Shown here one piece after another: positions 1-64,000 of a DNA stretch of 64,000 nucleotides. Below the pieces are notes generated by a model, which saw only the letters and a program-made list of their open reading frames with translations, did no database searches and was not told the origin of the DNA. The position numbers and the translations under genes are program-made. Position 1 is the first letter of the stretch. Every line of letters starts with the position of its first letter. The stretch covers positions 2,046,001 to 2,110,000 of the forward strand of contig NZ_CP083691.1 in assembly GCF_020097155.1 (NCBI RefSeq), in the 5' to 3' direction. The DNA is from Micrococcus porci. GTDB taxonomy: Bacteria; Actinomycetota; Actinomycetes; Actinomycetales; Micrococcaceae.

Positions 1-118
1 GCCGCGCGCCGCGTCCGGCGGTGCGGCGGCACCTGACGGGCGTCCGGTCCGGTCATTGTCCCGGACGTCGGCCTGCGCGGCAACGGTGGGGCGGGCGACA
101 CGCCGACCCTGGGGGCGG

Positions 119-1111
119 TCAGGCCCGCGGATGGGCCCGCCGGTAGCCGTCCCTGAGGCGGTCGACGGAGACGTGGGTGTAGCGCTGGGTCGTCTGGAGG
201 GACGAATGACCCAGCAGCTCCTGGACGGAGCGCAGGTCCGCCCCGCCGTCCAGGAGGTGGGTGGCGGCGGTGTGGCGCAGGGCGTGCGGGCCGCGGGCCG
301 CGGTGTCCCCGAGGCGTTCGAGGGCGCGGTCGACGGCGCCGCGCAGGACGCGCACGTCGGCCCGGCCCCCGCGGGCGCCCAGCAGCAGGGCCACGCCGGA
401 GTGCTCGGTGGCGAGCACCGGGCGGGCGACCCGCAGCCAGCGCTCGACGGCGGCGGCTGCGGGGGCGCCGAAGGGGACGGTGCGCTGGCGGTCTCCCTTG
501 CCGGTGAGCCGGGCCGTGCGCCGGTCGAGGTCGAGGTCGTCCACGTCGAGCGCGGCGACCTCGGCGACGCGGGCCCCGGTCGCATAGAGCAGCTCGAACA
601 GGGCCACGTCGCGGGCCGCGAGCGCCGCGCCGTGCAGGTCATCGGCGCGTCGGGCCTCGTGGACGCGTTCCTCGGCGGCCTGGAGGAGCCGCTGCGCCTG
701 CTCTGCCTGGAGGACCTGCGGCAGCCGGGAGTCGGGTGCCGGCGCGCGCAGGCGAAGCGTGGGGTCGTCGGGGCGCAGGCCGGATCGGTGGAGCCACCCG
801 AGGAAGGTGCGGGCGGCAGCGACGCGGCGGGCCACGGTCGCGCGGGAGAGGCCTTGGTCGCGCATCCGCGCGAGCCATCGGCGCAGGTCCTCGAGGTCGA
901 CCTCGGCGAACGCGTCGGCCCCGTCGTCCGTGACGTGGGCGGCCAGGTGGCGCAGGTCGGCCAGGTAGGCGCGGACGGTGCGGGGCCTGCGACCGCGCTC
1001 GTGGAGGAGATGCTCGGCGAACGCCTCGAGCCATGCCTCATCCCGGGCGGAGGCCGGTGGCAGCGGCGCCCCCGGGGCGTGGTGGGCGTGGGGCGGGTGC
1101 ATGCCCTCCAC
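119..1111 (-). CDS. xerC: Tyrosine recombinase XerC
   Basis: A 330-aa tyrosine site-specific recombinase of the XerC/XerD type, which resolves chromosome dimers at dif during division. The N-terminal SAM-like core-binding domain spans about residues 23-115 and the catalytic domain about 135-325. All catalytic residues are visible: Arg181 (ATGARVAE), Lys205, the HxxR motif His276/Arg279 (HALRH), His302 (LGHSS) and nucleophile Tyr311 (RYTHV). It is the last gene of a yraN-yifB-dprA-xerC cluster and begins 37 bp after the dprA stop. The listed start is GTG at 1111; an ATG three codons in (1102) is equally possible because neither has a well-spaced ribosome site. XerC rather than XerD is judged from the neighbourhood. 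Confidence 0.88.
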
Positions 1112-1148
1112 TGTGCCATCCGTCGGGGGCGCTCCCCCACCGTGCGGC

Positions 1149-2432
1149 TCACTCCGGTGCCCGGCGCCAGAGGTCGCCTCGGCGTTCGGCCAGCCGCCGG
1201 CCCTCCAACCGGGTGAGGACGGCGAGCACCGTGGGGAGGGCGAGCCCCGCGGAGGAGGTCAGGTTGTCCACGGGGACGGCACGCCGCAGCGGCAGTGCCT
1301 CGTGGACGAGCAGCTCCTCCACGGTGAGCCCGTCCGTGGGCCGTCCGGGGCTGCGCGAGGCCTCACCCCGGGTGGTCGTGGCCGGGGAGGCTGCCGGCGG
1401 CTCCCCGGGTCGGGGCGGTTCCAGCAGTGTCAGGGCCTGCGCGGGGTCGGCGATCAGCCGGGTCGGCCCCTCCTGCAGGAGGCGGTGGCACCCGGCGGAG
1501 GAGGGCGAGGTCACCGGGCCCGGGACGGCGCCCACCTCGCGGCCGAGGCCGTGCGCGTGGCCCGCAGTGTTCTGGGCGCCGGAGCGCCAGCGGGCCTCGA
1601 CCACCACGACGGCCCCGGAGAGCGCGGCGATGAGCCGATTGCGGTGCAGGAACCGGTACCGGGTGGGCGTGGCGCCGGGAGGCATCTCGGAGAGGAGCAG
1701 CCCCTCCTCCATGACGGCGCGCAACAGGCGTTCGTGCCCGGCGGGATAGAACCGGTCCAGCCCCCCGGCGAGGACCGCGACGGTCGGCGGCACTCCGGGT
1801 GCGGCGTCGTCGTGGGATCCGGGTCCGGAGCGCCGACCGGCGGCCGCGGCCGTCTCGAGCGCCGCCTCGTGGGCGGCCCCGTCGATGCCGTAGGCGCCCC
1901 CGGAGACGATGCACACGCCCGCCGCGGAGGCGCATGCGACGACGTCCCGGGTGACCTGCCGCCCGTAGGCAGTCGCCTCCCGGCTGCCCACGACGGCGAG
2001 GGCCCGGGGCAGGGGTGGCAGGGTGCCCCGCCCGCGGAACCACAGGCCCACGGGCGCGGCGTCGCCGAGATCGTCCAGACCCGCCGGCCAGGCCGGGTCC
2101 TCCGGGATGAGCAGGCCCCCGCCGAGCCGGTGGAGTGCGACCAGGTCCCGCACGGGGTCCAGCCGCGCTGACCGGGGCGCCCAGCGGGCGAGTCCGGCGC
2201 TCCACCGCCGGGCGAACGCGTCCTGGCCCAGCCGGTCGGCGAGGAGGTCCCGTTCTGCCGCCTCGATCCGCGCCGCGCCGGTGAGAAGCGTGAGCGCGCG
2301 CTCAGGGCCGAGCGCGGCGACGGTGGCGAGCGCGAGGTCGTCCCCGGGCTCCACGAGCCGGGTGAGGGCGGCCCGGGCGACCCGCGGGCCGTCCGGGCGG
2401 GCGTTCTGCGCGGTCTCCCCCGCGGTGGTCAT
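1149..2432 (-). CDS. dprA: DNA processing protein DprA
   Basis: DprA binds incoming single-stranded DNA during natural transformation and loads RecA in the cytoplasm. The 427-aa protein has an N-terminal SAM-like part, then a Rossmann-like DprA domain. Its motifs are [48 protein letters not shown] and RNRLIAALS. The C-terminal winged-helix domain begins at [13 protein letters not shown] roughly 20-residue Gly/Ser/Pro-rich insert ([17 protein letters not shown]) interrupts the Rossmann fold before VAVLAGG and looks lineage-specific. The ATG at 2432 overlaps the yifB stop as ATGA, so translation is probably coupled. M. luteus is known to be naturally transformable, which fits a functional dprA. 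Confidence 0.9.
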
Positions 2433-4015
2433 CGGTCCTCCTCCGATCGGATCCGCAGCTGCAGGGCGATCTCGACGTCCTGCGCTTCCGGGCAGGAGGC
2501 CCCCCGCAGGTCGGCCAGCGTCCACGCCAGGCGCAGCACCCGGCCGTGGCCGCGGGCACTGAGCTCGCCGCGATCCACCGCGCGGTCGGCGGTGGCGCGC
2601 GCCTCCGGGGGGACGGCGAAGCGGCCGGAGCGCAGCAGGGCGGCGGGCACATGGGCGTTGCGGCACACCCCCGGCGGGAGCGATCCCTCGCGGGCCGCCG
2701 CGGCCCAGCGCGCATCCTGCGCTGCGACGGCGGCGGCCACCCGGGCGGCGACGGCGCGACTGGGCTCGGCCTCCGGGGCGGCGGCCAGCTGGTCCGCCCG
2801 GACGGGACGGACGGAGACCTGCACGTCCACACGGTCCAGCAACGGGCCGGAGAGCCGAGCGGCGTACTTGCGCCGCTGCAGCGAGGTGCACCGGCAGTGG
2901 GCGCCCGTCCCGGAGCCGAAGCCGCACGGACACGGGTTCGCCGCCAGCACGAGCTGGAACCGCGCGGGGTAGGCGACCGAGCCGTGCGCCCGGTGGACGA
3001 TCATCTCCCCCGACTCCAGAGGCTGGCGCAGGGCGTCCAACGCACGGCGCTCGAACTCCGGCGCCTCATCCAAGAAGAGCACCCCGCCATGGGCCAGGGA
3101 CACGGCGCCCGGGCGGCCGAGTCCGGTGCCACCCCCGACCAGCGCCGCCATGGAGGCCGAGTGGTGGGGCGCCTCGAAGGGCGGCGTCCGGCGCAGCCCC
3201 CGCGCGGACGGCTCGAGGCCGCGCAGCGAGCGCAGGGCGGCGGTCTCCAGTGCGGTGCGGTCGTCGAGGGGCGGGAGGATCCCCGGGAGCCGCTCGGCGA
3301 GCATCGTCTTGCCCGCGCCCGGCGGTCCGGACAGCAGCAGGTGGTGTCCCCCGGCGGCGGCGACCTCGAGCGCGAAGCGTGCCTCGGCCTGCCCGGCGAC
3401 CTCGGCCAGGTCCGGGACCGGCCCCGAGGGGCCCTCCTGGCCGGCGGCCGGCCCCCGCCCGGCCGTGCCGGAGGGGCCCGAGGGGCGGGCCACGGACGCG
3501 TCGGGGCGGCCGCCGAAGGCGAGGATCGCCTCGTGCAGGTGCGCAAACCCCCGCACCCGCGCGCCGGGGACCAGCTCGGCCTCCGCCACGGCGTCCGCGG
3601 CCACCACGACGCGGTCGTGTCCCGCGTCCACGGCGGCCATGACCATCGCCACGGTCTCCGGGGCGCGGTGCAGGGTGCCGTCCAGGCCCAGCTCAGCGAG
3701 GAAGACGGGACCGTCCACGCCCTGCACCCGCCCGTCCGCGGCGTAAGCGGCGAGGACGATGGCAAGGTCGTGTGCGGCGCCGCGCTTGTGCACGCCGGCC
3801 GGCAGCAGGTTCACCGTGAGGTGGCGCCGGGTCAGGGGCAGGCCGGCGTTGCGGGCGGCCGAGCGGATGCGGTCCCGGCTCTCCTGAAGTGCCTGGTCCG
3901 GCAGCCCCAGCAGCGTGAACCCGGGCAGGGACTGGGCGATGTCCGCCTCCACGTCCACCACGGTGCCCCGCAGGCCGGTCAGGGAGATCGAGCGCGTGCG
4001 TCCGATGCCGCTCAC
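2429..4015 (-). CDS. yifB: YifB family Mg-chelatase-like AAA ATPase
   Basis: A 528-aa ComM/YifB-type AAA+ ATPase. In other bacteria ComM is a hexameric helicase that promotes branch migration during natural transformation. An N-terminal Lon-like ChlI domain (about residues 20-140, with SLPGFTLLGLPDQALQESRDR) is followed by the AAA+ core with Walker A GPPGAGKTMLAERLP, Walker B GVLFLDEAPEF and the ANPCPCGFGSG cysteine motif. A C-terminal Mg_chelatase_C helical domain closes it. The GTG start at 4015 overlaps the yraN stop (GTGA), and its own stop overlaps the dprA start. The reading frame stays open upstream, but that part is a shadow of yraN and lacks the family N-terminus. The pairing with dprA supports a role in DNA uptake or recombination. 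Confidence 0.9.
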   Translation of the reverse strand: MSGIGRTRSISLTGLRGTVVDVEADIAQSLPGFTLLGLPDQALQESRDRIRSAARNAGLPLTRRHLTVNLLPAGVHKRGAAHDLAIVLAAYAADGRVQGVDGPVFLAELGLDGTLHRAPETVAMVMAAVDAGHDRVVVAADAVAEAELVPGARVRGFAHLHEAILAFGGRPDASVARPSGPSGTAGRGPAAGQEGPSGPVPDLAEVAGQAEARFALEVAAAGGHHLLLSGPPGAGKTMLAERLPGILPPLDDRTALETAALRSLRGLEPSARGLRRTPPFEAPHHSASMAALVGGGTGLGRPGAVSLAHGGVLFLDEAPEFERRALDALRQPLESGEMIVHRAHGSVAYPARFQLVLAANPCPCGFGSGTGAHCRCTSLQRRKYAARLSGPLLDRVDVQVSVRPVRADQLAAAPEAEPSRAVAARVAAAVAAQDARWAAAAREGSLPPGVCRNAHVPAALLRSGRFAVPPEARATADRAVDRGELSARGHGRVLRLAWTLADLRGASCPEAQDVEIALQLRIRSEEDR

Positions 4016-4467
4016 GGCCGCACGTCCTGCACGAGGTCGAAGTGCACCCCGCCGGTGCGCGGGACGAGCACGGCGACGGCGTCCACCCGCCACTGCTGCG
4101 AGCGCAGCGGCCGTCCCTCCCGGGCTGCCGCCTCGCGCACCCACGCCGCGGTGAGCCGGTGCAGCCGCAGCAGCTTGCGGCGTCCGATCGCCTCCAGCGG
4201 GTCCCCGTAGGCCAGACCCGAGCGGGTCTTCACCTCGACGCCCACCCACCACGGCCCATGCCGGGCGACGAGGTCCAGCTCACCGTCCTCACCGCGCCAG
4301 TTGCGGGCCACGATCTGGTAGCCGCGCTCCGCGAGCCAGCGTGCTGCCGCGTCCTCGCCGTACCGGCCCAGCGCCGTGTGTGCCGTGCTGCCGCGCCGGG
4401 CGGCGGGCGTCGTCGTCGTCGTGTCCAGGGGGACCACCTCCTGGCCCCATGCTGGCCGCCGCCGCAC
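4012..4467 (-). CDS. yraN: UPF0102 family YraN-like nuclease-fold protein
   Basis: A small protein of the UPF0102/YraN family, which has a restriction-endonuclease-like fold and no firmly established role. The family core starts near LGRYGEDAAARWLAERGY. The predicted active-site signature is visible: ARNWRGEDGELDLVARHG (the E/D pair), then the VEVKTRSGLAYGDPLEAI strand. The listed start is GTG at 4467 (151 aa), but family members usually begin close to the GRYGEDAA segment, so about 30 N-terminal residues may not be translated. No clean ribosome site settles this. Its stop overlaps the yifB start as GTGA, and it heads the yraN-yifB-dprA-xerC cluster. Confidence 0.85.
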   Translation of the reverse strand: MRRRPAWGQEVVPLDTTTTTPAARRGSTAHTALGRYGEDAAARWLAERGYQIVARNWRGEDGELDLVARHGPWWVGVEVKTRSGLAYGDPLEAIGRRKLLRLHRLTAAWVREAAAREGRPLRSQQWRVDAVAVLVPRTGGVHFDLVQDVRP

Positions 4468-4514
4468 CGTCCACGGGGGCGGGATCCGGCAATGTGGGGG
4501 ACGGACCGCGCCTG

Positions 4515-4540
4515 GGGCACCTGTGCAGGACAGGTGGCCC
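4515..4540 (-). terminator. Stem-loop terminator after the DUF2469 gene
   Basis: A GC-rich inverted repeat with arms 4515-4524 and 4530-4540, a 5-nt loop (GCAGG) and one bulged G. It lies between the DUF2469 stop and the yraN start, downstream of DUF2469 on the minus strand. No T tract follows, as is common in high-GC actinobacteria. Confidence 0.5.
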
Positions 4541-4576
4541 GCTGCGGACGCCTCGGACCCCCGTCGACGCCCGGGC

Positions 4577-4912
4577 TCAGCGCCCCAGGTCGCCCCGCAG
4601 CCCGCCGTCCTCGGGGACCTGGAGCTCGTCGCGCGGGAGCTCCTCGATGTTCACGTCCTTGAACGTCAGCACGCGCACGCGGCGGATGAACCGGGCCGTG
4701 CGGTAGACGTCCCACACCCACGCGTCCTCGAGCGTGAGCTCGAAGAACACCTCGCCGTCGGTCTGGTGCGGGGTGAGCGTCACCGCGTTCGCCAGGTAGA
4801 ACCGCCGCTCGGTCTCCACGACGTACCGGAACAGCCCCACGACGTCCCGGTACTCGCGGTACAGGAGCAGCTCGGCCTCGGCCTCGAAATCCTCGACGTC
4901 GTCCGTGCTCAT
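4577..4912 (-). CDS. DUF2469 conserved actinobacterial protein
   Basis: A 111-aa acidic protein of the DUF2469 family, found almost throughout actinobacteria downstream of rnhB (for example Rv2901c in M. tuberculosis). No biochemical function is established. The start is well placed, with the typical acidic opening MSTDDVEDFEAEAEL followed by the conserved YREYRDVVGLFRYVVETERRF and LANAVTL segments. There is no signal peptide or membrane segment, so it is presumably cytoplasmic. It lies 130 bp downstream of rnhB and is the last gene of the lepB-rnhB group, followed by a stem-loop. Confidence 0.85.
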   Translation of the reverse strand: MSTDDVEDFEAEAELLLYREYRDVVGLFRYVVETERRFYLANAVTLTPHQTDGEVFFELTLEDAWVWDVYRTARFIRRVRVLTFKDVNIEELPRDELQVPEDGGLRGDLGR

Positions 4913-5042
4913 GCCCGGGCCTCCTCACCGCTCGTCCCCGCGGCCCGGCGGATGCCGGACGCCCGACCATCCTCCCCCCGGCACCGCCCCCGCGTCGAAC
5001 GCGCCCCGCCGACGGCGCGGCAGCGGCACCGCAGGGCGAGCC

Positions 5043-5771
5043 TCAGAAGAGCACGTCCGGCTCCGCCCCGGTGCCCGGCACCCCGAGGTTCCAGGAACGG
5101 CGATGGTGCTCGGTGACCCCCAGCTCCACGAGGGCGGACCGGTGCGCGGCCGCCCCGTAGCCCTTGTTCCCGGCCCATCCGTAGGCCGGGTGGGCCGCCG
5201 AGAGCGCGATCATGGCGTCGTCGCGGCCCACCTTCGCGGCGATCGACGCCGCCGCCACGGTGGCGCAGCGGTCCTCCGCCTTGACCATCATGTGCGGCGC
5301 CGGCGGGACGGGCCCGGTGACGACGTCGTCCATCCCGCCGCCGCGGGCGTGGCGCAGCCAGTCGTCGGAGCCGTCGAGGATCAGGGCCACGGGCTCCTCC
5401 CCCAGCGCGGCCAGGAGACCGGCCCACGCGCGGCACCCGGCCAGCGCGAGGGCCCGGGTGATGCCGAGCCGATCGATCTCGGCGGGGCTCGCCTCCCCCA
5501 GGACGACGCCGGCCGCCCACGCCTCGATCTCGGAGGCCAGGGCGCGCCGCCGCCGGTCAGTCAGGGCCTTGGAGTCCCGCACGGCCGGCACGACCCCGAG
5601 GGCGGGCACACGCGCGGCGCAGACGCCCACGGTCACGGGGCCGGCGAGGGCGCCCCGGCCGACCTCGTCCATCCCCGCCACCAGGGCGCTCGCCCCCGGG
5701 CCGATCGCGGCCTCGGCCAGGGACGCCTCCACGTCCAGTCCGGCGCGCACCACCGGAGGCCGCGGGCTCAC
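5043..5771 (-). CDS. rnhB: Ribonuclease HII
   Basis: RNase HII cleaves the RNA strand of RNA/DNA hybrids and removes single ribonucleotides misinserted in DNA. In this 242-aa protein the type-2 signature GMDEVGRGALAGPV carries the first catalytic Asp-Glu pair. DSKALTDRRR, ILDGSDDWL and KAEDRCATVAAASIAAKVGRD supply the other acidic ligands and the substrate-contacting loop. The GTG start at 5771 overlaps the upstream signal peptidase stop as GTGA. The open frame upstream is only a shadow of lepB. The C-terminus ends with the short GVPGTGAEPDVLF tail. Confidence 0.92.
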   Translation of the reverse strand: MSPRPPVVRAGLDVEASLAEAAIGPGASALVAGMDEVGRGALAGPVTVGVCAARVPALGVVPAVRDSKALTDRRRRALASEIEAWAAGVVLGEASPAEIDRLGITRALALAGCRAWAGLLAALGEEPVALILDGSDDWLRHARGGGMDDVVTGPVPPAPHMMVKAEDRCATVAAASIAAKVGRDDAMIALSAAHPAYGWAGNKGYGAAAHRSALVELGVTEHHRRSWNLGVPGTGAEPDVLF

Positions 5772-6466
5772 GGCAGCTTCGCCAGGGGGCCGGGCCCCAC
5801 GGCCCCGGCCCGGTCGAGGGGCCACACGACGCCCTCGACCCGGCCCACGACGTCGTCCACGGACACCATGCCGCCGCCCGGCCCGTGCTGGTGCTGACGG
5901 GAGTCCTGGGACGCGGACCGGTGGTCGCCCAGCACCCACAGGCCGCCGTCCGGCACGACGACGTCGAACGCCTCCTGCGCGGCCGGTCCCGCCACGTACG
6001 GCTCGTCGACGGGCACGCCGTTGACCTCCAGCCGCGCGTCCTCCGGGCTCCACCGGACCCGGTCCCCGGGCAGGCCGACGACCCGCTTGACCAGGTGACC
6101 CTCCTGCGTGCCGAGCCCGAGGGCGGCGACCGCGGCGTGCAGCGGGTCGGCGTGGACGGCCTCCGCGCCGGCGAGCCAGCCGCGCGCGTCGCGGAACACG
6201 ACGACGTCCCCGCGGCGCAGCTCCAGCGGACCGGGCACGAGCAGGTCCACGGCCACGCGGTCCCCGGGCCGCAGGGTGGGCTCCATGGAGGCGGAGGGGA
6301 TGGCGAACATGCGCACGAGGAGCAGCTGGACCGCCAGCAGGAGGGCCAGCGTGACGGCGACGGTGACGGCGGCCGCGCGCAGCGGGTGCCCCGGGTGCTC
6401 CGCCGCGGGCGCCGCCGCGGGATCCGCGGTCCCGGCCGCGGCGGGGGTGACGGGCGCCTCAGCCAC
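5768..6466 (-). CDS. lepB: Signal peptidase I (second of two in tandem)
   Basis: A type I signal peptidase that removes signal peptides from Sec/Tat-exported proteins at the outer face of the membrane. It is 232 aa with an Ala/Pro-rich N-terminal tail, one transmembrane helix (about residues 31-51), then box B with nucleophile Ser60 (PSASMEPTL) and box D with general base Lys127 (LVKRVVGLPGD). The GDHRSASQDSR box is also present. The start is GTG at 6466, overlapping the preceding signal peptidase by 8 bp. Together with the neighbouring copy it forms a tandem paralogue pair ahead of rnhB. Confidence 0.9.
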   Translation of the reverse strand: MAEAPVTPAAAGTADPAAAPAAEHPGHPLRAAAVTVAVTLALLLAVQLLLVRMFAIPSASMEPTLRPGDRVAVDLLVPGPLELRRGDVVVFRDARGWLAGAEAVHADPLHAAVAALGLGTQEGHLVKRVVGLPGDRVRWSPEDARLEVNGVPVDEPYVAGPAAQEAFDVVVPDGGLWVLGDHRSASQDSRQHQHGPGGGMVSVDDVVGRVEGVVWPLDRAGAVGPGPLAKLP

Positions 6467-7172
6467 GGGACCCGTCCTGCGCGCCCGCGGGGACGTCCCC
6501 GCGGCGGTCGAGGGGCCAGGCGACCGAGTCGACCCGCCCGATGACCTTCTCCACCGGGATGAGGCCGCCGCCGGGGGCGCCGAGCAGGGCGCGGGAGTCT
6601 CGGGAGACGTCGCGGTTGTCCCCGAGCACCACCATGCGTCCCTCCGGCACCTCGAAGGCCCACGTGCTCCGGGACGCCGGGGCGGCCGCGTCCACCGTGC
6701 GGCCGAGGTAGGACTCGTCGAGGGGCGCGCCGTTGCGCTCCAGGCGGCCGTCGGCGGTGCAGCAGGACAGGGTGTCCCCCGGCAGCGCGAGCACGCGCTT
6801 GACGTACACGTCCTGAGCGGCGCCGACGCCCCAGAACGCCGCCACGTCCTCCAGGCCCCGGTCGAGGGCCGTGCGAGAGCGGTAGGGGGCCAGGCTCCCG
6901 GCGCCGTCGAACACCACGACGTCCCCGTGCTCCAGGCCTGCGCCGTCGGCCGCGGCGGTGTCCACGTGCACCCGGTCCCCGGGCAGCAGCGTCGGCTCCA
7001 TGGACCCGGACGGCACGAGGTAGACGGGGCCGGTGAACGCTCGCAGGAGCGCGGCCGCCACGACGGCGCCCGCGAGGGTCAGCAGGACGAGGGCCCACCA
7101 GGGCCGGCCGGCCTCCCCGGACGCGCGGGAGCCCCGCGACCGGTTCCGGTCACGGGGCTCCTGTGCGCGCAT
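6459..7172 (-). CDS. lepB: Signal peptidase I (first of two in tandem)
   Basis: A second type I signal peptidase, 237 aa. A basic Arg-rich N-terminus is followed by one transmembrane segment (about residues 25-45). The catalytic dyad is Ser57 (VPSGSMEPTLLPGD) and Lys125 (VYVKRVLALPGD), and GDNRDVSRDSR forms box E. It carries two adjacent cysteines (LSCCTADG) in the periplasm-equivalent domain that its neighbour lacks. It starts 40 bp after the rplS stop, so it is probably cotranscribed with rplS, as in many actinobacteria. The two copies diverge enough that they may differ in substrate preference. Confidence 0.9.
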   Translation of the reverse strand: MRAQEPRDRNRSRGSRASGEAGRPWWALVLLTLAGAVVAAALLRAFTGPVYLVPSGSMEPTLLPGDRVHVDTAAADGAGLEHGDVVVFDGAGSLAPYRSRTALDRGLEDVAAFWGVGAAQDVYVKRVLALPGDTLSCCTADGRLERNGAPLDESYLGRTVDAAAPASRSTWAFEVPEGRMVVLGDNRDVSRDSRALLGAPGGGLIPVEKVIGRVDSVAWPLDRRGDVPAGAQDGSRG

Positions 7173-7212
7173 GGTGCGTCTCCGGACGGCCGCGGGGGCC
7201 GCCCGGAGCGAA

Positions 7213-7566
7213 TCACTTGGCGTCGGCGCGCTTCTCGCGGATGCGGGCGGCCTTGCCGTGGCGATCGCGCATGTAGTACAGCTTCGCGCGGCGCACGTCG
7301 CCCTTGGTGAGGACCTCGATCTTGTCGATCACCGGGGAGTGCACCGGGAAGACGCGCTCCACGCCCACGCCGAAGGACACCTTGCGGACGCGGAAGGTCT
7401 CACGCACGCCGTGGCCCTGGCGGCCCATGACGTAGCCCTGGAAGACCTGCACGCGGGCGGTCTTGCCCTCGATGATGTTCACGTGCACCTTGACGGTGTC
7501 GCCGGGGCCGAACGCGGGGATGTCCTCGCGGAGGGAGGCCTTGTCGAAGGAGTCGAGGATGTGCAT
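7213..7566 (-). CDS. rplS: 50S ribosomal protein L19
   Basis: Large-subunit ribosomal protein L19, located at the 30S-50S interface; 117 aa, the usual length. Conserved segments include [37 protein letters not shown] and the basic C-terminus [23 protein letters not shown] strong ribosome site (AGGGAGAA) precedes ATG 7566. It is preceded by a roughly 220-bp gap holding an extended -10 promoter and several hairpins, and followed by the tandem signal peptidases. Confidence 0.96.
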
Positions 7567-7758
7567 GCTGCTTCTCCCTGGTGGACGCCGCAGGTCATCC
7601 ACGTGGTCTGCCGGGCGGCGTCGCCCCGCGCGTCGGCGGGGCGGGACGGCCGTCCCGAAGTCCTGGTTCCGGGCCGGCCGCGATCGCGGGGCCCGTGGTC
7701 CGTGCCGTCGACGCGCGCCCCCTGCGGCAGGTCGGGCGTCCGGTGGACACGAGGATCC
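7567..7758 (-). promoter_or_regulatory. Structured 5' leader of rplS
   Basis: A roughly 190-nt leader between the proposed rplS promoter and its ATG. It contains an 8-bp stem-loop (7622-7629 with 7636-7643), an adjacent perfect palindrome (GGGACGGCCGTCCC, 7643-7656) and a further self-complementary segment near 7678-7689. This may be an autoregulatory leader or simply the trmD terminator region. No known L19-leader consensus was recognised. Confidence 0.35.
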
Positions 7759-7767
7759 ATTATGCCA
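7759..7767 (-). promoter_or_regulatory. Extended -10 promoter for rplS
   Basis: On the minus strand the sequence reads TGGCATAAT: a CATAAT -10 hexamer (7764-7759) preceded by the TG dinucleotide of an extended -10 element. It lies in the trmD-rplS gap, about 193 bp upstream of the rplS start. No convincing -35 is visible. Confidence 0.45.
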
Positions 7768-7789
7768 CACACCCGACGCGCGGGCGGCG

Positions 7790-8518
7790 TCAGTCCTCCG
7801 CGGCGGACCCGGCGTGGTGGGCGGCCCAGAGATCGGGCCGACGGATCCGCGTGCGCTCCTCCTGCTGGTCACGGCGCCAGGCGGCGATCCTGCCGTGGTC
7901 CCCGGAGAGCAGCACGGGCGGCACCTCGCGGTCCCTCCACATGGACGGCTTGGTGTAGACGGGGTACTCGAGCAGGCCGTCCTCATGGGACTCCTCCACG
8001 AGGGACTCCGGGTTGCCCACCACCCCGGGCACGAGCCGGCCGACGGCCTCGATCACGGCCAACGCCGCGACCTCGCCGCCGTTGAGCACGTAGTCCCCGA
8101 GGGAGAACAGGCGCACGTCGAAGAGGTCCTCGGCCCAGCCGAACACGCGCTCGTCGATGCCCTCGTAGCGGCCGCAGGCGAACGCCAGGTGCTCGGCCTG
8201 GGCGAGCTCGCGCGCCGTGGCCTGGGTGAACGGCGTGCCCGAGGGGGTGGGCACCATGAGGATCGGCTTCGCCGGGGCGGCCATGGGGCTCGCGGCGGCG
8301 ACCGCCTCCAGGGACAGGGCCCAGGGCTCGGGCTTCATCACCATGCCGGCGCCGCCGCCGTAGGGGGTGTCGTCCACGGTGCGGTGGCGGTCCGTGGTGA
8401 CGTCCCGCAGGTCGTGGACGTGCACGTCCACGAGCCCCTCGCGGCGGGCCTTGCCCAGCAGGGAGACGTCCAGGACGGCCATGTACTCGGGGAAGATGCT
8501 GACGACGTCGATGCGCAC
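7790..8518 (-). CDS. trmD: tRNA (guanine-N1)-methyltransferase TrmD
   Basis: TrmD methylates G37 of tRNAs reading codons that begin with C, using S-adenosylmethionine, and so prevents frameshifting. The 242-aa protein has the SPOUT trefoil-knot signature: [20 protein letters not shown], then [29 protein letters not shown], with the [13 protein letters not shown] loop earlier and a C-terminal helical domain ([19 protein letters not shown]). The start is GTG at 8518, 3 bp after the rimM stop, giving the standard rpsP-khpA-rimM-trmD cluster. Confidence 0.95.
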
Positions 8519-8521
8519 GGC

Positions 8522-9091
8522 TCAGCCCTCGCCCGCCGTGGTCTCGGAGGCCAGCTCGAGCAGCCCGGGCGGCGGAGCGACCACCACGACGCCGGCCTCC
8601 TGGTCCACCTCGGGGACGATCTCCTCCACGAACGGGACGAGGGCGTCGTCACCGGTCGCGTCCAGGCGGACCTGCAGCAGGTCCTGCACGGTGCCCGTGA
8701 GCAGCCCGGTCACGACGCCCACACGGGCGCCGTCGACGTGGACCTCGAGGTCGAGGAGGTCGTCCTCGTACCAGGCGTCGTCCTCGACCTTTTCCAGGGG
8801 CGCGGCGTACAGCTGGGCGCCGCGCAGCGCCTCGGCGGCGTTGCGGTCGGGGACCTCGGCGAAGCCCACCACGAGGATGGCCTTGTTCCACCGGGCGCGC
8901 GTGACGGTGAGCGCCGCCGGGGCGCCGGGCGGGCCCTGGCGCACCTCGAGACGGGAGTCGGCGGCGAAGCGGGCCTCGGGGTCGTCGGTGAACAGCTGGA
9001 CGGTCACCTCCCCTCGGATGCCGTGGGGCTTGCCGATCCGCGCGACGCGGACCTGGCCCTCGGTCTCGGCGGGCTGGGGTGCGGGGCTCAT
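8522..9091 (-). CDS. rimM: Ribosome maturation factor RimM
   Basis: RimM binds S19 and helps mature the 3' domain of 16S rRNA. This is a 189-aa protein with an N-terminal RimM beta-barrel (VRVARIGKPHGIRGEVTVQLFTD) and a C-terminal PRC-barrel (DDAWYEDDLLDLEVHVDG to VPFVEEIVPEVDQEAGVVVV). ATG 9091 is chosen because the conserved domain begins about 14 residues later and an AGAGA-type ribosome site lies just upstream. The long frame extending further is a shadow. It lies between khpA and trmD, preceded by a strong hairpin. Confidence 0.92.
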   Translation of the reverse strand: MSPAPQPAETEGQVRVARIGKPHGIRGEVTVQLFTDDPEARFAADSRLEVRQGPPGAPAALTVTRARWNKAILVVGFAEVPDRNAAEALRGAQLYAAPLEKVEDDAWYEDDLLDLEVHVDGARVGVVTGLLTGTVQDLLQVRLDATGDDALVPFVEEIVPEVDQEAGVVVVAPPPGLLELASETTAGEG

Positions 9092-9169
9092 GGGTCTCTC
9101 TTCTTCGGCGGGCGGATCGGGGCGGGCGGTCGCGCCGGACGGGTGGCGCCCCGGTCCCGGGACGACGAC

Positions 9170-9199
9170 GGCCCGCACCGTCGGGGGACGGTGCGGGCC
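9170..9199 (-). terminator. Perfect 13-bp hairpin between khpA and rimM
   Basis: Arms GGCCCGCACCGTC (9170-9182) and GACGGTGCGGGCC (9187-9199) pair perfectly around a GGGG loop. It lies after khpA and before rimM on the minus strand. It can act as a partial terminator that lowers rimM-trmD expression relative to rpsP. No T run follows it. Confidence 0.6.
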
Positions 9200-9222
9200 G
9201 TGTCGGCGGGCGAGCCGGGGGC

Positions 9223-9468
9223 TCAGCGGGCCCGGTCGGTCTCCACCACGTCCACGCGGACGGGGTGGCCGGCCAGGCCGTCGAGCACGGTGCGCAGCGC
9301 GGTGGCGGTGCGCCCCTGGCGGCCGATCACGCGGCCGAGATCCTCCGGAGCCACCCGAACCTCCAGCATCTCCCCGCGCCGCTGGGGGCGCGAGGCGACG
9401 CGGACGGCGTCCGGGGTGTCCACGATGCCGCGGACGAGGTGCTCCAGGGCCTCGGCCAGCATGCTCAC
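9223..9468 (-). CDS. khpA: KhpA family RNA-binding KH protein
   Basis: A small single-KH-domain RNA-binding protein of the KhpA (former YlqC) family, the partner of KhpB in Firmicutes. It is 81 aa with the KH GxxG loop in [19 protein letters not shown]. The GTG at 9468 overlaps the rpsP stop (GTGA) and gives a length matching the M. tuberculosis homologue of about 80 aa. An ATG two codons later (9462) is an alternative. The rpsP-khpA-rimM-trmD order is conserved in Gram-positive bacteria. Confidence 0.88.
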
Positions 9469-9914
9469 TCGGCCTTCTCGGCATCCTCGGCCGGGGCCTC
9501 GGCGTCGGCGGCCTCCTCGACCGGGGCCTCAGCCTCGGCGGACTCGGCCGGGGCCTCCTCCTGCTTGGGCTCCTCGGGGAGGATCACGGACTCCTTGGCG
9601 GGGGCCACGAAGGCCTCCTTCTCACCCTTGGTCTTCAGGGTGCCCTCGGCGCCGGCCTCGCCCTTGAACTTCTGCCAGTCGCCGGTGATCTTCAGGAGGG
9701 CGGCCACCTGCTCGGTCGGCTGGGCGCCGACGGACAGCCAGTACTGCGCGCGCTCCGAGTCGATCTCGATGAACGAGGGCTCCTCGGTGGGGTGGTACTT
9801 GCCGATCTCCTCGATGGCACGGCCATCGCGACGGGTGCGCGAGTCCATGACGACGACGCGGTAGTAGGGGGCGCGAATCTTGCCGAAGCGCTTCAGACGG
9901 ATCTTGACAGCCAC
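9465..9914 (-). CDS. rpsP: 30S ribosomal protein S16 with acidic tail
   Basis: Small-subunit protein S16, an assembly protein of the 16S 5' domain. The conserved core ([51 protein letters not shown]) covers about residues 3-85. The remaining 60 residues form a low-complexity Glu/Ala-rich tail rich in EAPAE-type repeats, an extension seen in several actinobacterial S16 proteins but absent from the roughly 80-aa E. coli form. The start is GTG at 9914. It leads the rpsP-khpA-rimM-trmD unit. Confidence 0.95.
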
Positions 9915-10009
9915 GTGTGTGGTTCTCCTTCAGGGATCTGGGGGCCGGTCGGCGGCGCCGCGTGGGGGCAGCGGGGCCGGGTGACCGACGAACGGAACGG
10001 AGCGCGCGG

Positions 10010-10015
10010 AGGATA
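10010..10015 (-). promoter_or_regulatory. Possible -10 element for the rpsP operon
   Basis: TATCCT on the minus strand, about 95 bp upstream of rpsP in the 209-bp gap after ffh. It fits TANNNT, but no recognisable -35 lies 16-19 bp upstream. Confidence 0.3.
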
Positions 10016-10065
10016 GAGGGTCGTCCGGGCTCACGCTCAGTGCTGGACCATTCTGCCAGACGACG

Positions 10066-10096
10066 CCGCCCGCGCGCACCTCGGACGCGCGGGCGG
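10066..10096 (-). terminator. ffh terminator
   Basis: A perfect 11-bp stem (10066-10076 with 10086-10096) and a 9-nt loop, 28 bp downstream of the ffh stop. It separates ffh from the rpsP promoter region. Confidence 0.6.
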
Positions 10097-10123
10097 GGCG
10101 GGGTGCACCCGGGCTGGCTCGGC

Positions 10124-11698
10124 TCAGCGGTCCTTGAGGTACTTCTCGAAGCCCGCGGGCAGGTTCAGCTGGGACGGGTCGAAGTCGGTCATGTCGGGCA
10201 TCGTCCCGCCCTGCCCGAACACGCCGCCGGCGGCGGGGCGGGATCGGCGCTCCTCCAGGGCCCTGCGCTCGGCGGCCGCCTTGGCGGGGTTGCCGGACTT
10301 CACCTTGGTCTTCTTGGCGTTCCTGCCCTTGGACTTGCGGCCCGGGCCGGGGCCCATGCCCGGCATGCCGGGGACGCCGCCGCCGGCGAGCTTCTTCATC
10401 ATCTTCTGCGCCTCGGCGAAGCGCTCCAGGAGGGCGTTCACCTCGGTCACCTGCACGCCCGATCCCTTGGCGATGCGGGCGCGCCGGGAGCCGTTGATGA
10501 TCTTCGGGGCGACGCGCTCGTGCGGCGTCATGGAGTGGATGATCGCCTCGACGCGGCCGATCGAGGACTCGTCGAACTGCTCGAGCTGCTGCCGCATGCC
10601 CTGGGCGCCGGGCATCATGCCCAGCAGCTTCTTCATGGAGCCCATCTTCTTGAGCTGCTGCATCTGGGTCAGGAAGTCGTCGAAGGTGAAGTCCTCCTGG
10701 TCCGCGAACTTCTTGGCCATCTTTTCGGCCTCGGCGCGGTCCCAGTTCTGCTCGGCCTGCTCGATCAGGGAGAGCACGTCGCCCATGTCGAGGATGCGGG
10801 AGGCCATGCGGTCCGGGTGGAAGACCTCGAAGTCCTTCAGGCCCTCGCCGGTGGAGGCGAACATGATCGGCTTGCCGGTCACGTGGCGCACGGACAGGGC
10901 CGCGCCGCCGCGGGCGTCGCCGTCGAGCTTGGTGAGGACGACGCCGGTGAAACCGACGCCCTCGTTGAACGCCTGGGCGGTGGCCACGGCGTCCTGGCCG
11001 ATCATCGCGTCGATGACGAAGAGGACCTCGTCCGGCTGGACGGCGGCGCGGATGTCCGCGGCCTGCTGCATCAACTCGGCGTCCACGCCGAGACGGCCGG
11101 CGGTGTCGATGATGACGACGTCGTGGTACTTGGTGTTGGCCTCGTCGATGCCGGCACGGGCCACCTGGACCGGGTCGCCCGTGGCGGCCTCGAACTCGGA
11201 GGACACGCCCGGGTGCGGGGCGAACACCGGGACGCCGGCGCGCTCGCCGTTGACCTGCAGCTGCTTGACGGCGTTGGGGCGCTGGAGGTCGCAGGCCACG
11301 AGCAGCGGGGTGTGGCCCTGGGACTTGAGCAGGTGGGCGAGCTTGCCGGCCAGGGTCGTCTTGCCGGCGCCCTGGAGGCCCACCAGCATGATCACGGTGG
11401 TGCCGGTCTTGGCGTGCTGGATGCGCCGGGTCTCCCCGCCGAGGATCGCCACGAGCTCCTCGTTGACGATCTTGACGACCTGCTGGCCCGGGTTCAGGGC
11501 CTGCGAGACCTCCTCGCCGAGGGCCCGCTCCTTGATCTGCGCGATGAACTGGCGCACCACGGGCACCGCGACGTCCGCGTCCAGGAGGGCGCGGCGGATC
11601 TCGCGCGCGGTGGCGTCGATGTCCGCCTCGGTGAGCCGCCCCTTGCCCTTGAGGTTGCGGAACGTGGCTGTGAGGCGGTCGGACAGGGAGGTGAACAC
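10124..11698 (-). CDS. ffh: Signal recognition particle protein Ffh
   Basis: Ffh is the SRP GTPase that binds signal sequences on translating ribosomes and docks with FtsY. The 524-aa protein has the N-helical bundle, then a G domain with G1 GLQGAGKTTLAGKLA, G3 DTAGRLGVD and G4 TKLDGDARGG. A Met-rich M domain follows, containing FLTQMQQLKKMGSMKKLL, MMPGAQGMRQQL and the RNA-binding GSRRARIAKGSGV. A Gly/Pro/Lys-rich tail follows the M domain. The start is GTG at 11698 with an AAGGA site 11 nt upstream. It shares the block with ftsY, its receptor. Confidence 0.95.
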   Translation of the reverse strand: MFTSLSDRLTATFRNLKGKGRLTEADIDATAREIRRALLDADVAVPVVRQFIAQIKERALGEEVSQALNPGQQVVKIVNEELVAILGGETRRIQHAKTGTTVIMLVGLQGAGKTTLAGKLAHLLKSQGHTPLLVACDLQRPNAVKQLQVNGERAGVPVFAPHPGVSSEFEAATGDPVQVARAGIDEANTKYHDVVIIDTAGRLGVDAELMQQAADIRAAVQPDEVLFVIDAMIGQDAVATAQAFNEGVGFTGVVLTKLDGDARGGAALSVRHVTGKPIMFASTGEGLKDFEVFHPDRMASRILDMGDVLSLIEQAEQNWDRAEAEKMAKKFADQEDFTFDDFLTQMQQLKKMGSMKKLLGMMPGAQGMRQQLEQFDESSIGRVEAIIHSMTPHERVAPKIINGSRRARIAKGSGVQVTEVNALLERFAEAQKMMKKLAGGGVPGMPGMGPGPGRKSKGRNAKKTKVKSGNPAKAAAERRALEERRSRPAAGGVFGQGGTMPDMTDFDPSQLNLPAGFEKYLKDR

Positions 11699-11750
11699 GG
11701 CGGGTGTGGTCCTTCGAAGCGGGGTCGACTGATCCGGACTCGGTCGGTCG

Positions 11751-11780
11751 CGGGCGCCGGGGGTCTGCCCCCGGCGCCCG
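11751..11780 (-). terminator. amt terminator
   Basis: A perfect 13-bp inverted repeat (11751-11763 with 11768-11780) closing a TCTG tetraloop, just downstream of the amt stop. It separates amt from ffh. Confidence 0.65.
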
Positions 11781-11806
11781 CCAAGCCTAGCAACCCGAGC
11801 CGGGGC

Positions 11807-13093
11807 TCACTCCGCGGCGGCCGTGCTGCGGGCCTGCGCGTCCGTCGGCACGGGCACGCCGCCGAAGCCGACGTCGTAGGCCGTCTCGTCGTGCAGCGTC
11901 AGGTCGACGCCGCGCTCCTCCTCCTCGACGCTGACGCGCAGGCCGAGGGTCGCGCGGAGCACGAAGGCGATCACCGCGGTGACGACGGCGGTGAACACCA
12001 CCGCGACGACGACGGCGACGGTCTGCGCGAGGAGCAGGGATCCGTCCCCGCCGTGGAAGAGGCCCGCGTGCCCGGTCTCCGGCAGCGCGAACAGCCCGAT
12101 CAGCAGGGTGCCCAGGATGCCCGCGGTCAGGTGCACGCCGACCACGTCCAGCGAGTCGTCGAAGCCCCAGCGGTACTTCAGGTTCACCGCGAGGGCACAG
12201 GCCGCGCCGGCGACGAGGCCGATGACGACGGCCCCCAGCGGGCTGACGAAGGCGCAGGCCGGCGTGATCGCCACGAGGCCCGAGACGATCCCCGAGGCGG
12301 TGCCGATCGACGTCGGGCGCCCCCGGCGCAGCCACTCGACGAGGACCCAGCCGAGCATGCCGGCGGCCGCGGCGACGAGCGTGGTGACCCAGGTGAGGCC
12401 GAGCTGCTCCACATCGGAGGCCGCACCGCTGTTGAATCCGAACCAGCCGAACCACAGCAGGGCCGCACCGAGCATCGTGAACGGCACGTTGTGGGGCCGG
12501 TGGGCGGCGTCGACGCCGAAGCCCTGACGCTTGCCCATCATCATGGCCAGGACGAGCGCGGCCACGCCGGCGCTGATGTGCACCACGAGCCCGCCCGCGA
12601 AGTCGAGCGCCTCGCCCAGCCGGGCGCCGATCGCGCCGTCGGCGGAGAGCAGGCCGCCGCCCCAGACCATGTAGGCCAGCGGCGCGTAGACCAGCGTGAC
12701 CCACACCGGCACGAACACGCACCAGGTCGAGAACTTGGCGCGGTCGGCGACCGCGCCGGAGATCAGGGCCACCGCGATGATCGCGAAGGTGGCCGAGAAG
12801 CCGACGGAGATCAGGTCCCCGTCCGCCATGGACTGCACGGCGCCCAGATCGTTCAGCGGGCTGCCCACGATCCCGGCCAGCCCGTCGCCGCTGGTCATGC
12901 CGTAGGCCCACAGGATCCACGCCACGCCGATGAGGCCCATGGACACGAACGACATCATCATCATGTTCAGTGCCGACTTCGCGCGGGTCATCCCGCCGTA
13001 GAAGAGGGCCAGTCCGGGGGTCATCAGGAGCACCAGTGCGGCCGCCGTCACGGTCCACACCGCTCCGGCGTCCAGGGGTGTCGTCTCGGTCAT
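11807..13093 (-). CDS. amt: Ammonium transporter Amt
   Basis: A 428-aa Amt/MEP/Rh-family ammonium channel with about 11 transmembrane helices. Signature segments are TPGLALFYGGMTR, LWAYGMTSGD, DFAGGLVVHISAGVAALVLAMMMGKR (with the first pore His) and DVVGVHLTAGILGTLLIGLFA (with the second). The ATG at 13093 is chosen because family members start with about 15 residues before the first helix. The cytoplasmic tail ends with a conserved DLTLHDETAYDVG-type motif. In many actinobacteria glnB and glnD follow amt and regulate it through PII; here ffh follows directly. Confidence 0.95.
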   Translation of the reverse strand: MTETTPLDAGAVWTVTAAALVLLMTPGLALFYGGMTRAKSALNMMMMSFVSMGLIGVAWILWAYGMTSGDGLAGIVGSPLNDLGAVQSMADGDLISVGFSATFAIIAVALISGAVADRAKFSTWCVFVPVWVTLVYAPLAYMVWGGGLLSADGAIGARLGEALDFAGGLVVHISAGVAALVLAMMMGKRQGFGVDAAHRPHNVPFTMLGAALLWFGWFGFNSGAASDVEQLGLTWVTTLVAAAAGMLGWVLVEWLRRGRPTSIGTASGIVSGLVAITPACAFVSPLGAVVIGLVAGAACALAVNLKYRWGFDDSLDVVGVHLTAGILGTLLIGLFALPETGHAGLFHGGDGSLLLAQTVAVVVAVVFTAVVTAVIAFVLRATLGLRVSVEEEERGVDLTLHDETAYDVGFGGVPVPTDAQARSTAAAE

Positions 13094-13187
13094 CAGGGGC
13101 CGCCCTTCGGTCTGCGCCGGCGGGCCCCGCGCGAGCGCCGAACCCGTTCGGCGTCGCTGCCCGGCCCGTGATCGGGCCGTTGGGGGG
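13094..13187 (-). promoter_or_regulatory. Structured 5' leader of amt
   Basis: A leader of about 90 nt with two stem-loops: 13131-13157 (long arms around CGCCGAAC/GTTCGGCG, one bulge) and 13162-13179 (CGGCCCG, TGAT loop, CGGGCCG). Both lie between the proposed -10 and the amt start. Whether they regulate amt is unknown. Confidence 0.35.
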
Positions 13188-13218
13188 AGCATAGCGTCCG
13201 CGTCGTTCCGCGACGGAA
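13188..13218 (-). promoter_or_regulatory. amt promoter region with inverted repeat
   Basis: TATGCT on the minus strand (13193-13188) is a good -10 hexamer. About 13 bp upstream, a perfect TTCCG-CGA-CGGAA repeat (13206-13218 on the plus strand) would overlap the -35 position, so it could be an operator. The regulator is unknown; the sequence does not match a GlnR box. Confidence 0.4.
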
Positions 13219-13282
13219 TGTGACGCGCGCCTCTCTCGAGGGGTGCGCCGGGTCCGCGGGGTGCGGCCGCCCGGGACGCGAG

Positions 13283-13315
13283 CGGGCCCCGTCCGACCGT
13301 GTCGGACGGGGCCCG
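13283..13315 (-). terminator. ftsY terminator
   Basis: A perfect 14-bp stem (13283-13296 with 13302-13315) and a CCGTG loop, 14 bp past the ftsY stop. It is upstream of the amt promoter. Confidence 0.65.
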
Positions 13316-13328
13316 GAGGCGTGGCGGA

Positions 13329-14534
13329 TCAGGCGGCCAGCAGCGCGTCCACGAAGCCCTCGGCGGAGAACGGCGCGAGGTCGTCCGCGCCCTCGCCCAG
13401 GCCGATGAGCTTGACGGGCACGCCGAGCTGGCGCTGGATCGCGACGACGATGCCGCCCTTGGCGGTGCCGTCCAGCTTGGTGAGCACGATGCCGGTGACG
13501 TCCACGACCTCTGCGAAGACCTTCGCCTGGGTCAGGCCGTTCTGGCCCGTGGTGGCGTCCAGGACCAGGAGGACCTCGTCCACCTCGGCCTGCTTCTCGA
13601 TGACGCGCTTGATCTTGCCGAGCTCGTCCATCAGGTTGGCCTTGTTCTGCAGTCGGCCGGCGGTGTCCACGAGCACGACGTCCGCCTCGCGCTCGATGCC
13701 GGTCTTCACGGCCTCGAAGGCCACCGACGCGGGGTCCGCGCCCTCGACGTCCGAGCGGACCGTCTCCACGCCCACGCGGGCGCCCCAGGTGGCGAGCTGC
13801 TCGGCGGCGGCGGCGCGGAAGGTGTCCGCGGCGCCCAGCACCACGGTGCGGTCCTCGGCGACGAGCACGCGGGCGAGCTTGCCCACGGTGGTGGTCTTGC
13901 CGACGCCGTTGACGCCCACGACCATCGTCACGGCCGGGTGGCCGTCGTGCGGGGTGGCGGCCAGGCGGCGGTCCATGGAGGGGTCCACCATGGCGACGAG
14001 CTCCTCGCGCAGCAGCGCGCGCACCGACTCCGGGTCGCGGGTGCCGTCCACGGTCACCCGGGCCTTGAGCCGGTCCACGAGCTCCATGGTGGGCTCGGTG
14101 CCGAGGTCCGCCATGAGGAGGGTCTCCTCGATCTCGTCCCACACGTCCTCGTCGATGTGGTCGCGCGAGAGCAGGGCCAGCAGCCCCTTGCCGAAGACGT
14201 TGTTGGACTTGAGCAGGCGCGCGCGCAGGCGCTGCAGGCGGGTGCCGGCGGCCTCGGGGCGCTCCAACTGCCGCTCGGGGGCCTCCGCGGCCTCCACGGG
14301 CTCAGCCACGGGCGCGGCGGCGTGGGAGCCGGCCCGCCCCGTCTCCTCCAGCGCCTCCTCCGGGGCGGGCGCGGAGGACGGATCGGCCACGAGACCGGCA
14401 GGGGCGGGATCGTCGGAGTCGCGGAGCTCGGTGTAGGTGCCCTTCGGCGGGGCGACGGGGCGGTCGAGCAGACCGACCAGCACGACGCCGAGCAGCAGGG
14501 CCAGGACGACGGAGATGACGATGACTGTGATCAC
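13329..14534 (-). CDS. ftsY: SRP receptor FtsY
   Basis: FtsY is the membrane-bound SRP receptor GTPase. The 401-aa protein opens with a transmembrane helix (ITVIVISVVLALLLGVVLVGLL), as in other actinobacterial FtsY proteins, then an Ala/Glu/Pro-rich acidic linker of about 80 residues. The NG domain follows: G1 GVNGVGKTTTVGKLARVL, G3 DTAGRLQNKANLMDEL and G4 TKLDGTAKGG. The start is GTG at 14534, placed so the helix is at the N-terminus; the frame remains open upstream only as a shadow of the divergent MFS gene. No smc gene is found upstream, where many relatives have one. Confidence 0.92.
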   Translation of the reverse strand: MITVIVISVVLALLLGVVLVGLLDRPVAPPKGTYTELRDSDDPAPAGLVADPSSAPAPEEALEETGRAGSHAAAPVAEPVEAAEAPERQLERPEAAGTRLQRLRARLLKSNNVFGKGLLALLSRDHIDEDVWDEIEETLLMADLGTEPTMELVDRLKARVTVDGTRDPESVRALLREELVAMVDPSMDRRLAATPHDGHPAVTMVVGVNGVGKTTTVGKLARVLVAEDRTVVLGAADTFRAAAAEQLATWGARVGVETVRSDVEGADPASVAFEAVKTGIEREADVVLVDTAGRLQNKANLMDELGKIKRVIEKQAEVDEVLLVLDATTGQNGLTQAKVFAEVVDVTGIVLTKLDGTAKGGIVVAIQRQLGVPVKLIGLGEGADDLAPFSAEGFVDALLAA

Positions 14535-14637
14535 GGGTTCCAGTCTGTCACAGGGGACGGAGGCCCGGCCGGGGCCGCGGGCGGGCGAGGGACCGCGCCC
14601 CGCCGCCGCGCCCGGTGAGAGTGAGAGGATGTGCGGC

Positions 14638-15960
14638 ATGCCCACCACCCCGTCCGCCGCCCGCGCGCCCCTGCCGCGCGAGATCAAGGTGCTCGTGGCG
14701 GCCGCGTTCGTCATCGCCATCGGCTTCGGCATCATCGCTCCGCTGCTGCCCCAGTACGCCGAGCGCTTCGCGTCGGACTTCGCGAACCCGGCCACCGCCG
14801 TGGCCGCCGTCGTCTCGGCCTTCGGACTGACGCGCCTACTGTTCGCGCCGCTGTCCGGACGGCTGACCAACCGCCTCGGCGAGACCCCCGTGTACATGAC
14901 GGGCGTCCTGATCGTGGCGGCGTCCATGTACTTGATCGCGTTCGCGCAGGACTACACGCAGCTGCTGGTGTTCCGCGGCCTCGGCGGCGTGGGATCCACC
15001 CTGTTCACCGTCTCCGCCATGGCCTTCCTGGCCAGCAAGTCCCCGCCCTCGATGCGGGGCCGGGTGTCCGGGGCGTACGCCTCCGCGTTCCTGATCGGCA
15101 ACATCGTCGGGCCGATCGTGGGCTCCGTCCTCTCCGTGTTCGGCTACCGGGTGCCGTTCCTGATCTACGGCACCTCCCTGGTGATCGCGGCGGCCATCGT
15201 GTTCTTCATGCTCAAGGACACCCGCCTGCATGACCGCGCCGCCGCCGACTCCCGCCCGGTGATGCGGCTCAGGGAGGCCCTGGACCACCCCTCCTACCGG
15301 GCGGCTCTCGTGTCCATGTTCGCCAACGGATGGGCCACCTTCGGCGTGCGCAACGCGGTCACCCCGCTCTTCGCCGCGAGCGCGTTCACCGGGACCGCCC
15401 TGCTGGGCTGGACGGTCACCCAGGAGAACCAGGCGCTCATGGCCGGTCTGGCGCTGTCCGTGTTCGCCGCGGGCAACGTGGCGGCCGTGACGTTCAGCTC
15501 CCGGCTCTCCGACGTCCGCGGTCGCAAGCCGCTCATCCTCCTCGGACTGGCCGTAATGGCCGTGTGCACGGGCGTGATCGGCTGGATGACCTCGCCCCTG
15601 CTGTTCCTGGTGGCCTGCCTGCTGGCCGGCGCGGGGACCGGCACGCTCAACGCCCCGCAGCAGGCCGCCGTCTCGGACCTGGTGGGCCAAGGCCGCAAGG
15701 CGGGGCCGGTGATGTCCGTAGCGCAGATGGCGGCGGACCTGGGAGCCATCTCCGGCCCGATGCTCGTGGGCCTCGTGGTGGACGGGGCCGGCTACGGCTG
15801 GGCGTTCGCCGTCACGGGCGCCGTCCTCGCCGTCGGCTTCCTCGCATGGCTCCGGGCCCCGGAGACCAACCTGCCGATCGTGCCCGGCGGTCCCCGCACC
15901 GGGTCCCTGCCGAAGATCGCCCCCGAGGACGTCGCGCCGCCGCACCACCGGGAGGCGTGA
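14638..15960 (+). CDS. MFS transporter (probable drug exporter)
   Basis: A 440-aa major facilitator superfamily transporter with 12 predicted transmembrane helices and a central cytoplasmic loop (HDRAAADSRPVMRLREAL). Motif-A-like loops are visible at SGRLTNRLGETPVY and SSRLSDVRGRKPLIL, and the motif-C-like GNIVGPIVGSVLSVFG supports an antiporter of the DHA family. The ATG at 14638 has GAGAGG about 8 nt upstream; an ATG three codons earlier (14629) sits too close to it. The gene is divergent from ftsY with a gap of about 100 bp. The substrate cannot be told from the sequence. Confidence 0.85.
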   Translation: MPTTPSAARAPLPREIKVLVAAAFVIAIGFGIIAPLLPQYAERFASDFANPATAVAAVVSAFGLTRLLFAPLSGRLTNRLGETPVYMTGVLIVAASMYLIAFAQDYTQLLVFRGLGGVGSTLFTVSAMAFLASKSPPSMRGRVSGAYASAFLIGNIVGPIVGSVLSVFGYRVPFLIYGTSLVIAAAIVFFMLKDTRLHDRAAADSRPVMRLREALDHPSYRAALVSMFANGWATFGVRNAVTPLFAASAFTGTALLGWTVTQENQALMAGLALSVFAAGNVAAVTFSSRLSDVRGRKPLILLGLAVMAVCTGVIGWMTSPLLFLVACLLAGAGTGTLNAPQQAAVSDLVGQGRKAGPVMSVAQMAADLGAISGPMLVGLVVDGAGYGWAFAVTGAVLAVGFLAWLRAPETNLPIVPGGPRTGSLPKIAPEDVAPPHHREA

Positions 15961-15981
15961 GGGGGCACCTAAGTTGCCCCC
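15961..15981. terminator. Bidirectional terminator
   Basis: GGGGGCA (15961-15967) and TGCCCCC (15975-15981) pair around CCTAAGT, directly after the MFS stop. It sits between two convergent genes and may serve both. Confidence 0.5.
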
Positions 15982-15997
15982 CCGAAACGGCAGGTCT

Positions 15998-16903
15998 TCA
16001 GAGGGCGTGGCGGGGACTGAATTCCACCTCCTGGACGGAAGGCAGGTGCATGTCCGTGGCCGGGAGGACGACGCGCGGCCGGTACGTGGTCCGAAGGTCC
16101 TCCACGAACGCCCTGGCCTCATCCACCTTCTGCGCGGCGAGCATCTCGTTGTACTGCTCATAGCGATCCATCACGCGCTGGGGGCTCCCCTCCATCACGG
16201 GACGTCCCTTGTCCAACCACAGAACCTTGTTGGACGAGTCGAGGATGGTCTTGTTGTCGTGGCTGACCAGGACGACGGCCCCGGCCTTGCGCTTGAGCTC
16301 CTGCATGCGCTCCTTGGCGCGGGCCCGGAACTGCGAGTCCCCCACGTTGAGCGCCTCGTCGATGACGAGCACCTCGGGATCACGGCTTGTGGCGATCGCA
16401 AATCGCAGCCGAGCACTCATGCCGGAGGAGTACGTCTCGATGGGCAGGTCGATGGCCTCCCCGAGACCCGTGCTGGCTGCGATCTCGGGCGTCTTGGCCA
16501 TCACTTCGTCCTTGGCCATTCCGAGCGCCAGGCATCCCAGCACGATGTTCTGACGGCCGGACATGGCGGGCACCAATGCGGCGTTGACACCGAGCATCAT
16601 GGGGGTGGCTGTGGCCAGCACACGGCCAGTGGAGGGGGCGAGCTTGCCCGCGATGATCTGAGACAGCGTCGACTTGCCCGAGCCGTTGCGGCCTACCAGC
16701 CCCAATGTGCGGCCCTGCTCCAGGCCGAGGGTCATCTCGTGCAATGCATGGACAGGTACCCGCGGCGGCTGGCGCAGCGCGCGGGCGAGCCCCCTCCGCC
16801 ACGCAGGGAGCGCCGCCACGCTGTCGGCGGCACTGGACGGCACCCGGTAGGTCATGGACACACGATCCAAGACGAGGGCGTAGTCGACGGTCGTGTCGGT
16901 CAT
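15998..16903 (-). CDS. Polysaccharide/teichuronic acid ABC exporter, ATPase (TagH/Wzt-like)
   Basis: A 301-aa ATP-binding subunit of an ABC-2 polysaccharide exporter. Walker A is GLVGRNGSGKST, the signature is TYSSGMSARLRFA, Walker B is VLVIDEALNVGD and the H-loop is LVSHDNKT. The MMLGVNAALVPAMSGRQNI segment typical of the Wzt/TagH/RfbE family is present. Only about 70 residues follow the nucleotide-binding domain, too few for the carbohydrate-binding domain of long Wzt proteins. The start overlaps the permease stop as ATGA. With the neighbouring wecB, wecC and glycosyltransferases it probably exports a teichuronic acid-like polymer. Confidence 0.88.
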   Translation of the reverse strand: MTDTTVDYALVLDRVSMTYRVPSSAADSVAALPAWRRGLARALRQPPRVPVHALHEMTLGLEQGRTLGLVGRNGSGKSTLSQIIAGKLAPSTGRVLATATPMMLGVNAALVPAMSGRQNIVLGCLALGMAKDEVMAKTPEIAASTGLGEAIDLPIETYSSGMSARLRFAIATSRDPEVLVIDEALNVGDSQFRARAKERMQELKRKAGAVVLVSHDNKTILDSSNKVLWLDKGRPVMEGSPQRVMDRYEQYNEMLAAQKVDEARAFVEDLRTTYRPRVVLPATDMHLPSVQEVEFSPRHAL

Positions 16904-17787
16904 CGGTTGAGGTCCTTCGCATAGCGCTCCTCGCCGAGCCAGAAGACGACGACGCCCACCACCAGGAGCCCGACCGACCACGCAGCGAGGATGCCCCACG
17001 CGACGGGCGACGGGGACCGGCCGTACAGCAGAAGGTCACGGGATATGTCGAGCACCTGGTACATCGGGTTCAACTGCAGCACGGCGAGCACGTTCGGCTG
17101 GGAGACGAACCGGTCGAAGGAGTAGAAGACCGCCGACCCGTACATCCAGAGGCGGATGCCGAAGCCCACGATCTGCGAGAGGTCGCGGACCCGGGACACT
17201 GCGCGGGCTAGGAGCAGCCCGACACCCGCGACCAGCATCAGCTGCAGTGCGACGACGACGGGGAACAGGAGCCACCACCACGTCACCTGTGCATGCGGAG
17301 GCAGGATGAGCACCGCCAGGAGCATGGCGGCCAAGGTGAAGCCGTAGGCGAGCACCTCGCGTGCCAACGCTGTCAGCGGCAGGACCGCACGGGGAAGCTG
17401 GAATGCGTCTGCCACGTTGTTCCTCGCCGTCAGGGAACGGGACAGGGCCGTCACCGCCCGGGTGGTGAACGTGAACATGAACACGCCCACGGTGAGGTAG
17501 CCGATGAAGTTCTCGACACCCAGCGAGGTCCTCAGAAGGACACCGAAGACCAGGAAGTACGTGGCCCCATTGAGGATCGGGTTCAGCAACAGCCACACGT
17601 TGCCCAACCGATGTCGCCGGTTCTGTGCCTGCACAGCCGCCACTGCGTCGTAGCGCACGTAGTGACGTAGCCGCCAGAGACGAGTCACGTAGTCGCCCAG
17701 GCTGGGACGTCGCCCGACGCGCTCCAGTCTGCTCTCGTCCACCCTCAGCTCGACGGGCGGCGATGTCGCCTCGACACGATCGGTCAC
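16900..17787 (-). CDS. Polysaccharide/teichuronic acid ABC exporter, permease (TagG/Wzm-like)
   Basis: A 295-aa ABC-2 type permease with a cytoplasmic N-terminal region of about 70 residues and about six transmembrane helices. Segments such as GNVWLLLNPILNGATYFLVFGVLL, ARNNVADAFQLPRAVLPLTALARE and RLWMYGSAVFYSFDRFV are typical of Wzm/TagG. GTG 17787 is chosen over longer frames because AGGAGG lies 7 nt upstream. A TATACT -10 element lies about 75 bp upstream. It is coupled to the ATPase gene and divergent from wecB, so polymer precursor synthesis and export share one intergenic region. Confidence 0.88.
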   Translation of the reverse strand: MTDRVEATSPPVELRVDESRLERVGRRPSLGDYVTRLWRLRHYVRYDAVAAVQAQNRRHRLGNVWLLLNPILNGATYFLVFGVLLRTSLGVENFIGYLTVGVFMFTFTTRAVTALSRSLTARNNVADAFQLPRAVLPLTALAREVLAYGFTLAAMLLAVLILPPHAQVTWWWLLFPVVVALQLMLVAGVGLLLARAVSRVRDLSQIVGFGIRLWMYGSAVFYSFDRFVSQPNVLAVLQLNPMYQVLDISRDLLLYGRSPSPVAWGILAAWSVGLLVVGVVVFWLGEERYAKDLNR

Positions 17788-17859
17788 GCGGGTCCCTCCT
17801 GCACGGGCTTGACGGTGGAGCCCGCACCATCGGCACGGACGTCCCCGATTCGGATCGCA

Positions 17860-17865
17860 AGTATA
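17860..17865 (-). promoter_or_regulatory. -10 element of the exporter operon
   Basis: TATACT on the minus strand, one base from the TATAAT consensus, 73 bp upstream of the permease GTG in the divergent gap. No clear -35. Confidence 0.5.
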
Positions 17866-17896
17866 CGAGGGCCCACCCGCTCCCGATGCGGTTCGA

Positions 17897-17902
17897 TAGG
17901 GT
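17897..17902 (+). promoter_or_regulatory. Possible -10 element of wecB
   Basis: TAGGGT, matching TANNNT, 52 bp upstream of the wecB ATG. It lies back-to-back with the exporter promoter. No -35 is recognised. Confidence 0.3.
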
Positions 17903-17953
17903 GAAGCGAGCCACGCGTCCACCGTGGCCAGCACCGACTCTGGAGCCGCGTCC

Positions 17954-19114
17954 ATGCCCCTGAAGATCATGCCCATCTACGGCACCCGCCCCGAGGCCAT
18001 CAAGATGGCACCGATCGTGAACGCCCTGCGCGCCGACGATCGGTTCGAGTGCTTCACGACGGTCACCGGCCAGCACCGCGAGATGCTCGACCAGGTCAAC
18101 GCGATCTTCGGCATCACGCCGGACGCGGACCTTGACATCATGCGCCCGAACCAGACGCTCAACGGGATCATGAGCGTCATGCTGGAGGGACTCGACGAAC
18201 TCCTCGTCCGTGAGCGTCCCGACGCTGTCGTGGTCCAGGGCGACACAACGACGTCGACCGCCGGCGCGATCGCAGCCTTCTACCGCGGCATCCCGGTGGT
18301 CCACGCCGAGGCCGGGCTGCGCTCCGGCGACCTGTTCTCCCCGTTCCCGGAGGAGGCGAACCGCAAGATCACCTCCCAGATCGCCTCGCTGCATCTGGCA
18401 CCGACCTCGGTCTCGCGCGCCAACCTCGAGCGCGAGGCCATCGACTCCGCGGCGATCACCGTCACCGGGAACACCGTCATCGATGCGCTGCTCGAGACGG
18501 TCGCCCAGCAGCTGCCGTTCACCGACCCTCGGCTCGCTGAGCTCGCCGAGCGCCGTGCGGCCGATCCGCAGAGCCGCGTCCTCCTGGTCACCACCCATCG
18601 ACGGGAGAACCAGGGTGAGGCCATGCGCGGAGTGGGTCGGGCACTGGCCCGGCTGGCCCAGAGCCACCCGAACTTGACGATCGTGCTCCCGGCCCACCGC
18701 AACCCGGTCGTGCGCGAGGCCGTCCTGCCGACGCTGGAGGGGATCGACTCCGTGATCGTGACCGAGCCCCTCCCCTACGGAGAGTTCACCCGGATGATGG
18801 ATCTCGCCGATGTCGTGCTGACCGACTCGGGTGGCGTGCAGGAGGAGGCGCCATCGCTGGGCAAGCCTGTGCTTGTCATGCGGGACAACACGGAGCGTCC
18901 GGAGGCGGTGCACGCAGGCACCGTCCGCCTCATTGGCACCGACGAGGAGCGTCTGGTCGAGGAGACGTCTCTCCTGTTGACGGACCCCGACGCCTATGCC
19001 GCCATGGCCCACGCCGTGAACCCCTACGGCGATGGCCGTGCGGGGCTGCGAACGGTGGCCGCGATCGCCCAGCTCCTGGGAGTGGGAGATCGCCTGGACG
19101 AGTTCGGAGCCTGA
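17954..19114 (+). CDS. wecB: UDP-N-acetylglucosamine 2-epimerase (non-hydrolysing)
   Basis: WecB interconverts UDP-GlcNAc and UDP-ManNAc. The 386-aa GT-B-fold protein carries the family fingerprint: YGTRPEAIKMAPIV at the N-terminus, QGDTTTSTAGA, HAEAGLRSGD, PFPEEANRKIT and TTHRREN. These match the catalytic Asp95, Glu117, Glu131 and His213 of E. coli WecB, and TDSGGVQEEAPSLGKPVLVMR binds UDP. ATG 17954 has GGAG 8 nt upstream; a GTG ten codons earlier lacks such a site. Together with wecC it supplies UDP-ManNAcA. A strong hairpin follows the gene. Confidence 0.93.
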   Translation: MPLKIMPIYGTRPEAIKMAPIVNALRADDRFECFTTVTGQHREMLDQVNAIFGITPDADLDIMRPNQTLNGIMSVMLEGLDELLVRERPDAVVVQGDTTTSTAGAIAAFYRGIPVVHAEAGLRSGDLFSPFPEEANRKITSQIASLHLAPTSVSRANLEREAIDSAAITVTGNTVIDALLETVAQQLPFTDPRLAELAERRAADPQSRVLLVTTHRRENQGEAMRGVGRALARLAQSHPNLTIVLPAHRNPVVREAVLPTLEGIDSVIVTEPLPYGEFTRMMDLADVVLTDSGGVQEEAPSLGKPVLVMRDNTERPEAVHAGTVRLIGTDEERLVEETSLLLTDPDAYAAMAHAVNPYGDGRAGLRTVAAIAQLLGVGDRLDEFGA

Positions 19115-19130
19115 GCCCCTCTCCGCTCAT

Positions 19131-19167
19131 CACACCTGCCTCCGGTCGTCGACCGGGGGCAGGTGTG
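19131..19167 (+). terminator. wecB terminator
   Basis: A 17-bp inverted repeat (19131-19147 with 19151-19167) broken only by a T-G wobble, with loop GTC, 16 bp after the wecB stop and followed by TCTCTG. Confidence 0.7.
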
Positions 19168-19212
19168 TCTCTGCCCCGCTCGCGACTGAAGAGATGCAAG
19201 TCTGAGACCATG

Positions 19213-19231
19213 GTCACGTCCGCCTCGTGAC
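19213..19231. promoter_or_regulatory. GTCACG-N7-CGTGAC inverted repeat
   Basis: GTCACG (19213-19218) and CGTGAC (19226-19231), separated by 7 bp, lie 48 bp upstream of the secreted beta-helix protein gene. A further GTGAC half-site follows near 19253. It may be a regulator site or a leader hairpin. Confidence 0.3.
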
Positions 19232-19278
19232 GTGGCCGGACCGGCGCGGGGGCGTGACCCCGCATTTGAGAGGACCCC

Positions 19279-20025
19279 ATGAAGAAGATCACCCGCTCCC
19301 TCGCCTCCGTGGCCGCAGCGCTCGGCCTCGCCGGCGCCGGGCTCGTGGCCGCCCCCGCCGCTCAGGCAGCCGACCTGACATGCTCGGGCATCATCTCCGG
19401 CCGCACCATGACCGGGGACATCACCGTCCCCGGGGGCGCCACCTGCACCATCCGTTCCAGCACGGTCACGGCGGACTACGTGTACGTCGCTCCCAATGCC
19501 ACGCTGATCACGGAGAACTCGTCTGTCAGCGGGTTCATCTCCGTGGAGCGTGGCGCTACCCTGCGTGCAACGGAGGGCTCCCTCGGCGACGTGCTCGCGG
19601 ACAGCCAGAAGCTCATCCGCATCCACGGCACGTCGGTGGGAAGCCTGAACGTCTCGCAGGGCGGCACGGTCACCACCACCCGTATGCGGGTGCGCGACGA
19701 TGCCTACTTCCACGGCATGGGCGGCACCGTCTCGCATTCCTGGGGCCGGTTCTCCAATTACGTCAGCCAGTACGGGTCCGCCCGCAACCGCTTCATGATC
19801 CGCTCCTCGGTCGTGGGTGCGGACGTGTCTGTGCAGCAGTCCGGTCACGTTCTCGTCGGCAGGAACACGGTCTACGGGAACATCTTCGTCCACGACAACC
19901 GGGGAACGATCTACATCGAGGGCAACCGGGCGGACCTTTACCTGTCGTGTGACGGGAACCGCTACCAGCCCACGGGTGGAAACAACACCGCTTGGGACAA
20001 GTGGGGCCAGTGCGCCGCCCTGTGA
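19279..20025 (+). CDS. Secreted beta-helix-like protein of unknown function
   Basis: A 248-aa exported protein. Residues 1-30 form a Sec signal peptide (MKKITRSLAS, then an Ala/Leu/Gly-rich core) with a likely cut at AQA-A. The mature part is a series of short beta-rung segments such as TVTADYVYVAPNATLI, SSVSGFISVERGATL and SSVVGADVSVQQSGHVLV, with regular G-N-T-I/V turns, like a right-handed beta-helix. Four cysteines (35, 56, 224, 245) lie in pairs at the two ends and could cap the helix by disulphides. There is no sorting signal, lipobox or catalytic motif. GAGAGG precedes ATG 19279. Its position between wecB and the polymer glycosyltransferases suggests a cell-wall role; this is inference. 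Confidence 0.75.
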   Translation: MKKITRSLASVAAALGLAGAGLVAAPAAQAADLTCSGIISGRTMTGDITVPGGATCTIRSSTVTADYVYVAPNATLITENSSVSGFISVERGATLRATEGSLGDVLADSQKLIRIHGTSVGSLNVSQGGTVTTTRMRVRDDAYFHGMGGTVSHSWGRFSNYVSQYGSARNRFMIRSSVVGADVSVQQSGHVLVGRNTVYGNIFVHDNRGTIYIEGNRADLYLSCDGNRYQPTGGNNTAWDKWGQCAAL

Positions 20026-20038
20026 CCCGTTGACGGGT

Positions 20039-20073
20039 CAGGGGCCCGCGGTCGTCTCGACCGCGGGCCCCTG
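20039..20073. terminator. Bidirectional terminator
   Basis: A perfect 16-bp inverted repeat (20039-20054 with 20058-20073) closing a TCT loop, between the convergent beta-helix gene and giant glycosyltransferase gene. Confidence 0.7.
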
Positions 20074-20086
20074 CATTCCAAAGCCG

Positions 20087-23000
20087 TCACTCGCCGGCGA
20101 CCAGCTCCGACCAGCGGTCGAGAGAGCGACCGCCGTCGAACCGAGCCGACGTCTCCCGCCGCGCGGTGTCGGCGGCGGCACGGAACACCTCCGGTTCGCG
20201 GAGACCAAGGATGCGACGGGCCATGGACTCGAGCGTGGGGCTGAGCCACTCGGCGGGGAAAATGCGGTCGGCGCCCGGCCAGGCGAGCACGGCCGGCACC
20301 GCGCCGTTTTGCGCGCCGTCCACCGAGGTGAAGTGGAACGACTCGAAGTCGGAGACGGACAGGCCGATGCCGATGGACGAGTACCAGCGGTCAAGTTCGG
20401 CGCGGTCGGTGCTGAACCCGTCCAGGTGGACGGCGCCCTGGAGCGCGGGGTCCTGTGCGATCCGCTCCCGGATCGTCCCGTAGTAGGCCATTTCCTCCTC
20501 ACGGGCGGCCATCCACGGGTAGTCCTCGGGCTGCTTCCCCTTCACGCGCAGGGAATATCGGGGATCCTCGCGGCGGAGCATCGCAAGGAGGTCGAGGGCG
20601 CGGTCGAAGCGCTTGCCTCGCGGCACGATCCCCACGAGCCCGAGCACGAAGCGGGAGTCGGGGTCCCGCTTGAGACCCGCTCCGGGCAGGACGATGTTGG
20701 GGATCACTTCGGAGGGACGGGCCGCGACGCCGCGGTAACGGCGGGCGGAATCACGGATGTGCGGTGCAACGAAGATGAACCGGTCCACGGCGGGCAGGTT
20801 CATTCGAGACCAGTTGTCCCGGAAGAGCTCCTGCGAATGGACACGCACGTACAGCCGCTGGCCCTCACGCTTGTGCTTGGAGTACCAGACGGCGTTGCCC
20901 AGGCCCCACTCGCACAGGACGACGTCGGCCCAGTCGACGAGCTCGCGGCTGAGCTCATCGTCATGATCCTGGTGGGAAGCCCACTGGTCGAGGCGGACCT
21001 CGTGGCCGTCGGACCGGAATCGGTTGATCAGCTCGCCGGCGAACTTGAGGTCGTGGCCGGCGACGACCACGCGCAGGGGCCGTTCCATGCGGTCGAGCGC
21101 CTCAGGCGTCAGTGCGACGGCGGCCGGGCGCTGCTTCGCGCCCAGGTCCTCCACCGACTCGAGCAGGCCACGGCGCACGGTGACGACGCCGTCGTCACCC
21201 CCACCCCACCTGAGCACCAGGGAGGCGCCGGACGGCACGGGGGCGCCGCCTACGACCGCCAGAGGGGTCGCCAGGTCGGTCACCGGTGTCGTGTCCAGTA
21301 CGGCGGCGCTGTAACCCGAGTCAAGGAGCACGTTGGCCAGGTCCTCGTGTACCACGCGGTCCAGCCGCGCTCCGTCCCACTCCCACGCCAGGTGTGCCGG
21401 GTCCAGACTCGCGCTCCCGGCGGATACCTCGATCCCGGCGGCGGAGAGCCGCTCCCGCACCGTCTCCGACATCTCGTCGGCCACCACCCTGTCGACCGGG
21501 CGTGTCTGGGCCAGGAGCCCGTCCCAGTCGGCCCGGTCCGCGGGGCCTGTCAGCACCACAGTCGTGCCGGGCGTCGGATCGGGGCTGACGGCCAGACCCA
21601 GCCGACGCAGCAGGACGAGGAGCCGGTCGGACAGCGTGTGGCTCCGGCGAACGAGCCGGCGGAGGTTCCATCCCTGCACATTGCGCAGACCGGGATCCGA
21701 GAGCAACGTGGACATCGCGCGCTCGGCAACCTCTCGGCGGCCGATGGTCGGGACCAGTCCGCGGAACATGTGGTTCACACCGGCCGACGGACCGGAGGCG
21801 ACCACGCCGCCGGCGCAGCTGATCTCCATGACCCGGCGGGAGAACATCGTCTCCGACGCGGTCACCGAGTTCACGTTCACGTGCAGGGGGTACCGGCGGT
21901 AGGCCTTGACCATCTCCGAGTACGGCAGGCCGCCCTCGACGAAGGGCTGCAGCTCCTCCGGGAACCGGTACGGGGAGTCCGGCAGGTCCGCCTGACGGTC
22001 GTAGATCGTCACGCCAAACGGGCGTGCGACGTGGAGGAGCCCCCGCAGCACCTCGGATCGGTCTCTGTACCGGTCCCCGTAGTACGAACCGGCGTACATG
22101 ACCGGGCGGTCGGCCACGGCCGGACCGTCAGTCACCGGGTGGTGGAGGGAGGGCTGCGCGAAGAACGCCATGCTCCCCACGGTCTGACGGGAGCGGTCCA
22201 CCCGCGCCTGATACCCCTGGATCGAGCGGTTGTCCGTGGTGAGCACCAGATCGAAGAGGCGCGCGTTCTCCACGAACCGGTTGAAGTGGACCGGGTCTTC
22301 CTTGTTCCAGAAGACGGTGGGGACGCCGGCGGCCCGGCAGTCCTCCAGGAGGGCCCGAAGGTCGGCGGACTCCTCGTCGGAGTAGTGGCCGACGCCGCGG
22401 GTCCACGCACCGTCGTTGCCGGACCAGGCGGACTCGACGAACACGGCGTCGAGGCGCTCCTCCGCAAGCTGACGCCGCCAGCCCTGGCCCGCACGCTGGA
22501 GGGGGACTGTCTGGACCTGCTCCGCGAGGCCGGAGGTCGTGAAGGTATCCGCGATGACGCCGAGTCGCACGGTGGACAGCGGGCGCGATCCGCCCTCGGC
22601 TCCAGTCGAGGGGACGGCCGCCAGGATTCCGGATCCCAGGTGGGCTCCGAGCACGTCCCAGCGCCGCTCCCGCAGCGCCCACGCACGCCCGCTACGGCCG
22701 AGGTCGAGGCGCCGCTCGGGATCGTCCAGGAGGCCCGCGATGGCCTCCGCCAGGCCGTGACGGTCACCCGCCGGAAACACCACAGCCCCACCGCACTCCT
22801 CGGCGAGGCTGCGCAGCACCGGCAGGTCCGAGAGCACCACGGGGACGCCTGCGGCGAGCGCCTCCAGCGGCTTCAGGGGGCTCACGAGACGCGTGACGCG
22901 GGTGGCGGTGCGCGGGCATGCGACGACGTCCACCTCGCTCATGAGCGCGGGGATGAGGTCGGCATCGATGCGCCCGAGCAGGTGCACGGGGAGTGACGTG

Positions 23001-24526
23001 TCGCGCTCCGCGGCGATCTCCTTGAGACGCGGCAGGACGGGGCCGTCGCCGGCTACGACGAGTTGGAAGTCGTCGCGCTCCTCCGCCAGTTGGAGACATG
23101 CCTCCAGCAGGTCCTCGAGGCCCTCGTAGGACACCAGCGAACCCAGGTAGCCGATCACAGCACGATCGGGGTCCAGCCCGAGGCGCCGGTGCAACTCGCC
23201 GACCGCGGGCAGCGGCTGGAACTGCTCGGGGTCCACGCCGTTCGGGGTGACGGTCATCCGGTCGGGGTCCACGCCCCGGCCCCGCAGCTCGTCGCGCATC
23301 TCAGCGGTGAGCACGAACACGTGGTCGGCCTCGACCATGACCAGGTCCTCAAGACGGCCGGCCAGCTCGCCTCGCTCCTGGAGGCCCTCCTCCCCCGGCT
23401 CCATGCCGTACTCCCAGAAACCCCGCACCTCGTATGTGAAGGGCAGCCCCGACAGGCGGGCGGCGATCAGGGCGGGCAACGCCGTGATGTGGTTCGACGC
23501 GGCGTGCACGTGGGCGGGTCGGTTGCGCGCGATCACCTGGAGGTACGAGTCCACCGCGCTCTCCAGGTAGGCGGCGAGCGCCTGGTTGCGCAACGACGGC
23601 CCGAACGAGTAGACGTGCTCGATGCCGTCCACGAGCTCCGGGTAGGACTGCTTCTTGCGTGCGGCGCGGGTGACCTTGGCGTCCCACGGGAAGCCCGGAC
23701 GGGCGGCGACGACGACGTCGTGGCCCGCGTCGCGGAGGCCGGCCACGATGCCGCGCGTGCGGATCGCGTAGCCGTTGGACTGGTAGGGGTGCACGCCGTG
23801 GGCGCAGTAGAGGATCCGGCCGGCCTCGGGGCGGAGGGCGGTCCCGACCGCCCGGGCCGGGACGACCGGCGGGTGGTCGAGCAGTCGGGCCTGCTCCCGC
23901 ACGTTCCGCGCGAGCTTGGCCTGGGCCGGGGTGAACTGCCCCACCAGCTCGGGGTGCTCCTCCAGGGCCGCGGCGGGGGCACGGAGCTGGCCGTCCCGGT
24001 AGAGCGCGGCCACCAGGGCGTGGAGGGCGGACGCGCTCGGCCGCTCCGCGAGCGCGGCGCGGAGGGCGGCGAGCGTGCGCTCGCCGGTCGGCTCCGCGGC
24101 GGGGGCGGGCGTGGCGACGGCGGCGTCGGCCCGCTCGGGGGCGGGGGCCGCGGCCCGCGTCCTGGCGAGAGGGCGGCGGAGCGTCTCCGACCACCGCCCG
24201 GGGGTGCGCAGCAGGCGCTTCACGCGCGCCGCCGCGGCGTGGGCGGGGGCTCGGCGGGCGTGGTAGATCCAGCGGCGGATCTGCCTGACACGGCCGGTGT
24301 TGAGCACGCGCAGCCGCCACGGCACCTCGGCCACGTGATCGGACGGCTCGGGGGTCCCCGGACCCGCGACGTCGGCGGCCTCCAGGTCCGTGCCGCCGTC
24401 GGACGCGTCGTGGGTAGCGTCGGCGCGGGACCGCACGCCCCGGATCAGCTCCTCCGCCCCGGCGTATCGGACGCGGACTCCCACGTCACGGCTTGTCCAC
24501 AGGGCCATTTCGTCGATCTGACGCAC
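20087..24526 (-). CDS. Giant three-module glycosyltransferase
   Basis: A single 1479-aa frame with three glycosyltransferase-like modules. Residues 1-235 are a basic and Ala-rich N-terminal region. Residues 237-625 are a GT4-type GT-B module (AHGVHPYQSNGYAIRTRGI; TPNGVDPEQF; GYLGSLVSYEGLEDLL; VSPLKPLEALAAGVPVV). Residues 653-985 resemble CgeB-type transferases (FWNKEDPVHFNRFVENARLF; EISCAGGVVASGP). Residues 986-1150 look like a degenerate transferase linker. Residues 1151-1475 form another GT4-like module (GIVPRGKRFDRALDLL; SDFESFHFTSVDGAQNGAVP). No signal peptide or membrane helix is seen. The GTG start at 24526 has TAGGAG 8 nt upstream. It probably assembles several linkages of the teichuronic acid-type polymer; acceptors and donors are not known. 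Confidence 0.82.
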   Translation of the reverse strand: MRQIDEMALWTSRDVGVRVRYAGAEELIRGVRSRADATHDASDGGTDLEAADVAGPGTPEPSDHVAEVPWRLRVLNTGRVRQIRRWIYHARRAPAHAAAARVKRLLRTPGRWSETLRRPLARTRAAAPAPERADAAVATPAPAAEPTGERTLAALRAALAERPSASALHALVAALYRDGQLRAPAAALEEHPELVGQFTPAQAKLARNVREQARLLDHPPVVPARAVGTALRPEAGRILYCAHGVHPYQSNGYAIRTRGIVAGLRDAGHDVVVAARPGFPWDAKVTRAARKKQSYPELVDGIEHVYSFGPSLRNQALAAYLESAVDSYLQVIARNRPAHVHAASNHITALPALIAARLSGLPFTYEVRGFWEYGMEPGEEGLQERGELAGRLEDLVMVEADHVFVLTAEMRDELRGRGVDPDRMTVTPNGVDPEQFQPLPAVGELHRRLGLDPDRAVIGYLGSLVSYEGLEDLLEACLQLAEERDDFQLVVAGDGPVLPRLKEIAAERDTSLPVHLLGRIDADLIPALMSEVDVVACPRTATRVTRLVSPLKPLEALAAGVPVVLSDLPVLRSLAEECGGAVVFPAGDRHGLAEAIAGLLDDPERRLDLGRSGRAWALRERRWDVLGAHLGSGILAAVPSTGAEGGSRPLSTVRLGVIADTFTTSGLAEQVQTVPLQRAGQGWRRQLAEERLDAVFVESAWSGNDGAWTRGVGHYSDEESADLRALLEDCRAAGVPTVFWNKEDPVHFNRFVENARLFDLVLTTDNRSIQGYQARVDRSRQTVGSMAFFAQPSLHHPVTDGPAVADRPVMYAGSYYGDRYRDRSEVLRGLLHVARPFGVTIYDRQADLPDSPYRFPEELQPFVEGGLPYSEMVKAYRRYPLHVNVNSVTASETMFSRRVMEISCAGGVVASGPSAGVNHMFRGLVPTIGRREVAERAMSTLLSDPGLRNVQGWNLRRLVRRSHTLSDRLLVLLRRLGLAVSPDPTPGTTVVLTGPADRADWDGLLAQTRPVDRVVADEMSETVRERLSAAGIEVSAGSASLDPAHLAWEWDGARLDRVVHEDLANVLLDSGYSAAVLDTTPVTDLATPLAVVGGAPVPSGASLVLRWGGGDDGVVTVRRGLLESVEDLGAKQRPAAVALTPEALDRMERPLRVVVAGHDLKFAGELINRFRSDGHEVRLDQWASHQDHDDELSRELVDWADVVLCEWGLGNAVWYSKHKREGQRLYVRVHSQELFRDNWSRMNLPAVDRFIFVAPHIRDSARRYRGVAARPSEVIPNIVLPGAGLKRDPDSRFVLGLVGIVPRGKRFDRALDLLAMLRREDPRYSLRVKGKQPEDYPWMAAREEEMAYYGTIRERIAQDPALQGAVHLDGFSTDRAELDRWYSSIGIGLSVSDFESFHFTSVDGAQNGAVPAVLAWPGADRIFPAEWLSPTLESMARRILGLREPEVFRAAADTARRETSARFDGGRSLDRWSELVAGE

Positions 24527-24572
24527 GCAGCGATCTCCTAGAACGGTGGGGCCGAGGCGGCCGGGGTCATGC

Positions 24573-24608
24573 GCCGGCCCGGCATGCTCGTGTGCGCGCC
24601 GGGCCGGC
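24573..24608 (-). terminator. Hairpin between wecC and the giant glycosyltransferase
   Basis: A perfect 10-bp stem (24573-24582 with 24599-24608) and a 16-nt loop, downstream of wecC on the minus strand. The long loop and intercistronic position suggest a partial terminator. Confidence 0.4.
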
Positions 24609-24636
24609 TGGGTGGATCAGTGGGGGGCGAGGCCCG

Positions 24637-25893
24637 TCAGCGCCACTGCCCGCGCGTGTCGATCACGCGCTTGCCCGCGGTCTGCTCGCCGAGGCCGGCG
24701 AACGCGTCGTGGTCCACGAGCAGCAGGACGACGTCGGCCTCGGCCACGGCCTGCTCGGCCGGGACGAAGCGCACGTTCTCCTTGCCCTGCAGCTTCGCGG
24801 GCAGCTCATCCACGTGCGGCTCGGACACGAGCACGGTGGAGCCGGAGAACTCGTCCGCGAGCTGGGCGGCGATGTTCAGCGCCGGCGACTCGCGCAGGTC
24901 GTCGATGTTCGGCTTAAAGGCGAGGCCGAGGGCAGCGACGACCGCCGGGCGGCCCTCCTTCTGCTGCACGTCGAACGCGGCGGCTTTGGCCCGCTCGATG
25001 ACCCACTGCGGCTTGGCGTCGTTGATCTCGCGGGCGGCGCGGATGATGCGCGCGGTCTGCGGGGCGGCGTCCACGATGAACCACGGGTCCACCGCGATGC
25101 AGTGCCCGCCGACGCCGGGGCCCGGCTGAAGGATGTTCACGCGGGGGTGGTGGTTGGCGAGCCCGATGAGCTCCCAGACGTCGATCCCCTGCTCGGCGCA
25201 GATCAGGGACAGCTCGTTGGCGAACGCGATGTTCACGTCGCGGAAGGAGTTCTCCACGAGCTTGGCCATCTCCGCGGTGCGGCAGTCGGTCAGGAGGATC
25301 TCGCCCTCGCAGAAGGAGCGGTACAGGTCCCGGGCGCGCTCGGCGGCGGCCGGGGTGGAGCCGCCCACGATGCGGTCGTTGGTGACGAGCTCCACCATCA
25401 CGCGGCCGGGGAGCACGCGCTCGGGGCAGTGCACGAAGTCCAGCGGGGCGTCCTTCAGGTCCGGACGAACCTCGCGGATCACGTCGGCCATGTGGTCGGT
25501 GGCGCCGGGGGGCGAGGTGGACTCGAGGATCACGAGCTCGTCTCCGGTGAGCTGCGGGGCCAGCCCGCGCGCGGCGGCCTCGATGTAGGACAGGTCCGGG
25601 GCGTGGTCGCCCTGGAAGGGGGTGGGCACCGCGACGATGTAGGCGTCGGCCTTGGGGGTCTCCAGGGAGGCGTCCAGGCGGCCGGCGGCCACGTTGCGCT
25701 CGACGAAGTCGGCGAGGTCGGGCTCCACGAAGGGGACCTTGCCGGCGTTGACCGCGTCCACGGTCCGCGGGCTGACGTCCACGCCATGGACGGTCAGCCC
25801 GTTCTCCGCCAGGATCGCGGCGGTCGGCAGGCCGATGTAGCCCAGGCCGATGACGGCGACGGTCTTGATCTGCGTCACGTTCTGTATTCCCAT
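24637..25893 (-). CDS. wecC: UDP-N-acetyl-D-mannosamine dehydrogenase
   Basis: WecC oxidises UDP-ManNAc to UDP-N-acetylmannosaminuronic acid with two NAD+. The 418-aa protein has the N-terminal NAD-binding VAVIGLGYIGLPTAAILAE, the middle dehydrogenase domain (ESTSPPGATDHM, CPERVLPGR, ENSFRDVNIAFANEL) and catalytic Cys in GPGVGGHCIAVDPWF. The C-terminal UDP-binding domain contains GLAFKPNIDDLRESPAL. GlcNAc/ManNAc-type features (LPTA, CPERVLPG, HCIAVDPWF) separate it from UDP-glucose dehydrogenase. ATG 25893 is the listed start; a GTG five codons in (VTQIKTV) is plausible. A very long frame upstream is a shadow of the next glycosyltransferase. With wecB it provides the ManNAcA donor. Confidence 0.92.
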   Translation of the reverse strand: MGIQNVTQIKTVAVIGLGYIGLPTAAILAENGLTVHGVDVSPRTVDAVNAGKVPFVEPDLADFVERNVAAGRLDASLETPKADAYIVAVPTPFQGDHAPDLSYIEAAARGLAPQLTGDELVILESTSPPGATDHMADVIREVRPDLKDAPLDFVHCPERVLPGRVMVELVTNDRIVGGSTPAAAERARDLYRSFCEGEILLTDCRTAEMAKLVENSFRDVNIAFANELSLICAEQGIDVWELIGLANHHPRVNILQPGPGVGGHCIAVDPWFIVDAAPQTARIIRAAREINDAKPQWVIERAKAAAFDVQQKEGRPAVVAALGLAFKPNIDDLRESPALNIAAQLADEFSGSTVLVSEPHVDELPAKLQGKENVRFVPAEQAVAEADVVLLLVDHDAFAGLGEQTAGKRVIDTRGQWR

Positions 25894-25943
25894 CCTCGCG
25901 TTCACGTCCCGGCATCGCAGCGCGGGCGGTGTCCCCATCATAG

Positions 25944-27746
25944 TCAGCCGCCCCGGACGGCACCCCGGTCGGCGACGTCGACGACGGCGCCCAGGCGCGC
26001 GTAGAGCTCTGTGTAGCGGCGCGCGTTCGCCGCCCAGGTGCGCTCGGCGAGCACCCAGGCGCGGGCCCGGTCGCCCATCGCCGCGGCGGCGTTGGGGTCC
26101 GCAAGCAACGCCTCGACGGCTTCGGCCCACGCCTCTGGATCGGAGGCCGGGACCGTCGCCCCGGTCTCGCCCTCGGCCACCAGCTCCTGCAGCGCGGGCA
26201 GCCGGGAGAGTAGCACGGGCCGGGCCGACGCCATGGCCTCCAGCGGCTTCATGGGGGTCACGTCGCGGGTCACGGAGGTGTCCCGGCGGGGCACGCAGAA
26301 CACGTCGAGTGCCTGGTGGCACAGGGGCGCCCGCGCGCGCTCCACCCGGCCGAGCAGGTCCACCCGGTCGCGCACCCCCAACTGCTCCGCGAGGGCGGCC
26401 AGGCCGGGCAGGGCGGTGCCGTCGCCGGCCACGAGCAGGCGCAGCCGCGGGCGGCGGTCCGCCAGGAGCGCGACGACCCGCACGAGGTCGTCCAGCCCCT
26501 CGTAGGGGACGACGGAGCTGACCGTGCCGATGTACTCGGCGTCCGGGGCCAGCCCCAGAGCCCGACGCGCGGCGGCGCGCTCCCCCGGCGCGTCCAGGAA
26601 GGCCCCGCCCACCGCGTTCGGGCTGAGCACCACGTCCTCCGGGTCCACGCCGTCCTCGGCCAGGCGGGCGCGCATGGTCTCGGCGAGGGTCACGACGCCG
26701 TCGGCCCGCGCCGCCGCCTCGGCCTCCCGGGTGCGGAAGGCTCGGTACCGCTCCGACATCAGCGCCTGCGGGCCCCGCGTGGACGCCCACGTGTCGGCGA
26801 GCTGTCCGCGCACCTCGTACACCCACGGGATGCCCACGGCCTCGGCCACGGCCGCGGTCACGGCCGCGTTCACCCAGTGGGTGGTGGTGTGGAGCACCGC
26901 CGGCCGCTCGCGCAGGACGAGCCGCAGCAGGGCGGCGGCGTGCTGGTCCAGTCGGGCGCCGAAGCCCGGCGCGAGGGCCGCCGGCAGCAGGCGGTGGTAG
27001 GCGACCCCGTCCACGCGGTCCACGTCCTCCGCGGCCAGCACGCCGGTCTGGACGGGCCACCCCAGGCGCGTCACCGCCGCCACGGACCAGCCCGCGTCCC
27101 GGACCGCCGTCAGCAGGCTGTGGGAGCGCTGGACGTAGCCGGAGCCGGTGTGGGGCAGGGAGTTGGTGAGCACGAACAGGACGTGCCCGGGGCGGGGCTC
27201 GTAGTCGGCGGCGAGGGCGCGGTCCTCCGCGGAGAGGCAGACGGGCCGCCCCAGGAGGGAGTCGCGCTCGGCCGCCAGCCGCGCCCGCAGCCGGCCCTGG
27301 CGACCGTGCGGGGAGAGGACGAGGACGGCTCCGGTCATGTCCCCGCGGTGCCAGCGCAGGCGCGCCCGCGCCTCCGCGGCGCCGGGGGCGTCCGCCGGGA
27401 CGTCGGCCAGGAGGCGCTCGGCGTCCTCGTCGCGGCCGGCGGCCAGGAGCACCTCGGCCCGACGCGCACGCTCGCGGGGCCCGGGGGCGTCGTCGGCGTC
27501 GACGAGGGCGGCCTGCAGCTGCTCCTCGCGACCGAGCATGGCCAGCCCGATGCCGCGCGGCACCGCTACGCGCGCGGGGACGTCCGCCAGCACGCCGCCC
27601 ACGCGCGCACGGAGGCCCGTGGGCAGCCTCCGTGAGACCTGCAGGGCGAGGACCACGGGGTCGTCGAGCAGGTGGTCCGCGACGGTCCGGCCGGTGAGGG
27701 CGGCGTTGGCGGCGAGTCGTCGGACGCGGGGGGCGCGGGGGCTCAT
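25944..27746 (-). CDS. GT4 family glycosyltransferase
   Basis: A 600-aa glycosyltransferase with an Ala/Arg-rich helical N-terminal extension (about residues 1-180) and a GT-B GT4 module (about 187-590). Diagnostic segments are SLPHTGSGYVQRSHSLL at the acceptor side, GTVSSVVPYEGLDDLVRVV, LLVAGDGTALPGL and TPMKPLEAMASARPVLLSRLP on the donor side. These line up with the first module of the 1479-aa protein, including the YEVRG segment, so the two are paralogous. The ATG at 27746 overlaps the previous gene as ATGA. It probably adds one sugar of the surface polymer. Confidence 0.82.
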   Translation of the reverse strand: MSPRAPRVRRLAANAALTGRTVADHLLDDPVVLALQVSRRLPTGLRARVGGVLADVPARVAVPRGIGLAMLGREEQLQAALVDADDAPGPRERARRAEVLLAAGRDEDAERLLADVPADAPGAAEARARLRWHRGDMTGAVLVLSPHGRQGRLRARLAAERDSLLGRPVCLSAEDRALAADYEPRPGHVLFVLTNSLPHTGSGYVQRSHSLLTAVRDAGWSVAAVTRLGWPVQTGVLAAEDVDRVDGVAYHRLLPAALAPGFGARLDQHAAALLRLVLRERPAVLHTTTHWVNAAVTAAVAEAVGIPWVYEVRGQLADTWASTRGPQALMSERYRAFRTREAEAAARADGVVTLAETMRARLAEDGVDPEDVVLSPNAVGGAFLDAPGERAAARRALGLAPDAEYIGTVSSVVPYEGLDDLVRVVALLADRRPRLRLLVAGDGTALPGLAALAEQLGVRDRVDLLGRVERARAPLCHQALDVFCVPRRDTSVTRDVTPMKPLEAMASARPVLLSRLPALQELVAEGETGATVPASDPEAWAEAVEALLADPNAAAAMGDRARAWVLAERTWAANARRYTELYARLGAVVDVADRGAVRGG

Positions 27747-28963
27747 GCGGTGGTCTCCGTCCGGGTGCGGCGGGAAGGGCGGGCGGCCACTCGGCGCAGG
27801 AGCGCCTCGTAGCGGCGTGCCGTCGTGGGCAGGTCGCCGTGCGCGGCGGCCCAGCGGCGGCCGGCGTCCCCGACGCGGGTGCGGGCCGGGTCGTCGGCGA
27901 GGGCGTCGAGGTGGGCGACGAGGTCCTCGACCCCAGGCCCGACGACGTCGGCGGCCCCGGAGCGCTCCAGCATGAGGGCGGCCTCACCGGAGAGCTGGCC
28001 GGTCACGTGCCGGCCCACGGCGAGGGCCTCGTAGGTCTTGGAGGGGATGGTGTGGCGGAAGCTGGGCCAGTCCGGCCGCAGGCACACCACCAGGGTGTCC
28101 GCCCACGCGTACTGCTCCGTCAGCGCGGCACCGGACACCGGCGGCACGAACTCCACCCCGGCCTCCAGCTCCGCGTTCAGGGCCTCGAGCGCGGCCCGGC
28201 GGGTGCCGTCGCCGACGATCCGCACGTGCACGCCCGGGTGTGTGGCACGCTGCCGGGCGGCGGCCTCCACGAGCCGCTCGAGCCCCTGGCTCTCCCCCAG
28301 GTTGCCCAGGTACAGCACGTGCAGCTCGCCGGCGGTCCGGTCCCGCGGCGGGGCCACGGGGACGCGCTCGAGGTCCACGCCGTTGGCGAGCACCTCGACG
28401 CGGCGCATGCCGCGGCCGCGCAGCGTGGCCGCGAAGCCCTCAGTCACCGTGACGACGAGGTCGGCGGCGCGCTGGCCGCCCGTGACCACCCGCTCCATCA
28501 GGGTGCCGAGCAGGCCCGGGTGCACGCCCGCCTCCCGGGCGAGGTCCGGCCAGGCGTCCCGCATCTCTACGACCAGCGGGCGGCGGCGCAGCACGGCCAG
28601 GGCCCGCCCGGCCACGACCACCGGCAGCGCCGGCAGGGTGGCCACCACCACGTCCGGGCGCGGCAGGACGAGGCCGCGCGGCACCGCCAGCACCGCGTGC
28701 ACGGCGGCGGCGGCGAACCGGCCGTTGCGCCCGTCGCCCGAGCCCAGCAGCCGCGGCGTGGGACGCAGGCGCTCGCCGTGCTCGCCGACGCGGGTGCGCA
28801 GCCCGCCGGGGACCAGCACGTCGACCTCCCAGCCGGCCGCGCGCAGGGCCTGCACCACGGCGGCCCAGCGCCGGGCGGGCGGGGTGCGCTCCGGACGGTA
28901 CGAGTGGGTCACCAGCAGCAGGCGCGGGGCACGTCCGCCGGCGCGGGTGCGGCGCTCACCCAC
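27743..28963 (-). CDS. GT4 family glycosyltransferase
   Basis: A 406-aa GT4 glycosyltransferase of the WbuB/WcaI-like type. It opens with LLLVTHSYRPERTPPARRWAAVVQAL, has the LVVEMRDAWPDLA segment and LANGVDLERVPV, and in the donor half LYLGNLGESQGLERLVEAA, RIVGDGTRRAAL and PSKTYEALAVGRHVTGQLSG. The start is GTG at 28963, overlapping the LCP gene by 8 bp; the end overlaps the following glycosyltransferase by 4 bp. The unit LCP-GT-GT-wecC is therefore probably one transcript. The substrate is not identifiable from the sequence. Confidence 0.84.
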   Translation of the reverse strand: MGERRTRAGGRAPRLLLVTHSYRPERTPPARRWAAVVQALRAAGWEVDVLVPGGLRTRVGEHGERLRPTPRLLGSGDGRNGRFAAAAVHAVLAVPRGLVLPRPDVVVATLPALPVVVAGRALAVLRRRPLVVEMRDAWPDLAREAGVHPGLLGTLMERVVTGGQRAADLVVTVTEGFAATLRGRGMRRVEVLANGVDLERVPVAPPRDRTAGELHVLYLGNLGESQGLERLVEAAARQRATHPGVHVRIVGDGTRRAALEALNAELEAGVEFVPPVSGAALTEQYAWADTLVVCLRPDWPSFRHTIPSKTYEALAVGRHVTGQLSGEAALMLERSGAADVVGPGVEDLVAHLDALADDPARTRVGDAGRRWAAAHGDLPTTARRYEALLRRVAARPSRRTRTETTA

Positions 28964-30194
28964 CGCAGGGGTCCTCGCCCAGCAGGGTCCCCTCGCCGGC
29001 CGGCGGCGCCGCGGCCAGCTCGGTCAGCAGGGGCGTTGCCCCCGGCGCGGCGGCCAGGGCCGGCTGGACGTCCTCCCCCGCCGCGAGCGCCTCGGGGTCG
29101 TGCGCGCGGAGGTAGGACTCGACGTCGTCGCGCTGAAGGGCGTCCCGCAGGGCGGCCATCCTGTCCGCGTCGAGGAGCACGACGTCCTGGCCGTCCGGAC
29201 TCGTGCCGTAGCCGGCGCGGGGCACGGTGAACATGGTCAGCGCGGAGCGGTCGACGCCGCGCAGCTGCCAGGCCAGCGAGGCCAGGGTGGCGGAGTCCAG
29301 GCCCTCGTCCACCGTCAGGTGGTCGGAGAGGCCGGCCACCACATCCACGGCGCGGGGCGGGTTGAGGACCACGGCCGGGTCCAGGAACGCGGCGACGGCG
29401 CCGCGCACGAACCGCTGCTGGTTCTGCACCCGCATCACGTCCCCCTCGGGGAAGGCGTGGCGCTCGCGCACGTAGCGCAGGGCCGCGGTGTCCTTCAGCT
29501 CGATCCGCCCGCGCGGGTAGAAGGAGGGGTTCTTCTGGCCCGAGGAGAACGCGTGCGGGTTGCACACCTCGACGCCGCCCAGGGCGGTGGTCATGCCGCG
29601 GAAGCCCTGGAAGTCCAGTTCCGCGAGGTGGTGGACGGGCACCCCGAGCAGCTTGTCCAGCATGGCCGCCGTCAGCTCCGGGCCGCCGAGCTCGTAGGCG
29701 GCGTTGGCCTTGCGCTGCCCGCGGCCGGGGATCTCCACCAGGGAGTCACGCAGCACGGAGATCACGTAGACGTGCCGGCGGTCGGCCGGGACGTGGACGA
29801 GCATCATGGTGTCCGAGCGCTGGCTGGTCTCCGCCGAGTCCTCCGCGGCGCGGGAGTCCGAGCCCAGCACCAGGAAGTTCACCGGGCCGTCGTTCCCCGG
29901 GTCCGCGAAGGCGGCGGCCGACACCGTCTGCCGGTGTCCGTCGAAGGTGCGGGCGAGGAGCAGGCCGTAGGCGCCGAGGGCGACGACCAGCAGCAGCGCC
30001 AGCACCCCCAGCACCGCGAGGAACCGGCGCAGCGGGCGGCGGCGTCGGGCCCGGCCGCCTCCGCTCCGGCGGGTGGCGGGCGGGGTCGACGTCGGGGGCG
30101 CGGCGGGGGCGGGACCCCGCAGGCCCTCCAGGGGGTCGGCCGCGCCTCCCGGGCGCTCCGGAGGGATCCACGGCTGCTGCGGGGGCTGGGTCAC
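28956..30194 (-). CDS. LytR-CpsA-Psr (LCP) family ligase
   Basis: LCP proteins transfer undecaprenyl-linked teichoic, teichuronic or capsular polymers onto peptidoglycan at the outer membrane face. This 412-aa protein has a Pro-rich cytoplasmic tail, one transmembrane helix (FLAVLGVLALLLVVALGAYGL) and the LCP domain: NFLVLGSDSRA, RSDTMMLVHV, SVLRDSLVEIPG, KANAAYELGG and RYVRERHAFPEGDVMRVQNQQRFV. The conserved Arg/Asp residues for pyrophosphate and Mg binding are present. GTG 30194 has AGGAG 7 nt upstream. As first gene of the polymer operon it is the likely attachment enzyme for the exported polymer. Confidence 0.88.
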   Translation of the reverse strand: MTQPPQQPWIPPERPGGAADPLEGLRGPAPAAPPTSTPPATRRSGGGRARRRRPLRRFLAVLGVLALLLVVALGAYGLLLARTFDGHRQTVSAAAFADPGNDGPVNFLVLGSDSRAAEDSAETSQRSDTMMLVHVPADRRHVYVISVLRDSLVEIPGRGQRKANAAYELGGPELTAAMLDKLLGVPVHHLAELDFQGFRGMTTALGGVEVCNPHAFSSGQKNPSFYPRGRIELKDTAALRYVRERHAFPEGDVMRVQNQQRFVRGAVAAFLDPAVVLNPPRAVDVVAGLSDHLTVDEGLDSATLASLAWQLRGVDRSALTMFTVPRAGYGTSPDGQDVVLLDADRMAALRDALQRDDVESYLRAHDPEALAAGEDVQPALAAAPGATPLLTELAAAPPAGEGTLLGEDPCGG

Positions 30195-30223
30195 TCGGCT
30201 CTCCTGGTCGGACGGTCGCGTCC

Positions 30224-30229
30224 AGTCTA
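30224..30229 (-). promoter_or_regulatory. -10 element of the LCP-glycosyltransferase-wecC operon
   Basis: TAGACT on the minus strand in the 49-bp mutM-LCP gap, 30 bp upstream of the GTG. It leaves a short leader that includes the AGGAG site. No clear -35. Confidence 0.4.
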
Positions 30230-30243
30230 GGGACCCCGGGGGC

Positions 30244-31146
30244 TCAGCGGGACGGCGAGCGGCGCGGGACGGGCTGGCAGACGGGGCAGCGGTGGGAGGC
30301 CCGGCCCATGAACGGCTCACGCACGATCAGCGTCCGGCGCCCCTCGGCGGTGCAGCGCCGGCAGGGCTGGCCCGTGCGCCCGTAGGCCTCGAGGGAGCGC
30401 GCGAAGTAGCCGGAGCGGCCGTCGACGTTGACGTAGAGGGCGTCGAAGCTGGTGCCGCCCACCGCCAGGGCGCGGCGCATCACGTCCTGGACGGCGGCGA
30501 GGACCGCGCGGGTCTGGGCGCGGGCCATGCGCTGCGTGGGGCGCTCCGGGTGCAGCCGGGCCGCCCAGAGGGCCTCATCCGCGTAGATGTTCCCGATGCC
30601 CGAGACCAGGGTCTGGTCGAGCAGCGACCGCTTGAGGGTGGAGCGTCGTCGCACCAGGCGCCGGTGCACGGCGTCCGGGTCGAAGTCGGGGTGCAGGGGG
30701 TCCAGGGCGATGTGCGCCGCGGAGGCCGGCACCGCGTCCCCGGTCTCCGGGCCGACGACGACGGGGTCGAGCCACCAGCCGCCGAACAGGCGCTGGTCCA
30801 CGAACCGCAGCTCCCGGTCCGAGCCGTCGGCGGCCGTGATGGGCAGGCGCAGTCGCAGGTGCCGCTGGTCCGGCGCACCGGGTTCGTCCACCCGGACCTG
30901 GCCGGACATGCCCAGGTGCACCACGACGGCGTCGTCGGCGTCCTCGAGGGGCAGCCAGAGGAACTTGCCCCGGCGGGCGGGCTCCGCCAGGACCGCCCCC
31001 GACAGCCGCTCGCGGAGGGCCTCCGCGCCCCCGGGGCTGCGGCGCACGGAGCGCGCGTCGAGGACGTCGAGGTCCGCGGCGCGGGCGCCGGAGGCCCACC
31101 GTGCCATGCCCCTGCGGACGACCTCGGCCTCGGGCAGCTCGGGCAC
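30244..31146 (-). CDS. mutM: Formamidopyrimidine-DNA glycosylase
   Basis: MutM/Fpg excises 8-oxoguanine and formamidopyrimidines and nicks the DNA by beta,delta-elimination. The 300-aa protein starts with the catalytic PELPE motif after a processed Met. It has Lys60 in RRGKFLWLPL and the helix-two-turn-helix region LDQTLVSGIGNIYADEALW. The C-terminal zinc finger is formed by CRRC and CPVC, around the GRRTLIV segment. The start is GTG at 31146, 3 bp after the rnc stop. In many actinobacteria smc follows; here the polymer locus follows. Confidence 0.94.
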   Translation of the reverse strand: MPELPEAEVVRRGMARWASGARAADLDVLDARSVRRSPGGAEALRERLSGAVLAEPARRGKFLWLPLEDADDAVVVHLGMSGQVRVDEPGAPDQRHLRLRLPITAADGSDRELRFVDQRLFGGWWLDPVVVGPETGDAVPASAAHIALDPLHPDFDPDAVHRRLVRRRSTLKRSLLDQTLVSGIGNIYADEALWAARLHPERPTQRMARAQTRAVLAAVQDVMRRALAVGGTSFDALYVNVDGRSGYFARSLEAYGRTGQPCRRCTAEGRRTLIVREPFMGRASHRCPVCQPVPRRSPSR

Positions 31147-31149
31147 CGC

Positions 31150-31884
31150 TCAGCTCCCGGCGGCGGGCAGGGTGGCGGACAGCTCCGGCCAGCCCTCGGC
31201 GGCGGCGTCGCGCTCCGCCTGCTTCTTGGAGCTGGCCACGGCGGAGCCGAAGGCGCGCCCGCCCACGGTGAGGGTGGCGCGGAAGCGCGGATCATGCGCG
31301 GGGCCCTGGCCCTCGATGTCGTAGCGGACCTCGCCCAACCCGTGGCGGGAGGCGGCCTCCGCCACCACGGTCTTCCAGTCGGTGCTCTCGCGCAGCAGGC
31401 CCGGCTCGTCGAGGAGCGGCACGACGTGGCGATGGACGAGCGCGGCCGCGGCCACGGCGCCGTGGTCGCGGTAGACGGCGCCGATCAGCGCCTCGAAGGT
31501 GTCCGCCAGGATCGAGTCCTTGTCCGCTCCCCCGGTGCGCGTCTCGCCCGTGCCCAGCCGGACGTGCGGGCCGACGCCGATGCGCCGCGCCACCTTGGCC
31601 AGGGCGCGGGTGGAGACGATCGCGGCACGGCGGCGCGCCAGGTCCCCCTCGGGGAGGTCCGGGAACGCGGTGAACAGGTGGTCCGTCACCACGAAGCCCA
31701 GCACCGAGTCCCCGAGGAACTCCAGGCGCTCGTTGGTGGGCAGGCCACCGTGCTCGTACGCGTACGAGCGATGCGTCAGAGCGCGCTCGAGCGTCCCGGC
31801 GGTGATGTGCACGCCGAGACGCTCGAGAAGCGCAGAGGACTCCGGGACGGGGACGGACCCCGTCCGGGTCTGCGGGGACGCCAT
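31150..31884 (-). CDS. rnc: Ribonuclease III
   Basis: RNase III cuts double-stranded RNA in rRNA and mRNA processing. The 244-aa protein carries the signature NERLEFLGDSVLGFVVTDHLF, the second acidic site DTFEALIGAVYRDHG and a C-terminal dsRNA-binding domain (DWKTVVAEAASRHGL to SSKKQAERDAAAEGW). ATG 31884 follows the rpmF stop by one base, giving the conserved DUF177-rpmF-rnc-mutM order. Confidence 0.95.
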   Translation of the reverse strand: MASPQTRTGSVPVPESSALLERLGVHITAGTLERALTHRSYAYEHGGLPTNERLEFLGDSVLGFVVTDHLFTAFPDLPEGDLARRRAAIVSTRALAKVARRIGVGPHVRLGTGETRTGGADKDSILADTFEALIGAVYRDHGAVAAAALVHRHVVPLLDEPGLLRESTDWKTVVAEAASRHGLGEVRYDIEGQGPAHDPRFRATLTVGGRAFGSAVASSKKQAERDAAAEGWPELSATLPAAGS

Positions 31885-31885
31885 G

Positions 31886-32089
31886 TCAGGCGTCGGCGAC
31901 CTTGCGGCCCTTGTACTCGTAGAACAGGGGGGTGCCGGCGGCGTCGGTCTTCAGCTCCGCCTGGTGGGGCAGACGGTAGGACACGCGGCCGTTCTCCACG
32001 GTCTTCACCAGGGAGGGAGCCTCCGCCTTCCACTGGGAACGACGGGCACGGGTGTTGGCACGGGACATCTTCCGCTTCGGGACTGCCAC
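31886..32089 (-). CDS. rpmF: 50S ribosomal protein L32
   Basis: Ribosomal protein L32, 67 aa, starting GTG with [21 protein letters not shown], the typical basic N-terminus. The four-cysteine zinc ribbon of C+ forms is absent, so this is the zinc-independent type, as expected in high-GC actinobacteria. It is tightly packed between the DUF177 gene and rnc. Confidence 0.95.
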
Positions 32090-32092
32090 GAC

Positions 32093-32668
32093 TTATCTCT
32101 TCTCTGTCTCGGTGATGGAGGTCTCTTCGGTGGTGTCCGCGAGGGCCGCGAGCGCGGCCCAGCGCGGGTCCACCCGTTCGTGGGCGTGCCCGGCGGGCGC
32201 GTCCTCGAGCCGGATGCCGCAGTCGGCGCACAGGCCCTCGCAGTCCGGCCGGCACAGCGGCTGGAACGGCAGGGCGGTGACCACGGCGTCCCGGAACACG
32301 GGCTCCAGGTCCACGGTCTCGTGCTCCACGAGCGGCTGCTCGTCGTCGCCCTCGGCGGGCGGATCGGCGAGGAACAGCTCCTGCAGGTCCACGGTGATCC
32401 CCTCGTGCAGCGGTAGCAGACACCGGCTGCACTCGCCCGTCAGGTCCGCGTGCGCGGTGCCCGTGACGAGCACGCCCTCGTGGACCGCCTCGAGCCGGAG
32501 CTCGAGGTCCACGGGATCGCCCTCGGGGATGCCCAGCATGGGCATGGACACGGCGGCCGGGGCCGGCAGCCGCGTGGTCAGCTCGCGCTGGACCCCGGCT
32601 CCGCGCGCCAGATCGCGCACGGAGAGCACCCACGGGGAGGGTGCGCCGGACGGCACGGTGGTGGCCAT
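32093..32668 (-). CDS. DUF177 (YceD) family protein
   Basis: A 191-aa protein of the DUF177/YceD family, nearly always cotranscribed with rpmF and linked to 23S rRNA maturation or stability in other organisms. Zinc-ligand-like cysteines are visible: GECSRCLLPL, and CRPDCEGLCADCG near the end. An acidic LFLADPPAEGDDEQ loop sits between them. The ATG at 32668 is used because the domain starts about 12 residues later; the longer frame upstream runs antiparallel through galU. It leads the operon to mutM. Confidence 0.88.
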   Translation of the reverse strand: MATTVPSGAPSPWVLSVRDLARGAGVQRELTTRLPAPAAVSMPMLGIPEGDPVDLELRLEAVHEGVLVTGTAHADLTGECSRCLLPLHEGITVDLQELFLADPPAEGDDEQPLVEHETVDLEPVFRDAVVTALPFQPLCRPDCEGLCADCGIRLEDAPAGHAHERVDPRWAALAALADTTEETSITETEKR

Positions 32669-32766
32669 GGGGGCTCCTCTCGGCAGGCGGGGTGTGGGTC
32701 CGCGACCCCCACGGGGCCGCGCGGTCCGGCGCGGAACGACGTCCGGCCAGGATGGACCGACTGCCC

Positions 32767-32795
32767 ATCCTACCGGCTCGGGCCCGCTGGACCAA
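32767..32795 (-). promoter_or_regulatory. Promoter of the DUF177-rpmF-rnc-mutM operon
   Basis: On the minus strand TTGGTC (32795-32790), a 17-bp spacer and TAGGAT (32772-32767) form a sigma-70-like promoter. It leaves a leader of about 90 nt before the DUF177 ATG. It is among the best two-element promoters visible in the window. Confidence 0.5.
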
Positions 32796-32816
32796 AGCGG
32801 ACGGGCGGCGCGGCGC

Positions 32817-33743
32817 TCAGAGCCCGGCGGCGAACCCCTTGAGCCACTCGCGCAGGTCCCCGCCGAGCTCCGGGTGCCGCACGCCGAGCTCCACGACGGC
32901 CTGCAGGTAGCCGAGCTTGTCGCCCGTGTCGTAGCGGCGGCCGCGGAACACCACGGCGTGCACGCCGAAGCCCTCCCCCTCGCCGGCGGCCAGCGTCTGC
33001 AGGGCGTCGGTGAGCTGGATCTCGCCGCCGCGGCCGGGGGCCGTGCGCTCCAGCACCTCGAACACCTGGGGCGCCAGCACGTAGCGGCCGATGATCGCCA
33101 GGTTCGAGGGGGCGTCCCCGCGGGCCGGCTTCTCCACGAGGGAGGTGACCGCCACGACGTCGTCGTCCTCACCGTCCACCGGGGCCACGGCCGCGACGCC
33201 GTAGGCGCTGACCGCGTCCTCCGGGACCTCCATCAGGGCGATCACGGACCCGCCCAGGCGATGCTGGACGTCGATCATGCGGGCCAGCAGGCCCTCGTCC
33301 TCGCCGATGAGGTCGTCGCCGAGCAGCACGGCGAAGGGCTCGTCGCCGACGTGGCGGCGCGCGCAGCCCACCGCATGGCCGAGGCCGAGGGCCTCGCCCT
33401 GGCGGACGTAGTGGATGTCCCCCACGAGGTCCGAGGCCCGGATGAGGTCGATGCGCTTGGTGTCGCCCTTGGCCTCGAGGACCTGCTCCAGCGCCGGGTG
33501 GCGGTCGAAGTGGTCCTCGAGCGCGCGCTTGTTGCGCCCGGTGATCATCAGCACGTCGCCCAGGCCGGCGGACACGGCCTCGGCGACGACGTACTCGATG
33601 GCGGGACGGTCCACGACCGGCAGCATCTCCTTGGGCATCGCCTTGGTGGCGGGCAGGAAGCGCGTGCCGAGCCCGGCGGCGGGGATGACGGCCTTGCGCG
33701 TGCGCGGGCGGGTCGGCGATGCGGCGGTGGACTGCTCGGTCAT
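32817..33743 (-). CDS. galU: UTP-glucose-1-phosphate uridylyltransferase
   Basis: GalU makes UDP-glucose from UTP and glucose-1-phosphate. The 308-aa protein carries the nucleotidyltransferase motif VIPAAGLGTRFLPATKAMPKEMLP, the VDRPAIEYVVAEA segment, FAVLLGDDLI, VTSLVEKPA and GEIQLTDAL. ATG 33743 has GGAG 6 nt upstream; the longer frame reaching 33800 lacks one. It lies 53 bp after coaD on the same strand. UDP-glucose is the second expected donor for the Glc/ManNAcA teichuronic acid made by the nearby locus. Confidence 0.94.
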   Translation of the reverse strand: MTEQSTAASPTRPRTRKAVIPAAGLGTRFLPATKAMPKEMLPVVDRPAIEYVVAEAVSAGLGDVLMITGRNKRALEDHFDRHPALEQVLEAKGDTKRIDLIRASDLVGDIHYVRQGEALGLGHAVGCARRHVGDEPFAVLLGDDLIGEDEGLLARMIDVQHRLGGSVIALMEVPEDAVSAYGVAAVAPVDGEDDDVVAVTSLVEKPARGDAPSNLAIIGRYVLAPQVFEVLERTAPGRGGEIQLTDALQTLAAGEGEGFGVHAVVFRGRRYDTGDKLGYLQAVVELGVRHPELGGDLREWLKGFAAGL

Positions 33744-33796
33744 GGGATCTCCGGGTGCGGGGGCGGCGGTCAGGTGAGTGCTCGGCGGGCCCGGGG

Positions 33797-34273
33797 TCAC
33801 GGGCGGGTCGCCTCGAGGCGGGCGTGGACGACGGCGGGCACGAACTCGCGGACGTCGCCGCCGAGGCCGTGGACCTCCTTGATCAGGGAGGAGGACAGGT
33901 GGGTGTAGCGGGCGTCCGCGGTGAGGAAGACGGTCTCCACGCCGGTGAGGTGGCGGTTCATGGCGGCCATGGGGGCCTCGAACTCGAGGTCGGTGCCGTT
34001 GCGCAGGCCCTTGACGATCACGCCGGCCCCGATCTCCCGGCAGAACTCCGCGAGCAGGCCCGGGCCCATGGCCTCGGCGCTCACGCCGGCCAGCCCCTGG
34101 ACGCTGGCGCGGATCAGCTCGAGCCGCTCGTCCGTGCTGAAGCGGTAGCGCTTGGCCGGATTGTCCGAGACGGCGACGACGACCTCGTCGAACATGCTCG
34201 CCGCCCGGGCGATGACCTCGAGGTGCCCCTTGTGGAGGGGATCGAAGGAACCGGGGCAGACGGCGCGACGCAT
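33797..34273 (-). CDS. coaD: Phosphopantetheine adenylyltransferase
   Basis: CoaD catalyses the penultimate step of coenzyme A synthesis, transferring AMP from ATP to 4'-phosphopantetheine. It is 158 aa, the normal size. The ATP-binding HxGH motif is in GSFDPLHKGHLEV, the substrate loop is VSDNPAKRY, and VKGLRNGTDLEFEAPMAAMN and HLSSSLIKEV complete the family pattern. The ATG at 34273 follows the divergent aminotransferase start region by about 100 bp. Confidence 0.95.
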   Translation of the reverse strand: MRRAVCPGSFDPLHKGHLEVIARAASMFDEVVVAVSDNPAKRYRFSTDERLELIRASVQGLAGVSAEAMGPGLLAEFCREIGAGVIVKGLRNGTDLEFEAPMAAMNRHLTGVETVFLTADARYTHLSSSLIKEVHGLGGDVREFVPAVVHARLEATRP

Positions 34274-34360
34274 GGGCTCACCCTAACCCGCTGAGCACGG
34301 TCAGGCGATGCCCGTCCTCCCCTCCCGCTCGCGGTCGGACAGGGCCGGTGCGACGCCCGA

Positions 34361-34366
34361 TACAGT
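34361..34366 (+). promoter_or_regulatory. -10 element for a leaderless aminotransferase transcript
   Basis: TACAGT ends 6 nt before the ATG at 34373, so transcription would start at or next to the A of the start codon. No Shine-Dalgarno sequence is present, which fits leaderless translation. Confidence 0.5.
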
Positions 34367-34372
34367 GCCGCC

Positions 34373-35629
34373 ATGTCCCACGACTCGCCCTCCCCCACCG
34401 ACGCCGCCGCGGCCCCGTCCGACGTGCGCCTCGCCGGGCCCTGGCGCGCGGCCTCCGCCGCCGCCGGCGTCCTCCGCGACGGCGCCCCCGTGCCCACCGT
34501 GTTCGAGACGATGACGGCCCTGGCCGTCGAGCACGGGGCCGTGAACCTCGGCCAGGGCTTCCCGGACGCGGACGGTCCGCCCGAGCTCCTCGCCCTCGCC
34601 GCGGAGGCGGTCACCACCGGACCCAACCAGTACGCCCCGGGGACGGGCCGCGCCGACCTGCGCGCCGCCGTCGCCGCCCACCGGGCACGCCACTGGGGCG
34701 TGGCCGAGGACCCGGACACGCAGGTCCTGGCCACCACCGGCGCCACCGAGGCGATCGCGGCGACCGTGCTGGCCCTCGTGCGGCCCGGCGACGAGGTGAT
34801 CACCGTCGAGCCGTTCTACGACTCGCACGCCGCCGTGGTCGCCCTGGCCGGCGGGCGGCACGTCACCGTCCCGGTCCACGCCCCGGACTTCCTGCCGGAC
34901 CCGGCGCGGATCGCCGCCGCGATCACGCCCCGCACACGGCTGCTCATCGTGAACACGCCGCACAACCCCACGGGCGCCGTCTATCCGCGCGCCCTGCTCG
35001 AGGAGCTGGTGGCGCTGTGCCGGGCGCGCGACGTGCTGATGCTCTCGGACGAGGTCTACGACCACCTCGTGCACGAGGGCCGGCACGTCACCCTCCGGGC
35101 GATCCCCGGCGCGGAGCGGATCGCCCTCACCGCCTCCAGCGCGGGCAAGTCCCTGGCCGTGACGGGGTGGAAGGTCGGCTGGCTCACCGGGCCGGCCGAC
35201 CTGGTGGCCGCCGTCCGGGGAGTCAAGCAGTTCCTCTCCTACTCCTCCGGGCCGGCCTTCCAGCAGGCCGTGGCCGCGTTCCTGCCCCGGGCGGACGACT
35301 TCCTGGCCGGCCAGCTGGCCCGCCACCGCCGCTCCCGCGACCTGCTGGTGTCCGGGCTCCGGGACATCGGCCTGGACCCGGTGGTCCCGGCCGCCGGCTA
35401 CTTCACCGTGGTCGACCTCGCCCCGTGGGGCGTGCGCGACGCCGCGGCGGCCGCCCGCACATGGACGGAACGGGCGGGCGTCGCCGGCATCCCCGTCTCG
35501 GCGCTGTGCCGACCGGACGGGGACCACCTGCGCTCGTGGCTGCGGCTGACGTTCTGCAAGTCCGAGGACACCGTGGCCGAGGCCGTGGCCCGGCTGACGC
35601 GCCACGCCGCCGATCTCCGCGCCGGCTGA
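34373..35629 (+). CDS. PLP-dependent aminotransferase, class I (DapC/kynurenine aminotransferase-like)
   Basis: A 418-aa fold-type I aminotransferase. Visible features are VNLGQGFPDADGPPELL, NQYAPGTGRADLRAA, TTGATEAIAATVLAL, VNTPHNPTGAVYPRALLEEL, the cofactor Asp in LSDEVYDHL, the PLP-Lys segment TASSAGKSLAVTGWKVGW, and the C-terminal substrate Arg in SWLRLTFCK. The family includes N-succinyl-diaminopimelate, methionine and kynurenine aminotransferases. The DapC group is the most likely in actinobacteria, but the substrate is not fixed by sequence. It is flanked by coaD (divergent) and rsmD (convergent). Confidence 0.85.
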   Translation: MSHDSPSPTDAAAAPSDVRLAGPWRAASAAAGVLRDGAPVPTVFETMTALAVEHGAVNLGQGFPDADGPPELLALAAEAVTTGPNQYAPGTGRADLRAAVAAHRARHWGVAEDPDTQVLATTGATEAIAATVLALVRPGDEVITVEPFYDSHAAVVALAGGRHVTVPVHAPDFLPDPARIAAAITPRTRLLIVNTPHNPTGAVYPRALLEELVALCRARDVLMLSDEVYDHLVHEGRHVTLRAIPGAERIALTASSAGKSLAVTGWKVGWLTGPADLVAAVRGVKQFLSYSSGPAFQQAVAAFLPRADDFLAGQLARHRRSRDLLVSGLRDIGLDPVVPAAGYFTVVDLAPWGVRDAAAAARTWTERAGVAGIPVSALCRPDGDHLRSWLRLTFCKSEDTVAEAVARLTRHAADLRAG

Positions 35630-35675
35630 GCGGGACCGTGACCCGGCGCGCGGGCACCGAGCGCGCGACGCCGGC

Positions 35676-36239
35676 TCAGCCCTCGTCCTGCCAGAAGTAC
35701 AGCGCGGTCTCCCCGTAGGTCCGCACCTCGACCTGCTCCAGGCCTGCGGGCCGCTCCGGCGCGGGGTCCCGGGCCGAGCGCTCCAGCACCAGCAGCCCGC
35801 CCGCGGCCAGGCGCGCGGCAGCCGCGGCCAGCACCGCATGGAATGCCGGGCCGGACTCCGGGTACGGCGGGTCCGCCAGGATCAGGTCCGCGGAGTCCCC
35901 GGGCAGCGCCAGGGCCTGCTCCACGGACGAGGCCGCCACCTGCACGACGGGCGCCCCCAGCACGGCGTTCAGCGCGGCGGCGTTGGCGCGGCACACCTCG
36001 GCGGCGCGCCGCGCCTTCTCCACCAGCGTCACGTGCGCCGCCCCGCGGCTGGCAGCCTCGCAGCCCAGGGCGCCGGAGCCGGCGTAGAGGTCCAGCACCC
36101 GGGTGCCGTCCAGCCAGTCCCGGGCCTGGAGCCAGCTGAACAGGGCCTCCTTGGTGCGGTCCGTCGTCGGGCGCGTGCCGGTGCCGGGCACCGAGCGCAG
36201 GGGGCGGCCGGCGGCGGCGCCGGCGATGATGCGGGACAT
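35676..36239 (-). CDS. rsmD: 16S rRNA (guanine-966-N2)-methyltransferase RsmD
   Basis: RsmD methylates G966 of 16S rRNA using S-adenosylmethionine. The 187-aa protein has the SAM-binding motif RVLDLYAGSGALGCEAASRGA and the N6/N2-methyltransferase motif LILADPPYPESG, after the conserved IIAGAAAGRPL and RPTTDRTKEALFSWL segments. ATG 36239 gives the family N-terminus MSRIIAG; the longer upstream frame is a shadow of recG. It starts 5 bp after the recG stop. Confidence 0.93.
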   Translation of the reverse strand: MSRIIAGAAAGRPLRSVPGTGTRPTTDRTKEALFSWLQARDWLDGTRVLDLYAGSGALGCEAASRGAAHVTLVEKARRAAEVCRANAAALNAVLGAPVVQVAASSVEQALALPGDSADLILADPPYPESGPAFHAVLAAAAARLAAGGLLVLERSARDPAPERPAGLEQVEVRTYGETALYFWQDEG

Positions 36240-36244
36240 GGGGC

Positions 36245-38443
36245 TCAGCCCTTCTCGAGGTAGTCGGCGGCGGTCAGGTGCGCGGCCTCCCAGCGGGACA
36301 CCTCGGCCGCGAGCGCCGGGTGCGCGGAGAGCCCGGGCGCCGCCGCCATGAGATCGGCGACGACGTCGGCGGCCACACCGATGACGTCGGCGTCGCCGAT
36401 CACGTCGACGTGCGTCAGGCCGGAGGCGAGCCCGGACTGGGCGGCGCCCAGGACGTCGCCGACGCCGCGCTGAGCCAGGTCCGCCTGGGCGATCCGCATG
36501 CCATCCCGGGTGGCCTCCAGCACCTCGAGCCGCCGCAGCGACGGATGCCCGTCCGCCAGGCGGGTGGCCAGCAGGCAGATCGCCGCGTCCTGGCCGCGCC
36601 CCACGCGCCCCCGCAGCTGGTGCAGGGTGGACAGGCCGAAGTCGTCCGCGTCGAGGACCGCCATGACCGTGGCGTTGGGCACGTCCACGCCCACCTCCAC
36701 GACGGTGGTGGCGACCAGCACGTCCGTCTCCCCACGGGCGAAGGCCTGCATGGCGGCGTCCTGCTCGGCCTGGTCCATGCGGCCGTGGACCTCGCCGATC
36801 CGCAGCCCGCCCAGCACGGGCAGCGCGCGCAGGCGCTCCGCCATCTCCGTGACGTTCGCGTGGGCCGGGTCGGCGTCGTCGGGGTCGATGCGGGGGCACA
36901 CCACGAACGCCTGCCGGCCCGCGGCGCAGTGCTCCGCCACGACCTCCCAGACACGGGCGATCACCCGGGGCCCGTGCGCCATGCGGGCGACGTGCGTGGC
37001 CACCGGCGTGCGCCCGGAGGGCAGGCCCTCCAGCACGGACAGGTCCAGGTCGCCGAACACCGTCATCGCCACGGAGCGCGGGATGGGCGTGGCCGACATG
37101 ACGAGCAGGTGGGTGCCCGGGTTCGCCCGCCGCAGCGCCTCGCGCTGGTCCACGCCGAACCGGTGCTGCTCGTCGACGACGGCGAGGGCCAGCTCGGCGA
37201 ACTGCACGCGCTCGGCCAGGAGCGCGTGCGTGCCGACGGCGATCCCCGCCTCCCCCGAGGCCAGCTTCAGCAGCGCCGCGCGCCGCTGGGCGGAGCGCTG
37301 GGACCCGGTGACCAGGACGACGTCCGTGCCCGGCCCCTCCTGCGCGGCCGCCCCCAGCGTGCCCGCCTCCCTGGCCAGTGGGCCCAGCAGGGCGAGCAGG
37401 GCGCGGTGGTGCTGGGCCGCGAGGACCTCGGTGGGGGCCACGAACGCGGCCTGCCCGCCGGCGTCGACGGCCTGCGCCATGGCCCGCAGGGCCACCAGGG
37501 TCTTGCCCGCGCCCACGTCGCCCTGCAGCAGCCGGGACATCGGGTGCGGCCCGGAGAGCTCCGCGGCGAGCTCCTCCCCCACGGCCCGCTGGCCCGGGGT
37601 CAGCTCGAAGGGCAGGCGGGCGTCGAGGGCCTCGAGCAGGCCGCCGGCGCGGCGCGGGCGCGGCACGGCGGGCACGGCCTTCTCCCGCGAGCGCCGCCAG
37701 GCCAGCGCCCCCTGGACCACGAGCGCCTCCCGCAGGGACAGCGCCGTCCGCGCGGGTCCGGTCTGCTCGACGGCGTCCGGCGCGTGCAGCCGCCGGTAGG
37801 CCTCCGCCGTGCCCGGCAGCGTCTCCGGCAGGCCGAGGGCGAGCGTCGCGCGGGCGCGGATCGGCTCGGTGAGCAGCTCGGGGATCGCGTCGAGGTCCAC
37901 GGTCTCGAGGACCCGGCGGACCGCCGAGCGGACCGTCCAGCTCGGCATCCTGCCCGTGGCCCGGTAGATCGGCACCGGCCGGGTGTCGACCTCGCCGGGG
38001 GCGACGTCGTCGTCCAGGAGGGCGAAGTCCGGGTTGTTCAGCGTGACCGCGCCCCGGTAGAGCGAGGTCTTCCCCTGGAACATGGCCGTCACGCCGGGGG
38101 CCAGGCGGCGCTGGGCGTCGTGGCCGTTGAAGAACGCCATGGACAGGCTCGCCCCCGCCGTGCCGGCCACGGAGGGGTCGGCCACGGTGACGTCCACGAT
38201 GAAGCCGGCCCGGCTGCGCATCCGCCGCGTCGCCACGTGCTCCACGCGGGCCACCACCGTGACCTCCGCGTCCACGGGCAGCGCCGCGATGGGCGTCAGC
38301 TCCCCGCGCTCCACCCAGCGGCGGGGCACGTGGTCCAGCAGGCCGCCCACCGTGGCCAGGCCCAGCTCCTTCTCCAGCCGACCGGGCAGCCGGCCGGAGA
38401 GGACCTCGCCCAGGGGCAGGTCCAGCACGCCGTCAGCGGCCAT
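36245..38443 (-). CDS. recG: ATP-dependent DNA helicase RecG
   Basis: RecG remodels stalled replication forks and branched DNA. The 732-aa protein has the N-terminal wedge/OB-fold domain (about residues 1-270, including VTVVARVEHV and MFQGKTSLYRG), helicase domain 1 with Walker A LLQGDVGAGKTLVAL and the DEQH box (AVVDEQHRFGVDQRE), and domain 2 with VVEVGVDVPNATVMAVLDADDFGLSTLHQLRGRVGRG. The C-terminal TRG hairpin region is present. The start overlaps the DAK2 gene end by 11 bp. Confidence 0.95.
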   Translation of the reverse strand: MAADGVLDLPLGEVLSGRLPGRLEKELGLATVGGLLDHVPRRWVERGELTPIAALPVDAEVTVVARVEHVATRRMRSRAGFIVDVTVADPSVAGTAGASLSMAFFNGHDAQRRLAPGVTAMFQGKTSLYRGAVTLNNPDFALLDDDVAPGEVDTRPVPIYRATGRMPSWTVRSAVRRVLETVDLDAIPELLTEPIRARATLALGLPETLPGTAEAYRRLHAPDAVEQTGPARTALSLREALVVQGALAWRRSREKAVPAVPRPRRAGGLLEALDARLPFELTPGQRAVGEELAAELSGPHPMSRLLQGDVGAGKTLVALRAMAQAVDAGGQAAFVAPTEVLAAQHHRALLALLGPLAREAGTLGAAAQEGPGTDVVLVTGSQRSAQRRAALLKLASGEAGIAVGTHALLAERVQFAELALAVVDEQHRFGVDQREALRRANPGTHLLVMSATPIPRSVAMTVFGDLDLSVLEGLPSGRTPVATHVARMAHGPRVIARVWEVVAEHCAAGRQAFVVCPRIDPDDADPAHANVTEMAERLRALPVLGGLRIGEVHGRMDQAEQDAAMQAFARGETDVLVATTVVEVGVDVPNATVMAVLDADDFGLSTLHQLRGRVGRGQDAAICLLATRLADGHPSLRRLEVLEATRDGMRIAQADLAQRGVGDVLGAAQSGLASGLTHVDVIGDADVIGVAADVVADLMAAAPGLSAHPALAAEVSRWEAAHLTAADYLEKG

Positions 38444-39449
38444 GGCCGTCCGGGGCCGGGGAGGCTGCGTCGCCCTCGGCCGGGTCGTCGGGGTGCCGAT
38501 GGGCGGGGTCCCACAGGTCCGTCACGGCCACCTCCTCCGGGGCGCCTGCCGCCTCCAGCAGGGCCACCGCGTCCTCGGCCCGGGCCACGTGGACGTGCAC
38601 GCGCCAGCGCAGCCGGCCGGCGCCGTCGACGGCGCGGGACAGCGGGGCCAGGATGACCGAGTCCCCGGCCTCCTCGAGGCCGCGACGGAGGCCCGCCGCG
38701 TCCACGGGCGTCAGGTCGATCGAGCACATCACCTCGACGCCGGGGGCCTCCCGCCCGTCCGCCTGCGGGTCCTCACCGGCCGCGCCGGGGCCGTCGGCCC
38801 AGCCGTGCAGCGCCGCGACGACGCCCTCGTCGAACGGCGTGCGCGTCACCTCCGCGCGCAGCGCCTCCAGCACGAGCAGGAGGCCGACCGCGCCGGCGTC
38901 GACGACGCGGGCGCGGGTCAGCGGGGCGAGCTGGCCCTCCGTGTCCTCCACGGCGCGGCGGGCGGCCTCCACGACCGACCCCAGGGCCTCGGCGGGCTCC
39001 CGTCCGCCGGCCGCGGCGGCCTCCAGGACGGTCGCGGCCTCGCGCAGCACGGTGAGGATCGTTCCCTCGCGCGGATCCGAGAGCGCCGCGCGCGCCGCCC
39101 GGTCCGCCGCGCGGGCCCCCGCAGCCAGTTCGGCCGTGGTCAGGGGAGCGTCCGGCGTCAGCGGGGCCGCCAGCCCGACGAGGGCGACCGCCAGCAGGGT
39201 CCCGGAGTTGCCGCGCGCGCTGTCCAGCGCCGCCGCGCCGGCGTCGCGCAGGACGGCCGACATGTCCGTCCCCGCCGAGCGCTCGGCGGCCTGGCGGGCG
39301 GCGCGGACCGTGGCGAGCATGTTGGACCCGGTGTCGGCGTCGGGCACGGGGAACAGGTTGAGGGCGTCCAGGCGCGGGGCGGCCTGGGCGAGCGCCGCCT
39401 CGGCGCCGCGCAGCCACGCGAGGGCGCCCCTCAGGCGGGCCCGGATCAT
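38433..39449 (-). CDS. DAK2 (DhaL) domain protein, FakA-like
   Basis: A 338-aa protein with an N-terminal DhaL/DAK2 domain whose Mg-ATP motif reads NLFPVPDADTGSNM (Asp37, Asp39), followed by SARGNSG and DPREGTILTVLREA. In Firmicutes the related FakA is the ATP-binding subunit of fatty acid kinase, working with FakB. The protein is much shorter than FakA (about 550 aa), with only a small C-terminal domain. Its place beside recG is conserved in actinobacteria. Start ATG 39449 overlaps the LCP gene as ATGA. The substrate is inferred only from the family. Confidence 0.8.
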   Translation of the reverse strand: MIRARLRGALAWLRGAEAALAQAAPRLDALNLFPVPDADTGSNMLATVRAARQAAERSAGTDMSAVLRDAGAAALDSARGNSGTLLAVALVGLAAPLTPDAPLTTAELAAGARAADRAARAALSDPREGTILTVLREAATVLEAAAAGGREPAEALGSVVEAARRAVEDTEGQLAPLTRARVVDAGAVGLLLVLEALRAEVTRTPFDEGVVAALHGWADGPGAAGEDPQADGREAPGVEVMCSIDLTPVDAAGLRRGLEEAGDSVILAPLSRAVDGAGRLRWRVHVHVARAEDAVALLEAAGAPEEVAVTDLWDPAHRHPDDPAEGDAASPAPDGHGR

Positions 39450-40570
39450 CGTGCCTCGCTGGTGCGGATCTGGCGGCCGATCTCGTGGATGGCGGCCCAG
39501 TCCGGCCACACCACGGCCTGGCCGTCGGCCGAGTACCCGACGCCCGCCGCCGGGACGGTCGAGGTCTGGATGTCCGAGCCGCGCAGGTTCCGCATCGACC
39601 AGGCGAGGGCGGCGAGGTCGCCCGAGTGCAGTTCGGAGTCCAGCGTCAGGAACGGCGAGAAGCGCTCGACCGCCTGCTGCACCCGCCCCGGGTCGGAGAG
39701 GGTGTCCAGGGAGAGGGCCTTGGAGAACACCGCCTTCACCACGCGCTGCTGGTTCTCCACGCGGTCGAAGTCGCCGCGCGGCAGGTTGTAGCGCTCCCGC
39801 GCGTAGACCAGCGCGGTGGCCCCGTCCATCTGGATCGCACCGGCCGGGTACGCGTGCCCGTCGTCCGCCGTGAACGCGATGGGGTTGTCCACGGTGATGC
39901 CGCCCAGCGCGTCCACCAGGCCCTGGAAGCCCGCCATGTCCACGGCGACGACGTGGTCCACCCGCGCCTGGAACATGTTCTCCACGGTCGCCACCGTCAG
40001 CGGGATCTGGCCGTACTGGTAGGCGGCGTTGACCTTGTGATCGCCGTGGCCGGGGATCGGCACCCAGGTGTCACGCATGATGGAGCGCACCTGCACCGCG
40101 GACCGGTCCCCCGGGATGTGCACCCACATCAGGGTGTCGGAGCGCCCGTTCGGGTCGCGGCCCTCGACGCCGGAGTCCTCACCGACCAGCAGGAAGTCGA
40201 CGGCCTTCCCGTCCGCCACCTCGTCCGCGGCCGGCCCCGCCGGACCGGCCAGCGCCGTGGCGGGGTCGACGCCCGCGGGGGCGGTGCCGGGCGGCGGGGC
40301 CGACGGCGAGTACACGCCGCTGGCGTTCCGCCCGTCGGCCGCCGAGCCCGGGGCCGCAGCGGAGCCCGGCTCCGCCGGGCGCAGCGACTCCTCCGGCAGG
40401 GCCTGTCCCTCGAACCGCTGCACGCCCTCGTCCACCGTGCGGCCGAGGCCGCCGAGCCACAGGGCGGCGGTCAGGCCGGCCGCGAGCAGCAGCACCAGGA
40501 GGGCGACGAGGACGATCAGCAGCGGCCGACGGCGGCGGCGGGGGGTCGCGGTGGGCTCGGCGGTGGACAT
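39446..40570 (-). CDS. LytR-CpsA-Psr (LCP) family protein
   Basis: A second LCP ligase in the window, 374 aa. A short basic cytoplasmic tail precedes one transmembrane helix (LLIVLVALLVLLLAAGLTAAL), then a Pro/Ala-rich linker of about 80 residues and the LCP domain (FLLVGEDSGV, GRSDTLMWVHIPGD, SIMRDTWVPIPG, KVNAAYQYG, YARERYNLPRGDFDRVENQQRVV). It is transcribed into the DAK2 gene with an ATGA overlap. It is separate from the polymer operon, so it may attach a different polymer or act redundantly. Confidence 0.86.
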   Translation of the reverse strand: MSTAEPTATPRRRRRPLLIVLVALLVLLLAAGLTAALWLGGLGRTVDEGVQRFEGQALPEESLRPAEPGSAAAPGSAADGRNASGVYSPSAPPPGTAPAGVDPATALAGPAGPAADEVADGKAVDFLLVGEDSGVEGRDPNGRSDTLMWVHIPGDRSAVQVRSIMRDTWVPIPGHGDHKVNAAYQYGQIPLTVATVENMFQARVDHVVAVDMAGFQGLVDALGGITVDNPIAFTADDGHAYPAGAIQMDGATALVYARERYNLPRGDFDRVENQQRVVKAVFSKALSLDTLSDPGRVQQAVERFSPFLTLDSELHSGDLAALAWSMRNLRGSDIQTSTVPAAGVGYSADGQAVVWPDWAAIHEIGRQIRTSEAR

Positions 40571-40731
40571 GGGCCGGGGCTCCTCAGGGCAGGGGTGCCG
40601 TCGGCGCGGCGGCACGGCGGCGAGGGGACCCTGCCATGCTAGGCCACCTCCCCGGGAGGGGCCCGGTCGGGCAGCGGCCGACGACCCGTCCCGGCCCCGT
40701 CCCGGACGGCGGCCTCCCCCCGGCCACCCCG

Positions 40732-40737
40732 TACCCT
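40732..40737 (+). promoter_or_regulatory. Possible -10 element of the DUF3515 gene
   Basis: TACCCT ends 7 nt before the ATG at 40745, the spacing of leaderless actinobacterial genes. A GGAGGG lies in between but too close to the ATG to be a good ribosome site. Confidence 0.35.
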
Positions 40738-40744
40738 GGAGGGC

Positions 40745-41227
40745 ATGCCCCGCCTGCCCCGTCCCGTGATCCTCGCGCCGGCCCTGGCCGCGGCCGCCCT
40801 CGGTCTCACCGCGTGCTCCGGCCCTGTCGTCTCGGTGGAGGCCGCCCCCGGCGCCGCGGACCCGGCCTGCGCCCCGGCCATGGTGGCCGTGCCCGACGTC
40901 CTGGGCGGCCAGGACCGCCGCGAGACGGACAGCCAGGCCACCGCCGCGTGGGGCGAGCCGGCCGCCGTCGTGCTCCGCTGCGGCGTCCCCACGCCCGGCC
41001 CCACCACCGACCGCTGCGTGTCCGTGGACGACATCGACTGGGTGGTCCGCGACGAGGACGACCACTGGCGGATCACCACCTACGGCCGCACCCCCGCCGT
41101 GGAGGCGGTGTTCGGCAAGAGCGAGGTCAGCTCCGACTCCGTGATGACCGGCCTCGGCTCGGCCGTCGCCCAGATCCCCTCCCAGCGCCGCTGCGTGAAC
41201 ATCGAGGACGCCACCCCGGTGGGGTGA
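40745..41227 (+). CDS. DUF3515 lipoprotein
   Basis: A 160-aa predicted lipoprotein of the DUF3515 family, which lies near ddl in many actinobacteria and has no known function. A signal peptide (about residues 1-23) ends in the lipobox LTAC, placing Cys24 as the lipidated residue. The mature domain has four further cysteines (PACAP, LRCGV, DRCVS, RRCVN) suited to two disulphides. The conserved VDDIDWVVRDEDDHWRITTYG block and SAVAQIPSQRRC ending are present. It is convergent with ddl. Confidence 0.82.
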   Translation: MPRLPRPVILAPALAAAALGLTACSGPVVSVEAAPGAADPACAPAMVAVPDVLGGQDRRETDSQATAAWGEPAAVVLRCGVPTPGPTTDRCVSVDDIDWVVRDEDDHWRITTYGRTPAVEAVFGKSEVSSDSVMTGLGSAVAQIPSQRRCVNIEDATPVG

Positions 41228-41255
41228 CGTCCTCGTGCTCCGGTGTGCGGGCCGC

Positions 41256-42389
41256 TCAGTGCAGGCCGACCCCCCGCTCCAGGGCGAGGTCGAGCAGCTC
41301 GGAGATCAACTCGCCGTAGGGCAGGCCCGTGCGCTCCCACATGGCCGGGTACATGCTGATCGAGGTGAACCCGGGCATCGTGTTGATCTCGTTGACCACC
41401 CAGCGCCCGTCCGGGGTGTAGAAGAAGTCGCAGCGGCCCAGACCGGCGCCGTCGACGGCCTCGAACGCGCGCACCGCCTGCTCGCGCAGGCGCTCGATGG
41501 CCTCCTCGGGCAGCTCGGCCGGGCAGGAGAGCTGCGCGGCGGAGGCGTCCTGGTACTTGGCCTCGAAGTCGTAGAACTGGTGGCCCGACTCGGCGCCCTT
41601 GACCACGATCTCACCCGGCAGGGACGCGCGCGGGGACTCGGCGCCGTGCCCGTCCAGCACGGCGCACTCGATCTCGCGGCCCAGGATGCCGGCCTCGACC
41701 ACGACCTTCGGGTCGAAGCGGCGGGCCTCCTCCACGGCCGCGCGCAGGTCCTCGGGGGCGTCCACCTTGGTGATGCCGAAGGACGAGCCGCCACGGGCGG
41801 GCTTGACGAACAGAGGGTAGTCCAGGGCGCCGGCCCGTTCCAGGGCGGCCTCCGGGTCGTTGCGCCACTGGCGGTCGGTGATGGTCTCCCACGGGCCGAC
41901 CTCCAGGCCGCCGGCCTGGAACGCGACCTTCATGAAGTGCTTGTCCATGCCCACGGCCGAGGCCAGCACGCCGCAGCCCACGTAGGGCAGGCCCAGGGAC
42001 TCGAACATGCCCTGGAGCGTGCCGTCCTCGCCCCACGGTCCGTGCAGCAGCGGGAACACGACGTCCACGACGCCGAGGTCCTCCCCGTCCGCGCCGACCA
42101 GCTCCACGGCGTCGTCCGCGCGCGCCCGCAGGCTCACGGGGCGCTCGGGCTCCGGCACGCTCGGCAGCTCCCCGTCGCCGAGGGCGTAGGCGGCGGCGTC
42201 CACCTCGCCGTGGGACCACAGGCCCGAGTGGGCGACGCCGACGGGCACCACGTCCCAGCGCTCGCGGTCCGCGGCGTGCAGCACACCCGCGGCGGTGACA
42301 CAGCTGATGGGGTGCTCGCTGGAGCGGCCGCCGAACAGCAGCAGCACGCGGGGGCGACGGCCCGGGGCGGTCTCGGGGGGCTGGGTCAT
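41256..42389 (-). CDS. ddl: D-alanine-D-alanine ligase
   Basis: Ddl joins two D-Ala for peptidoglycan precursor synthesis. The 377-aa ATP-grasp protein shows LLFGGRSSEHPISCVTA, FPLLHGPWGEDGTLQG, YVGCGVLASAVGMDKHFMK, FVKPARGGSSFGITKV, the Mg-binding region RCDFFYTPDGRWVVNEINTMPGFTSISMYP and an omega-loop-like FYDFEAKYQD. The start overlaps the gpsA stop as ATGA. The group murA-plsC-gpsA-ddl links peptidoglycan and phospholipid precursor genes, as in other Micrococcaceae. Confidence 0.95.
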   Translation of the reverse strand: MTQPPETAPGRRPRVLLLFGGRSSEHPISCVTAAGVLHAADRERWDVVPVGVAHSGLWSHGEVDAAAYALGDGELPSVPEPERPVSLRARADDAVELVGADGEDLGVVDVVFPLLHGPWGEDGTLQGMFESLGLPYVGCGVLASAVGMDKHFMKVAFQAGGLEVGPWETITDRQWRNDPEAALERAGALDYPLFVKPARGGSSFGITKVDAPEDLRAAVEEARRFDPKVVVEAGILGREIECAVLDGHGAESPRASLPGEIVVKGAESGHQFYDFEAKYQDASAAQLSCPAELPEEAIERLREQAVRAFEAVDGAGLGRCDFFYTPDGRWVVNEINTMPGFTSISMYPAMWERTGLPYGELISELLDLALERGVGLH

Positions 42390-43486
42390 GCGTGTCGTCC
42401 TTCCGACTTCAGGTCTCGGGCCAGCAGCAGTCCCGCGAGGCGGTCGACGTCGAGCGTCCCCGCCACCACGCGGTCCATGGCCTCGCTGATGGGCATCTCC
42501 ACGCCGTGGGCGCGGGCGACGTGCACGACGGCGGACACCGACTTGATGCCCTCCGCCGTCTGCTTCATGGCGGCCACGGCCTCGTCCGCGCTCAGCCCCG
42601 TGCCCATGAGCCGGCCGGCGCTGCGGTTGCGGGACAGAGGCGAGGCGCAGGTGGCCACGAGGTCGCCGAGGCCGGCCAGGCCGGCCAGGGTCGAGGCCTC
42701 GCCGCCGAGCGCCACGGCCAGGCGGGTCGTCTCCGCCAGGCCGCGGGTGATCACGGAGGCCTTCGAGTTGTCCCCCAGTCCCTGGCCGTCGCAGATGCCC
42801 ACGGCCAGCGCGATCACGTTCTTCACGATGCCGCCGATCTCCACGCCCACGACGTCGCCGTTGGTGTAGGGGCGGAAGGTGGGCCCGGCCGTGAGCGCGG
42901 CGACGCGGTCGGCGGTGGCCCGGGACGCCGAGGCCACGACCGTGGCCGTGGGCTCCCCGCGGGCGATCTCGAGGGCCAGGTTGGGCCCGGAGAGCACGGC
43001 GAAGCGCTCGGGGCCGATCCCCAGGGCCTCCTGGCAGACCTGCGAGGGCCGCGCGTCGGTCCCGCGCTCCAGGCCCTTCATGAGGGAGACGGCGATCGCG
43101 TCCGGGGCGAGGGCGTCGGCCAGGCCCTCCAGGACGGTGCGGGCCTGCTGGGCGGGCACGGCCACCACCACGACGCCGGCCTCGGCCACCGCCTCGCGCG
43201 CGTCGGTCACCGCGCGGACGCACTCCGGGAGGGCGACGTCCGGCAGGTACTCGGGGTTGGCGTGGTCCTCGGTGATGGCGCGGGCCACCTCCGCCCGACG
43301 GGACCAGACGACCACCTCGCGGGCGCGACGGCCTGCCGGGCTGGTGCTGGAGCCGAGCACGCAGGCGAACGCCGTGCCCCAGGAGCCGGCGCCGAGCACG
43401 GCGACGCGGGTGGGGTCCCCGGCGCGGTCGCCGGCCGACGCGGAGGCGAACGCGGGTTCCGGGCCCGCGGACGGCGCCGGGCTCAC
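42386..43486 (-). CDS. gpsA: Glycerol-3-phosphate dehydrogenase [NAD(P)+]
   Basis: GpsA reduces dihydroxyacetone phosphate to sn-glycerol-3-phosphate for phospholipids. In this 366-aa protein a Ser/Ala-rich start of about 25 residues precedes the NAD motif VAVLGAGSWGTAFA. LMKGLERGT, FAVLSGPNLALEIARG, GVEIGGIVKNVIALAVGICDGQGLGDN, with the catalytic Lys, and AGLGDLVATCASPLSRNR follow. GTG 43486 overlaps the plsC stop (GTGA). It acts one step before the neighbouring acyltransferase family. Confidence 0.94.
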   Translation of the reverse strand: MSPAPSAGPEPAFASASAGDRAGDPTRVAVLGAGSWGTAFACVLGSSTSPAGRRAREVVVWSRRAEVARAITEDHANPEYLPDVALPECVRAVTDAREAVAEAGVVVVAVPAQQARTVLEGLADALAPDAIAVSLMKGLERGTDARPSQVCQEALGIGPERFAVLSGPNLALEIARGEPTATVVASASRATADRVAALTAGPTFRPYTNGDVVGVEIGGIVKNVIALAVGICDGQGLGDNSKASVITRGLAETTRLAVALGGEASTLAGLAGLGDLVATCASPLSRNRSAGRLMGTGLSADEAVAAMKQTAEGIKSVSAVVHVARAHGVEMPISEAMDRVVAGTLDVDRLAGLLLARDLKSEGRHA

Positions 43487-44226
43487 GCGGCGCCCTCGCG
43501 GCGACCGGTCCGCAGGTCCCAGCGCCAGGCCGGGGCCGGCTCGCCGCGCAGCTGCGCCACGAGCTCCGTGACGGCGTCCATCATGCGCTCCGTGCCGACG
43601 CGCAGCACGGCGGCGGTCAGCGGCCCGCCGCGGAGGTCGTCGAGGTCCACGGGCTCGCCCACGAGCACGCGGGCGGTCTTGCGCGGGAAGGGCGAGAGCC
43701 GGAACCCCGGGTAGGGCAGCAGCTCCTGCATGCCCCACTGGCCCACGGGGATCAGCGGGGCGCCGGTCTGCAGCGCCAGGCGCACGGCGCCGGAGCGGGC
43801 GGACATGGGCCAGCCCTCGGGATCACGGGTCACCGTGCCCTCGGGGTAGACGATGATGACCCGACCCTCGTCCAGTGCGGCCTGGGCGGCGGCCAGGGAG
43901 CGGCCCCCGTCGCGCGAGCGCTCCACGGGGATCATCCGGGTCGACTGCAGCACCCGCCGCAGGACGGGGACCTTCCACAGTTCGGCCTTGGCCAGGACCG
44001 CGGGCAGCAGCCCCTGGTTGTAGACCATGTGGGCGACCGAGAGGGGGTCCAGCTCGGAGATGTGGTTCACCGCGAGGATCGCGCCGGTGCGCGGGATCCG
44101 CTCAGCGTGCAGCCACTCCTGGCGCACCAGGGCGCGCAGGGCCGGCCGGACGACGGCGGCGGGCGCCACGAAGCCCCGGCGCAGGCCGCGCGAGGGCTGC
44201 GCGATCGGACGCTCGCCGTCGTTCAT
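43483..44226 (-). CDS. plsC: 1-acyl-sn-glycerol-3-phosphate acyltransferase
   Basis: A 247-aa PlsC-type acyltransferase that makes phosphatidic acid from lysophosphatidic acid, at the inner membrane face. Motif I is LAVNHISELDP (HX4D variant: NHISELD), followed by the TRMIPVERSRDGGRS block and motif III YPEGTVTRDPEG. No strong transmembrane helix is seen. ATG 44226 overlaps the murA stop as ATGA, and the stop overlaps gpsA. A longer frame upstream is a shadow of murA. Confidence 0.88.
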   Translation of the reverse strand: MNDGERPIAQPSRGLRRGFVAPAAVVRPALRALVRQEWLHAERIPRTGAILAVNHISELDPLSVAHMVYNQGLLPAVLAKAELWKVPVLRRVLQSTRMIPVERSRDGGRSLAAAQAALDEGRVIIVYPEGTVTRDPEGWPMSARSGAVRLALQTGAPLIPVGQWGMQELLPYPGFRLSPFPRKTARVLVGEPVDLDDLRGGPLTAAVLRVGTERMMDAVTELVAQLRGEPAPAWRWDLRTGRREGAA

Positions 44227-45551
44227 CGGGGCCGCTCGGAGAGCTCGACGTCCGCGCCCAGGCCCTGGAGCTTCGCCATGAAGTGCTCGTAGCCGCGGTT
44301 GATGATCTCCAGGCCGGTGGCGTGGGAGGTGCCCTCCGCGGCCAGGGCCGCGATGAGGTGGGAGAAGCCGCCGCGCAGGTCCGGGACGTCGAAGTCCACA
44401 CCGTGCAGCGGCGTCGGGCCCGAGATCACGGCGGAGTGCAGGAAGTTGCGCTGGCCGAATCGGCACGGCACGGAGCCCAGGCACTCGCGGTGCAGCTGGA
44501 TGGACGCGCCCATGCGCACCAGGGCGTCGGTGAAGCCGAAGCGGTTCTCGTACACGGTCTCGTGGACGATCGACACGCCGGTGGCCTGCGTCAGGGCGAC
44601 GACGAGCGGCTGCTGCCAGTCGGTCATGAAGCCGGGGTGGACGTCGGTCTCCAGCACGAGCGGGTTCAGCTCGCCGCCCCCGTGCCAGAAGCGGATGCCC
44701 TCGTCGGTGACCTCGAACTCGCCGCCGATCTTGCGGTACGTGTTCAGGAACGCCGTGAGGTCGCGCTGGGAGGCCCCACGGACGAAGATGTCGCCCTTCG
44801 TGGCCAGCGCGGCCGATGCCCACGAGGCGGACTCGTTGCGGTCCGGGATGGCCACGTGGTTGTAGCCGCGCAGCTCCGGGACGCCCTCGATGCGGATGGT
44901 GCGGTCCGTCTGGACCGTGATGATCGCGCCCATCTTCTGGAGGACGTGGATCAGGTCGTGGATCTCCGGCTCCACGGCGGCGCCCTTGAGCTCGGTGATG
45001 CCCTCGGCCTTCACCGCGGTCAGCAGGACCTGTTCGGTGGCGCCCACGGAGGGGTACGGCAGCTCGAGCTTGGCGCCGTGCAGCCCCTTGGGCGCGGAGA
45101 TGGAGATGCCGCCCGGGCGCTTGTCGACGACGGCGCCGAAGTTGCGCAGCACGGCCAGGTGGTAGTCGATCGGCCGGTCGCCGATCTTGCAGCCGCCCAG
45201 GTCGGGGATGAAGGCCTCGCCGATGGCGTGCATCAGCGGGCCGCAGAAGAGGATCGGGATGCGCGAGTCGCCCGCGTGGGCGTCGATCTCCGCGGTGAGG
45301 GCGGACTTCACGCCGGCCGGGTCCATGGTGATCGTCCCGGACTCCTTGTCCCAGTCCACGGTCACGCCGTGGATCTCGAGCAGGGAGCTGACGACGTCGA
45401 CGTCCTTGATCTCCGGGATGCTGCGCAGCACGGACGGGCCGGTGCCCAGCAGGGCGGCGACCATCGCCTTGGGGACCAGGTTCTTGGCGCCGCGGACGGT
45501 CACCTCGCCCTGCAGCGGCTTGCCTCCGTGGATCGTCAGCAGCTTCGCCAT
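44223..45551 (-). CDS. murA: UDP-N-acetylglucosamine 1-carboxyvinyltransferase
   Basis: MurA commits UDP-GlcNAc to peptidoglycan by adding enolpyruvate from PEP. The 442-aa EPT-fold protein starts LTIHGGKPLQGEVTVRGAKN with the conserved Lys/Asn. The active-site loop GGCKIGDRPIDYH carries Cys121, equal to E. coli Cys115, the residue alkylated by fosfomycin; mycobacteria have Asp there. RGGFSHLIAALAAEGTS and the late NRGYEHF motif complete the pattern. It competes with WecB for UDP-GlcNAc. It starts the murA-plsC-gpsA-ddl unit. Confidence 0.94.
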   Translation of the reverse strand: MAKLLTIHGGKPLQGEVTVRGAKNLVPKAMVAALLGTGPSVLRSIPEIKDVDVVSSLLEIHGVTVDWDKESGTITMDPAGVKSALTAEIDAHAGDSRIPILFCGPLMHAIGEAFIPDLGGCKIGDRPIDYHLAVLRNFGAVVDKRPGGISISAPKGLHGAKLELPYPSVGATEQVLLTAVKAEGITELKGAAVEPEIHDLIHVLQKMGAIITVQTDRTIRIEGVPELRGYNHVAIPDRNESASWASAALATKGDIFVRGASQRDLTAFLNTYRKIGGEFEVTDEGIRFWHGGGELNPLVLETDVHPGFMTDWQQPLVVALTQATGVSIVHETVYENRFGFTDALVRMGASIQLHRECLGSVPCRFGQRNFLHSAVISGPTPLHGVDFDVPDLRGGFSHLIAALAAEGTSHATGLEIINRGYEHFMAKLQGLGADVELSERPR

Positions 45552-45688
45552 AAGTGGTGTCCTTCTTCCTCACGCCGCCCGGGGGGCGGGGTCGTCGGCG
45601 GCCCGCGACGGGCGCGGGACGGTCATGCGGGCGGGCGGGGCCGGCGCGCCCGGGGAGGACGCGGCCGGCCGGGCCACGGATCCCGTTC

Positions 45689-45719
45689 AGCATAGGGCGT
45701 GGGCCCCCGTGCGGCCCAA
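45689..45719 (-). promoter_or_regulatory. Possible murA promoter
   Basis: On the minus strand TTGGGC (45719-45714), a 19-bp spacer and TATGCT (45694-45689), about 140 bp upstream of murA. The -10 is good; the spacer is longer than optimal. Confidence 0.35.
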
Positions 45720-45754
45720 CCCTCCGCTCGCGTCCGACGGGTCCGCGCAGACGG

Positions 45755-45790
45755 ACCCGCCCCGGGATCGCGGAGGATCCCGGGGCGGGT
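45755..45790 (-). terminator. leuCD terminator
   Basis: A perfect 15-bp inverted repeat (45755-45769 with 45776-45790) with a GCGGAG loop, 33 bp downstream of the leuD stop and upstream of the murA promoter. Confidence 0.7.
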
Positions 45791-45822
45791 GGGGGCGCGG
45801 TCGACGCCGGCGGGCGGAGCCG

Positions 45823-46428
45823 TCAGTCGGCGGTGCGCGCGGGGAGGGTGGTCGGCTTGTACGACGGGCGGCCCGCCTCGTACGCGGCGATCGCGTCGGC
45901 GTGGCTGAGGGTGATGGCGATGTCGTCCAGCCCGTGGAGGAGGCGGTGGCGGGCGTCCTCGTCGATCTCGAAGGCCGCGGTGACCCCGCCGCACTCCACC
46001 GTGAGGTGCTCGAGGTCCACGGTCACGGCGGCACCGGGCTGGTTCTCCAGCTGCTTCATGATCCGCTCGACGTCCTCCGGCTCCACCTGTGCGGCCACGA
46101 GGCCCTGCTTGGCGGAGTTGCCGCGGAAGATGTCCGCGAAGCGCGATGAGACGACGACCTTGAAGCCGTAGTCCTTGAGCGCCCACACGGCGTGCTCGCG
46201 GGAGGAGCCGGTGCCGAAGTCCGGGCCGGCCACCAGCACGGAGCCGGCGGAGTAGGGCTCGGTGTTGAGGATGAAGTCGGGGTCCTGGCGCCAGCCGGCG
46301 AACAGGGCGTCCTCGAAGCCGGTGCGGGAGACGCGCTTGAGGTACACGGCCGGGATGATCTGGTCCGTGTCCACGTTCGAGGCGCGCAGGGGCACGCCGA
46401 TGCCGGTGTGGGTGGTGAACTTGTCCAT
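45823..46428 (-). CDS. leuD: 3-isopropylmalate dehydratase small subunit
   Basis: LeuD pairs with LeuC to isomerise 2-isopropylmalate to 3-isopropylmalate in leucine synthesis. It is 201 aa with the swivel-domain signature [31 protein letters not shown] and an early [14 protein letters not shown]. It starts 3 bp after the leuC stop, so the subunits are made together, and is followed by a strong hairpin. Confidence 0.95.
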
Positions 46429-46431
46429 GGC

Positions 46432-47892
46432 TCAGGCCTCCTGGTTCTCGAGCGCGGGCAGGTCGGACGGGCTGGCCAGGCGGCCGAGCACCGCGGTGGC
46501 GGCGGCGACGAGGGGCGAGACCAGGTGGGTGCGCCCGCCCTTGCCCTGGCGGCCCTCGAAGTTGCGGTTGGACGTGGATGCGCACCGCTCGCCCGGGGCG
46601 AGCTGGTCCGGGTTCATGCCCAGGCACATGGAGCAGCCGGCGAAGCGCCACTCCGCGCCGAAGTCCTCGAAGACCTTGTCCAGGCCCTCGTCCATCGCCT
46701 GCAGGCGCACGCGGGCGGAGCCGGGGACCACCATGACGCGCAGCCCGTCGGCCTTGGTCCGGCCCTTGACGACCTCGGCGAAGGCCCGGAGGTCCTCGAT
46801 GCGGGAGTTGGTGCAGGAGCCCATGAACACGGTGTCCACGGCGACGTCCTTCATGGGCGTGCCGGGGGTCAGGTCCATGTACGAGAGCGCCTTGCGCGCG
46901 GCCTCCTGGGCCGCAGGGTCCGAGAAGTCCTCGGGGGCCGGGACGGCGTCGTTGAGGGAGACGCCCTGGCCCGGGTTGGTGCCCCAGGTGACGAAGGGCT
47001 CGAGCGTGTCGGCGTCGATGACCACCTCGGCGTCGAACTCGGCGCCCTCGTCCGTGGCGAGGGTGCGCCAGTGCTCCACGGCGGCGTCCCAGTCCGCGCC
47101 CTGCGGAGCGTGGGGGCGGCCCTTCAGGTACTCGAACGTGGTGTCGTCCGGGGCGACCATGCCGGCGCGGGCGCCGGCCTCGATGGACATGTTGCAGAGG
47201 GTCATGCGGCCCTCCATGGACAGGCTCCGGATGGCCTCGCCGCGGTACTCCAGGACGTAGCCCTGGCCGCCGCCGGTGCCGATCTTCGCGATGACGGCCA
47301 GGATGACGTCCTTCGCCGTGACGCCGGGACGCAGGGTGCCGTCCACCGTGATGGCCATGGTCCTGAAGGGCTTCAGGCGCAGCGTCTGCGTGGCGAGCAC
47401 GTGCTCCACCTCGGAGGTGCCGATGCCGAAGGCCAGCGCGCCGAACGCGCCGTGCGTCGAGGTGTGGGAGTCGCCGCAGACCACGGTGAGCCCGGGCTGG
47501 GTCAGCCCGAGCTGAGGGCCCACGACGTGGACGATGCCCTGCTCCCTGTCCCCGAGGGAGTGCAGGCGCACGCCGAACTCCTCGGCGTTGGCGCGCAGAG
47601 TCTCGATCTGCACGCGGGAGGTCTCATCGGCGATCGGCCGGTCGATCTCCAGGGTGGGGGTGTTGTGGTCCTCCGTGGCGATGGTCAGCTCCGGGCGCGC
47701 GACCGGCCGGTCGGCCAGGCGGAGGCCGTCGAAGGCCTGGGGGCTGGTGACCTCGTGGACCAGGTGCAGGTCGATGTACAGCAGGTCGGGGGTCCTCCGG
47801 GCGCCCTCGCCCTCGCCGCGCACGACCACGTGCTCGTCCCACACCTTCTCGGCCAGCGTGCGCGGACGCGGGGTCTGCGTCTGAGTGCTCAT
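46432..47892 (-). CDS. leuC: 3-isopropylmalate dehydratase large subunit
   Basis: LeuC is the [4Fe-4S] catalytic subunit of isopropylmalate isomerase. In the 486-aa aconitase-family protein the cluster ligands are in [13 protein letters not shown] and [44 protein letters not shown] and [21 protein letters not shown] are also visible. ATG 47892 has GAGGAGGA 6 nt upstream. It is divergent from an IclR-type gene that is its probable regulator. Confidence 0.95.
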
Positions 47893-47996
47893 GAGCCGTC
47901 CTCCTCGTGTTCCTCACGCCGACCCGGGTGCGGACGGCGCATGCTGGGGTCCACTGTGCCGCCCGCGTCCGACGACGACGAACCCGCCCCGCGACA

Positions 47997-48011
47997 TCTC
48001 ACCTGTTGAGA
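47997..48011. promoter_or_regulatory. Inverted repeat between leuC and the IclR-type gene
   Basis: TCTCA (47997-48001), CCTGT spacer, TGAGA (48007-48011), about 105 bp from leuC and 100 bp from the IclR gene. It is a candidate operator for the IclR-type regulator. The assignment is inferred from position and symmetry only. Confidence 0.4.
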
Positions 48012-48100
48012 CCCCCGCCGTCATCGCCGCACCCTCTCACGCCGCCGTCGCACGGACGACAGGGCGCGATCGCGCGGCTGGCGTCCGATGGGTGAGACGG

Positions 48101-48106
48101 TACGAT
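48101..48106 (+). promoter_or_regulatory. -10 element for a leaderless IclR-type transcript
   Basis: TACGAT ends 6 nt before ATG 48113, the same spacing as the aminotransferase gene, so the transcript probably begins at the start codon. Confidence 0.5.
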
Positions 48107-48112
48107 CAGCGC

Positions 48113-48883
48113 ATGACCACCACTCCCCTTCCGGACGCCGGGGCCGACATCGGCCCGGCACTGCATGTGCACCCCAGCGGGGTCGGCGTCGTGGACAAGT
48201 CCGTGGCCATCCTCGACGCGCTCGAGTCCGGCCCGGCCACCCTCGCCCAGCTCGTCACGGCGACGGGGATCGCCCGCCCCACGCTGCACCGGCTCGCCGC
48301 CGCCCTCACCCACCACCGGCTCGTGGCCAAGGACCTCCAGGGCCGGTATGTGCTGGGGTCCCGGCTCGCCGAGCTGGCCTCCGCCGCCGGCGAGGACCGC
48401 CTGACCTCCGCGGCGGGCCCCGTGCTCCAGTGGCTGCGCGACGCCTGCGGCGAGTCGGCCCAGGTGTTCCGCCGCCAAGCAGACTCCCGCGTGTGCGTGG
48501 CCTCCGCCGAGCGCCCCTGGGGGCTGCGGGACACGATCCCCGTGGGCACGCGGATGTCCATGAAGGCCGGCTCCGCCGCGCAGGTGCTCCTGGCCTGGGA
48601 GGACAACGAGCGGCTCGTGGACGGCCTCGTCGGGGCCGTGTTCACCCCCACCGTGCTCGCGGCCGTGCGCCGCCGCGGCTGGGCCCAGTCGCTGGCCGAG
48701 CGCGAGCCCGGCGTCGCCTCCGTCTCCGCGCCCGTGCGCGGGCCCAACGGAAAGGTGATCGCCGCCCTCTCCATCTCGGGACCCCTGGAGCGGCTCTCCC
48801 GCCAACCGGGCCGACTCCACGCCGGGTCCGTCGTCGCGGCCGCCGACCGGCTCACAGAGCTCATCCGCGCCGGCGAGGCCTGA
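48113..48883 (+). CDS. IclR family regulator (NdgR/LtbR-like)
   Basis: A 256-aa IclR-type transcription factor. The winged helix-turn-helix lies at about residues 26-90 (KSVAILDALESGPATLAQLVTATGIARPTLHRLAAAL) and the IclR effector-binding domain at about 90-250 (GRYVLGSRLAELA, GTRMSMKAGSAAQVLLAW, SVSAPVRGPNGKVIAALSISGP). In Streptomyces (NdgR) and Corynebacterium (LtbR) a protein in this divergent position controls leuCD and other amino acid genes. The same role is likely here. The upstream part of the open frame is a shadow; ATG 48113 is supported by the -10 spacing. Confidence 0.88.
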   Translation: MTTTPLPDAGADIGPALHVHPSGVGVVDKSVAILDALESGPATLAQLVTATGIARPTLHRLAAALTHHRLVAKDLQGRYVLGSRLAELASAAGEDRLTSAAGPVLQWLRDACGESAQVFRRQADSRVCVASAERPWGLRDTIPVGTRMSMKAGSAAQVLLAWEDNERLVDGLVGAVFTPTVLAAVRRRGWAQSLAEREPGVASVSAPVRGPNGKVIAALSISGPLERLSRQPGRLHAGSVVAAADRLTELIRAGEA

Positions 48884-48996
48884 GCCCGTCCCTCGTCCCA
48901 CCGCAGTCCCCCCGGTGTTCGGCCCGTGTTCACGCGGACCACGTAGCGTCACCGCCGGAACCCGCCCATGCCCGCCGTCCACCCGAGGAGCCCCAC

Positions 48997-50496
48997 GTGA
49001 CCGAGACCGCCGTCGTCCCCGCCGCAGCCGAGTCGGAGGAGGCGCCCGCGCGGCCCCGGCTCTCCGTGATCGGCACCGGCTACCTGGGCGCCACCCACGC
49101 CGCGTGCATGGCCGAGCTCGGCTTCGAGGTCCTCGGCGTGGACGTGGACCCCGCCAAGATCGAGCGGCTGGCCCGCGGCGAGGTCCCCTTCCACGAGCCC
49201 GGGCTGCCCGAGCTGCTGCGCGCGCACGTCGCCTCGGGGCGGCTGCGCTTCACCACCGACGTGGCCGAGGCCGCCTCCTGGGCGGACGTGCACTTCATCG
49301 GCGTGGGCACCCCGCAGAAGGTCGGCGAGGCCGCCGCGGACCTGACCTACGTGGACGCCGCCGTCGAGTCCCTCGCGCGGGCCATCGACCGGGACGCCCT
49401 GATCGTCGGCAAGTCCACGGTCCCGGTGGGCACCGCGCGTCGCCTGGCCGCCCGCGTGGCGGAGATCCGCGCCGCGGAGGGCCTGCCCGGCGAGGTCGAG
49501 CTGGCCTGGAACCCCGAGTTCCTCCGCGAGGGCTACGCCGTCAAGGACACCCTCACCCCCGACCGCCTGGTGATCGGCACCCACGGCCCGCGCGCCGAGC
49601 TCCTGCTGCGCACCGTCTACGCGACCCCCCTGGCTGCCGGCACCCCGTGGATCAGCACGGACCTGGAGACCGCGGAGCTCGTCAAGGTCGCCGCCAACGC
49701 CTTCCTGGCCACCAAGATCTCCTTCATCAACGCCTTCTCCGAGATCACGGAGACCGTGGGCGGGGACATCGGCACACTGGCCGACGCCATCGGCCACGAC
49801 GGGCGCATCGGCCGCCGCTTCCTCAACGCGGGCGTCGGCTTCGGCGGCGGCTGCCTGCCCAAGGACATCCGCGCCCTCCAGGCTCGCGTCTCCGAACTCG
49901 GCCTGGACCGTACCATGCGCTTCCTCGCCGAGGTCGACGACATCAACCTGCGCCGCCGCGACCGGGTGGTGGACCTGGCCGTGCAGGTGCTCTCCGCCGC
50001 CCGCCAGGGCGTGGTCCGCTCCGCCCCGGGCGGGGCGCGCACCGCGCCCACCCCGGCCGGCGTGCAGGTCCTCAACGGCACGCGGATCGCGGTCCTGGGC
50101 GTCACCTTCAAGCCGTACTCCGACGACGTGCGGGACTCCCCCGCCCTGGACGTCGCCAACCGCCTGTTCACGGCGGGCGCCGAGGTGGCCGTCTACGACC
50201 CGGAGGGCAACGCCAACGCCGCCGCCCGGTTCCCGCGGCTGGGCTACGTGGACTCCCTCGACGCCGCCCTCCAGGGCGCGGAGCTGGTGCTCCTCCTCAC
50301 CGAGTGGGACGAGTTCCGGCAGATGGACCCCGCGGCCGCCGGCGAGCTGGTCGCCCAGCGGATCCTCATCGACGGGCGCAACGTCCTCGACGTGGACGCC
50401 TGGGGCGAGCACGGCTGGACGGTCCTGGGCCTCGGCCACCGCTTCGACCCCGCCGCCCTCAACGGGGGGCGCCCTGGGGACGACGCGCAGGCCTGA
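48997..50496 (+). CDS. UDP-glucose 6-dehydrogenase
   Basis: A 499-aa UDP-glucose/GDP-mannose dehydrogenase family enzyme that would oxidise UDP-glucose to UDP-glucuronate with two NAD+. The NAD motif is SVIGTGYLGATHAACMAELG, followed by GKSTVPVGTARRLA, WNPEFLREGYAVKDTLTPDRLVIG, catalytic Cys in GVGFGGGCLPKDIRALQ and GVTFKPYSDDVRDSPALDVANRL. These are typical of Ugd rather than WecC. GTG 48997 has GAGGAG 6 nt upstream. About 30 residues around VLSAARQGVVRSAPGGARTAPTP form an insert between the middle and C-terminal domains. It stands alone between the IclR gene and thiL, so the glucuronate-using pathway is not visible here. Confidence 0.88.
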   Translation: MTETAVVPAAAESEEAPARPRLSVIGTGYLGATHAACMAELGFEVLGVDVDPAKIERLARGEVPFHEPGLPELLRAHVASGRLRFTTDVAEAASWADVHFIGVGTPQKVGEAAADLTYVDAAVESLARAIDRDALIVGKSTVPVGTARRLAARVAEIRAAEGLPGEVELAWNPEFLREGYAVKDTLTPDRLVIGTHGPRAELLLRTVYATPLAAGTPWISTDLETAELVKVAANAFLATKISFINAFSEITETVGGDIGTLADAIGHDGRIGRRFLNAGVGFGGGCLPKDIRALQARVSELGLDRTMRFLAEVDDINLRRRDRVVDLAVQVLSAARQGVVRSAPGGARTAPTPAGVQVLNGTRIAVLGVTFKPYSDDVRDSPALDVANRLFTAGAEVAVYDPEGNANAAARFPRLGYVDSLDAALQGAELVLLLTEWDEFRQMDPAAAGELVAQRILIDGRNVLDVDAWGEHGWTVLGLGHRFDPAALNGGRPGDDAQA

Positions 50497-50522
50497 TCCG
50501 ACGCGCCGGGGTCTGAGCCCCG

Positions 50523-50550
50523 GAGGCAGGGCCGGTGCCGGCCCGGCCTC
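50523..50550. terminator. Bidirectional terminator between ugd and thiL
   Basis: GAGGC (50523-50527) and GCCTC (50546-50550) enclose an inner GGGCCGG/CCGGCCC stem. The hairpin overlaps the thiL stop codon and serves two convergent genes. Confidence 0.45.
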
Positions 50551-51742
50551 AGCCCCGCCCGGCGTCGAAGTGGTCCCAGCCGGCCTCGGGCAGGCGGACG
50601 TGCCCGTCCGGCGTCTCCCCCGCGGGGGCGAGGCGTCCCACGCGGCGGAAGCCTGACGGCAGGGCGAGCCCGGGCTCGGCCAGGCCGAGGAGGCCGTAGT
50701 CCTCGGCGCCGCCCAGGACGAGCGCCTCGGGCGTCGTGCCGGCCAGGGAAGCGACCCGGCGCAGCGGCTCGGCGGCCTCCGCGAGCCAGCGCCGGTCCAC
50801 CCACGGGACCAGAGGCGCGCCCGGCGCGGAGGACGCGCGGGCCAGCCGGTGGCCGTCGCGGCCCAGGCCGTCGGAGACGTCCATCAGCGCCGCCAGCCCG
50901 GCCCGCGCGGCCGCGGGGCCGGCCGCCAGGGGCGGACGCGGCCGCAGCTGGCCCCGGACGGCGCGGGCGAGCTCCCGGGCGGAGGGCCGCTCGTGGGCGG
51001 CGAGGTCGGCCCAGCGGCGCGTCAGCACGGCACGGTCGGTGAGCAGCAGCGCGAGCCCGGCCGCCGCCCAGCCCGGGCCCGCCGGGCCCCAGGCGGAGTC
51101 CTGCCCCTCCCCCGCGGCCGCTGCCCGCGGGGAGCCCGCCGCGAGGACGAGGTCGGCGCCGCGGCGGGCGATCCTCGCCCCGCGCTCCCCGCCCGCGGCG
51201 CGGCGGAGGGCGCCCGCCGGGTCGGGGTCCCCGAGGGCTGTGACCGCCACCTGGACGGACTCCCCGGCGCCGAGGTCGCCGCCGGCCACCCGGCAGCGGT
51301 CCGCCCCCAACGCGCGCACGGCGGCCGTGAACCCGCCGGCGAGGGAGGCGACCCAGTCCAGCGGCGTCGGCGCCGGCAGGGCGAGGGCGGTGACGAGGGC
51401 GGACGGCGTCGCCCCCATCGCGTTGACGTCCGAGAGGTTCTGCGCGGCGGCCTTCCAGCCGACGTCGTGCCCGCGGGTGCGCACCCCGGCCGGCCACCGG
51501 CGCAGGAAGTCGGTGCCCTCGCCCATCGCGTCCGTGGACACGGCCACCAGGCCGCGGGGAGCGGGGACGACGGCGCAGTCGTCACCCGGGGGGACGGTGC
51601 CGGCGGGCCAAGGGACGTCCCGGGCGACGGGGGCCAGGGCGTCCTGGATCAGGTCCAGCAGCTCGGCCTCGGACGCCTCGCCGACCGTGCGGGCCGGCGC
51701 GGGCCGCCCGCCCGCGGACGCCGTGCTCGCCGGAGTGCTCAC
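50549..51742 (-). CDS. thiL: Thiamine-monophosphate kinase
   Basis: ThiL phosphorylates thiamine monophosphate to the active diphosphate. The 397-aa PurM-like ATPase has PPGDDCAVV, VAVSTDAMGEGTDFLRRW, GWKAAAQNLSDVNAMGATPSAL, RVAGGDLGAGESVQVAVTALG, LMDVSDGLGRDGHRLA and LVLGGAEDYGLL. It is somewhat longer than the E. coli enzyme (325 aa) because of Ala/Gly-rich loops. GTG 51742 overlaps the GTPase stop as GTGA. In many relatives thiL sits next to ddl; here it follows the dynamin-like GTPases. Confidence 0.9.
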   Translation of the reverse strand: MSTPASTASAGGRPAPARTVGEASEAELLDLIQDALAPVARDVPWPAGTVPPGDDCAVVPAPRGLVAVSTDAMGEGTDFLRRWPAGVRTRGHDVGWKAAAQNLSDVNAMGATPSALVTALALPAPTPLDWVASLAGGFTAAVRALGADRCRVAGGDLGAGESVQVAVTALGDPDPAGALRRAAGGERGARIARRGADLVLAAGSPRAAAAGEGQDSAWGPAGPGWAAAGLALLLTDRAVLTRRWADLAAHERPSARELARAVRGQLRPRPPLAAGPAAARAGLAALMDVSDGLGRDGHRLARASSAPGAPLVPWVDRRWLAEAAEPLRRVASLAGTTPEALVLGGAEDYGLLGLAEPGLALPSGFRRVGRLAPAGETPDGHVRLPEAGWDHFDAGRG

Positions 51743-53475
51743 CGGCGCGAGCGCGAGCGGACGCCGGACCCCTGCGCGGCGGCCAGGGCGGAGCGGAACT
51801 CGCGGTGCCGCGCCGCCTCGGCGTTCACCGGGTCCACCACCAGCTCGCGGCCCACGCGCACCGCGGCCTCCTCGAGCCGACGCCGGGCGCGGCGGCCCCG
51901 GGACGCCGCCGTCAGGCGGGTGAGCGGCACGGCCAGCAGGGCCAGCAGCAGGCCGAGGGCCAGGCCGCCGATCAGCAGCAGCGTCGGGATCGGGAAGCCC
52001 TGGGTGGTGGGTGCCGGCGGCAGCGGGAACTGCAGCCACGCGGCGAGCGCGTAGGCGCCGAGCCAGCCGGCCCCGGCCACGGCCACCGCGAGGGCCAGCC
52101 ACTGGAGCACGTCCAGCACCGGCCACCACCAGCTGCCCCGGCCGGCCTCCACGTCGGTCCCGGCGATCGCGTGGTCGACGGCGGCGGGCAGCTCGTCCAG
52201 GTGCTCCCGGCCGGCGCGGCGCACCGAGGCGGCCCACGGCTCGGACGCCCCGGCCGAGGCGGAGGTCACGAGGGTGCGCACGGCCCCCTCGACGACGGCC
52301 CTCTGCGTCTGGGTGCGCTCCGGCAGGGAGGTCCGGTGCAGGGCGGGGTCCCGGTCCACGGGGTCGCGGTCCCGCCGGGCGACGGCGCGCTCGGGCAGCA
52401 GGTGCAGGCGGCGGAGCGGATCCGCACGGAACGAGTGCATCCAGCGCAGCACAGGCCAGCTCGTCCGCTTGGCCGAGCGCAGGCGGTACGAGCCCTCCAC
52501 GGCGCGCACCACGGCCGGCACGCCCCCGGCGACGGCGAGATCGCGGCCCAGGCGCACGGCGTCGTCGTCGCCGGCCCCGGCGGGCTCCCCGGGCCCGGAG
52601 GCCTCGTCCAGGGCGCGCGCCCGGGCGGAGACGTCCGCGCCGAGCCGCTCGGCCGCGGCTCCGCGGCGGGAGACGATGGCGGCGATCTGCCTGCCGACCT
52701 CCTCCAGCCCCTCGCCCGTGCGGGCGGAGACGGGCAGCACGCGCACGTCCCCCATGCCGTGGCCGGAGAGCATGCGACGCAGGGAGGCGAGGACGGCGTC
52801 CCGGTCGGTCACCGTGAGGCGGTCCACCTGGTTCAGCAGCACGAGCGTGACCGCGGCGTGGGAGGCCATGGTCGCCAGGAAGTCGCGGTGGATCACGGCG
52901 TCGGCGTACTTCTCCGGGTCCACGACCCACACCAGGACGTCCACATGCCCGGCCAGCCGCGCGGTGACGTCCCGGTGGGAGCGCTGCACGGAGTCGATGT
53001 CCGGCAGGTCCAGCAGGATGAGCCCGGTGGCGTCCGCGCCCTCGCGGTGGCCGAGGCCCAGGAAGACGGGGCGGCCGCCGTCGAGCACGGGGGCGTCGTC
53101 CAGCAGGTGGCGACGGCGCACGCCGAGCCAGTCCAGCAGTGCGGCGGCACCGCCGCCCTCGCCGTCCAGGTTCTCCCCGCGGCCCACGCCCCAGACGGCC
53201 GCCAGGGGCTCCGACGTGGTGGGGCGGGTGGCGGCGACGCCGGCCAGCTCGCGGCCGGTGAGCGCGTTGAAGAGGGAAGACTTGCCGGATCCGGTGGCCC
53301 CGAAGAAGCCCACCACGGTGTGCTCGGCGGAGAGCGACTGGCGCTCCTCCGCGGCGCGCACGGCGGCCTGGGCGTCGGCGACGACGGCGTCCGGCAGCCG
53401 GTCCCGGGCGAGCTCCGCGGCGGTGCCGAGGGCGTCCAGGCGCTGGGCGAGAGTCGGTGCGGCGGGGCGGCTCAT
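51739..53475 (-). CDS. Dynamin-like GTPase with two C-terminal membrane helices
   Basis: A 578-aa membrane-linked GTPase. G1 is FFGATGSGKSSLFNAL, G3 LLDLPDIDSVQRSH and G4 LLNQVDRLT, with TRPTTSEPLAAVWG as the switch I region. The middle part is helical and Arg-rich. Near the C-terminus two hydrophobic helices (about residues 450-475 and 490-520) flank a short Pro-rich loop, then a basic tail. It resembles the paired dynamin-like proteins (DynA/DynB in Streptomyces) that act on membranes at septa. It is coupled to its partner by ATGA and to thiL by GTGA. Confidence 0.75.
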   Translation of the reverse strand: MSRPAAPTLAQRLDALGTAAELARDRLPDAVVADAQAAVRAAEERQSLSAEHTVVGFFGATGSGKSSLFNALTGRELAGVAATRPTTSEPLAAVWGVGRGENLDGEGGGAAALLDWLGVRRRHLLDDAPVLDGGRPVFLGLGHREGADATGLILLDLPDIDSVQRSHRDVTARLAGHVDVLVWVVDPEKYADAVIHRDFLATMASHAAVTLVLLNQVDRLTVTDRDAVLASLRRMLSGHGMGDVRVLPVSARTGEGLEEVGRQIAAIVSRRGAAAERLGADVSARARALDEASGPGEPAGAGDDDAVRLGRDLAVAGGVPAVVRAVEGSYRLRSAKRTSWPVLRWMHSFRADPLRRLHLLPERAVARRDRDPVDRDPALHRTSLPERTQTQRAVVEGAVRTLVTSASAGASEPWAASVRRAGREHLDELPAAVDHAIAGTDVEAGRGSWWWPVLDVLQWLALAVAVAGAGWLGAYALAAWLQFPLPPAPTTQGFPIPTLLLIGGLALGLLLALLAVPLTRLTAASRGRRARRRLEEAAVRVGRELVVDPVNAEAARHREFRSALAAAQGSGVRSRSRR

Positions 53476-55310
53476 CGGGCGTCCTCCTCGATCGCGGCGT
53501 CGGCGGCCTCACGCCGCGGGGCGTCCGGGGCGGCGTCGGGCTGCGGGCCGTCGACGCCGGCGGCCACGCCCCGGCGCAGGGTCGGCACGAGGGCGCGCAG
53601 GGCCGCGGTGTCCTCCGCGTCGCGCTCGAGGCGCAGCAGCGGCAGGAAGCGGCCGCCGACCACGTCCTCCAGGAGCACGCGGACGCGCTCGTCGAGCAGC
53701 TCGGACGCGCGGCGGGCCATGCGGCGCACGGCGTCCTCCCCGAAGATCGACTCCAGCAGCTTCTGACCGACGGCGGCCGCGCCGCCGGCGATGCCGAGCT
53801 CGATGCCGGACAGGCCCGCGGTGGAGGCGAAGGAGATGACCATGAGGGCCACAGCGGCGCCGTTCACGCCGAAGGCGGCCAGGCGCGCGCGGGTGCGGCG
53901 GCCGGCGCCCTCCTCCTGGATCAGGGCGAGGACGTCGCCCTGCCACTCCCGGACGAGCGTCGCGGCACGCTCCGAGGTGCCGGCGGGCAGGGAGCCCAGG
54001 TCCCGGCCCTCGACCAGCGCGCGGCCGGCGGGCTCGGAGCGCCAGCGGCGCTCGACCTGCTCGACGGCGGAGGCGACGGCCTCCACGAGCACGGCGTGCA
54101 GGCCCGTCTCCAGCGCGTCCTCGACCTCCTCGGGCGGGGCCGGGCGGCCGCGGACCAGCGCGCCCAGGCGGTCGCGGACGCGGCCGACGGCGGACTCGAG
54201 GCCGCGGAAGAACTCGCCGGTGCCCACGAAGTCCTGCCAGCGGGCGAGCACCTCGCCGCGCAGGAGCGTGCCGTCCGAGGTGGCGCGGTGGACGGTCTCC
54301 AGGGCCAGCTCCGTCGAGTCCGCGACGATCCCGGCGAGGCGGGCGGCGGTCTCCTGCTGGCCGTGTTCGGCCTCGGCCAGCGCCTCCACCCGCACGGCCA
54401 GCTGGGTGAGCACGCCGTCCACGGTGCGGCGGGCGACGGCGGAGCGCGCCTGCGCGTCCTCGGCCAGGGAGGTCAGCCAGGCCCGGAGATCGGCCACGTG
54501 CTCGGCCGGGAGCAGGCCGTCCTCGCCGAAGCGGGTCTCGGGAATGACGTGGATGGGCGCCTCGGGCAGGCCGTGCTCCACGAGCATGCGGCGCAGGTCC
54601 GGCGCGATCGCCTCCCCCGCCCCCTGGGGCACGCGGCCGAGCACCACGGCGACGGTGATGTCCCGGGCGGCGGCCTGGTCCAGGAGCTCCCACGGCACGG
54701 CGTCGGCGTAGCGGTGGGCGGTGGTGGTGAAGATCCAGAGGTCGGCGGCCTCGAGGAGCTGCCGGGCGAGGGCGCGGTTCTGGTCGGCCACGGAGTCGAT
54801 GTCCGGGGCGTCGACGATCGCGATGCCCTGCGGCAGGGACGGCTCGGCCACCAGGGCCACCGTGTCCATGGCCTGCGAGTCCGGCTCCACGGGTCCGGCG
54901 GAGGCGGAGCGGTGCACGGTCACGCGCGCCAGGTCGGGGAGGACGCGGGAACCGGTGAACCAGTGGGCGTCGTCGGGGTGGTGCAGCAGCAGGGGCTGGC
55001 GCGTGGTGGGGCGCAGCGCGGAGGAGCGGGAGACCTCGTGGCCGACCAGCGCGTTCACCAGGGTCGACTTGCCGGCGCCCGTGGAGCCGCCGACGACGGC
55101 CAGCAGGGGCGCGTCGAGGGAGTCCAGGCGCGGCAGGACGTAGTCGTCGATCTGGTGGCGGGTGCGCTCGGCCTCGGCGCGGTCCGCCCCGACGGTGGCG
55201 GTGGCGAAGGGCAGTTCGAGGGCGTCCAGGTGCGCGCGGACGCGGCGCACAGCCGTGTCCACCCCGATCGGGGCGGCGGCGCTGGGGGAGGTCAGGTCGG
55301 TGGATTCCAC
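53472..55310 (-). CDS. Dynamin-like GTPase, partner protein
   Basis: A 612-aa GTPase paralogous to the next gene. G1 is VVGGSTGAGKSTLVNALVG, the switch region ALRPTTRQPLLLHHP and G3 IVDAPDIDSVADQNRALA; the G4 position reads VVLGRVP rather than a clear NKxD. A long helical stalk-like region follows, and one hydrophobic stretch near residues 490-525 (NGAAVALMVISFASTAGLSG) may contact the membrane. The start is GTG at 55310; no strong ribosome site supports it over slightly later starts. Paired GTPases of this kind form hetero-assemblies in other actinobacteria; the same is inferred here. Confidence 0.72.
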   Translation of the reverse strand: MESTDLTSPSAAAPIGVDTAVRRVRAHLDALELPFATATVGADRAEAERTRHQIDDYVLPRLDSLDAPLLAVVGGSTGAGKSTLVNALVGHEVSRSSALRPTTRQPLLLHHPDDAHWFTGSRVLPDLARVTVHRSASAGPVEPDSQAMDTVALVAEPSLPQGIAIVDAPDIDSVADQNRALARQLLEAADLWIFTTTAHRYADAVPWELLDQAAARDITVAVVLGRVPQGAGEAIAPDLRRMLVEHGLPEAPIHVIPETRFGEDGLLPAEHVADLRAWLTSLAEDAQARSAVARRTVDGVLTQLAVRVEALAEAEHGQQETAARLAGIVADSTELALETVHRATSDGTLLRGEVLARWQDFVGTGEFFRGLESAVGRVRDRLGALVRGRPAPPEEVEDALETGLHAVLVEAVASAVEQVERRWRSEPAGRALVEGRDLGSLPAGTSERAATLVREWQGDVLALIQEEGAGRRTRARLAAFGVNGAAVALMVISFASTAGLSGIELGIAGGAAAVGQKLLESIFGEDAVRRMARRASELLDERVRVLLEDVVGGRFLPLLRLERDAEDTAALRALVPTLRRGVAAGVDGPQPDAAPDAPRREAADAAIEEDAR

Positions 55311-55367
55311 CCGGACATGGTCTCATGCGCGCGCGTCGCTCCCCCGGTGCACGCCGGAGACGACGAA

Positions 55368-55391
55368 CGCCCGGTCCAGCTGGACCGGGCG
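55368..55391 (-). terminator. Terminator after tRNA-Glu
   Basis: CGCCCGGTCCAGCTGGACCGGGCG is a perfect palindrome of 24 bp (11-bp arms around GC), 12 bp downstream of the first tRNA-Glu gene and before the GTPase gene. Confidence 0.65.
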
Positions 55392-55403
55392 TGCGTTCTC
55401 ACG

Positions 55404-55476
55404 TGACCCCAGCGGGATTTGAACCCGCGTTACCGCCGTGAGAGGGCGGCGTACTAGGCCGCTATACGATGGGGCC
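55404..55476 (-). tRNA. tRNA-Glu (CTC)
   Basis: A 73-nt tRNA on the minus strand. The acceptor stem GGCCCCA pairs with TGGGGTC (one G-T pair), discriminator A. The anticodon stem CCGCC/GGCGG encloses loop CTCTCAC with anticodon CTC (55442-55440). The T-arm GCGGGTTCAAATCCCGC is standard. CCA is not encoded. It is identical to the second copy 124 bp upstream and lies near gltX, its synthetase. Confidence 0.95.
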
Positions 55477-55599
55477 GTACGCGTCGCGCGGCTTCACTGC
55501 CGTCCGACGACTGGAGACTCCTTCACGACCTGCGTCTCCGAGCAGGCGACGGACTCGCGTCCGTCACACCCGTCACCTGAGAGGTGGTGGGTGCATGCG

Positions 55600-55672
55600 T
55601 GACCCCAGCGGGATTTGAACCCGCGTTACCGCCGTGAGAGGGCGGCGTACTAGGCCGCTATACGATGGGGCC
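55600..55672 (-). tRNA. tRNA-Glu (CTC), second copy
   Basis: A 73-nt sequence identical over its length to the tRNA-Glu at 55404-55476, with the same anticodon CTC. The two are separated by 123 bp of unrelated spacer. Probably one transcript runs tRNA-Gln, tRNA-Glu, tRNA-Glu. Confidence 0.95.
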
Positions 55673-55767
55673 GTACGTCCTCCGCAGGGACTGCGGAAAA
55701 CTTGGAAATCATGCCTGACTTCCTGAATCCCGTCAAGCTGACCGCATGGCCGGCTCTCCGTGACTCG

Positions 55768-55839
55768 CTGGGGTACCAGGACTCGAACCTAGAATGACGG
55801 TACCAGAAACCGTTGTGTTGCCAATTACACCATACCCCA
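55768..55839 (-). tRNA. tRNA-Gln (CTG)
   Basis: A 72-nt tRNA on the minus strand beginning TGGGGTATGGTGTAATTGG. The anticodon stem ACGGT/ACCGT encloses TTCTGGT with anticodon CTG. The T-arm carries GGTTCGAGTCC, and the acceptor TACCCCA is followed by discriminator G. CCA is not encoded. The TGGGGTA start with an AATTGGCAACA D-arm is typical of tRNA-Gln. Confidence 0.95.
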
Positions 55840-55922
55840 CTGAACAGTCAAGCCAGGCCTGACCTCAGTGAACCTCTTCACTTGTCCGCGTGCTCGGATC
55901 TCTCCGGCAACGAGTAAGAACT

Positions 55923-56729
55923 CTACAGCACCTCGCGACCGGATGCCAAATCGGCTCCGGAGCCGGGGAACCACGCCGCCAGCGCGCCGAGTCCGCCGAT
56001 CGTCCAGGCGCCCTCCGCCGCGTCCCAGCGGCCCTCCCCGCCCCCGTCCGCGGCCCCGGCCCCCCGGCGCAGCCACACCGGGACGAGTCCCGCGGCCCGG
56101 GCCCCGCGCACGTCGTGGGACAGGCTGTCCCCCACGCACGCGGTGCGCCCCGGAGTCGTGCCCATGCGACGGCACGCCTCCAGGAACGGCGCCGGATCCG
56201 GCTTCGGCGCCCCGGCGGAGTCCGACCCCACGAGGACCGTGATCGCCTCCAGCCCGAGCGCGTCCGCCTTGGCCCGCTGGTAGGCCTCCACGTTGTTGGT
56301 CACGATCCCCAGCGCCACCCCGGACGACCGCAGCGTCGCCAGGGTGGGGACGACGTCGTCGAACAGGGCCCAGTGGGCGCGGACCCGCACCTCGTACTCG
56401 TCCGTCCACAGCGCGGGGTCCGGCTCGGCGACGGCGCCGGGCGCGCCCAGCACTGCGAGGGCGTCCCGGGCCCGGGCCAGCCGCTGGCCGGCGAAGTCGA
56501 GCTCCCCGGCGATGTAGCGCTGGTAGTGCCCCGAACGGTCCGCCGCGAAGTGGTCGGCGGCGCGGACGAAGACCCCCGCCTCCGCGGGCGGTGCGTCCGG
56601 CCACTGGGCGCGGACGGTCTCGGCGAAGGCCGGGAGCTGCGCGCCGCGCAGGTCGAGGAGCGTGTCGTCCAGGTCGAAGAGCACCCCGTCCACGACGGGC
56701 GCGGACGGGGTGCCGGGGGTGCGGATCAC
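55923..56729 (-). CDS. HAD family hydrolase
   Basis: A 268-aa haloacid dehalogenase-superfamily phosphatase with a helical cap. Motif I is LFDLDDTLLD (nucleophile Asp), motif II IVTNN, motif III Lys in APKPDPAPF and motif IV CVGDSLSHDV. The GDSLSHDVRGARAAGL pattern resembles the YjjG/phosphoglycolate phosphatase-like groups, so small phosphate esters are likely substrates. A Gly/Ala-rich C-terminal loop follows. The start is GTG at 56729, 8 bp after the gltX stop, so it is cotranscribed with gltX. Its true substrate is unknown. Confidence 0.8.
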   Translation of the reverse strand: MIRTPGTPSAPVVDGVLFDLDDTLLDLRGAQLPAFAETVRAQWPDAPPAEAGVFVRAADHFAADRSGHYQRYIAGELDFAGQRLARARDALAVLGAPGAVAEPDPALWTDEYEVRVRAHWALFDDVVPTLATLRSSGVALGIVTNNVEAYQRAKADALGLEAITVLVGSDSAGAPKPDPAPFLEACRRMGTTPGRTACVGDSLSHDVRGARAAGLVPVWLRRGAGAADGGGEGRWDAAEGAWTIGGLGALAAWFPGSGADLASGREVL

Positions 56730-56737
56730 GAGCGGGA

Positions 56738-58303
56738 TCAGGCGGCGGCCTGCTCGGCGGCGAACCGGTCCAGGCGGGCCAGGGCCGACTCCTTGCCCAG
56801 GATCTCCAGGGACTCGAACAGGGGCGGGGAGACCTTCTTGCCGGTCACGGCCACCCGGACCGGGCCGAACGCCTGGCGGGGCTTCAGCTCGAGCCCATCG
56901 ATGAGCGCCGCGCGCAGCGCCTCTTCGACGGCCGCGGTGGTGAACTCGGCCTCGTCGATGCCCGCCAGGGCCTCTCGGGCCGCGGCGACGGCTGTCGGCA
57001 GGTCCGCCGGCATGCCCTTGAGGGCACCCTCCGCGGTGGCGATCTCCGCGTCCGGGGTGAACAGGAAGGCGAGCATGTCGACGGCCTCGCCCAGCAGCGC
57101 CACCCGCTCATGAACCAGGGGCGCGGCGGCGTCGAGGATCCGCTCCTCGCGCTCCGTCAGCCGCTCCCCCACCAGGCCGGCAGCCTGCAGGTACGGCACC
57201 AGGCGGGCGCGGAAGTCGGCCGGCTCCAGCATGCGCACGTGCGTGCCGTTGATGGCCGTGGCCTTCTTCTCGTCGAAGCGGGCGGGATTGGCGAGCACCT
57301 TGTGGATGTCGAAGTGCTCCACGAACTGCTCGGGCGTGAAGATGTCCTCGTCCGCAGACAGGGACCAGCCCAGGAGGGCGAGGTAGTTCAGCAGGCCCTC
57401 GGGAATGAAGCCCCGATCGCGGTGCAGGAACAGGTTGGACTGCGGGTCCCGCTTGGAGAGCTTCTTGTTGCCCTCACCCATCACGTACGGCAGGTGGCCG
57501 AACACGGGCATGTACCGCGCCACGCCGATCGCGTGCAGGGCGCGGTACAGGGCGATCTGGCGCGGGGTGGAGGAGAGCAGGTCCTCGCCGCGCAGCACAT
57601 GGGTGATGCCCATGAGGGCGTCGTCCACCGGGTTCACCAGCGTGTAGAGGGGCGAGCCGTCCGCGCGCACCACCACGAAGTCCGGCACGGAGCCGGCCTT
57701 GAAGGTGATCTCCCCGCGCACCAGGTCCGTGAAGGTGATGTCCGCGTCCGGCATGCGCAGGCGCCACACCGGCCGGCGGCCCTCGGCCTCGTACGCCTCA
57801 ACCTGCTCGGCCGAGAGGTCGCGGTCGGCGCCGTCGTAGCCGAGCTTGGGGTCCCGCCCGGCGGCCCTGTGGCGGGCCTCCGTCTCCTCCGGGGTGGAGT
57901 AGGACGGGTAGATGTGGCCGCCGGCCTTGAGCTTCTCGATGACCTCGGCGTAGATCTCCCCGCGCTGGGACTGGCGGTACGGCTCGTGCGGGCCGCCGAC
58001 CTCGACGCCCTCGTCCCAGTCGATGCCGAGCCAGCGCATGGCCTCGAGCAGCTGCTGGTAGGACTCCTCCGAGTCGCGCTTGGCGTCCGTGTCCTCGATG
58101 CGGAACACCAGGGTGCCGCCGGTGTGGCGGGCCCAGCCCCAGTTGAACAGGGCGGTGCGGATCAGGCCGACGTGCGGGGTGCCGGTGGGCGAGGGGCAGA
58201 AGCGCACACGCACGGGCGTGTCCGCGTCCACCTGGGGGACGTCGGCGAACACGGCGGGGGCGTTCTCGGCGGCGGTGTCAGAGGCGGTGGTGGGCTCAGT
58301 CAT
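56738..58303 (-). CDS. gltX: Glutamyl-tRNA synthetase
   Basis: GltX charges tRNA-Glu, and in organisms without GlnRS also tRNA-Gln, for later amidation. The 521-aa class I synthetase has the HIGH-type motif [34 protein letters not shown], the KMSKS-type motif [13 protein letters not shown] and the anticodon-binding helical C-terminal region. A 30-residue Ala-rich N-terminal extension precedes the catalytic domain. It lies beside tRNA-Glu and tRNA-Gln genes. Confidence 0.95.
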
Positions 58304-58354
58304 GATGCCCCCGAGTCTACGCGGGGGCCCGGACGCGACGGCGGCCGCGGACGC

Positions 58355-59149
58355 TCAGCGGCGGACGTGGGTGCCGAGGACCCCGATGCCCTCCACCTCC
58401 GCCTCCACGCGCTGGCCCGCCTCCACCGTCCCGACGCCGGCCGGCGTGCCGGTGAGGATCACGTCGCCGGGCAGCAGGGTGAACATCTCGGAGGCGGCCG
58501 CCACGAGCTCCTTCACGCCGAACACCATGTCCGCGGTGGTGCCGTCCTGGCGGGTCTCGCCGGCCAGGCGGGAGGTGACGCGCAGGCCGCCGGCCTGCTC
58601 CACGTCCAGCTCGGTCTCGATCCACGGGCCGAGCGGGCAGGCGCCGTCGAAGCCCTTGGCGCGGGCCCACTGCAGGTCGGTGCGCTGGGCGTCGCGGGCG
58701 GTGAGGTCGTTGGCCACCGTGTAGCCGAACACGACGTCGTCCACCCGGCTCAGCGGGACGTCCTTGCAGATGGTGCCGATCACCACGGCGAGCTCGGCCT
58801 CGTAGGAGACCTCCTCGGACCAGGAGGGCAGGGTGACGGGCTCGTCCGGACCCACCACGGAGGTGTTGGGCTTGAGGAAGAACTGGGGCGAGGACGGGAC
58901 CTCGTTGCCGAGCTCCTTGGCGTGGTCCGCCCAGTTGCGGCCGACGCCCACGATCTTCGAGCGCGGGATGATGGGTGCCACCAGGCGCACGTCCTCGAGG
59001 CGGTGCGTGGTGCCGGTGGGCTGGATCCCGTGGAAGAACGGGTCGCCCTGGAGGGCGGTGACGGTGAGCGCGGAGAGGTCCGCGTCCGCGGGGCCCTCCA
59101 CCACGCCGTAGGTCGGTTCTGCCTGGTCCACGAAACGAGCGATGCGCAT
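58355..59149 (-). CDS. Fumarylacetoacetate hydrolase family protein
   Basis: A 264-aa FAH-superfamily protein. The family includes fumarylpyruvate hydrolases, acylpyruvases and oxaloacetate tautomerases or decarboxylases. It has SKIVGVGRNWADHAKELG, FFLKPNTSVVGP, the metal-binding YEAELAVVIG (two Glu), VANDLTARDAQ (Asp) and PGDVILTGTPAGVG. It is a standard single-domain form. Its placement upstream of gltX is common in actinobacteria. ATG 59149 follows a -10 by 7 nt, consistent with a leaderless transcript. The substrate is not defined. Confidence 0.85.
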   Translation of the reverse strand: MRIARFVDQAEPTYGVVEGPADADLSALTVTALQGDPFFHGIQPTGTTHRLEDVRLVAPIIPRSKIVGVGRNWADHAKELGNEVPSSPQFFLKPNTSVVGPDEPVTLPSWSEEVSYEAELAVVIGTICKDVPLSRVDDVVFGYTVANDLTARDAQRTDLQWARAKGFDGACPLGPWIETELDVEQAGGLRVTSRLAGETRQDGTTADMVFGVKELVAAASEMFTLLPGDVILTGTPAGVGTVEAGQRVEAEVEGIGVLGTHVRR

Positions 59150-59156
59150 GGGGGCA

Positions 59157-59162
59157 AGCCTA
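59157..59162 (-). promoter_or_regulatory. -10 element for a leaderless FAH-family transcript
   Basis: TAGGCT on the minus strand ends 7 nt before the ATG at 59149, so the mRNA would start at or next to the start codon. No ribosome site is present. Confidence 0.45.
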
Positions 59163-59170
59163 GTGGGCGG

Positions 59171-60082
59171 TCAGTCCTCGAGATCCTCCACGTGGTCCTG
59201 GAGCCAGGCGCGGAAGTCGGGGTGGGTCACGCGCGTCTCGCCCTCGCCGTAGGACAGGACCTTGCCGGCGGTGCCCTCCGGCCCGGGTGCGCAGTCCAGG
59301 ATCACGAACTCACCGGTGCCGTGGGAGTACACCGGCGGCTCCTTCGCGTCCCGGGCCACCTCGTGGGCGCCCTCGAACTCCCGGTCCTTGGAGCCGTTGG
59401 CGCGTTCGAGGAAGGCGCGGTAGTCGGCGGGGAGGGTCACACCGGTGCGCTGCTCGAGAGTGGCGATCTGCTTCTCCGTGGCGGGGCGGCGCCACTCCAG
59501 GTCCTCGAGGGCGACCAGGGCGTCGAGGAGTTCGCCGAGCGGGCGCGCGGGGCGGGGCTCGGCGGGCTCGTCCACGGGGGCCTCCACGACGCGGAGCGCG
59601 GCGGTGTAGAGGGGCGGCACGGGCAGAGCGGCCGAGCGCAGGCGCGTGAGCGCGGCCATGAAGCCGCGTGGGAACACAGTCCTGGGCTCGTCCTCGAACG
59701 GCTCCGGGGTGGGAACGCCACGACGCTCGCGCTCCCCTGCGACGGCGTCCGCGAGGGCGGCGTCGATCCCGGCGCGGCGTTCGGCGTCGAGGGTGGGGTC
59801 CAGACGGGCGGCCCAGGCCCCGGCGACGCCCTCGGGCAGGCGGCCGCCGGAGCCGGCGGCGACGCGCAGGGCGAGGGCGGCGGGCAGGGCGGTGTTGAAG
59901 AGCTCCGCGTAGCCGGTGAGGGCCGTCTGCTCAGCCGCCCACTGCGCGGCCGGCAGGGCCGCCCAGGCGTCCGGGTCCCCGGGGTCCGCGGCCAAGACTG
60001 CGGCCAGGGCCTCGGCGGAGGACCGGACGGCGCCCCTGTCCCCGGTGACGGCGGCGTCGAAGAGCAGGGTCGAATCGGTCAT
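59171..60082 (-). CDS. SMI1/KNR4 (SUKH) domain protein, possible immunity protein
   Basis: A 303-aa protein whose C-terminal part (about residues 195-295) matches the SMI1/KNR4 (SUKH) fold: ATEKQIATLEQRTGVTLPADYRAFLERANG, then VILDCAPG and HPDFRAWLQDHVEDLED. SUKH proteins are frequent immunity partners of polymorphic toxins. The N-terminal 190 residues are Ala-rich and helical with no family recognised. ATG 60082 gives a normal start; a longer frame is a shadow. It is the last of four genes running from an HNH toxin, so it may neutralise a toxin, but it could also be an orphan. Confidence 0.72.
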   Translation of the reverse strand: MTDSTLLFDAAVTGDRGAVRSSAEALAAVLAADPGDPDAWAALPAAQWAAEQTALTGYAELFNTALPAALALRVAAGSGGRLPEGVAGAWAARLDPTLDAERRAGIDAALADAVAGERERRGVPTPEPFEDEPRTVFPRGFMAALTRLRSAALPVPPLYTAALRVVEAPVDEPAEPRPARPLGELLDALVALEDLEWRRPATEKQIATLEQRTGVTLPADYRAFLERANGSKDREFEGAHEVARDAKEPPVYSHGTGEFVILDCAPGPEGTAGKVLSYGEGETRVTHPDFRAWLQDHVEDLED

Positions 60083-60192
60083 GTCAGTGCGTCTCCTCGT
60101 GTAGGTCGCTGCGAGGGGCCGCGTCAGCCGCGGAGGAGGCACCGGGCTCCGCCCGCCGTCGCCGCCCACGGTGGTCGCCCCACGGCTTGGGC

Positions 60193-62268
60193 TCACCCCT
60201 TGAACATGCGCCCGAAGAACCCCTTCTCCTGCTTCGGGCCGGACCCGTCCTGCCGGGCAGCGGCGGCCTCGGAGACACCCGGGGCGCCGCCGTCGTGCAG
60301 ACCGCTGAGGCCGTCCCCCGTCCGGCCGTCGGGCAGGGTGTAGTGGATCAGCGGGCGGCCGTCCTCCAGGGGCTCGACCCGCTGGATGCGAGCGCCCTCC
60401 GGCATGGCCCGCGCCTGCGCGAACACCCGGCCGTGCCATGACCAGTGGACGTCCAGGGAGTCGTCCTCCCAGTTCTCCGGGGACTCGTCCCCGCCGAGGA
60501 ACAGCGGCCGCTTGACGCCCACGCAGCGCCCCTGCCCGATCCGCACCAGGCCCAGCGTGTCCAGCGCCCGCCGGAACCCTGCCTCGTCGAAGAGCTCGCG
60601 GGCCACGGGGGTCACCAGGATCTGCTCGAGGCCGTCCTCGAACCGGCTCAGCTCCTCGCGCTGGCCGGAGGCCGCGTCATAGGAGACGAGCATCGACTGG
60701 CCCTCCACCACCTCGCGCACCGCGTACCGGCCCAGCCAGTCCACGATCACGGGGACGGCTTCTGCGGCCTGGCCGCCGAAGGACTCACGCAGATGCCCGG
60801 CCGCCTGCGCCACGCCCTCGGCCCCGAGGAAGCGGAACAGGCCGGCGTTGTACACCCGGCCGGCCAGGCCGTACCAGGCGATCGCCATCTGGGCGTCCCC
60901 GGCGTCCTTGTCCGGGGCGGCGTCGTCGTCCTGCGCCGTCTGCACCACGCCGGTCTCGGCCAGCGCGGCGAACCGTGGGGCGAAGCGCACCGGGGGCAGG
61001 CCCGCGGTGTCCTCGGACGGGCGCGGCGGCGGGGTGGGCCCGTCGGCGGGGGCGGTCTGCAGCCCGAGCCGCCCCTCCGGCGTGAGCACGTAGCCCTGGA
61101 GACGACGCTCGGGGCCCGCCTCCCGCGCGAGCCGGGCCAGGTTGCCGGCGAGCCACCAGGCGACGGACGCGGACTGGAGGCGGAAGGTGGCCGGGTCGTC
61201 CGCCTCGGGGCCCGCCACCGACGGCGGGGCCGGCGGCACCAGCACGTCACCCGCCGGGATCTCTGTCAGACGCAGTCGGGCGCAGAGCAGGGACTTCTCG
61301 GCCTCGCCGAACAGGTCCAGCAGCGCGGGGTTGCCGGCGAGGCGGTCGCGGAAGCCGTCCGCCTCCGCCACGGGGGTGCGCGTCATGGTGACCGGGCAGG
61401 AGCGCACGACGACGTCGCGGCCGTCCACGCGCTCGACCGCGTAGCAGCGGGCCCGCCAGTCCATGAGGAACGGGGCGGCGGCGTCGGGGGTGCCGAACGC
61501 CTCCCGCACCGCCTCGGCGGCCTCTCGGGCCTGCTCGTCCGTGAGCTCGCGGGCCAGGCCGTGGTTGTAGACGGCGGGACCGTGGGGGGAGGTGACCACG
61601 AGCCGCTCGGCACGCGTGCCGGCGCCGGGGCTGTGCTCCGGGTCCTGGTCCGTGTCGAAGACCAGGGTGAGGCCGCCGTCGCGGGCGGCGACGGCGATCG
61701 CGTGAGCACCCGGCTGGCGGTGCTGCCACTGGTTCTTCATGTCCGCCATGGCCGCCCAGTAGGGGTTCACGGGGACGTCCAGGATGTTGGAGGAGTGGTC
61801 CTCGCCTCCGGCGAAGGGCGGGAGCATGTAGCCCAGGCACTGGTCGAACGGCAGGTCCGAGATGCCGCGAGCCGCGAGGGCCGCAGCGCAGTCCTCGGCG
61901 CCGAGGACCCTGGCCGCGCCGGGATCGGTGAGGACGGTGTCCATGAACACCTCGAAGTCCACCACGCTGCTGGCCGCGAACAGCCCCGGGTCCGCGCGAA
62001 CCGCCGAGTCCACACCGTCCTGCCGGACCCGACAGTACTGCCGGCCACGCCAGTCCACCGCGAACGGGACCCACCCCTCCGTGAACCCGGGCGGGAAGTG
62101 GAAGGCGAGCAGGCGGGCCGCCTCGGACCCGGACTCGTGCGTGTGGAACCGCAGCAGCCCGTGCTCCAGGGTGGCGCCCGCGAGACCCGCCGCGCCGATG
62201 CGCCCGTCCAGGTCCTCGTCCCGGTAGGGCTGCGCGTCCGGGACGCGGCTCATGATCGTCAATGCCAT
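60193..62268 (-). CDS. Three-repeat Tdi1/DUF1851-like protein
   Basis: A 691-aa protein with three related segments (about residues 33-180, 225-395 and 463-625). Each begins with an N-x-G-L-type motif and a W-x-x-R-x-Y-type strand (for example VDWRGRQYC, MDWRARCYAV, VDWLGRYAV). Repeats 1 and 3 also keep the P-x-GG-x-x-x-x-N motif (MLPPFAGGEDHSSN; RPLFLGGDESPEN) typical of DUF1851, the C-terminal domain of T6SS immunity protein Tdi1. Repeat 2 has lost it. Repeats are split by Pro/Asp-rich linkers, and the C-terminus ends in a basic FFGRMFKG. Start ATG 62268 has GGGGGAG 10 nt upstream; ATG 62253 is possible. A role as immunity or toxin-binding protein is inferred. Confidence 0.65.
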   Translation of the reverse strand: MALTIMSRVPDAQPYRDEDLDGRIGAAGLAGATLEHGLLRFHTHESGSEAARLLAFHFPPGFTEGWVPFAVDWRGRQYCRVRQDGVDSAVRADPGLFAASSVVDFEVFMDTVLTDPGAARVLGAEDCAAALAARGISDLPFDQCLGYMLPPFAGGEDHSSNILDVPVNPYWAAMADMKNQWQHRQPGAHAIAVAARDGGLTLVFDTDQDPEHSPGAGTRAERLVVTSPHGPAVYNHGLARELTDEQAREAAEAVREAFGTPDAAAPFLMDWRARCYAVERVDGRDVVVRSCPVTMTRTPVAEADGFRDRLAGNPALLDLFGEAEKSLLCARLRLTEIPAGDVLVPPAPPSVAGPEADDPATFRLQSASVAWWLAGNLARLAREAGPERRLQGYVLTPEGRLGLQTAPADGPTPPPRPSEDTAGLPPVRFAPRFAALAETGVVQTAQDDDAAPDKDAGDAQMAIAWYGLAGRVYNAGLFRFLGAEGVAQAAGHLRESFGGQAAEAVPVIVDWLGRYAVREVVEGQSMLVSYDAASGQREELSRFEDGLEQILVTPVARELFDEAGFRRALDTLGLVRIGQGRCVGVKRPLFLGGDESPENWEDDSLDVHWSWHGRVFAQARAMPEGARIQRVEPLEDGRPLIHYTLPDGRTGDGLSGLHDGGAPGVSEAAAARQDGSGPKQEKGFFGRMFKG

Positions 62269-62408
62269 GGTCGTGGCGCTCCCCCTCGATGCGGACGGCG
62301 TACCGCCCCATGTCGATCCGATGTTCCCGTTCACCCTGCCACGGATGCCCCCGGCCGGTGGAGTGACGCGGAGCGCCTCAGCGGACGTCGGGCCCGAGCC
62401 CCCTGCCA

Positions 62409-63146
62409 TCAGGCCGACACGAACCCCGTGAACTCCACCGGCAAGTCGACGCGCGGATCCTCCGTCAGGGGCGCCTGCTCCAACGGCAGACCCAAACGGG
62501 CACGCACCACACCCACATGCCAAGCCACTTCGCGCTCAATCCGCTCCCGCTCCCACCCGTAGTCATTCATCCACGGCACATCCCGCGCCACCAACAACCA
62601 CGTCAACCCGTCCAGGATCATGCGCACCGCCACCACGTAGTTCGAGGGCGTCACCTTCATCGCACCCTCCAGGTCCCCCTTCTCATCGAAGGCAATCCCT
62701 GCATACTCCTTGTCCGAACCGAAATTGAAGCTCACTCGCGGAATGTGCGCCTCCGGACCCGGCTCCGAGTTCGGCGGAGCATCGAACACCTCAGCCCACC
62801 CCGAAAGCCCCACCCGCTGCGCACACCACCTGTTCACCACCCGCCGCGACTCCATCTTCGTCGACCGCGCCGGCTTCACCGCCTCCTCCATCAACAGATC
62901 CCCCCGGAACAACGGCACCAACGCCTCACGCTCCCCCGCCAACGCCAACAACAACGCGAACTGGAAATGCGCATCCGAGAACTCGTTCTCCCCCAACTCC
63001 ACCCCCGGCCGACGCCCCAAGAACTTCTTCACACCCTTCGGCGTGTCTTTGGAGAGAAGCTTCGGGAACCTCTTCCACTCCCGCCCCGCAGCAACCAGCA
63101 ACCCCTCGTCCACCGGCAAGTGCGACTTATAGATCTCCACCGTCAT
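62409..63146 (-). CDS. Unrecognised protein, likely immunity partner of the upstream toxin
   Basis: A 245-aa cytoplasmic protein, not recognised. It has no signal peptide or membrane helix, is rich in charged and aromatic residues (WMNDYGWERERIEREVAW near the C-terminus) and contains PRVSFNFGSDKEYAGIAFDEKG. The ATG at 63146 forms an ATGA overlap with the restored frame of the toxin tail and has GAGGTGAGG upstream. Such tight coupling to a toxin gene is typical of immunity genes. Its DNA is less GC-rich than the rest (37 of 60 bases are G or C at 62521-62580), suggesting recent transfer together with the toxin. Confidence 0.65.
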   Translation of the reverse strand: MTVEIYKSHLPVDEGLLVAAGREWKRFPKLLSKDTPKGVKKFLGRRPGVELGENEFSDAHFQFALLLALAGEREALVPLFRGDLLMEEAVKPARSTKMESRRVVNRWCAQRVGLSGWAEVFDAPPNSEPGPEAHIPRVSFNFGSDKEYAGIAFDEKGDLEGAMKVTPSNYVVAVRMILDGLTWLLVARDVPWMNDYGWERERIEREVAWHVGVVRARLGLPLEQAPLTEDPRVDLPVEFTGFVSA

Positions 63147-63266
63147 CTCCTCACCTCTCCCATGACAACTCTGCTGATCAGTGCGTCATGCGATTCCGCA
63201 CTCAACGCGTCGAGATCGTCGACAGGGCTATAGCCGTACTTATCCCGATGATGCCGCACCTGCGAA
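63143..63266 (-). pseudogene. Out-of-frame C-terminal tail of the HNH toxin
   Basis: Downstream of the run of C at 63267-63270 the neighbouring frame continues for 40 codons (from SQVRHHRDKYGYSP to MGEVRR) and stops in the ATGA of the next gene. Joined to the toxin after NRSAG it gives the NRS-x-G-S-Q ending usual for this nuclease type. It has no start signal of its own. I read it as the original C-terminus cut off by a one-base change. Confidence 0.6.
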
Positions 63267-64000
63267 CCCCGCACTCCGATTCGCCGACTTCTCCAACCAC
63301 TGCAGATTCTCATGGGCGTCCCGGCCGCCCAGCTGCAGGTCACGTGCGTGGTCAAGGTCGAATCCCTTCATGGCTGCACGGACCGCCCGCTCCTGCGTGT
63401 ACTGCGGCAGTTCGTGCCAGTCAGCGATCTCGCCTCGGGAGCCCTTCGCGGCATTGTGCCGCGTCATCTCGTCCTCGAGCCGCCGGAGAATGTCGTCCTC
63501 CACGCCCTTCAGCAGGGCGGGAGCCTGGTTTCCTCGCAGGTCAGTCACGCGGCCCAGCGCGTAGTCCGGATCCTTCATAAAGTCGGACCGCTTGATCGTG
63601 CGCGCATCCGGCTTCGTGAATCCCAGCCGTTCAGGCGAGCTCACGAACTGCTTGTACTGATCGACCTTGCCGACGAAAGCCTCATAAGACGCCCGACCCT
63701 CAGCCGTGGACAGATCCCACTTCGGACTCGGCCGCATCACCATCGTGCCCTTGCCCTCCACCACACCCGCAGGAAGACCACCACCCCCAGACCGGACCGG
63801 CGACACCCCCTCATCGACCGCGCGGCGCAACACCGAGGAGAACGACTCACCGCTCTTCACCCACATGACACCACCATCGGCGAGCACGCCCACCGCCGGC
63901 ACCTTCGCCAACATCCCATCCGAGAACACCTTGGCCGCCTTGTTCACATCGAACTCCCACACCGTGCGCATCGTGCTCGCCATCGCACCCACCTGCGGAT
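63240..64000 (-). CDS. HNH-type polymorphic toxin, C-terminal part (cut by window edge)
   Basis: At least 253 codons of a larger protein; the frame is open at 64000, so the true start lies outside the window. The C-terminal domain carries an HNH/endonuclease VII-like motif: FDLDHARDLQLGGRDAHENLQWLEKSANRS. Its putative metal and catalytic residues are Asp-His (63348-63353) and Asn (63306-63308, 63279-63281). Such nucleases are usual warheads of secreted polymorphic toxins. The upstream visible part (VWEFDVNKAAKVFSDGM, then a Gly-rich linker) would belong to the delivery region. The frame ends early, with FAGAASSG after the motif, probably by a frameshift. Immunity candidates follow directly. 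Confidence 0.7.
   Translation of the reverse strand, partial: PQVGAMASTMRTVWEFDVNKAAKVFSDGMLAKVPAVGVLADGGVMWVKSGESFSSVLRRAVDEGVSPVRSGGGGLPAGVVEGKGTMVMRPSPKWDLSTAEGRASYEAFVGKVDQYKQFVSSPERLGFTKPDARTIKRSDFMKDPDYALGRVTDLRGNQAPALLKGVEDDILRRLEDEMTRHNAAKGSRGEIADWHELPQYTQERAVRAAMKGFDLDHARDLQLGGRDAHENLQWLEKSANRSAGFAGAASSG

What the first reader, a model, noticed from the sequence alone, without database searches (positions are those of the whole stretch)
15998..30194. Candidate complete teichuronic acid assembly locus
The locus combines an ABC-2 exporter pair, wecB, wecC, three glycosyltransferase genes and an LCP ligase, with galU close by. M. luteus wall teichuronic acid is known to consist of glucose and N-acetylmannosaminuronic acid; WecB plus WecC make UDP-ManNAcA and GalU makes UDP-glucose. 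So the sugar donors, transferases, export and attachment steps can all be assigned here. The linking of this locus to that polymer is inference from gene content.
Basis: partly seen in the sequence, partly recalled or inferred. Interest (0 to 1): 0.7.

Follow-up and report, generated by a model that had tools for sequence, protein, structure and literature searches.

The report
Micrococcus wall-polymer assembly gene cluster
A block of genes in a Micrococcus species (not M. luteus itself) very probably builds, exports and anchors an acidic sugar polymer of the cell wall; M. luteus carries the matching block, which gives gene candidates for its long-studied teichuronic acid, but the exact polymer made here cannot be read from the genes.

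Summary
15998-30194 encodes an ABC-2 exporter pair, WecB, WecC, three glycosyltransferase (GT) genes and an LCP ligase, with galU 2.6 kb away. The genome's only WecB-type epimerase and only dehydrogenase passing as WecC are here.

The organism is not M. luteus. M. luteus NCTC 2665 carries the orthologous locus, with its only WecB and WecC: the strongest candidate for the classical teichuronic acid genes. "Complete" is too strong: the WecA-like initiator lies elsewhere, no enzyme can be named as the beta-ManNAcA transferase, and the 1479-aa three-domain GT has no counterpart of that architecture in the M. luteus locus.

New: a core LCP-GT3-GT2-ABC pair-wecC recurs across the family; wecC and GT2 co-occur in 74 of 149 genomes, one alone in 8. 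In 5 of 75 wecC neighbourhoods CDP-glycerol glycerophosphotransferase genes lie in the same stretch (directly next to wecC in L152), though 0 of 11 Micrococcus genomes have them. So wecB/wecC may serve a shared ManNAcA linkage unit rather than a Glc-ManNAcA chain. The genes predict ABC export, unlike the published transporter-free model.

The parts
15998..16903 (-). ABC-2 exporter ATPase (TagH/TarH/Wzt type), 301 aa
   Evidence: Pfam ABC_tran 6.6e-18 (longer frame); NCBIfam best hits galactan Wzt and TagH, below their equivalog cut-offs; PDB best hits TarH 6jbh 4.5e-45, RfbE type, TagH
16900..17787 (-). ABC-2 exporter permease (Wzm/TagG type), 295 aa, 4-bp overlap with the ATPase
   Evidence: Pfam ABC2_membrane 8.1e-10; NCBIfam galactan Wzm 3.9e-13, below cut-off
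17954..19114 (+). wecB/mnaA: non-hydrolysing UDP-GlcNAc 2-epimerase, 386 aa
   Evidence: TIGR00236 454 bits against cut-off 210; only Epimerase_2 match in the genome
19279..20025 (+). 248-aa protein with a signal-peptide-like start; probably not part of the module
   Evidence: No Pfam or NCBIfam family; 0 of 75 family neighbourhoods
20087..24526 (-). 1479-aa protein with three glycosyltransferase domains: GT4 (about 236-630), CgeB-like GT-B (about 651-990), GT4-like GT-B (about 1095-1479)
24637..25893 (-). wecC: UDP-ManNAc dehydrogenase, about 418 aa (start uncertain)
   Evidence: NF008286 570 bits against cut-off 459
25944..27746 (-). GT2: GT4-type glycosyltransferase, 600 aa, domain in residues about 188-585
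   Evidence: Pfam Glycos_transf_1 1.2e-30; co-occurs with wecC in 74 of 149 family genomes
27743..28963 (-). GT3: GT4-type glycosyltransferase, 406 aa
   Evidence: Pfam Glyco_transf_4 1.3e-13; present in 57 of 75 wecC neighbourhoods
28956..30194 (-). LCP (LytR-CpsA-Psr) ligase, 412 aa
   Evidence: Pfam LytR_cpsA_psr 2.9e-36; one of three LCP matches in the genome
32817..33743 (-). galU, UDP-glucose pyrophosphorylase, housekeeping neighbour
   Evidence: TIGR01099 331 bits against 326.8; only match over cut-off in the genome

Best explanation
The locus encodes the cytoplasmic assembly, export and wall attachment of a ManNAcA-containing wall glycopolymer of the ABC-transporter-dependent kind. Proposed order: a WecA-like enzyme encoded elsewhere puts GlcNAc-1-phosphate on undecaprenyl phosphate; WecB and WecC make UDP-ManNAcA; GT3 and GT2 add the first ManNAcA and/or hexose residues; the three-domain GT extends the chain in the cytoplasm; the ABC-2 pair exports the lipid-linked polymer; the LCP protein joins it to peptidoglycan. 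Shown here: gene identities by family, single wecB and wecC-type genes, no Wzx-type flippase of family PF01943 found in the genome, conservation and linkage of the core. Inferred: every catalytic step, the order, the sugar that alternates with ManNAcA, and whether ManNAcA is in the main chain, the linker or both. In M. luteus NCTC 2665 the orthologous locus is the best candidate for the genes of the classical teichuronic acid.
For: WecB and WecC pass equivalog cut-offs here and in G005. Only Epimerase_2 in this genome and in G005, M. luteus NCTC 2665 by its length of 2,501,097, where it lies in the orthologous locus. WecC in 11 of 11 genus genomes, 74-84% identity in the other ten. Across 149 family genomes wecC and GT2 co-occur in 74, wecC only 6, GT2 only 2, neither 67; 66 of the 74 pairs lie within 10 kb (not corrected for phylogeny). 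Of 75 wecC neighbourhoods, GT2 in 59, GT3 57, ABC ATPase 39, LCP 39, permease 38, wecB 33, against 0 of 20 random stretches for all of these but the ATPase (2 of 20). ATPase nearest to TarH, RfbE and TagH. No PF01943 match in the genome, 13 of 14 control genomes ring. A WecA-like and an MraY enzyme are present.
Against: No gene can be assigned as the beta-ManNAcA transferase: GT2, GT3 and the first domain of the big GT are GT4-type, its last domain has a GT4-like fold (GT4 being a retaining family, recalled), while a beta-linked ManNAcA from UDP-alpha-ManNAcA needs inversion (recalled); no GT26 WecG was found. The purified M. luteus synthetase has 52.5 and 54 kDa subunits and was modelled with no transporter (PMC3005890); predicted masses of GT-type and unassigned proteins in the M. 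luteus locus are 26.0, 42.0 (GT3), 58.4, 63.1, 63.9 (GT2), 75.4, 80.4 and 91.8 kDa, the nearest being 58.4. 6 of 80 wecC genomes lack GT2 at the cut-off, five of them from one genus, in four of which wecC lies between ffh and ftsY. Fewer than half of the 75 neighbourhoods (33) show GT2, GT3, wecC and the ABC pair together. No wall chemistry of this strain is known to me.
Confidence: 0.8

Rival explanations
1. Exactly the M. luteus polymer: the locus makes [->4)-beta-ManNAcA-(1->6)-alpha-Glc-(1->]n teichuronic acid in this species.
For: UDP-ManNAcA and UDP-Glc supply are present; core genes orthologous to M. luteus NCTC 2665; the second uronic acid gene set found in some Micrococcus loci is absent from this locus, so ManNAcA is the only uronic sugar that locus genes are seen to make. 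Proteins related to the C-terminal domain of the big GT (44-48% identity) are in the M. luteus locus.
Against: Not M. luteus. The extending GT set differs: a three-domain GT here and, domain by domain, in M. lylae (G006, L184), against proteins of 256, 731, 521, 710, 861 and 598 aa in M. luteus, with no CgeB-like domain match there. M. luteus C01 has GlcNAc in place of Glc, with glutamate on ManNAcA (PMC9530943), so the partner sugar varies even within the species.
Confidence: 0.35
2. The conserved core (wecB, wecC, GT3, GT2) makes a ManNAcA-containing linkage unit on GlcNAc-PP-undecaprenol; the main chain is set by the variable genes (the three-domain GT here, glycerophosphotransferases in some relatives) and need not contain ManNAcA.
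For: In L152 the core is followed on the same strand by three genes with CDP-glycerol glycerophosphotransferase domains; such domains occur in 5 of 75 neighbourhoods, with core identities there like those elsewhere except L150, which is lower, and in 0 of 11 Micrococcus genomes. The variable part changes between species while GT3, GT2 and wecC stay. A (ManNAcA)2-GlcNAc linker in M. luteus is recalled from the older biochemistry; PMC3005890 states an oligosaccharide linker with a reducing GlcNAc.
Against: Only 5 of 75, and direct adjacency was checked by Pfam in L152 only. Teichuronic and teichoic parts can be one hybrid polymer, as in Streptomyces griseus (PMC13274773). In M. luteus ManNAcA is in the main chain. 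No test here separates linker from chain.
Confidence: 0.25
3. A capsular or loosely bound exopolysaccharide rather than a wall-anchored polymer.
For: ABC-2 and LCP proteins can serve capsules (established knowledge); a ManNAcA polymer is found in M. luteus C01 biofilm matrix (PMC9530943).
Against: In C01 the same polymer is described as the cell wall polysaccharide; the M. luteus polymer is covalently on peptidoglycan (PMC3005890); the LCP gene stands first in the gene order next to GT3 and GT2.
Confidence: 0.08

Closest known systems
Micrococcus luteus teichuronic acid (TUA) and its synthetase TUAS (PMC3005890)
   Same: Orthologous core locus in the M. luteus NCTC 2665 genome, with its only WecB and WecC; UDP-ManNAcA and UDP-Glc donors
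   Different: No gene was assigned to TUAS in the parts of that paper read; its 52.5/54 kDa subunits match no predicted protein clearly; its model has no transporter, whereas the locus has an ABC exporter; this window is another species with another extending GT
TagGH/TarGH and mycobacterial Wzm-Wzt (galactan) ABC exporters
   Same: ATPase and permease families, size, adjacency; best solved-structure relatives of the ATPase
   Different: Scores below the equivalog cut-offs; substrate unproven
Bacillus subtilis tua operon
   Same: Product class (teichuronic acid)
   Different: The B. subtilis system uses a TuaB flippase and TuaE polymerase (recalled); no PF01943 match in this genome; the locus dehydrogenase is ManNAc-type, not TuaD-type
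Streptomyces griseus utr cluster (PMC13274773)
   Same: Actinomycetota teichuronic-acid-like polymer with a ManNAc-type uronic acid and a locus variable between species
   Different: utr makes a ManNAc3NAcA-GalNAc chain on wall teichoic acid; a similar gene set (dehydrogenase, acyltransferase, aminotransferase, oxidoreductase) is in the M. luteus locus but not in the window

Membership tests
ABC-transporter-dependent wall glycopolymer locus (TagGH/Wzm-Wzt kind) | Exporter ATPase and permease of the glycopolymer type | tested here: met
   Best family and PDB relatives are glycopolymer exporters, though below the equivalog cut-offs of the single models
ABC-transporter-dependent wall glycopolymer locus (TagGH/Wzm-Wzt kind) | Undecaprenyl-P GlcNAc-1-P transferase (WecA/TagO) available | tested here: met
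   One WecA-like and one MraY enzyme in the genome, outside the locus; the WecA-like one scores 94.5 against a 326-bit cut-off, so its exact activity is inferred
ABC-transporter-dependent wall glycopolymer locus (TagGH/Wzm-Wzt kind) | LCP ligase | tested here: met
ABC-transporter-dependent wall glycopolymer locus (TagGH/Wzm-Wzt kind) | No Wzx flippase | tested here: met
   PF01943: no match in own genome, 13 of 14 controls ring; other flippase families not searched
M. luteus-type teichuronic acid (Glc-ManNAcA) | UDP-ManNAcA made by WecB and WecC | tested here: met
   Both genes pass equivalog cut-offs; activity not tested
M. luteus-type teichuronic acid (Glc-ManNAcA) | Orthologous locus in the strain of known chemistry | tested here: met
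   G005, length of NCTC 2665; that ATCC 4698 of the TUAS work is the same strain is recalled
M. luteus-type teichuronic acid (Glc-ManNAcA) | Same extending glycosyltransferases as M. luteus | tested here: not met
   Three-domain GT in the window; separate genes in G005, related only to its first and last domains
M. luteus-type teichuronic acid (Glc-ManNAcA) | Glucose and ManNAcA in the wall polymer of this strain | not testable with these tools
   needs wall chemistry
B. subtilis tua-type teichuronic acid system | Wzx-type flippase | tested here: not met
WecG/TagA (GT26) ManNAc(A) linkage enzyme | PF03808 domain | tested here: not met
   No match in own genome, 7 of 14 controls ring

The most novel reading that the evidence does not exclude
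The Micrococcaceae share an ABC-exported wall-polymer system whose constant part (wecB, wecC, GT3, GT2, ABC pair, LCP) makes and handles a ManNAcA-containing linkage unit, an acidic counterpart of the ManNAc-GlcNAc linkage unit of Bacillota teichoic acids made without a GT26 enzyme, onto which species build different main chains: teichuronic acid in M. luteus, a glycerophosphotransferase-made chain in some relatives, and an unknown chain made by a three-domain glycosyltransferase in this species and M. lylae.
Probability: 0.25. Interest if true: 0.7.

Novelty: new variant of a known kind. Interest (0 to 1): 0.5.

Why it matters
M. luteus teichuronic acid was studied biochemically for decades, yet the 2010 TUAS paper names no gene in the parts read and proposes synthesis without a transporter. 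This locus gives a short list of genes, predicts export by an ABC transporter and attachment by an LCP protein, and makes both claims testable by gene deletion in a laboratory species. The family-wide core offers a way to learn how one linkage and export core may serve different wall polymers.

Tried and rejected

Limits of counts: the 149 genomes were drawn by the tool from a larger group and include 8 of the 11 Micrococcus genomes; genomes without a match were listed only in part, and 'neither 67' is by subtraction. 11 of the 75 neighbourhoods are shorter than 20 kb because of contig ends; three genomes (G011, G074, G125) give two neighbourhoods each, so 72 non-Micrococcus genomes, and the two of G125 overlap. 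Counts depend on the cut-offs stated. The Fisher p value (1.6e-32) ignores phylogeny. The random control used one stretch in each of 20 genomes. The label printed says gap under 500, but the script used -200 to 900 bases. In one search the best-scoring window or M. luteus protein gave each gene its name, so GT labels among distant relatives are approximate. The glycerophosphotransferase model was built from three domains of L152, so L152 matches by construction.
Full report
WHAT IS THERE. Reading from 30194 down on the minus strand: LCP ligase (30194-28956), GT3 (28963-27743), GT2 (27746-25944), wecC (about 25893-24637) and a 1479-aa glycosyltransferase (24526-20087); LCP/GT3 and GT3/GT2 overlap by a few bases. 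On the plus strand lie wecB (17954-19114) and a secreted-looking 248-aa protein gene (19279-20025); then, minus again and divergent from wecB, the ABC-2 permease (17787-16900) and ATPase (16903-15998). Flanks are mutM, rnc and galU on one side and an MFS gene, ftsY, amtB and ffh on the other. The exporter-wecB-big GT part has lower GC (0.67-0.70 between 16 and 21 kb) than its flanks (mostly 0.72-0.79).

GENOME CONTEXT. The genome (2,648,900 bases, one contig) has one Epimerase_2; two clear NDP-sugar dehydrogenases, wecC and a UDP-glucose-dehydrogenase-like gene in the window at about 49.05-50.5 kb, with a third match below cut-off; three LCP matches; one WecA-like and one MraY enzyme; one galU over cut-off; and no match to GT26 WecG, PF01943 flippase or CDP-glycerol glycerophosphotransferase. 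As far as these families show, UDP-ManNAcA can be made only through this locus.

SPECIES. G005 has exactly the length printed for M. luteus NCTC 2665 (2,501,097; passages of PMC3674793 and PMC2928768). Window DNA matches its locus region at 76.7% over the longest block (6,921 columns), 79-84% in the ftsY, MFS and wecC stretches, and down to 65% elsewhere. So the window is another Micrococcus species, which I did not name.

THE LOCUS IN MICROCOCCUS. WecC, a wecB of this locus, GT2 and the ABC pair were found in 11 of 11 genomes; LCP and GT3 in 10 of 11, the remaining contig (G010) ending before them. The run mutM to ftsY is contiguous in 8 of 11. Three genomes (G001, G007, G008) have a second Epimerase_2 elsewhere; the window genome and G005 do not. 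In G005 the wecC (586 bits) and wecB (453 bits) of the locus pass their cut-offs, and its three other dehydrogenases fail as WecC (195, 215 and 168 bits against 459). Between the constant genes the content varies. The window has the three-domain GT, and M. lylae has matches to all three of its domains in a row (34-45% identity). M. luteus NCTC 2665 has instead proteins of 256, 731, 521, 710, 861 and 598 aa; the 731, 521 and 861 aa ones have GT domains over Pfam cut-offs, the 598 aa one only a weak match but 48% identity to the C domain of the big GT. It also has a second dehydrogenase, an acyltransferase, a DegT aminotransferase and an oxidoreductase, a set like that for 2,3-diacetamido uronic acids, by family resemblance below the equivalog cut-offs. 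The aminotransferase frame of NCTC 2665 carries one in-frame stop at codon 121, whereas G002, G003 and G007 have uninterrupted 367-aa frames. Whether that stop explains why only ManNAcA is known from that strain is speculation.

FAMILY-WIDE TEST. Among 149 family genomes, wecC (E up to 1e-120) is in 80 and GT2 (E up to 1e-80) in 76: both 74, wecC only 6, GT2 only 2, neither 67. Of the 74, 66 have the two within 10 kb, 64 of these on one strand. In 75 stretches of up to 20 kb around wecC outside Micrococcus: GT2 59, GT3 57, CgeB-like domain 50, LCP 39, ATPase 39, permease 38, wecB 33. GT2, GT3 and wecC occur together in 54, with the ABC pair in 33, and with LCP too in 24; GT3 and GT2 adjoin on one strand in 49 of 54. 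In 20 random stretches of 20 of these genomes none of these was found except an ATPase match in 2 (25-29% identity). A frequent order is LCP-GT3-GT2-permease-ATPase-CgeB-like GT-wecC. Five of the six wecC-only genomes belong to one genus; in four of them wecC lies between ffh and ftsY. Yaniella halotolerans is a carrier by name (L047).

A RESULT AGAINST THE SIMPLE READING. In L152 the core is followed on the same strand by three genes with CDP-glycerol glycerophosphotransferase domains. A model built from those three domains finds such genes in 5 of 75 neighbourhoods (L135, L138, L145, L150, L152), 0 of 20 controls and none of the 13 relatives' loci examined beside the window; Pfam finds none in 11 Micrococcus genomes. 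Core proteins in these five have identities like those elsewhere, L150 being lowest. The same core thus stands beside teichoic-type chain genes in some relatives. Either ManNAcA is part of a shared linkage unit, or the polymers are hybrids like the teichuronic-teichoic conjugate of Streptomyces griseus (PMC13274773).

LITERATURE. PMC3005890 (three of its four parts read) gives the M. luteus repeat, a 440-kDa synthetase with 54 and 52.5 kDa subunits, an oligosaccharide-phosphate linker with reducing GlcNAc, no gene assignment in those parts, and a model needing no transporter. PMC9530943 (section 26 and passages) gives, for M. luteus C01, a wall polymer of 4-linked beta-ManNAcA carrying glutamate and 6-linked alpha-GlcNAc. 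PMC13274773: passages and sections 8 and 9 read. PMC7831098: passages only. PMC13189705: a term search found none of the terms asked. The (ManNAcA)2-GlcNAc linker, the retaining nature of GT4 and the B. subtilis TuaB/TuaE roles are recalled.

VERDICT. The locus is real and conserved, and is very probably a ManNAcA wall-glycopolymer assembly, export and attachment locus. Its M. luteus ortholog is the best candidate for the teichuronic acid genes. The claim that this species makes Glc-ManNAcA teichuronic acid from a complete set is not established.

Noticed in passing
window about 49.05-50.5 kb, +: A UDP-glucose-dehydrogenase-like gene (NDP-sugar dehydrogenase family 402 bits) with no sugar-polymer neighbours recognised; G005 has a similar one.
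   Followed up: partly
L061:15044-16147 (M. luteus NCTC 2665 by length): DegT-type sugar aminotransferase frame with one in-frame stop at codon 121, in a set resembling 2,3-diacetamido uronic acid genes.
   Followed up: partly
window 16-21 kb: GC content of 0.67-0.70 against mostly 0.72-0.79 in the flanks, as might be left by exchange of polymer genes.
   Followed up: no
window 51739-55310, -: Two adjacent dynamin-like GTPase genes (Pfam Dynamin_N 1.1e-8 and 5.4e-12).
   Followed up: no
window 59171-62523, -: SUKH-1 (SMI1/KNR4) and Tdi1-C-like domains side by side, resembling an immunity-gene array; the GC content drops towards the window end.
   Followed up: no
window 39446-41065, -: A second LCP gene, about 9 kb from the locus; LCP genes also lie some kilobases from galU in G003, G006 and G009.
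   Followed up: no
window 19279-20025, +: Secreted-looking 248-aa protein without a recognised family inside the locus, not matched in 75 family neighbourhoods.
   Followed up: partly
L119, L120, L127, L130: In one unnamed genus wecC sits between ffh and ftsY without the other core genes nearby.
   Followed up: no
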